From positions 1-19,302 of the forward strand of contig JAAZAP010000145.1 in NCBI GenBank assembly GCA_012514255.1: a stretch of 19,302 bases of DNA, written 5' to 3'. Each line of letters begins with the position of its first letter. Positions within the stretch are counted from its first letter, which is position 1. This document shows positions 1 through 19,302 of this stretch, one piece after another. The stretch comes from Bacteroidales bacterium (lineage in GTDB: Bacteria > Bacteroidota > Bacteroidia > Bacteroidales > VadinHA17). Made by a program: the position numbers and the translations under genes. The notes below the pieces were generated by a model. The model was not told the origin of the DNA and made no database searches. It saw nothing but the letters and a program-made list of their open reading frames with translations.

Positions 1-717
1 ATGCTGATACTATTTTGTTACATTTGGAGAAGTTTTTCCCCGGAGTACGGTATAAAGATAGCAAGAAGATCTCTCCCCATGGCGGTGACACTCACCGATT
101 ATGACCTTCCCGATGCCTTCCTGTTCAGTGAGGGTGCCACGGGGATTCTGGTCTGGCAGCCGCAGGAGACGGTCATTGTGCTGGGACAGTCAAACAGTAT
201 TGAATCCAGTCTGTGCATGGAAGCAGTTGCAGCCGACAAGCTGCGTGTTACCAGGAGGCCGTCCGGTGGCGAAACAGTGATACTGACCCCGGCCACAGTC
301 GCTTTTACCGTTGCAAAACACTTCCCGGCTATGATCAGGTTCAGGGAATTTTTCAGCATGGTCAACAGTGTTGTCATTGAAGGACTGTCGGGTATGGGTG
401 TGAGCGACCTGGGCTCCAGGGGAATCTCTGACATTACAATCGGCAACCGTAAAATCCTGGGATCATCAATGCGGAAGGTGAGTGATAAACTGGTGTATCA
501 TGCTGTACTGAACCTGGCTGAGGATCCTGCCCTGTTCACCAGGTACCTGCGTCATCCGGGCCGTGAGCCCGGCTACCGTGCCGGAAGAAGTCACCACGAA
601 TTTGTAACCTCACTTGCAGGAGAGGGATACCTCTTCAACCACGACGAGGTGATGTCAATGCTCAACAAACGGCTGGGAGGGCTCATGGTTCTCAGGTCTG
701 CTGTCCGATCACATTGA
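1..717 (+). CDS. LplA-family lipoate/octanoate protein ligase (left end may be incomplete)
   Basis: Member of the biotin/lipoate ligase catalytic family, whose members attach lipoate or octanoate to lysines of 2-oxoacid dehydrogenase E2 subunits and GcvH in the cytoplasm. Visible motifs are the VLGQSN strand (about residues 60-65), RRPSGGETV at 85-93 (family pattern RRxSGGG), and GNRKILGSS at 148-156, whose Lys151 matches the lysine that contacts the lipoyl-adenylate. HPGREPGYRAGR follows near the C-terminus. The third glycine of the usual GGG is Glu here, so activity on free lipoate versus octanoyl-ACP cannot be decided. At 238 residues it fits single-domain members. An ATG occupies bases 1-3, so the true start may lie outside the window; Met27 (base 79) is an alternative start that still precedes the recognisable fold. 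The 3' end overlaps the convergent murB by 26 bases. I am fairly sure of the family, less of the substrate. Confidence 0.8.
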   Translation: MLILFCYIWRSFSPEYGIKIARRSLPMAVTLTDYDLPDAFLFSEGATGILVWQPQETVIVLGQSNSIESSLCMEAVAADKLRVTRRPSGGETVILTPATVAFTVAKHFPAMIRFREFFSMVNSVVIEGLSGMGVSDLGSRGISDITIGNRKILGSSMRKVSDKLVYHAVLNLAEDPALFTRYLRHPGREPGYRAGRSHHEFVTSLAGEGYLFNHDEVMSMLNKRLGGLMVLRSAVRSH

Positions 718-1735
718 CCTCCCTTTCCAGTGTTATCCCGAACATGGCATGTACCGATTCTTTTACCTGTTCCGAAAACTCAAGGATCTCTTTTCCTGTC
801 GCATTGCCATAATTAACAAGTATCAGTGACTGTCTGTCATAGCATCCTGTGTCATTAATCCTGGATCCCTTCCATCCTGCCTGTTCTATCAACCAGCCTG
901 CTGATATCTTGTAAAGATCTCCCTGCCTGTGAAATCTTATCAGCGGGTGTGACCTGAAAAGCCGCTGAAACTCAGCTTCACTGACAAAAGGATTCTTGAA
1001 AAAACTGCCTGCATTGCCCAGGGTAGCCGGATCAGGTAACTTCGCTCTCCTGATTGATGCAATAACAGCCGAGATATCCCTTACACAGGGATCAGTTATG
1101 TTCCTCTTTGCCATCTCTTCCCTGATGCCTCCATAATCAAGCCGTGGCCAGGGTTTCTTTGACAGCCTGAGATGTACCGAACAGATAACAACCTTATTCT
1201 TAAGCTTTCTCTTGAATACACTGTCCCTGTAACTGAACTCGCACTCACTATTATCAAATACCAACCATTCCCTCTTTCTCAGTTGAAAGGCTTTTACCCT
1301 GAGAATTACATCGGCTGCCTCTGCACCATATGCACCTATGTTCTGCACCGGAGCTGCGCCGGCTGTACCCGGTATAAGAGAAAGGTTCTCAATTCCCCAC
1401 CAGTTTCTGGTAACAGCATAATCAACAAGGTCATTCCATAGAACACCCGATCCCACCTCAATATCCACTGATGATTCGTCCTCCTTAATTATACTAACTC
1501 CATCTATCTCATTTTTAATCACAACTCCTTCAAAAGGACCTGTGAAAAGAATATTGCTTCCCTGACCCAGCAGCAGAAGTTTATTCATGTTGTCCGACAT
1601 CTTGCTGAATCCGGGGAAATCGAGTAGTTCGGTCAGATCATCCGGTCTCTTCAGATGAAACAGATGAGAAGCAACTACATTAACACCGAACGTATTGTAT
1701 GGCAAGAGGCTGATATTTTTCCGGTAACAGATCAT
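692..1735 (-). CDS. murB: UDP-N-acetylenolpyruvoylglucosamine reductase MurB
   Basis: FAD-dependent cytoplasmic enzyme that reduces UDP-GlcNAc-enolpyruvate to UDP-MurNAc with NADPH, the second committed step of peptidoglycan precursor synthesis. The protein opens with LLPYNTFGV, typical of MurB N-termini. It carries the FAD-binding LGQGSNILF, NLSLIPGTAGAAPVQNIGAY, YRDSVFK with the active-site Arg, GNAGSFFKNP with the catalytic Ser, and LEREVNVIG with the catalytic Glu near the C-terminus. The frame stays open to an ATG at 1828, but that would overlap the divergent murA start. I chose the ATG at 1735 (347 residues) because it puts the conserved NTFG motif about 12 residues from the start, as in the E. 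coli enzyme. An ATG at 1792 is possible. No strong ribosome-binding site supports any choice. It is transcribed away from murA, which catalyses the preceding step. Confidence 0.93.
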   Translation of the reverse strand: MICYRKNISLLPYNTFGVNVVASHLFHLKRPDDLTELLDFPGFSKMSDNMNKLLLLGQGSNILFTGPFEGVVIKNEIDGVSIIKEDESSVDIEVGSGVLWNDLVDYAVTRNWWGIENLSLIPGTAGAAPVQNIGAYGAEAADVILRVKAFQLRKREWLVFDNSECEFSYRDSVFKRKLKNKVVICSVHLRLSKKPWPRLDYGGIREEMAKRNITDPCVRDISAVIASIRRAKLPDPATLGNAGSFFKNPFVSEAEFQRLFRSHPLIRFHRQGDLYKISAGWLIEQAGWKGSRINDTGCYDRQSLILVNYGNATGKEILEFSEQVKESVHAMFGITLEREVNVIGQQT

Positions 1736-1756
1736 ACTGACAATATTAGAGAAAAA

Positions 1757-1787
1757 TTTCCTGTCAAAAGATATCTTTATAGTTTTG
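1757..1787 (+). promoter_or_regulatory. Candidate murA promoter (Bacteroidota type)
   Basis: An exact match to the Bacteroidota -7 consensus TAnnTTTG (TAGTTTTG, 1780-1787) lies 31 bases before the murA ATG. It is preceded, with a 19-base spacer, by TTTC at 1757-1760, one mismatch from the TTTG -33 box. The site lies in the murB-murA intergenic region if murB begins at 1735. It was found by eye and not tested statistically. Confidence 0.45.
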
Positions 1788-1818
1788 TGCATGGATAAAT
1801 TCACTGAAAATCTGAAAA

Positions 1819-3129
1819 ATGAAATCATTCGAAGTGACAGGAGGTTGTAAGCTTAGCGGGGAGATCACACCGCAGGGAGCAAAAAATGAGGCCCTGCAGG
1901 TTTTGAGTGCAGTGATGCTTACTGATGAAGAGATAATTATCTCCAACATACCGGATATCGTTGACGTCAGGCTCATGATTGAGATGCTGGCCGACCTGGG
2001 AGTGAAAGTGAAGCGTATCACTGCCGACAGTTATAGTTTCAGAGCAATCGACGTGACGGCAGACAGGATGTATGATCCCGGTTTTCTGAAAAAGGCATCC
2101 GATCTCAGGGGATCGGTCATGTTAGCCGGGCCGCTGCTGGCGAGGCATAAGAGGTCAGTGATACCAAGACCCGGTGGTGACAAGATTGGAAGAAGAAGGA
2201 TGGACACACATATAACCGGTTTCCAGAAGCTGGGTGCGACTGTTGAATATGACTGTGAACCGGGATGCTTCAGGTTAACCGCAAAGTCACTCAAAGGAAC
2301 ATATATCCTCCTTGATGAGCCTTCAGTCACGGGAACAGCCAATATGATCATGGCCGCAGTGAAGGCAGAGGGTATAACTACTATCTACAACGCTGCCTGT
2401 GAGCCCTATATCCAGCAACTATGCATAATGCTGAACAATATGGGAGCCAGTATAAGCGGCATAGGTTCAAATCTTTTGACTATCAGCGGAGTGGATGAAT
2501 TGCACGGTTGCCGGCACCGTATCCTTCCTGATATGATCGAGACAGGTTCATTCCTGGGTCTGGCTGCTATAACCGGATCATCACTGCGTATTAAAAATGC
2601 CGGTATACCGCATCTGGGAATCATACCTGAAAGATTCAGGCAACTGGGGATCAGGTTTCATTTCGAAGGTGATGATATCATTGTGCCTGAGCAGGACACC
2701 TATGAGATACAGAATAACATAGACGGCTCCATACTGACCATTTATGATCATCCATGGCCCGGGTTAACGCCTGATCTTATCAGTATACTTCTGGTGGTTG
2801 CAGTTCAGGCCAGGGGCAGTGTTCTCATTCACCAGAAGATGTTTGAAAGCCGACTCTATTTTGTAGATAAACTCATTGATATGGGTGCGAGGATCGTTCT
2901 GTGTGATCCGCACCGTGCCACTGTAATAGGTCTTGAGCGGCGACAGCAACTGAGAGGTATCACCATGTCGAGTCCGGATATAAGGGCGGGGATGGCTCTG
3001 CTCATTGCCGCCCTCAGCGCCGATGGCAAAAGTCTGATCCATAATATTGAACAGATAGACAGGGGCTACCAGGAGCTCGAAATCAGACTTAACAGCCTTG
3101 GCGCCCGGATAAGAAGGATAGATTTCTGA
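1819..3129 (+). CDS. murA: UDP-N-acetylglucosamine 1-carboxyvinyltransferase MurA, aspartate-type active site
   Basis: Transfers enolpyruvate from phosphoenolpyruvate to UDP-GlcNAc, the first committed step of peptidoglycan synthesis, in the cytoplasm. The 436 residues cover the whole two-domain EPSP-synthase fold. KNEAL at 22-26 holds the Lys-Asn pair of the substrate site. PGLTPD (about residues 315-320) carries the base corresponding to E. coli Asp305. FESRLYFVDKL and DIRAGMAL match the C-terminal conserved blocks. The mobile-loop motif reads PGGDKIGRR: residue 121 is Asp (codon 2179-2181) where E. coli has Cys115, the residue alkylated by fosfomycin. Asp-type MurA enzymes, as in mycobacteria and chlamydiae, are active but fosfomycin-insensitive. 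Diverges from murB, with only 13 bases between its stop and the convergent amidase remnant. No strong SD precedes the ATG, as is usual in this phylum. Confidence 0.95.
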   Translation: MKSFEVTGGCKLSGEITPQGAKNEALQVLSAVMLTDEEIIISNIPDIVDVRLMIEMLADLGVKVKRITADSYSFRAIDVTADRMYDPGFLKKASDLRGSVMLAGPLLARHKRSVIPRPGGDKIGRRRMDTHITGFQKLGATVEYDCEPGCFRLTAKSLKGTYILLDEPSVTGTANMIMAAVKAEGITTIYNAACEPYIQQLCIMLNNMGASISGIGSNLLTISGVDELHGCRHRILPDMIETGSFLGLAAITGSSLRIKNAGIPHLGIIPERFRQLGIRFHFEGDDIIVPEQDTYEIQNNIDGSILTIYDHPWPGLTPDLISILLVVAVQARGSVLIHQKMFESRLYFVDKLIDMGARIVLCDPHRATVIGLERRQQLRGITMSSPDIRAGMALLIAALSADGKSLIHNIEQIDRGYQELEIRLNSLGARIRRIDF

Positions 3130-3142
3130 TCTGCGTACGCTG

Positions 3143-3763
3143 TTACTGGCACATATGCTTCAGGTAGTCCACCAATCCCTCGTAAATTTTAACTGCCATC
3201 TGCTGCCGGAACTCCGGATCAGCAAGCTTCTCCTCATCTTCGGCATGGGTCATGAAGGCCTGCTCAACGAGGACTGCCGGAAGCTGCGAAGCGCGGGTGA
3301 AAGTGTAGTTGAATGCTCCCACCACGCCAAACTCCTCAAGTCCTGTCTCCAGAAGTCTGTCATAGATGGTCTGCGCCAGCGGCGCCCAGAAGGGACTGTG
3401 CCAGTAGGTGCTTGTCCCTGCCACCAAAAGGTATCCCCTGCCGCTGCTATTCAGTATCACTCCCGGACCGAGCTCTGACCTTATCGGTCCGTCCAGCCGG
3501 GGCGCACCGAGATTGTAAACCAGCCTTGCCTCCTGTCCGCGGGAGCCACTGAAGCTCACCCCTGTTCAGGGTGATTTTCCTACCCGCGCGGTCCGCTACA
3601 AAGAGAGCGGTCAGATCAAGTTCAACAGGCTGACCCTTTGCCCCGTGAACTTCCCTGGCACGAGGCCGGGATACCTCAGTGGCAGTCTGTATTGTTTTGC
3701 CCGTGGTACTGCATCCTGCAACCACGGCAACTGAAGCCATTAAAATTATAAGGTTCTTTTCAT
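3143..3763 (-). pseudogene. Frameshifted lipoprotein with C-terminal half of an N-acetylmuramoyl-L-alanine amidase (Amidase_3) domain
   Basis: Amidase_3 enzymes cut the MurNAc-L-Ala bond of peptidoglycan. An ATG at 3763-3761 overlaps the upstream gene's stop as ATGA, but that frame stops after five codons. Adding one A to the AAAA run at 3757-3760 would restore the start MKKNLIILMASVAVVAGC, a textbook lipoprotein signal. A second shift lies in GGGG (minus strand, 3559-3562): removing one G joins residues ...KITLN to VSFSGSRGQEAR... The repaired protein would be about 207 residues. Its last 90 match the end of amidases (GTSTYWHSPFWAPLA, then LPAVLVEQAF with the catalytic Glu, then EKLADPEFRQ). 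The preceding DPGHGG block and the zinc His and Glu ligands are absent, replaced by about 80 unrecognised residues. It is either a decaying gene with an internal deletion or sequence error combined with a divergent domain. Two compensating one-base errors in short homopolymers make sequencing error a real possibility. Confidence 0.7.
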
Positions 3764-6546
3764 CTGTAAAGCAGGTATTTCTGTCTTATATCCATGAACT
3801 CCTTCACATCATCCTGGCAGGCTTTAATCACCTCCTCCACCGTAACCCCGGGCTCATTCAACTGCCTTATCAGCGCCGGCGGGTTCCATACCAGTGAATC
3901 GGGACTGGTTTTCCTGTATGCATCAATTATATGGAGCGAGGCTTCCACAGACCTGTAGGTGGACGGGTTGGTGAGAATTATCTCCACTCCGCCGCACATC
4001 TGGTTCCAGGGCTTGCCACTGCGGTTATATCCCGCTCCTGCTGAGCGGGGGATAAAGTAGAGAGGACGGAAGTATGCACCCCTGACACCTCGTGAGTTGA
4101 GGTCGGCTGCCGCCTTTTCGGCATTGACCCATGGTGCGCCGGTAACGATAAAGGGTTTGGTCATGCCTCTTCCCTCCGACATGTTGGTCCTCTCAAAGAG
4201 GCACTGACCCGGATAAACGACGGTAGTCTCCCAGTTGTCGATATTCGGAGAGGGCATCACCCACTGGAGGCCTGTCTCATTCCACATCATGCTCCTGCGC
4301 CATCCCTTCATCTTTATTACTGTCAGGTCAGCGCCATAACCCTCATCTTCGTTCCACATTGTTGCCAGCTCACCGTGAGTCATCCCGTGTCTCAGAGGCA
4401 GACGGTGACGGTAGATGCTTATGGTGTCATGCATCGGTCCCTCCACCACGCGTCCTCCCAGCGGATTGGGTCTGTCAAGGACGATAAAGGGGATGCCTTC
4501 CTTTGCGCATGCTTCCATGGCATGAGACATTGAGAACTTGAATGTGTACCAAGCCGATCCCACTCCCTGTATGTCGAAGAGCATCACGTCGATGCTGTCA
4601 AGCCATTCGCGCTTTGGCGCCCAGGAGTCGCCATAAAGGCTGTATACCGGTATGCCGGTGACAGGGTCTTTCTCACCGTTGTCAAAGATGCGCCCGTGCT
4701 GTGCTCCCCTCACACCATGCTCGGCGCCGAAGAGTGCCACCAGGTTAACGCCCGGCGTTGTGGCCAGGATATCAATGGTACTTCGCATATCTGTGCCCAC
4801 CGCTGATGGATTGGTGATCAGGCCTACTCTCCTGCCCCTGATAAGGTCAAGGTTGTCATCAACCAGCACGTTCACTCCCGGTGTCACAGCAGGTACCGGT
4901 AGAGGAGGTCTCTTAATGCCGTCATAGAACTCAGCCAGCACCGGTTCAAGGGCCGGGGCATCGGCAAAGGCAAACCCGGTAACAGCCATCTTCCTGATGA
5001 CACTTTCATTCCCGAAGCGGTCAACAGCTGACACTGCAATGCTGTCAAGCTTAAGGAAAGCCTGGTCAGCACTCCTGACATTCCCGCGCCTGGTACGCCC
5101 CAGGAAAGCGCGGTTAACAGTGAAGGCAGGTATTGCATCGGTGGTCACACCACTGCCGTGGATATTCTGGTTCCACTGTGATCCGTACCTGTAATAGACC
5201 ACTGTCCGCCCCACATCGGCCGGATCAGGATGGGTCCAGGAGAGATGCAGATTTCCGTTCTCAGCCTTCATTGTAATAACCGGGGGTGCCGGCGCCTTTG
5301 TGTCGAGCCATGGCATGGGCGGCACCAGGGCAGGTCTGCGGTAAGGGCCGTCAGCGACAGCCTTCACCAGCTCCGGAGAGTTGACCAAGGGTCCTATGCT
5401 CCAGTGTATGACACCGGGACTCTCAGGCAGAAGGCCCCGCGTGACCATGATCTGGTTCACTGTCTCATCGGCGGCCCGGGATGTGGGTGAGAGCCCGATG
5501 CTGATACCCGGCCATAGATGACGCCCCTTCAGGTTCTCATCCTTCCACCAGCCCAGCAGCACCGGGAAGCTCTGGGCAATCTGGTTGATGGGCCAGTAGA
5601 GCTGCGGAGAGTAATAGTCTATCCACCCCTTGTTCAGCCAGAGCTTCGCGTCTGCATAAAGAGTCTCGTGCTGGTTGAATCCGCCTCCTATGGCAGGAGG
5701 ATTATAGGGTTGCCATATTCCAAACGGGCTGAGTCCGAACTTGACCCAGGGTTTCTCAGCCTTGATGCCTTTATAGAGTCTTTCAATAAAGATGTTGACA
5801 GCCTCCCTGCGCCAGTCGGAGCGCGAAAGCCTTCCTCCCGAAGCCTGGTAGGCCTGCCAGCTGCTGTCATCAGGAAAATCCTTGAAGTTGTTGTAGTCGG
5901 GATAAGGATAGAAATAGTCATCAAAATGGATCCCGTCAAGGTCATACCTTCGCACCAGGTCCATCACCACGTTGTATGAGTGATCCTGCGTGCCCTCAAG
6001 GGCGGGGTCCATCCACCAGTAGTTCTCCACCTCGAGCTTCAGCACCAGGTCCGGACGTTTTCTGACTATCGACGCGTCAGTGGGCGGCCCGCCCGCTGGG
6101 TGGTTTGCACGGTAGGGATTGAGCCAGGCATGCAGCTCGATGCCCCTGGCATGCGCCTCGTCAATCCAGAACTGCAGGGGATCATAGAAAGGATCGGGTG
6201 CCAGACCCTGTTCTCCGGTAAGATAGTATGACCACGGCTCCAGGTCACTCCGGTACATAGCATCACAGTGCGGCCGCACCTGAAAGATGACGGCGTTGAA
6301 GTTGTTCTTATGGAGCAGATCAAGAAGCACTATGGCTTCACTCTTCTGTTCATCAACGGAGAGGCCCGGTTTACTGGGCCAGTTGATGTTGGCTACGGTA
6401 GCAACCCAGGCGGCGCGGAACTCGCGCTCGGCGCCCGGGGTACGACCCGACGGGTCACACATTAAGGATTTCCTGGAGGTTGCACATCCTGCAATGGCAA
6501 CAGCCATCAGGAGTGAAAAAATACGGATAAGGGGGGTTCCTGCCAT
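3760..6546 (-). CDS. Lipoprotein fusing GHL10 glycoside hydrolase, FnIII-like linker and NamZ/DUF1343 exo-muramidase domains
   Basis: A 928-residue envelope lipoprotein. The signal peptide ends in AVAIAGC, with lipidated Cys21. Residues about 40-405 form a GHL10 (formerly DUF187) TIM-barrel-like domain: REFRAAWVATV, IFQVRPHCDAMYRSD, ELHAWLNPYRAN, DGIHFDDYFYPYPDY and YYSPQLYW are its typical strand motifs. Residues about 415-525 look like a fibronectin-III-like module (LHLSWTHPDP, AVDRFGNES). Residues about 555-928 are DUF1343/NamZ, with LITNPSA, ALFGAEHGVRG (Glu609), DIQGVGSAWYTF, DRPNPLGG and NMSEGRGMTKPF. From known families, E. coli DigH (GHL10) cleaves peptide-free peptidoglycan glycans and NamZ removes MurNAc from non-reducing glycan ends. 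I infer one polypeptide with endo and exo activity on denuded glycans. The stop overlaps the ATG of the amidase-like gene downstream, suggesting co-translation. Both catalytic modules look complete. Confidence 0.9.
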   Translation of the reverse strand: MAGTPLIRIFSLLMAVAIAGCATSRKSLMCDPSGRTPGAEREFRAAWVATVANINWPSKPGLSVDEQKSEAIVLLDLLHKNNFNAVIFQVRPHCDAMYRSDLEPWSYYLTGEQGLAPDPFYDPLQFWIDEAHARGIELHAWLNPYRANHPAGGPPTDASIVRKRPDLVLKLEVENYWWMDPALEGTQDHSYNVVMDLVRRYDLDGIHFDDYFYPYPDYNNFKDFPDDSSWQAYQASGGRLSRSDWRREAVNIFIERLYKGIKAEKPWVKFGLSPFGIWQPYNPPAIGGGFNQHETLYADAKLWLNKGWIDYYSPQLYWPINQIAQSFPVLLGWWKDENLKGRHLWPGISIGLSPTSRAADETVNQIMVTRGLLPESPGVIHWSIGPLVNSPELVKAVADGPYRRPALVPPMPWLDTKAPAPPVITMKAENGNLHLSWTHPDPADVGRTVVYYRYGSQWNQNIHGSGVTTDAIPAFTVNRAFLGRTRRGNVRSADQAFLKLDSIAVSAVDRFGNESVIRKMAVTGFAFADAPALEPVLAEFYDGIKRPPLPVPAVTPGVNVLVDDNLDLIRGRRVGLITNPSAVGTDMRSTIDILATTPGVNLVALFGAEHGVRGAQHGRIFDNGEKDPVTGIPVYSLYGDSWAPKREWLDSIDVMLFDIQGVGSAWYTFKFSMSHAMEACAKEGIPFIVLDRPNPLGGRVVEGPMHDTISIYRHRLPLRHGMTHGELATMWNEDEGYGADLTVIKMKGWRRSMMWNETGLQWVMPSPNIDNWETTVVYPGQCLFERTNMSEGRGMTKPFIVTGAPWVNAEKAAADLNSRGVRGAYFRPLYFIPRSAGAGYNRSGKPWNQMCGGVEIILTNPSTYRSVEASLHIIDAYRKTSPDSLVWNPPALIRQLNEPGVTVEEVIKACQDDVKEFMDIRQKYLLYR

Positions 6547-6575
6547 ATGGATATCATTTTAATGGTGGACTGTTA

Positions 6576-6583
6576 CAAATTTA
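6576..6583 (-). promoter_or_regulatory. Candidate -7 box for the GHL10-NamZ gene
   Basis: On the minus strand TAAATTTG matches the Bacteroidota -7 consensus TAnnTTTG exactly and lies 29 bases before the ATG at 6546. No convincing TTTG -33 box is found at the expected distance, so this is only a candidate. Confidence 0.3.
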
Positions 6584-6654
6584 AGAAACCTCTCAGGCTG
6601 GGGTCAGGCCAGATGAAAATTACATGAGGTTATACAACATATATCATACAAATT

Positions 6655-6776
6655 CAGTCGGCAGTCGGCTGTCAGCAGTCAGCAGTCTGAGACAACGACG
6701 AAGGAGCGGACTCATTCCCGCACTCGCAGTGTCAGGACAACACTCTGTGCTCCTGCTGCCGACTGGTACTGCTGAC
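6655..6776. repeat. Intergenic repeat element with short repeats in inverted arrangement
   Basis: The left edge holds back-to-back AGTCGGC/AGTCAGC-type heptamer repeats (CAGTCGGCAG at 6655-6664; GTCAGCAGT at 6671-6679 and again at 6678-6686). The right edge holds the complements: CTGCCGACTG at 6756-6765 and ACTGCTGAC at 6768-6776. The core of about 70 bases is GC-richer than its surroundings and non-coding in appearance; AGGAGC near 6712 pairs with GCTCCT near 6749. The element fills the space between the leftward glpR and the leftward GHL10-NamZ gene. From memory, interspersed repeats made of such GTCGGCA-type units occur between genes in Bacteroidota genomes, but this was not checked. Depending on the strand read, its ends could pair and act as a transcript end for glpR. 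Confidence 0.55.
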
Positions 6777-6781
6777 TCAGC

Positions 6782-7546
6782 TTATACAAGCGTCACCTCT
6801 ATGCCTTTCTCGCGGATTATCTGAATGATATTGCCAGGTGCATTCCGGTCAGTAATAATGTGGTGCACCTTGGAAAGGTTGCAGATCTTACCGAATCCCC
6901 TTTTCCCAAATTTGGTGGAGTCAGCCAGCACTATCACCTCCTGGGCGGCATTGATCATGTACTGGTTGAGGTGGGCCTCCGCTATGTTGCTTGTCGTCAG
7001 TCCCTCATCCAGATCCAGACCGTCAATGCCCAGGAACAGCTTGCTGCAGATCATCTCTGTCAGCAGTGACTCGGCATACGGTCCTATCACTGAAGCTGAG
7101 CTCTTGCGAAGCGATCCCCCAAGCTGAATGATGTCAACATTCGGTTTGTAGCTGAGGATAAGTGAGACCTTTACTGAGGGAGTGATGACGGTAATGGGAT
7201 CAGTGATGGTGATATGCTGTGCAAAGATCAGGACAGTGGTGCCGGAAGCAATGATGATCCTGTCATTCTTTTCCAGCAACCCGTTGGCAGCTTCAGCTAT
7301 CCTCCTCTTTTCATTCACCTGCACCTTTTCCTTCTCGTCAATATGCCTGTCAATGGTCAGGGAACTGACCGGACCGGCACTGCCATGCGACCGGATGAGC
7401 AGCCTGCGATCCTCAAGATCTTTCAAATCCTTTCGAACCGTAACTTCAGAAACTCCCAACCGTAAGCTGAGGTCATGCACTCTCACATAACCCTCCTTTT
7501 CAAGTTCAGCCAGTATTATCTTGTGGCGCTGAGCAATGTTTCTCAT
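6782..7546 (-). CDS. glpR: DeoR-family transcriptional regulator, probable glycerol-3-phosphate repressor GlpR
   Basis: A 254-residue protein of normal length for the DeoR family of sugar-phosphate-responsive repressors. An N-terminal winged helix-turn-helix (residues about 6-58) contains the DeoR recognition pattern LRLGVSEVTVRKDLKDLE, followed by the LIRSHGSAG turn. The C-terminal DeoRC sensor domain (about 75-235) shows the phosphate-binding SGTT at 101-104, GGSLRKSSASVIGP, LFLGIDGLDLDEGLTT and LADSTKFGK. The last motif carries the Asp and Lys that bind phosphorylated effectors in this family. Specificity is assigned by position: it is divergent from glpD with a 202-base shared control region, and glpT and a glycerophosphodiesterase lie downstream in the same cluster. 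I infer that it represses this cluster and is released by sn-glycerol-3-phosphate. If the cluster's inducer is another sugar phosphate, the symbol would be wrong, but the family call is secure. Confidence 0.85.
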   Translation of the reverse strand: MRNIAQRHKIILAELEKEGYVRVHDLSLRLGVSEVTVRKDLKDLEDRRLLIRSHGSAGPVSSLTIDRHIDEKEKVQVNEKRRIAEAANGLLEKNDRIIIASGTTVLIFAQHITITDPITVITPSVKVSLILSYKPNVDIIQLGGSLRKSSASVIGPYAESLLTEMICSKLFLGIDGLDLDEGLTTSNIAEAHLNQYMINAAQEVIVLADSTKFGKRGFGKICNLSKVHHIITDRNAPGNIIQIIREKGIEVTLV

Positions 7547-7595
7547 TAGTATTTACCGTACTCCGGTTTTATTGGTCACCCCGTAAAGGTAAAAA

Positions 7596-7603
7596 CAAAA
7601 GTA
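7596..7603 (-). promoter_or_regulatory. Candidate -7 box for glpR
   Basis: TACTTTTG on the minus strand matches TAnnTTTG exactly, 49 bases before the glpR ATG, in a very A/T-rich stretch where chance matches are likely. The -33 position holds only a T-rich run rather than TTTG. Confidence 0.3.
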
Positions 7604-7631
7604 AAAATAAACAACAAAAATAAAATCTTGA

Positions 7632-7668
7632 GAAAATAAAAATATTACGAATAGTTATTTTTTCTTTC
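7632..7668. promoter_or_regulatory. Imperfect palindrome, candidate regulator operator
   Basis: Two 12-base arms (7632-7643 and 7657-7668) are reverse complements at 10 of 12 positions, separated by 13 bases containing TTACGAATA. The site sits between the divergent glpR and glpD start regions, just upstream of the proposed glpD -33 box. That is a plausible place for the DeoR-family protein encoded next door to act on both genes. Low sequence complexity weakens the case. Confidence 0.3.
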
Positions 7669-7676
7669 CTTTTTGT

Positions 7677-7707
7677 TTTGATTTATTAAATCCTTCTCAT
7701 AATTTTA
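7677..7707 (+). promoter_or_regulatory. Candidate glpD-operon promoter (Bacteroidota type)
   Basis: TTTG at 7677-7680 and TAATTTTA at 7700-7707 (one mismatch to TAnnTTTG) are separated by 19 bases, the usual spacing for the Bacteroidota primary sigma factor. The predicted transcript would start about 35 bases before glpD and probably cover the seven-gene cluster. Confidence 0.45.
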
Positions 7708-7748
7708 CACTGTTTTCTGACATTAATCATAATTAAGCCATAATAACA

Positions 7749-9320
7749 TTGAATAGAGAAGATTTTCTAAAGGATTTGAAAGACTCCAGGAAGCAATGGG
7801 ATTTCATAATCATAGGAGGAGGAGCCACCGGTCTGGGTATTGCCGTTGATGCTGTGACCAGGGGTTACAGCACGCTCCTGCTTGAGCAGTCTGACTTTGC
7901 AAAGGCCACCTCGGCCCGCAGTACAAAACTTGTTCACGGTGGGGTGCGTTATCTTCAGAAGGGCGACGTAGCACTGGTGAGGGAGGCGCTTCGTGAAAGG
8001 GGGTACCTCCTGAGGAACGCCCCCCACCTGGTTAAGAACCAGCGTTTCATAATAGGCAACTATAAATGGTGGGAAAAACCCTTCTATTCCATCGGACTTA
8101 CCTTTTATGACCTCCTGTCAGGCGGCATGAGCCTGGGGCGGTCGCTCCCGATGAGCCGCAGCAGGGTGATCAATTCAATACCGCAGATAGTCAGGCAGGG
8201 TCTCAAAGGAGGAGTTGTCTATCACGACGGTCAGTTTGATGATTCACGCCTGGCCATCAACCTGATGCAGACAGCCATTGAAAAGGGTGCAACGGCAGTT
8301 AACTATGTCAAGGTCACACAGCTACTCAAGAGCTCTGATGGCAAGGTGTCAGGCGTTGTGGCACGTGATGAGATTGAAGGCACGCACTTCACTGCCAACG
8401 GCAGTTGTATCATCAATGCCACCGGCATCTTCGTGGATGAGATAATAAGGATGGACAATCCTGATGAGAGACCACTTGTCAGGCCCAGCCAGGGGGTCCA
8501 CCTCGTTGTTGACAAAAGCTTCCTTGGCGGTGATGACGCCATCATGATACCCAAAACCAGTGACGGAAGAGTGATGTTCGGCGTACCATGGCACAACCGG
8601 GTCATACTGGGCACTACTGACGTACCTGTAAAGGAGTTTGTCCTTGAACCGAAAGCGCTTGATGAGGAGGTGGATTTTATTCTTGAGACCGCCGGAAGAT
8701 ACCTGGAGAAGAAGCCACAGCGCAGCGACGTGCTTTGCGTCTTTGCCGGCCTGAGGCCGCTGGCCGCACCAAAGCACGGTGGTGATGATGCCAAGACAAA
8801 AGAGATATCACGCAGTCATAAGCTTGTTGTGTCACCTTCAGGGCTTGTAACCATCACGGGAGGGAAATGGACCACCTATCGCAAGATGGCCGAGGATACA
8901 GTCAATGCCGGCATTAAAGCCAGGAAACTGCCCTTCAGTGAGTGCCGTACAAAAGATCTCAGGATACACGGGTACATGAAGAATCCTGACAGGAGTGACA
9001 GGAAATACATCTATGGCAGTGACCTCAGGGAAATTGAAAGGATCCATAGTGAGAATCCCGCTTGGGCAGAAAAGCTTAATGGCGAATCAGATTTCACCGT
9101 GGGCGAGGTTATCTGGGCAGTACAGAAGGAGATGGCACGCACCGTGGATGATGTCCTCGCACGAAGGGTAAGGGTTCTTTACCTCGATGCAATGAAATCC
9201 ATTGCCCTCGCTCCCAGGGTGGCAGAGATCATGGCAGCAGAGCTTGGCAAGGACAAAGAGTGGATCCGCCAACAGGTGGAGGAATACACCGAAATGGCAA
9301 AGGCATATGTAATGGCCTGA
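7749..9320 (+). CDS. glpD: Aerobic-type glycerol-3-phosphate dehydrogenase GlpD
   Basis: FAD-dependent enzyme that oxidises sn-glycerol-3-phosphate to dihydroxyacetone phosphate at the cytoplasmic membrane and passes electrons to quinones. The FAD dinucleotide fold is at the N-terminus (IIIGGGATGLG, 20-30). The family signature ATSARSTKLVHGGVRYLQ lies at 53-70, GTTD at 288-291, FAGLRPL at 332-338 and TGGKWTTYR at 370-378. A helical C-terminal DAO_C domain follows, giving 523 residues, near the usual 500-560. The start is a TTG at 7749. An in-frame TAA lies at 7734-7736 and no ATG or GTG occurs between, so TTG is the best choice, placing the FAD motif at the normal distance from the N-terminus. 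First gene of the rightward cluster, divergent from glpR and 27 bases before the sulfatase. It provides the catabolic end point for glycerol-3-phosphate imported by GlpT. Confidence 0.95.
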   Translation: MNREDFLKDLKDSRKQWDFIIIGGGATGLGIAVDAVTRGYSTLLLEQSDFAKATSARSTKLVHGGVRYLQKGDVALVREALRERGYLLRNAPHLVKNQRFIIGNYKWWEKPFYSIGLTFYDLLSGGMSLGRSLPMSRSRVINSIPQIVRQGLKGGVVYHDGQFDDSRLAINLMQTAIEKGATAVNYVKVTQLLKSSDGKVSGVVARDEIEGTHFTANGSCIINATGIFVDEIIRMDNPDERPLVRPSQGVHLVVDKSFLGGDDAIMIPKTSDGRVMFGVPWHNRVILGTTDVPVKEFVLEPKALDEEVDFILETAGRYLEKKPQRSDVLCVFAGLRPLAAPKHGGDDAKTKEISRSHKLVVSPSGLVTITGGKWTTYRKMAEDTVNAGIKARKLPFSECRTKDLRIHGYMKNPDRSDRKYIYGSDLREIERIHSENPAWAEKLNGESDFTVGEVIWAVQKEMARTVDDVLARRVRVLYLDAMKSIALAPRVAEIMAAELGKDKEWIRQQVEEYTEMAKAYVMA

Positions 9321-9347
9321 TAGGGAACGTTTTAAATTAAATCAGCA

Positions 9348-11114
9348 ATGGGGAAGAGAGATTCATTTTTTTGCAGCACGAAGGCAGGAGTGATTTCACT
9401 CCCTGCCTTCATCCTTGCCATCTTATCACTCGGTTCCTGCTCTTCAGGGAGCAGTAGTACAGAAGCGCCAAAACCCAATATCATGGTTATTCTCTCTGAT
9501 GATATTGGCTACTCTGATATAGGATCATACGGCTCTGAGATCAATACGCCAAATCTTGACCGGCTGGCCGCAGGCGGCATTCGCTTCACGCACTTCTACA
9601 ACACCGCCCGCTGCAGTCCCAGCCGTGCATCGCTGCTCACCGGCCTCTATCCCCACCAGGCTGCCATGGGGCACCTGGCTACCAGGCCTTTATGGGATGA
9701 GACGGGTTACCTTGACGACCTTAACAGGAATAGCGCCACCATTGCTGAGGTGCTCAGGGAGGCAGGCTATGCCACATATATGACAGGCAAGTGGCATCTC
9801 TATGGGATGAAAGCCTCCGTCCTGCCCGATGAGACTAATACTGATACGACCAACTGGCCTCTGCAGCGGGGCTTTGACCGCTTCTTCGGCCACCTGAGCG
9901 GCTCATGCAGTTACTGGGATCCTTTCACCCTCCTCAGCGGCAACAGGTATATCATTCCTGGCGAAGGCTTCTATTACACTGATGCCATCAGTGACACTGC
10001 AGTGAAGTTCATCCACGAGCATCCTGCCGGCAAACCTTTCTTCCTTTACGTTGCCTACTATGCCGCGCACTGGCCCCTCCATGCTCCGGAAGAGGAGATA
10101 CAGAAGTATGACGGGGTCTATGATACCGGATGGGACTCACTGAGGGCGCATCGCTACAAGAAACAGCAGGAACTGGGGGTGATTACCCCGGCCCACCGCC
10201 TCTCTGAACGAACTGAATCAATCATTCCCTGGGAGGACGAACCAATGAAAGAATGGCAGTCGCGCCGCATGGAGACCTACGCCGCCATGATTGACATAAT
10301 GGACCAGGGTATCGGCAGGATCATTGCCGCACTGGAGGAGACAGGCCAGCTTGACAACACAATAATATTATATATGCAGGACAACGGCGGTTGTGCCGAG
10401 CCGGTGCTGACCAACAGGATGGCCAAACCGCTTACTGAAGAACAGAAGCAGCTTAAGCCTTACCCCCCTGACCATATCCTCACCGTCAGGAAGCCTGAAT
10501 ATACGCGTGATGGACGCTTTATCAGAAGCGGCCGTGGCGTCATGGCCGGACCTGCTGACACCTGGGTGGCCTATGGTGAGGAGTGGGCCAACGCCAGCAA
10601 TACACCCTTCAGGCTCTATAAGTCCTTCGTTCATGAAGGAGGCATAGCAACGCCCCTGATAGTACACTGGCCCGCGGGCCTGAAGAGGAAAGGGGCAATA
10701 GAGGACGAACCGGGACATCTTATTGATATCATGCCCACCTGCCTGGAGCTGGCAGGAGCGAATTTTCCCGGTGAGTTCAACGACACCGCTGCCACCCCTC
10801 CTGAGGGACTTAGCCTCCTGCCCCTTTTTGAGGGCAAAAGGCTTGACCGCGAGTTCCTCTTCTGGGAGCATGAAGGAAACAGGGCCATCCGCATGGGCAG
10901 ATGGAAGCTGGTACAGCAACTCCCGGAACCAATGCATTTCACCGCGGAAGATGAGAACAGATGGGAGCTTTATGATCTTGAGAAAGACCCCTCGGAGACG
11001 GAAGACCTCGCAGCAAAATACCCTGAAAGAGTAAAAGAAATGGCAGCAAAATGGGAAAAAGAGGCGCTGCGACTCGGAGCAAAGCCGTGGCCATGGGATC
11101 ATAACCCGAACTGA
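9348..11114 (+). CDS. Lipoprotein sulfatase (formylglycine-dependent, arylsulfatase family)
   Basis: Type I sulfatase of the alkaline phosphatase superfamily, hydrolysing sulfate esters in the periplasm or at the cell surface. The N-terminus is a lipoprotein signal (LSLGSC, lipidated Cys31). The metal site begins with DD at 51-52 in VILSDDIGYSDIG. CSPSR at 89-93 is the CxPxR sulfatase signature, whose Cys89 (codon 9612-9614) must be converted to formylglycine by a maturase not present in the window. TGKWHLYG, MQDNGG and WKLV blocks follow in the usual order, and 588 residues is normal. The gene lies between glpD (27 bases) and glpT (113 bases), so it is probably part of the same transcript. 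The substrate cannot be read from sequence. Context suggests a sulfated glycerol-containing compound. Phosphonate monoester hydrolases and some phosphodiesterases share this fold and nucleophile, so a phosphodiester substrate is an alternative. Confidence 0.9.
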   Translation: MGKRDSFFCSTKAGVISLPAFILAILSLGSCSSGSSSTEAPKPNIMVILSDDIGYSDIGSYGSEINTPNLDRLAAGGIRFTHFYNTARCSPSRASLLTGLYPHQAAMGHLATRPLWDETGYLDDLNRNSATIAEVLREAGYATYMTGKWHLYGMKASVLPDETNTDTTNWPLQRGFDRFFGHLSGSCSYWDPFTLLSGNRYIIPGEGFYYTDAISDTAVKFIHEHPAGKPFFLYVAYYAAHWPLHAPEEEIQKYDGVYDTGWDSLRAHRYKKQQELGVITPAHRLSERTESIIPWEDEPMKEWQSRRMETYAAMIDIMDQGIGRIIAALEETGQLDNTIILYMQDNGGCAEPVLTNRMAKPLTEEQKQLKPYPPDHILTVRKPEYTRDGRFIRSGRGVMAGPADTWVAYGEEWANASNTPFRLYKSFVHEGGIATPLIVHWPAGLKRKGAIEDEPGHLIDIMPTCLELAGANFPGEFNDTAATPPEGLSLLPLFEGKRLDREFLFWEHEGNRAIRMGRWKLVQQLPEPMHFTAEDENRWELYDLEKDPSETEDLAAKYPERVKEMAAKWEKEALRLGAKPWPWDHNPN

Positions 11115-11227
11115 GAGGGCATGCAGGATGTAACAATTAATTAATGTTAAAGAAGCCGTACCGATAAAAAGAAAACCAATATTTGACCGGGAAAACAAAA
11201 AACAGAAACCTGACAACCGAAACATCA

Positions 11228-12688
11228 ATGATAAATTTCCTCAAACCACCGCCTTACAAGGAGCCTCTGCCTGAAGATAAGATAGACAGAACCTACAAGC
11301 GTCTGCGCCTGCAGGTATTCATGGGAGCCTTCATAGGCTATGCCGCCTACTATCTTGTAAGGAAGAATCTGGCCCTGGCCATTCCCGGCATGATCCAGCC
11401 GGCAGAGAACGGAGGACTTGGTTACACCAAGCTTGAGCTGGGAATAGCTCTCTCAGCCATCTCAATAGCCTATGCTTTCAGCAAGTTCCTGATGGGCGCC
11501 CTCTCTGACAGGTCAGACGCAAGAAAGTTCCTGGTGATAGGGCTGGTGCTGTCATCCATATTGATGATGTCTGTAGGTCTTTTCCCATTCGCCACCAGCG
11601 CTGTATGGATCATCTTCCTCTTCATGCTGGTTATCGGGTGGCTGGCAGGAATGGGATGGCCTCCCTGCGGCCGGATAATGGTACACTGGTTCTCTCACAA
11701 TGAGCGAAGTTTCAAGATGGGTATCTGGAATACATCCCACACCGTTGGAAGCGGACTCATGGGTAACCTCGCAGCGTGGGGAACGATCCTTCTCGGCGGA
11801 CTCTTTATGGTTGACCTGGGCGGAGGAGTGATGGTGGAGCAGAGCTGGAGGGCCGTCTTCGTCTTCCCCAGCGCCGTGGCTCTGCTGCTGGCACTCTTCT
11901 GCTGGTGGGCACTGAAAGATACCCCGCAGTCGTGCGGCCTGCCGGCCATAGACAAATACAGGAATGACATTCCGGCACAAAAAGAGATGAGTTCTGATAA
12001 GAAAATTCCGGTAAAGGAACTCTTCACCAGGTACATCTTCAAGAACAAAATATTGTGGCTGATAGCCCTGGCTAACGTCTTTGTATACCTGATACGGTAC
12101 GGCATAGGCGACTGGGCTCCCACATACTGTGAAGAGGCAGGACTGCTCACCAGCGAGCAGAGCAAGATGGCTTTCTCATTGCATAACTATGCAGGCGTGC
12201 CCGGGATGATCCTCATCGGGTGGATATCGTCAAAGGTGTTCAAGGGTCGCTGCGCCCCGGCAAACGTGATCTACATGGTGCTGGTACTCCTCAGCGTGCT
12301 GCTCTACTGGAAGGCACTGCCGGTGGCATCATTTTTCACCGATCTGCTGGGCAGCAATCCTGATACAACCAGGGTTACCGTGGTCTATTCGGCCCTCATT
12401 GCCATCGGCTTCTTCATCTACGGCCCTGTAGCGCTCATCGGCGTGCAGGCAGTGAATCTTGTGCCCAAGAATGCAGCAGGAACAGCCGCGGGCTTCGTTG
12501 GTCTCTTCGGGTACCTCATAGGTGATGCCCTTCTCTCAAAGGTGCTCATCGGGGCGGTGGCAGACAACGTAAGCCTCGGATGGAATGCAACCTTCTGGAT
12601 CTTTATCGCTGCCAGCATACTGGCGGCACTCTTCTCAGCCACCACATGGAAAAAGGAAAAAGAAACATACCAGGGAAACACAAAATAG
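11228..12688 (+). CDS. glpT: Glycerol-3-phosphate:phosphate antiporter GlpT (MFS)
   Basis: Inner-membrane major facilitator of the organophosphate:phosphate antiporter family, importing sn-glycerol-3-phosphate in exchange for phosphate. The N-terminus FLKPPPYKEPLP and the block RLRLQVFMGAFIGYAAYYL closely resemble E. coli GlpT. Arg45 (YLVRKN) and Arg290 (YLIRYGIGDW) match the two arginines that bind the phosphate group, and His171 matches the E. coli histidine in the same site. GMGWPPCGR, KDTPQSCGLP and AAGFVGLFGYL are further family blocks. Twelve hydrophobic segments can be followed. An extension at residues 190-206 (GGLFMVDLGGGVMVEQS) sits in a loop. The frame is open to a TTG at 11183, but I chose the ATG at 11228 (486 residues) because it aligns with GlpT's start. 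The 113-base gap before it shows no clear promoter or terminator. UhpT-like specificity is possible but less likely beside glpD and GDPD. Confidence 0.93.
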   Translation: MINFLKPPPYKEPLPEDKIDRTYKRLRLQVFMGAFIGYAAYYLVRKNLALAIPGMIQPAENGGLGYTKLELGIALSAISIAYAFSKFLMGALSDRSDARKFLVIGLVLSSILMMSVGLFPFATSAVWIIFLFMLVIGWLAGMGWPPCGRIMVHWFSHNERSFKMGIWNTSHTVGSGLMGNLAAWGTILLGGLFMVDLGGGVMVEQSWRAVFVFPSAVALLLALFCWWALKDTPQSCGLPAIDKYRNDIPAQKEMSSDKKIPVKELFTRYIFKNKILWLIALANVFVYLIRYGIGDWAPTYCEEAGLLTSEQSKMAFSLHNYAGVPGMILIGWISSKVFKGRCAPANVIYMVLVLLSVLLYWKALPVASFFTDLLGSNPDTTRVTVVYSALIAIGFFIYGPVALIGVQAVNLVPKNAAGTAAGFVGLFGYLIGDALLSKVLIGAVADNVSLGWNATFWIFIAASILAALFSATTWKKEKETYQGNTK

Positions 12689-12693
12689 AAGTA

Positions 12694-13623
12694 ATGAAGC
12701 GATTAACACTGACAATTCTTGCAGCAGCATTCTGCCTTACAACTTCGCTCCACGCGCAGACCTACAGGAACATCTCCGGATGGTCAGGGGAGATCAACAA
12801 TAAAATAGAGGATTTCCTTAACTCAACCATCACGATGAGCATACGTAAGGTGGCGGTGTTTGACAGTGACGGCACTACCTTCGGTCAGGTGCCTCACTAC
12901 CTTGCTGACGAGGCTCTCTACAGGTATGCTGACCTGGTACTGAAAGAGAGAAAAGACAAAGAGGCCAGGGAGAAGCTCAGGATACTCGATCGCATGGTAA
13001 AGGACGGCAATAATGTCGGCAAGCCATACGTGGAAGACAGGGTTCACTTCCTTGCAGGGCTCAGTCCCGAAGAGATAGAGATGATAGGTTATCAATGCTA
13101 TGAGGAATCATACAGGAACAAGACCTATCCTGAGATGAAACAGCTTGTAGCCAACCTGAAGGAATACGGCTTTGAGGTATATATCCTGACCGCCTCACCT
13201 GAGTTCCTGTACCAGAAGTTCGTTTCCGAGGAGTACGGCATACCGGTCACCAACGTCCTGGGTGCCAAATGCGTGGTAAAAGAGGGTGTCACCACCGGCG
13301 AGATCATCCCTCCCATCCCCCAGGATGACGGAAAGGCTCATACCATTGAGACCTTCATCAAGACCAGGCCCCTGATTGTCGGAGGGAACAGCCGCGGTGA
13401 CATGGATATGCTGAATGAGTCTGCCGGCCTGAAGATAGTTGTCAATCCTGATGACATCACTGTCCGCGGTCCTGAAGACGGCCCCATGAACGGCCATACG
13501 GTCAAATCATACTGGGAAAAGGAAGGTGCCCTGATAGTAAGGTGCAATGATGTCAGAGATCCGAAGGTCCGGTTCCACACCGGTGAATGGAAGATAAGAG
13601 AGAATGTTGCAAATCCAAAATGA
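12694..13623 (+). CDS. Secreted HAD-superfamily phosphatase
   Basis: A 309-residue phosphatase with a cleavable signal peptide (MKRLTLTILA hydrophobic start, likely cut after Ala21 in LHAQT), hence periplasmic. HAD motif I is VAVFDSDGTTFG, with nucleophile Asp57 and acid/base Asp59. Motif II is ILTAS (Ser168 or Thr166), motif III probably Lys214, and motif IV GGNSRGDMDM with Asp236 and Asp238. The layout, with a helical cap between motifs I and II, resembles phosphoserine-phosphatase-like HAD enzymes. The export signal argues against serine biosynthesis. Pseudomonas phosphorylcholine phosphatase PchP is a known exported HAD enzyme of similar size that handles head groups, so phosphocholine, phosphoethanolamine or a similar ester is a reasonable guess. 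The ATG lies five bases after the glpT stop and 15 bases separate its stop from the GDPD gene, so it is clearly within the operon. Substrate is unproven. Confidence 0.85.
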   Translation: MKRLTLTILAAAFCLTTSLHAQTYRNISGWSGEINNKIEDFLNSTITMSIRKVAVFDSDGTTFGQVPHYLADEALYRYADLVLKERKDKEAREKLRILDRMVKDGNNVGKPYVEDRVHFLAGLSPEEIEMIGYQCYEESYRNKTYPEMKQLVANLKEYGFEVYILTASPEFLYQKFVSEEYGIPVTNVLGAKCVVKEGVTTGEIIPPIPQDDGKAHTIETFIKTRPLIVGGNSRGDMDMLNESAGLKIVVNPDDITVRGPEDGPMNGHTVKSYWEKEGALIVRCNDVRDPKVRFHTGEWKIRENVANPK

Positions 13624-13638
13624 TTATAACATATAAAT

Positions 13639-14817
13639 ATGAAAAGACTCTTATACATAACTATTGTGGCAGCGCTGTTTTCAGGTTGCGCACAGAACAA
13701 TGCCCCTGCCACCGGAGGGGTACAGGACTACATGCCTGACAATGCCGTCATAGCTCACAGGGGAACCATCTTCTGGGCTCCCGAGCTGACCGAGGCTGCT
13801 TTCCGTTGGGCCAGGAACACCGGCGCCGACTATATGGAGTTGGATGTCCACCGGTCAAAGGACAGCGTGCTGATAATCATGCACGACAAGACCTTTAAGC
13901 GAACAACGGATGTTGCGGAGAAGTTTCCCGGCAGGGAGGCTGATCCTGTAAGCAGCTTCACCTATGAGGAGATAATGACCCTCGATGCCGGCAGTGCCTT
14001 TAACAAAAAGAATCCTGACCAGGCAAGGCAAAGCTTCATCGGGCAGGATGTGCTGGTTTTTGAGGATGTGTTCCGCATCGCCGAAGGCAAACATATAAAG
14101 CGTAACGCCGACGGGACCCGCGTGGTAACGAAGGATGAGGCCGGCAGGTATCATTTTGAATATGAGGCTGATCCGGCAGATAATGGCCACAGACCCGGGA
14201 TTTATATCGAGACAAAGATCCCCGATGAATATCCCGCCCTGGAGGAGCAGATATATGATGAGTTGACACAGATAGGATGGAATCCTGTTGAAGGTGAGAT
14301 ACCTGCAGCGGATGAACCCTTCTTTAAGGAGGACAGGGTCAATGTAGGCAACACCAGGGGCAAAATACTGGTGCAGACCTTTTCACGCAATGGAATGATG
14401 AACTTTAAAAGAGTCTTTGACGAAAAGGTGCCTGCCAGCTTCCTTATCGGTAATCCGAAGACAAACACATTTGCCAGTGACGAGGTCACTGATGAGATCA
14501 TCGCTTTCGCGAAGGAGTGCGGAGCACAGTTCATCGGAACCAACCTGGGCGATGCCAATGACGGGCTCACAGCTGCCTTTGCCTCGAAGATACACGCTGC
14601 GGGGCTGAAGGCAAATGTCTACTCGTTCAATACAGTTGAACAGATGGAAAAATATTTCGGTGAGGGAGAAGGAAAGAAGGCCTCTCCCCTGCCCGACGGG
14701 ATGATCACCAACCGCACTGACCTGACCATTGACTTCTATCATGCGCGGAAGGTCAGGAAGCAGGGAACAGAGAAGAGCCCGCAGCAGATACTTGAGGAGC
14801 TTGGTTACAGCCAGTAA
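13639..14817 (+). CDS. glpQ: Lipoprotein glycerophosphodiester phosphodiesterase (GDPD, GlpQ-like)
   Basis: Hydrolyses glycerophosphodiesters such as glycerophosphocholine, glycerophosphoethanolamine or glycerophosphoglycerol to sn-glycerol-3-phosphate and an alcohol. A lipoprotein signal (VAALFSGC, Cys17) places it in the envelope. The GDPD core is plain: IAHRG at 38-42 (catalytic His40), the metal-ligand pair in MELDV (Glu67, Asp69), and IIMHD with His82, the second catalytic histidine. IYIETKIP and LVQTFSRN follow, and the C-terminal VYSFNTVEQM closes the barrel. The sequence has ELT where ENT is commoner after the first histidine. The 392 residues exceed the usual 250-330 because of an insertion at about 125-185 (NKKNPDQARQ to GHRPG). 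It follows the HAD phosphatase by 15 bases and precedes the metallophosphoesterase by 15 bases. It would make the substrate for GlpT. Confidence 0.92.
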   Translation: MKRLLYITIVAALFSGCAQNNAPATGGVQDYMPDNAVIAHRGTIFWAPELTEAAFRWARNTGADYMELDVHRSKDSVLIIMHDKTFKRTTDVAEKFPGREADPVSSFTYEEIMTLDAGSAFNKKNPDQARQSFIGQDVLVFEDVFRIAEGKHIKRNADGTRVVTKDEAGRYHFEYEADPADNGHRPGIYIETKIPDEYPALEEQIYDELTQIGWNPVEGEIPAADEPFFKEDRVNVGNTRGKILVQTFSRNGMMNFKRVFDEKVPASFLIGNPKTNTFASDEVTDEIIAFAKECGAQFIGTNLGDANDGLTAAFASKIHAAGLKANVYSFNTVEQMEKYFGEGEGKKASPLPDGMITNRTDLTIDFYHARKVRKQGTEKSPQQILEELGYSQ

Positions 14818-14820
14818 TAA

Positions 14821-14827
14821 AAAGGAG
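14821..14827 (+). promoter_or_regulatory. Strong Shine-Dalgarno before the metallophosphoesterase gene
   Basis: AAAGGAG ends five bases before the ATG at 14833. It is the only classical ribosome-binding site near a start in this cluster, unusual in a phylum where such sites are rare, and it fixes the start of the downstream gene. Confidence 0.6.
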
Positions 14828-14832
14828 ACTAA

Positions 14833-16782
14833 ATGCCAGAGATAAAGAAAATACTGTTTCTGTTTTTGATTGCAGCCATAGCTGCCTGCACGGGCTGCAA
14901 GGAGGATCCGCCTGATCCTGTTGATGAGGGACTGAAGATCACAGGAGTTTCAATACCAGGCAGTCTCAGTATTCCCCTGGGTGGTGAGATAACCCTTACC
15001 GGCAGCGGATTTGCCATAAATGACCAGATAGTGTTCGTGCTGACATCAGATGCAGGCAAGACCTTTACTGCCGTAATCACTGCAGTAACGGGACAGACAG
15101 CCACCTTCAACCTTCCTGCAGGCATCACCTCGGGCACCTACCGGCTGATAGTAAAGAGAGGGACAGAGAGCCTGGTACTCGGAACCCTCACTGTCAACGT
15201 CATTGCTGACACCGGTATCCCGGACAGGCCGGGCATGACGGTCAAGGGAGTGGTTTACTGTAACGGCGAAGGAGTCCCAGGAGTGGTTGTATCAGATGGC
15301 ACCGAGGTGACTGTCACTGACAGTGAAGGGATATATTACCTGCCGTCAACAAAAGGGAACGGCTTCGTCTTCATCTCAGTGCCGGGCAACTATGAGATTG
15401 CTGCAAGTGACAACATCCCCCAGTTCTTCAGGCGACTGTCAGCAGGCAGCACGGTGGAACAACACGACTTCTCACTCATAGAATCGAATAATGACAGCCA
15501 TGTAATGCTTACCATGGCCGACTGGCACCTTGCGAACAGGAATGATGATCTCACGCAATTCAGCAATGGCTTTCTGCCTGATGTGAATGCAACCATCAGC
15601 GCCTATGTCTCAGGTGGCAGAAAAGTATACGGTGCCCCGCTCGGTGATATGACCTGGGATGCCTACTGGTATGACAACAACTTCCGCCTTGAACACTACC
15701 TTGTTGAGATGAAGAAGGTCAACTGCCCCATGTTTAACGTGATAGGCAACCATGACAATGACCCCTATGTTCAGGGTGACATCCCGGCGGAGGCTCCTTT
15801 CAGGGAGCTCATAGGCCCCACATGGTATTCATTTAACCTGGGTCAGGTCCATTACGTGGTTCTTGATGGCATACAATACATAAACACCGGTGGTGCACAG
15901 GGGAATATCGGAAGCAGAAACTACAATGATGTTGTTGTTTCCGCCCAGACTAGCTGGCTGGCGAAAGACCTTGCAGCAATAGCAGACAAGAGCACTCCCC
16001 TGGTCATCCTCATCCACACACCGGTATATGGTAATCCTTCACTCGATCCCTCGGGAGAGCAGGTGAACACCATCGCGCTTAATAATGGCAGCACGTTGCT
16101 GTCACTGGTACAGGACTTTTCCGAGGTACATTTTGTCAGCGGACATACACATATCAACTTCACTGTTGAATCAGGTGACGTTATGGAGCATAACACAGCT
16201 GCCATCTGTGCCACCTGGTGGTGGACCGGCAAGACCGGCTATGCCAACAACCAGATATGCAAGGATGGCAGTCCCGGAGGCTATGGCGTATGGGAGGTTA
16301 ACGGCAGGGATCTGAGATGGTATTATAAGAGTATTGGCATGCCTGCCGAATATCAGTTCAGGAGCTATGACCTCAATGAGGTATATATCACTGCAGCAGA
16401 ATTTGCTCCCAACTCTACCGATGCACTGCTGTCAGAGTACGCCGGTGTCTATGCCTCACCCAATGCAGTAAATGATGTCCTCATCAATGTGTGGGGATAT
16501 GATCCGGAGTGGACGGTGGAGGTCACCGAGGGAGGCACACCGCTCAATGTAGAGCGGGTAACTGCCAAAGACCCTCTGCACATCATATCCTATGAAGCCA
16601 AAAGGCTTAATGTGGGAGCCACACCAACCAGCTCATTCGTTACGGGAAACACCTCGCACATGTTCCTTGTACGCGCATCATCAGCTACCTCCACGGTGGA
16701 GATAAAGGTGACTGACAGGTTCGGAAACATCTACACAGAGACAATGACCCGGCCAAAAGATTTTACATGGTCAATGCAATAA
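14833..16782 (+). CDS. Multidomain lipoprotein calcineurin-like metallophosphoesterase
   Basis: A 649-residue surface or periplasmic phosphoesterase. The lipoprotein signal offers AIAAC (Cys19) or CTGC (Cys22) as the lipidated residue; Cys19 fits the lipobox better. Residues about 36-125 look like an IPT/TIG immunoglobulin-like domain. Residues 135-213 look like the carboxypeptidase-regulatory-like module called MetallophosN. Residues about 222-460 are the catalytic domain, with ADWH (Asp230, His232), GDMTWD (Asp272), GNHD (305-308), HTP (His395) and SGHTH (436-440), all the di-metal ligands of the family. The remainder is the C-terminal domain often paired with it in Bacteroidota. Substrates of this subgroup are not established; activity on phosphomonoesters or phosphodiesters released by, or before, GDPD is inferred from position. 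It lies 15 bases after GDPD and 32 before the SusC gene. Confidence 0.88.
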   Translation: MPEIKKILFLFLIAAIAACTGCKEDPPDPVDEGLKITGVSIPGSLSIPLGGEITLTGSGFAINDQIVFVLTSDAGKTFTAVITAVTGQTATFNLPAGITSGTYRLIVKRGTESLVLGTLTVNVIADTGIPDRPGMTVKGVVYCNGEGVPGVVVSDGTEVTVTDSEGIYYLPSTKGNGFVFISVPGNYEIAASDNIPQFFRRLSAGSTVEQHDFSLIESNNDSHVMLTMADWHLANRNDDLTQFSNGFLPDVNATISAYVSGGRKVYGAPLGDMTWDAYWYDNNFRLEHYLVEMKKVNCPMFNVIGNHDNDPYVQGDIPAEAPFRELIGPTWYSFNLGQVHYVVLDGIQYINTGGAQGNIGSRNYNDVVVSAQTSWLAKDLAAIADKSTPLVILIHTPVYGNPSLDPSGEQVNTIALNNGSTLLSLVQDFSEVHFVSGHTHINFTVESGDVMEHNTAAICATWWWTGKTGYANNQICKDGSPGGYGVWEVNGRDLRWYYKSIGMPAEYQFRSYDLNEVYITAAEFAPNSTDALLSEYAGVYASPNAVNDVLINVWGYDPEWTVEVTEGGTPLNVERVTAKDPLHIISYEAKRLNVGATPTSSFVTGNTSHMFLVRASSATSTVEIKVTDRFGNIYTETMTRPKDFTWSMQ

Positions 16783-16814
16783 CCTACATATCAATTACTT
16801 AAAACCACTAATCT

Positions 16815-19302
16815 ATGAAAATCAAACCAGATCTGAAAATTATTCTTGCCACAATCCTGATGGCACTGGTAATGTTGCCGGTGATGGCTCAGGAGCGGCA
16901 GGTAACAGGTACGGTGCTTGAGCCTGATGGTGTAACCCCGGTCTTCGGGGCTACCGTAGTGCTCAAGGGCACTACCACTGGCACCAGCACTGATGCCAGA
17001 GGTGCATTCTCCATCAGGGTGACGGGAACAAACCCTGTACTGGAGATACAGTTCCTCGGTTATGAAAAGCAGGAGATAACTGTGGGTGACAGGAGTGTTA
17101 TCAACGTTACCCTGCAGGAAGAGGCAATCGAGGTATCGGCGGTGGTTGTCACCGCTCTCGGTCTGACACGTGAGGAGAAGTCGCTCGGCTATGCAGTGAC
17201 AAAAGTCGATAACGAGGAATTAACCCAGGTTGTCACTTCAAACTGGCTCAACGGAATGTCAGGCAAGGTTGCAGGACTGTCAACTGTGGGTGCAGGCACG
17301 GGACCAATCAGTTCCATGCGTGTGACACTGCGCGGCGACCAGTCCCTGAACTACTCGCTCAATGAGGCATTGTTCGTTGTTGATTGCATACCTGTAAGGT
17401 CGGGTGCCACGGCCACCTCATCAAGCAGCCCTTACACCAACTCGGGCGGAGACTTTCCGGTCGACTTCGGGAACGGAGCCAGTGACCTGAATCCTGAGGA
17501 TATTGAGTCAGTCTCTGTGCTGAAAGGCCCGGCAGCAACAGCACTGTACGGCTCACGTGCCGCCAACGGTGCAATAGTGATCACAACCAAGTCAGGCCGC
17601 AAAGACAGGGGTATTGGCGTCACAATCAACTCTTCGGTGGTGGCTGAGAGAGCCGGCTACTGGCCTGACTTTCAGACGCAGTTCGGTTCAGGTTCTGATA
17701 TGGGACTGAATGAGTACTGTTTCTGGACTCTCAATCCGGACCTTGTCGGAACCACTGATTACCCTTCAAGGAACCTGTCACGCTATGCCTGGGGCGAAGA
17801 GTTCAGTGCAGACAAGCTGCGTTACCAGTATGAAGGCAAGGACTGGGAGACAGGACTTATCTCCCCCACCCCATTCATCTACAAGGATGACTGGTTTACA
17901 GGCATCTTCCAGGACGGCGTTACCCTGAATAACTCAATAGCCATTAGCGGCAGCAATGGCGAAGGACAGAACGTACGCTTCTCCGTCACTGACACCAGGA
18001 ACAAATGGATACTGCCAAACACCGGTTTTCAGAAACAGGCTTACGCCTTCTCTTTTGAGACCCCGGTAAACAAATGGATCGATTTCAGGACAAAGGTTAA
18101 CTACTATCGCACCGACAGTGACAACATGCCCATGGCCGGTTATCACCAGACCACAGTAATGTATAACCTGATGTGGGGATACAACTCCAACTCGATGGCC
18201 GACTGGCGCAATGAATACTTTGAGGGCAGGTTCAACGAGATAAACAGGAATTCCAATATCTCACAGAATGGAAACAGCCTCGTCTTCGCCGGTACGGGCT
18301 CGTATAACCCATACAGGGTGCTTTATGAAGAGCTAAACACTACTGACAAGGACAGGGTCTTCGGCAACATTGGATTCACCTTTCACCTGCTTGAAGGGCT
18401 CACCCTCGACCTGAGGTCAGGAATGGACCTGGGAGCTGAATTCCGTACCCAGAGAAAACCCAAGCTCACTTATGTATGGAACAATGGCTTCTACAGGGAA
18501 CAGTCAATGCTCAATCTCGAGATAAACTCAGACTTCCTGCTGAAATATGAGAAGGCATTCCTTGACGGGAGGCTCACATCAACCTCCGCCTTCGGTGGGA
18601 ACAATATGGTGGATCACTACAGGAGAAATACTGTTCAGCTTGATGAACTGGATATTGACGGGGTTTACCATATAAACAACGTCCCTTTCGGAATAATTGC
18701 TGATCCTTCGAATTACAGGAGGTACAGGACTATCAACAGCCTTTACGGGTTTGTCTCTCTCGGCTGGGATGACACCTATTTTCTGGATATAACGGGCCGC
18801 AATGACTGGTCCAGCACACTCTCAAGAGACAACTGGTCATACTTCTACCCATCAGTTGCCGCCAGCGTCCTTCTTGACCAGGCTTTTGACTTCCGGAATA
18901 ACCTCCCTGCAGTCTCTTTTGCAAAGCTGCGCCTCTCATGGGCGAACGTGGGTAACGACACCAGTCCTTACTCACTTGACCAGTACTACTCCGCCTCTTC
19001 CATCAGTGGTGGCTACACACTGCCGTCAACCATTCCTGACCCGATGATACAGCCAGAAAACGTTGAGAGCTGGGAGCTGGGCCTTGATGCCAAGTTCCTG
19101 AAGAACCGTCTCGGTTTTGACCTTGCTCTCTACAACTCTTCTACCACCAACCAGATCGTCTCTGTAGACATAGATCCGATAGTGGGTGCTTCCGGGATGA
19201 AGATCAATGCCGGTGAGATCAATAACAAGGGTATCGAGGTCGCATTCTATGCAACACCGGTCAAGACCAGGGACTTCACCTGGGATATCAACCTCAACTG
19301 GG
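16815..19302 (+). CDS. SusC/RagA-family TonB-dependent outer-membrane receptor (partial, runs off right edge)
   Basis: Outer-membrane, TonB-energised importer; the 829 codons present have no stop and continue past the window. A signal peptide (residues 1-25, likely cut at MA|QE) is followed by a CarboxypepD_reg-like domain (about 28-106: VTGTVLEPDG, TSTDARGAFSI, FLGYEKQ). The plug domain has the SusC start VVVTALGLTREEKSLGYAV and the hallmark LKGPAATALYGSRAANGAIV before the barrel. The start is the ATG at 16815. SusC proteins normally work with a SusD surface lipoprotein encoded immediately downstream, which would lie beyond 19302. Unlike the usual polysaccharide loci, this receptor follows glycerophosphodiester genes rather than glycoside hydrolases, 32 bases after the phosphoesterase. 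I infer a phosphodiester or phospholipid-head-group cargo. Where the operon ends and what the ligand is cannot be seen. Confidence 0.93.
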   Translation, partial: MKIKPDLKIILATILMALVMLPVMAQERQVTGTVLEPDGVTPVFGATVVLKGTTTGTSTDARGAFSIRVTGTNPVLEIQFLGYEKQEITVGDRSVINVTLQEEAIEVSAVVVTALGLTREEKSLGYAVTKVDNEELTQVVTSNWLNGMSGKVAGLSTVGAGTGPISSMRVTLRGDQSLNYSLNEALFVVDCIPVRSGATATSSSSPYTNSGGDFPVDFGNGASDLNPEDIESVSVLKGPAATALYGSRAANGAIVITTKSGRKDRGIGVTINSSVVAERAGYWPDFQTQFGSGSDMGLNEYCFWTLNPDLVGTTDYPSRNLSRYAWGEEFSADKLRYQYEGKDWETGLISPTPFIYKDDWFTGIFQDGVTLNNSIAISGSNGEGQNVRFSVTDTRNKWILPNTGFQKQAYAFSFETPVNKWIDFRTKVNYYRTDSDNMPMAGYHQTTVMYNLMWGYNSNSMADWRNEYFEGRFNEINRNSNISQNGNSLVFAGTGSYNPYRVLYEELNTTDKDRVFGNIGFTFHLLEGLTLDLRSGMDLGAEFRTQRKPKLTYVWNNGFYREQSMLNLEINSDFLLKYEKAFLDGRLTSTSAFGGNNMVDHYRRNTVQLDELDIDGVYHINNVPFGIIADPSNYRRYRTINSLYGFVSLGWDDTYFLDITGRNDWSSTLSRDNWSYFYPSVAASVLLDQAFDFRNNLPAVSFAKLRLSWANVGNDTSPYSLDQYYSASSISGGYTLPSTIPDPMIQPENVESWELGLDAKFLKNRLGFDLALYNSSTTNQIVSVDIDPIVGASGMKINAGEINNKGIEVAFYATPVKTRDFTWDINLNW

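Follow-up and report, generated by a model that had tools for sequence, protein, structure and literature searches.

A single run of genes in a Bacteroidales genome places a SusC-type receptor beside two phosphodiesterases and the transport and oxidation of glycerol-3-phosphate (G3P). It is probably an operon, controlled by a regulator of the DeoR/GlpR kind, for feeding on glycerol-phosphate diesters that are too large, too rare or too firmly held in lipid or polymer to pass through porins. Substrate would be bound and cut by the calcineurin-type phosphoesterase (MPE), perhaps at the cell surface, together with a SusD lid and a BACON lipoprotein (both seen in relatives only), and SusC would take the fragments in. 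The GDPD lipoprotein would free sn-glycerol-3-phosphate in the periplasm, while an exported HAD phosphatase might dephosphorylate some of the glycerol phosphate, or act on head-group phosphate; GlpT would then bring G3P inward against phosphate, and GlpD would oxidize it to DHAP. We infer these activities and compartments, how the steps follow one another and what the natural substrate is: either phospholipids with their head groups or the polyglycerol-phosphate of Gram-positive walls. Free small diesters are less likely than a phosphodiester carried on a lipid or polymer.

SusCD complexes have been discussed mostly as importers of glycans. The pairing described here, and its counterparts in related bacteria, suggest that some SusC-type importers take up head groups of lipids or debris from cell walls. 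If so, the reach of SusCD extends to the glycerol backbone of membranes and wall polymers as a source of carbon and phosphate; a testable class of substrates is assigned to a SusC lineage in which the nearest solved protein has a peptide ligand; and susC next to glpT and GDPD becomes a possible marker for dead-cell turnover.

Layout of the locus

The window, that is, the whole stretch analysed, comprises 19,302 nucleotides of Bacteroidales bacterium GCA_012514255.1 (contig JAAZAP010000145.1, 1-19,302, forward strand). It presents a divergent DeoR-type regulator and then glpD, sulfatase, glpT, HAD, GDPD, MPE and susC in a single run (Table 1). Profile searches find the expected domains in all eight proteins and bear out the gene identities and positions of the initial annotation. 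Its description of most gaps as 5-32 bases is also correct: those on the + strand measure, from glpD to susC, 27, 113, 5, 15, 15 and 32 bases, the sulfatase-glpT gap being the exception. A NamZ/GHL10 gene lies on the opposite strand, beyond the regulator; in the window's own clade a divergent NamZ-GHL10 lipoprotein accompanies the operon, as does an amidase gene.

Table 1. Features of the glycerol-phosphate locus and the evidence for each
Feature	Position	Strand	Evidence and remarks
DeoR-family regulator, GlpR-like	6782..7546	-	PF00455+PF08220; divergent from operon
Intergenic control region	7547..7748	.	Promoter-like element, read by eye
glpD, FAD-dependent glycerol-3-phosphate dehydrogenase	7749..9320	+	PF01266+PF16901; TTG start
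S1 sulfatase, probable lipoprotein	9348..11114	+	PF00884; CSPSR formylglycine motif; accessory gene
glpT, glycerol-3-phosphate/phosphate antiporter type	11228..12688	+	TIGR00712 523 bits; 1pw4 alignment
Exported HAD-IB phosphatase	12694..13623	+	PF12710; signal peptide ...LHAQ by eye
GDPD, probable lipoprotein	13639..14817	+	PF03009 81.8 bits; LFSGC by eye
MPE, calcineurin-type phosphoesterase, probable lipoprotein	14833..16782	+	PF16371, PF00149, PF16370 (MetallophosN/C)
susC, TonB-dependent receptor	16815..19302 (window end)	+	TIGR04056 458 bits

Conservation of the neighbourhood

Gene content and order, their conservation, and the recurrence of the SusCD-GDPD/MPE-GlpT pairing are directly observed. 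The order glpD-(sulfatase)-glpT-HAD-GDPD-MPE-susC recurs in Bacteroidales loci. Among 54 same-strand runs centred on the HAD gene (55 loci were found; L054, holding only part of the gene, was not counted), glpD is present in 40, glpT in 36, GDPD in 31, MPE in 23 and susC in 18, all of these being lower bounds because of contig ends. Conserved glpT-GDPD-susC neighbourhoods, for which the initial annotation proposed a search, recur in distant Bacteroidales and are not strain-specific. The near relatives L008, L012 and L013 lack SusC or MPE or carry it in replaced or broken form; MPE is split in L002, L004 and L007, and SusC is split or short in L007 and L009. Thus the glp core also exists without them. 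MPE relatives occur in runs devoid of SusC (L130, L131, L133), and in L086, L127 and L128 the cluster ends with a GDSL lipase.

The glp core and its regulator

GlpR, GlpD and GlpT are named from the ranking of their hits and from the conserved gene context, since all three fall below the NCBIfam equivalog cut-offs. GlpD scores 279 bits with the glycerol-3-phosphate dehydrogenase model (cut-off 360); its best NCBIfam matches are G3P dehydrogenase and oxidase models, all below cut-off, and its DAO and DAO_C domains are above theirs. The best model for GlpT is TIGR00712, at 523 bits (equivalog cut-off 632), the next, non-GlpT, model scoring 345; the GlpT proteins of sister operons exceed the TIGR00712 cut-off (L041, 724; L086, 744; L087, 701 bits). 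Among PDB entries E. coli GlpT (1pw4) matches best, at 416 bits, and its substrate-site residues Arg45, Lys80, His165 and Arg269 are kept in the alignment as read by eye. GlpT is rare, found at 500 bits or more in 9 of 295 class-wide genomes. The absence of glpK and glpF from the window had been read as specialization for G3P sources. This was an overstatement: glpK scores above its cut-off elsewhere in the genomes of 12 of 15 relatives, and glpK-glpF lies inside the sister SusCD operons L040, L086 and L087.

Judged by its matches, the regulator appears assignable to the DeoR family only. It reaches 114 of the 331 bits set for PRK10906 (E. coli type GlpR) and 180 of the 300 set for haloarchaeal GlpR; its best DeoR-type match, AgaR, is likewise below cut-off (217 of 260 bits). 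Not counting the window, 32 loci have a DeoR-type regulator divergent from an adjacent glpD, and some of these are glpD-glpK-glpF loci. The control region contains a promoter-like TTTG-N19-TAATTTTA, read by eye and much alike in near relatives; TAATTTTA has 5 of the 6 bases that are fixed in TANNTTTG, the Bacteroidota -7 box. The strict Bacteroidota promoter consensus has zero matches across the whole window. (A technical note: in k-mer counts of 33 intergenic regions, which the canonical-word step doubled, A/T-rich words exceed one shuffled control; no GlpR operator is claimed from these counts.)

Phosphoesterases and sulfatase

GDPD is well above the PF03009 cut-off of 23.6 bits; HRG and HD, the catalytic His motifs, are discernible by eye, and its best PDB matches are 4r7o, 2oog and 5t91. 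MPE has an extra N-terminal part besides MetallophosN/C, and its fold is nearest to Rv0805 and SMPDL3A/B. In an alignment of 18 sequences D230, D272, N306, H307, H395, H438 and H440 are invariant and H232 is kept at 90% or more; D-x-H, GD, GNHD, H and GHTH are the two-metal ligand set of calcineurin-type phosphoesterases. A scripted search finds a lipobox in 15 of 36 MPE and 21 of 40 GDPD entries. An acidic patch (KED, KDD or REE) follows the Cys of MPE in several relatives; GDPD mostly has none, though that of L038 has SDDDD. The optimum of the surface-export signal is given as C-x-K-(D/E)2-x (PMC5080379, in part). Surface exposure of MPE is only suggested by its sequence, because the spacing of the acidic patch is suboptimal if the first Cys is the one lipidated.

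The HAD protein is of a phosphomonoesterase-type family and fold, with D57, D59, D236 and their neighbours invariant in its alignment. The predicted model is weak (mean pLDDT 67), giving query-normalised TM scores of 0.51 with phosphorylcholine phosphatase (4as2) and 0.43 with an algal bidomain enzyme (6iuy) that makes glycerol from DHAP (PMC7468427, in part); these matches do not settle the substrate. HAD is a putative G3P phosphatase, to which only its HAD-IB family, its fold and its neighbours point: the gene comes immediately after glpD-glpK-glpF in 10 of the 54 loci, and it is next to glpT as far afield as a Myxococcales contig (L053). The sulfatase, whose nearest PDB entries are 7all and the arylsulfatase 1hdh, aligns its CSPSR with both; C/S-x-P-x-R is the S1 formylglycine motif. 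Present in 9 of the 54 runs, it is an accessory member of the operon. The assertion that every enzyme of clear role points to glycerol phosphodiesters must accordingly be trimmed by two: the accessory sulfatase and the phosphomonoesterase-type HAD.

SusC and its linkage to the glp genes

SusC scores 458 bits against a TIGR04056 cut-off of 368 and also has the TIGR04057 signature; the end of the window cuts it at residue 829 (orthologues have about 1110). In relatives, susC is followed by a SusD-like_2 gene and a BACON lipoprotein, in the region that here lies past the window end: a PF12771/PF12741 (SusD) gene follows susC in L002, and similar genes do so in L004, L006, L007, L009, L010, L011, L015, L016, L025, L026 and L034. 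With synteny in distant Bacteroidales, this upholds the assignment of SusC to the operon. The nearest solved SusC is BT2264, of the BT2261-2264 SusCD complex (5fq6-8; 273 bits), whose crystal ligand, in print, is a peptide. SusC relatives also occur in other settings: FecR-SusC-SusD-PF00245+PF13653 (L191), beside PF04185 or PF01663+PF00149 phosphoesterases (L185, L190), and near a GH113 gene (L186).

The run is more than chance. It recurs in other genomes, whereas a control set of 300 genes, on 20 stretches of 20 kb each in genomes of the samples, has 0 in a run with GDPD/MPE and 13 in a run with SusC. Among 31 GlpT genes from two draws (bit thresholds were chosen after the scores were seen), 17 have GDPD in their run and 7 have SusC, the latter number falling to 6 if L112, with its intervening ECF-FecR pair, is set aside (Fisher p 0.001 against the controls for SusC; 0.005 without L112); 14 of the 17 glpT-GDPD runs are without SusC. 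Outside the 31 are weaker matches: 11 loci at 214-329 bits (L094, L117-L126), of which L094, L125 and L126 share a run with SusC, and 8 further GlpT-like matches at 185-203 bits.

In a draw by SusC similarity alone, GDPD/MPE/GlpT adjoin 7 of the 11 matches that reach 540 bits, vs 2 of 35 weaker ones (p 0.0002; the 540-bit line was set after the scores were seen, the genomes are related, and those with the linkage had mostly been met earlier through GlpT or MPE). The best of all SusC matches sits in a linked locus in 6 of 7 chosen genomes, G657 being the exception. On a SusC tree (n=99; hand-set labels for the window, L002, L086 and L087; the collection excludes the 30 short loci L056-L085) the linked label needs 9 changes, the shuffled mean being 26.6. 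Two distinct SusCD lineages occupy the same slot in the operon, and the SusCD-GDPD/MPE-GlpT pairing recurs in more than one SusC lineage.

Relation to known systems

GDPD, GlpT, GlpD and a DeoR-family repressor make up the logic of the E. coli glp regulon with its GlpQ-GlpT pair, and the window has the same four elements; it differs in that the E. coli genes form separate operons and include no TonB importer, MPE or exported HAD. B. subtilis recovers the teichoic acid of its own Gram-positive wall with GlpQ/PhoD/GlpT. The window resembles that system in having a GlpQ-type diesterase, a second phosphodiesterase and GlpT, but adds SusC and draws on another phosphodiesterase family. With polysaccharide utilisation loci it shares SusC and, in relatives, the SusD-like_2 and BACON lipoproteins; unlike them, its + strand genes (7749-19302) yield no glycoside hydrolase or lyase domain in a domain search.

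The Flavobacterium PUS/PusCD systems, the study of which is reportedly by Lidbury et al., also join SusC to phosphodiesterases and a phosphatase, as the window does with GDPD and MPE upstream of susC. Phosphate depletion induces these SusCD-like loci, which contain periplasmic phosphodiesterases, a PF13653 alkaline phosphatase and FecR/ECF regulators and in some cases lie beside inner-membrane organophosphorus transporters; their proposed substrates are phosphodiesters, lipid head groups for example (PMC8115612, in part). The supposition that no SusC locus of this kind had been described was an overstatement. The tabulated loci have ECF/FecR regulators; the window differs in its DeoR-type regulator and its branch for G3P catabolism, and that paper's main text mentions neither GlpT nor GDPD. 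As far as searches go, what is new is the joining of SusC and phosphodiesterases to a GlpT/GlpD carbon route under a DeoR-type regulator; a literature search that covered subscription journals thinly and included PMC8115612 and PMC8812569, each in part, found no SusC-GlpT-GDPD locus, which is weak evidence of novelty.

Alternative explanations

The operon could be mainly a phosphate scavenger, a Bacteroidales form of PUS/PusCD that strips diesters for their phosphate, with carbon secondary. The phosphate-depletion response of the Flavobacterium loci, the PUS-like setting of L191, the phosphoesterase neighbours in L185 and L190, and the phosphate that HAD would release favor this; we nonetheless regard it as unlikely, since the regulator is DeoR-type, the first gene (glpD) is for G3P oxidation, a domain search finds no pho, pit or pst domain in any of the eight proteins, and GlpT sends phosphate out in exchange. 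Less likely still is the import of a glycan bearing glycerol phosphate or sulfate groups (a capsule or phosphoglycerol-decorated polysaccharide) whose substituents the operon trims and uses: the general glycan bias of SusC systems, the S1 sulfatase of some members and the GH113 gene near the L186 relative accord with it, but most members have no sulfatase, and a domain search finds no carbohydrate-active enzyme in the + strand run inside the window. That SusC is a chance neighbour, or a general peptide or oligomer importer like BT2264 and functionally apart from the glp genes, seems very improbable: despite the peptide ligand of BT2264 and the loss or replacement of SusC in L008, L012 and L013, it keeps the same place in distant genomes, where two lineages fill one slot, and synteny, the SusC draw and the clustering on the tree all contradict an unrelated glycan locus unique to this strain.

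Within the favored reading, feeding on glycerol-phosphate diesters, one can imagine a locus devoted to the teichoic acid (polyglycerol-phosphate) of Gram-positive walls: MPE would cut it outside, SusCD would import the pieces, GDPD would shorten them inside, and GlpT and GlpD would burn the product. We hold this narrower version to be rather doubtful; if it applies, the NamZ-GHL10 and amidase pairing in the window's clade would imply joint uptake of wall polymer and peptidoglycan.

The operon and its recurrence

The locus is real and conserved, and its most plausible reading is a glycerophosphodiester utilisation operon fed by SusCD. Every gene named in the initial annotation was found in its place, and Pfam and NCBIfam searches gave the expected domains. 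The plus-strand intergenic gaps from glpD to susC are 27, 113, 5, 15, 15 and 32 bases: the 5-32 bases originally given hold for most, and sulfatase-glpT (113) is the sole gap well beyond that range. The susC gene is open at the window end and continues past it.

Scanning genome contigs with an alignment of the exported HAD phosphatase (A1) gathered 55 loci, of which 54 were counted (L054, with a partial HAD gene, was left out); a run comprises same-strand genes around HAD with gaps of ≤400 bases. Because contigs end, the counts are lower bounds: glpD is present in at least 40 of the 54 runs, glpT in 36, the glycerophosphodiesterase (GDPD) gene in 31, the metallophosphoesterase (MPE) gene in 23, susC in 18, glpK and glpF in 13 each, the sulfatase gene in 9 and a porin O/P relative in 3. 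The closest relative, L001 ("Bacteroidales bacterium"), matches in gene order throughout, with proteins 90-99% identical. The susC-bearing members include Mariniphaga, Maribellus, a Prolixibacteraceae, a Proteiniphilum MAG, a Dysgonamonadaceae MAG and "Bacteroidales bacterium CF" (in which HAD sits beyond glpR, on its far side); the conserved glpT-GDPD-susC neighbourhoods for which a search had been suggested exist, for example in the Mariniphaga, Maribellus, Proteiniphilum and Dysgonamonadaceae cores. The import module is dispensable, as its loss or decay in near relatives indicates: SusC or MPE is missing, replaced or degenerate in L008, L012 and L013; L002, L004 and L007 have a split MPE, and the SusC of L007 is short and that of L009 split.

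In Butyricimonas (among L027, L028 and L030) a glpT-HAD pair is followed by a porin O/P relative in place of GDPD-MPE-SusC; in Bacteroides gallinarum HAD alone precedes such a gene where other genomes carry GDPD-MPE-SusC. The porin O/P relative (PF07396 confirmed in L027) is perhaps an alternative outer-membrane route in these three loci.

The absence of glpK and glpF had been taken to mean specialisation for glycerol-3-phosphate (G3P). That holds for the operon but not for the cell, since 12 of 15 relatives carry a glpK above cut-off at another place in the genome and glpK-glpF lie inside the sister SusCD operons L040, L086 and L087. No glpK above cut-off was found in the genomes, possibly incomplete, of L001, L013 (a fragment only) and L026.

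SusD and the SusC lineages

A susD gene, predicted just past position 19302, does lie directly 3' of susC in relatives: in L002, susC is followed by SusD (PF12771, PF12741) and then a BACON-domain protein, similar gene pairs stand behind susC in L004, L006, L007, L009, L011, L025 and L026, and L010 has SusD alone before its contig ends. Two SusC types occupy one slot in the operon. Behind the glpD-glpT-HAD-GDPD-MPE core of Mariniphaga, Maribellus, Proteiniphilum and the Dysgonamonadaceae MAG stands a second type, 30-36% identical to the window's SusC across 31-62% of the latter; a PF07980 SusD lies behind it in the first case checked, and a similar SusD in the others wherever the contig reaches far enough. 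The near relative L008 has yet another SusC, 33% identical to the window's.

In a FastTree tree of 99 SusC proteins, collected via several routes, labelling as linked the 31 rows with GDPD, MPE, GlpT or HAD in the SusC run requires 9 changes vs a shuffled mean of 26.6, a clustering inflated by near-copies. The window's SusC falls within a 21-row clade (support 100; 18 linked), and the second type forms an 8-row clade (support 96; all linked). The orthologous SusC at L015:13187-18651 is longer (1212 aa) and has an ECF sigma/FecR pair ahead of it, within a glpD-glpT-HAD-MPE operon (FecR by Pfam, ECF from position); the pair is perhaps a regulatory switch for the import module.

Association viewed from SusC and from GlpT

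A full-length SusC orthologue (from L010) was searched against 295 genomes at E ≤1e-120, with up to two candidates scored per genome, giving at least 46 matches in 34 genomes. Among the matches listed, 7 of 11 at ≥540 bits adjoin GDPD, MPE or GlpT (G015, G160, G309, G036, G271, G190, G095) vs 2 of 35 below (p 0.0002, the 540-bit line having been drawn after the data were seen). The two weaker cases are G154:C4, adjoining MPE, and G088, with GDPD on the same strand five genes past SusC, outside the gap-limited run. Of the eight linked genomes besides G088, six (G015, G160, G271, G190, G095, G154) had already been found by way of GlpT or MPE; the other two, G309 and G036, have MPE matches in the earlier MPE search. 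When all SusC proteins were compared in seven chosen genomes, the best match lay in the linked locus in six (G002, G015, G160, G271, G190, G154) and elsewhere in G657. MPE relatives also occur with no SusC in the run (L130, L131, L133).

Two of the four strong unlinked SusC among the matches listed have other phosphoesterases past SusD: PF04185 in L185, PF01663 and two PF00149 in L190. The others neighbour a DUF5689 relative and a weak PHP match (L189) or GH113 (L186). One gene past SusD was scanned in each of ten weaker loci (the first, or in L201 the second): a phosphoesterase was found in L191 and none in that gene of L192, L194, L195, L196, L200, L201, L202, L204 and L207. L191 reads FecR-SusC-SusD-alkaline phosphatase (PF00245, with PF13653), an arrangement resembling PUSII of the Flavobacterium phosphate utilisation loci (PUS). 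The SusC of L185, L190 and L191 are near the window's lineage, and perhaps belong with it to a broader phosphoester-linked lineage.

The GlpT model TIGR00712 drew 9 of 295 class-wide genomes at ≥500 bits and 22 of 393 order-wide genomes (23 genes) at ≥460 bits, thresholds placed in gaps of the score lists after the scores were seen; pooled, with one gene common to both, they give 31 genes. GDPD shares the run in 17, 14 of them with no SusC, and SusC in seven (L086, L087, L134, L105, L108, L109 and L112, the last with ECF and FecR genes intervening). L086 reads glpK-glpF-GDPD-SusC-SusD-MPE-GDPD-GlpT-GDSL and L087 glpK-glpF-SusC-SusD-DUF5689-GDPD-GlpT. Twenty 20-kb control stretches from the sampled genomes hold SusC anywhere in three (one weak, 52 bits) and GDPD, MPE, GlpT or HAD in none; of 300 control genes 13 share a run with SusC, and none with GDPD or MPE. 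The Fisher p for the excess of GlpT-SusC sharing (0.001; 0.005 without L112) is indicative, since run-mates and related genomes are not independent.

Protein roles and known systems

GlpT has 1pw4 as top PDB match and, aligned by eye, conserves the substrate-site positions of E. coli GlpT, Arg45, Lys80, His165 and Arg269. The closest solved relatives of GDPD are 4r7o, 2oog and 5t91, the latter two presumably GlpQ enzymes. MPE keeps its two-metal ligand set across 18 sequences, and the catalytic part of its model (pLDDT 82) matches Rv0805 and SMPDL3A/B. HAD directly follows glpD-glpK-glpF in 10 of 54 loci, precedes the porin O/P relative in 3 and adjoins GlpT in a Myxococcales contig (L053); its model, a weak one, has phosphorylcholine phosphatase 4as2 and the algal bidomain enzyme 6iuy among its fold matches. 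We infer an exported phosphatase for glycerol-phosphate or head-group phosphate. The sulfatase is closest to 7all and arylsulfatase 1hdh; the P. aeruginosa arylsulfatase is promiscuous as a phosphodiesterase, and by analogy the window's enzyme may possibly act as a diesterase.

Small diesters would scarcely require SusCD, which makes lipid- or polymer-bound substrates the likelier candidates. GDSL lipase genes end SusC-SusD-MPE-GDPD clusters in L086 (by Pfam), L127 and L128 (by similarity), hinting at lysophospholipid or phospholipid substrates.

The Flavobacterium PusCD loci are induced by phosphate depletion and adjoin phosphomonoesterases, phosphodiesterases and, in some loci, inner-membrane organophosphorus transporters; for the commonest of them, lipid head groups and nucleic acids are the proposed substrates, and the main text contains neither "GlpT" nor "GDPD" (PMC8115612). 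The closest solved SusC complex is BT2261-64, for which peptide ligands are mentioned in print (PMC7782687). A literature search found no SusC-GlpT-GDPD locus; within the scope of that search, what is new is a variant of the SusCD/PUS-type locus tied to a G3P carbon route.

The flank beyond glpR

Of 34 loci checked, 11 have NamZ no more than two genes from glpR, and all 11 are near relatives of the window; NamZ is therefore a neighbour typical of this clade, not part of the core. Relatives of the window's amidase_3 gene encode 620-628 aa in L009 and L004; the window's own is much shorter, and only stretches matching residues 268-298 and 527-628 of the protein from L004 are left: it is either internally deleted or an assembly fault.

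Features of the flank beyond glpR
Feature	Position	Strand	Remarks
GHL10-NamZ lipoprotein, 928 aa	3760-6546	-	GHL10 glycosidase-like domain fused to NamZ exo-N-acetylmuramidase domains
amidase_3 gene	3143-3740	-	between murA-like gene and NamZ
murB-like (-) and murA-like (+) genes	692-3129	-/+	10-base overlap at 1819-1828; named by reading
lipoate-protein-ligase-like gene	1-717		beside the murB-like/murA-like pair; named by reading
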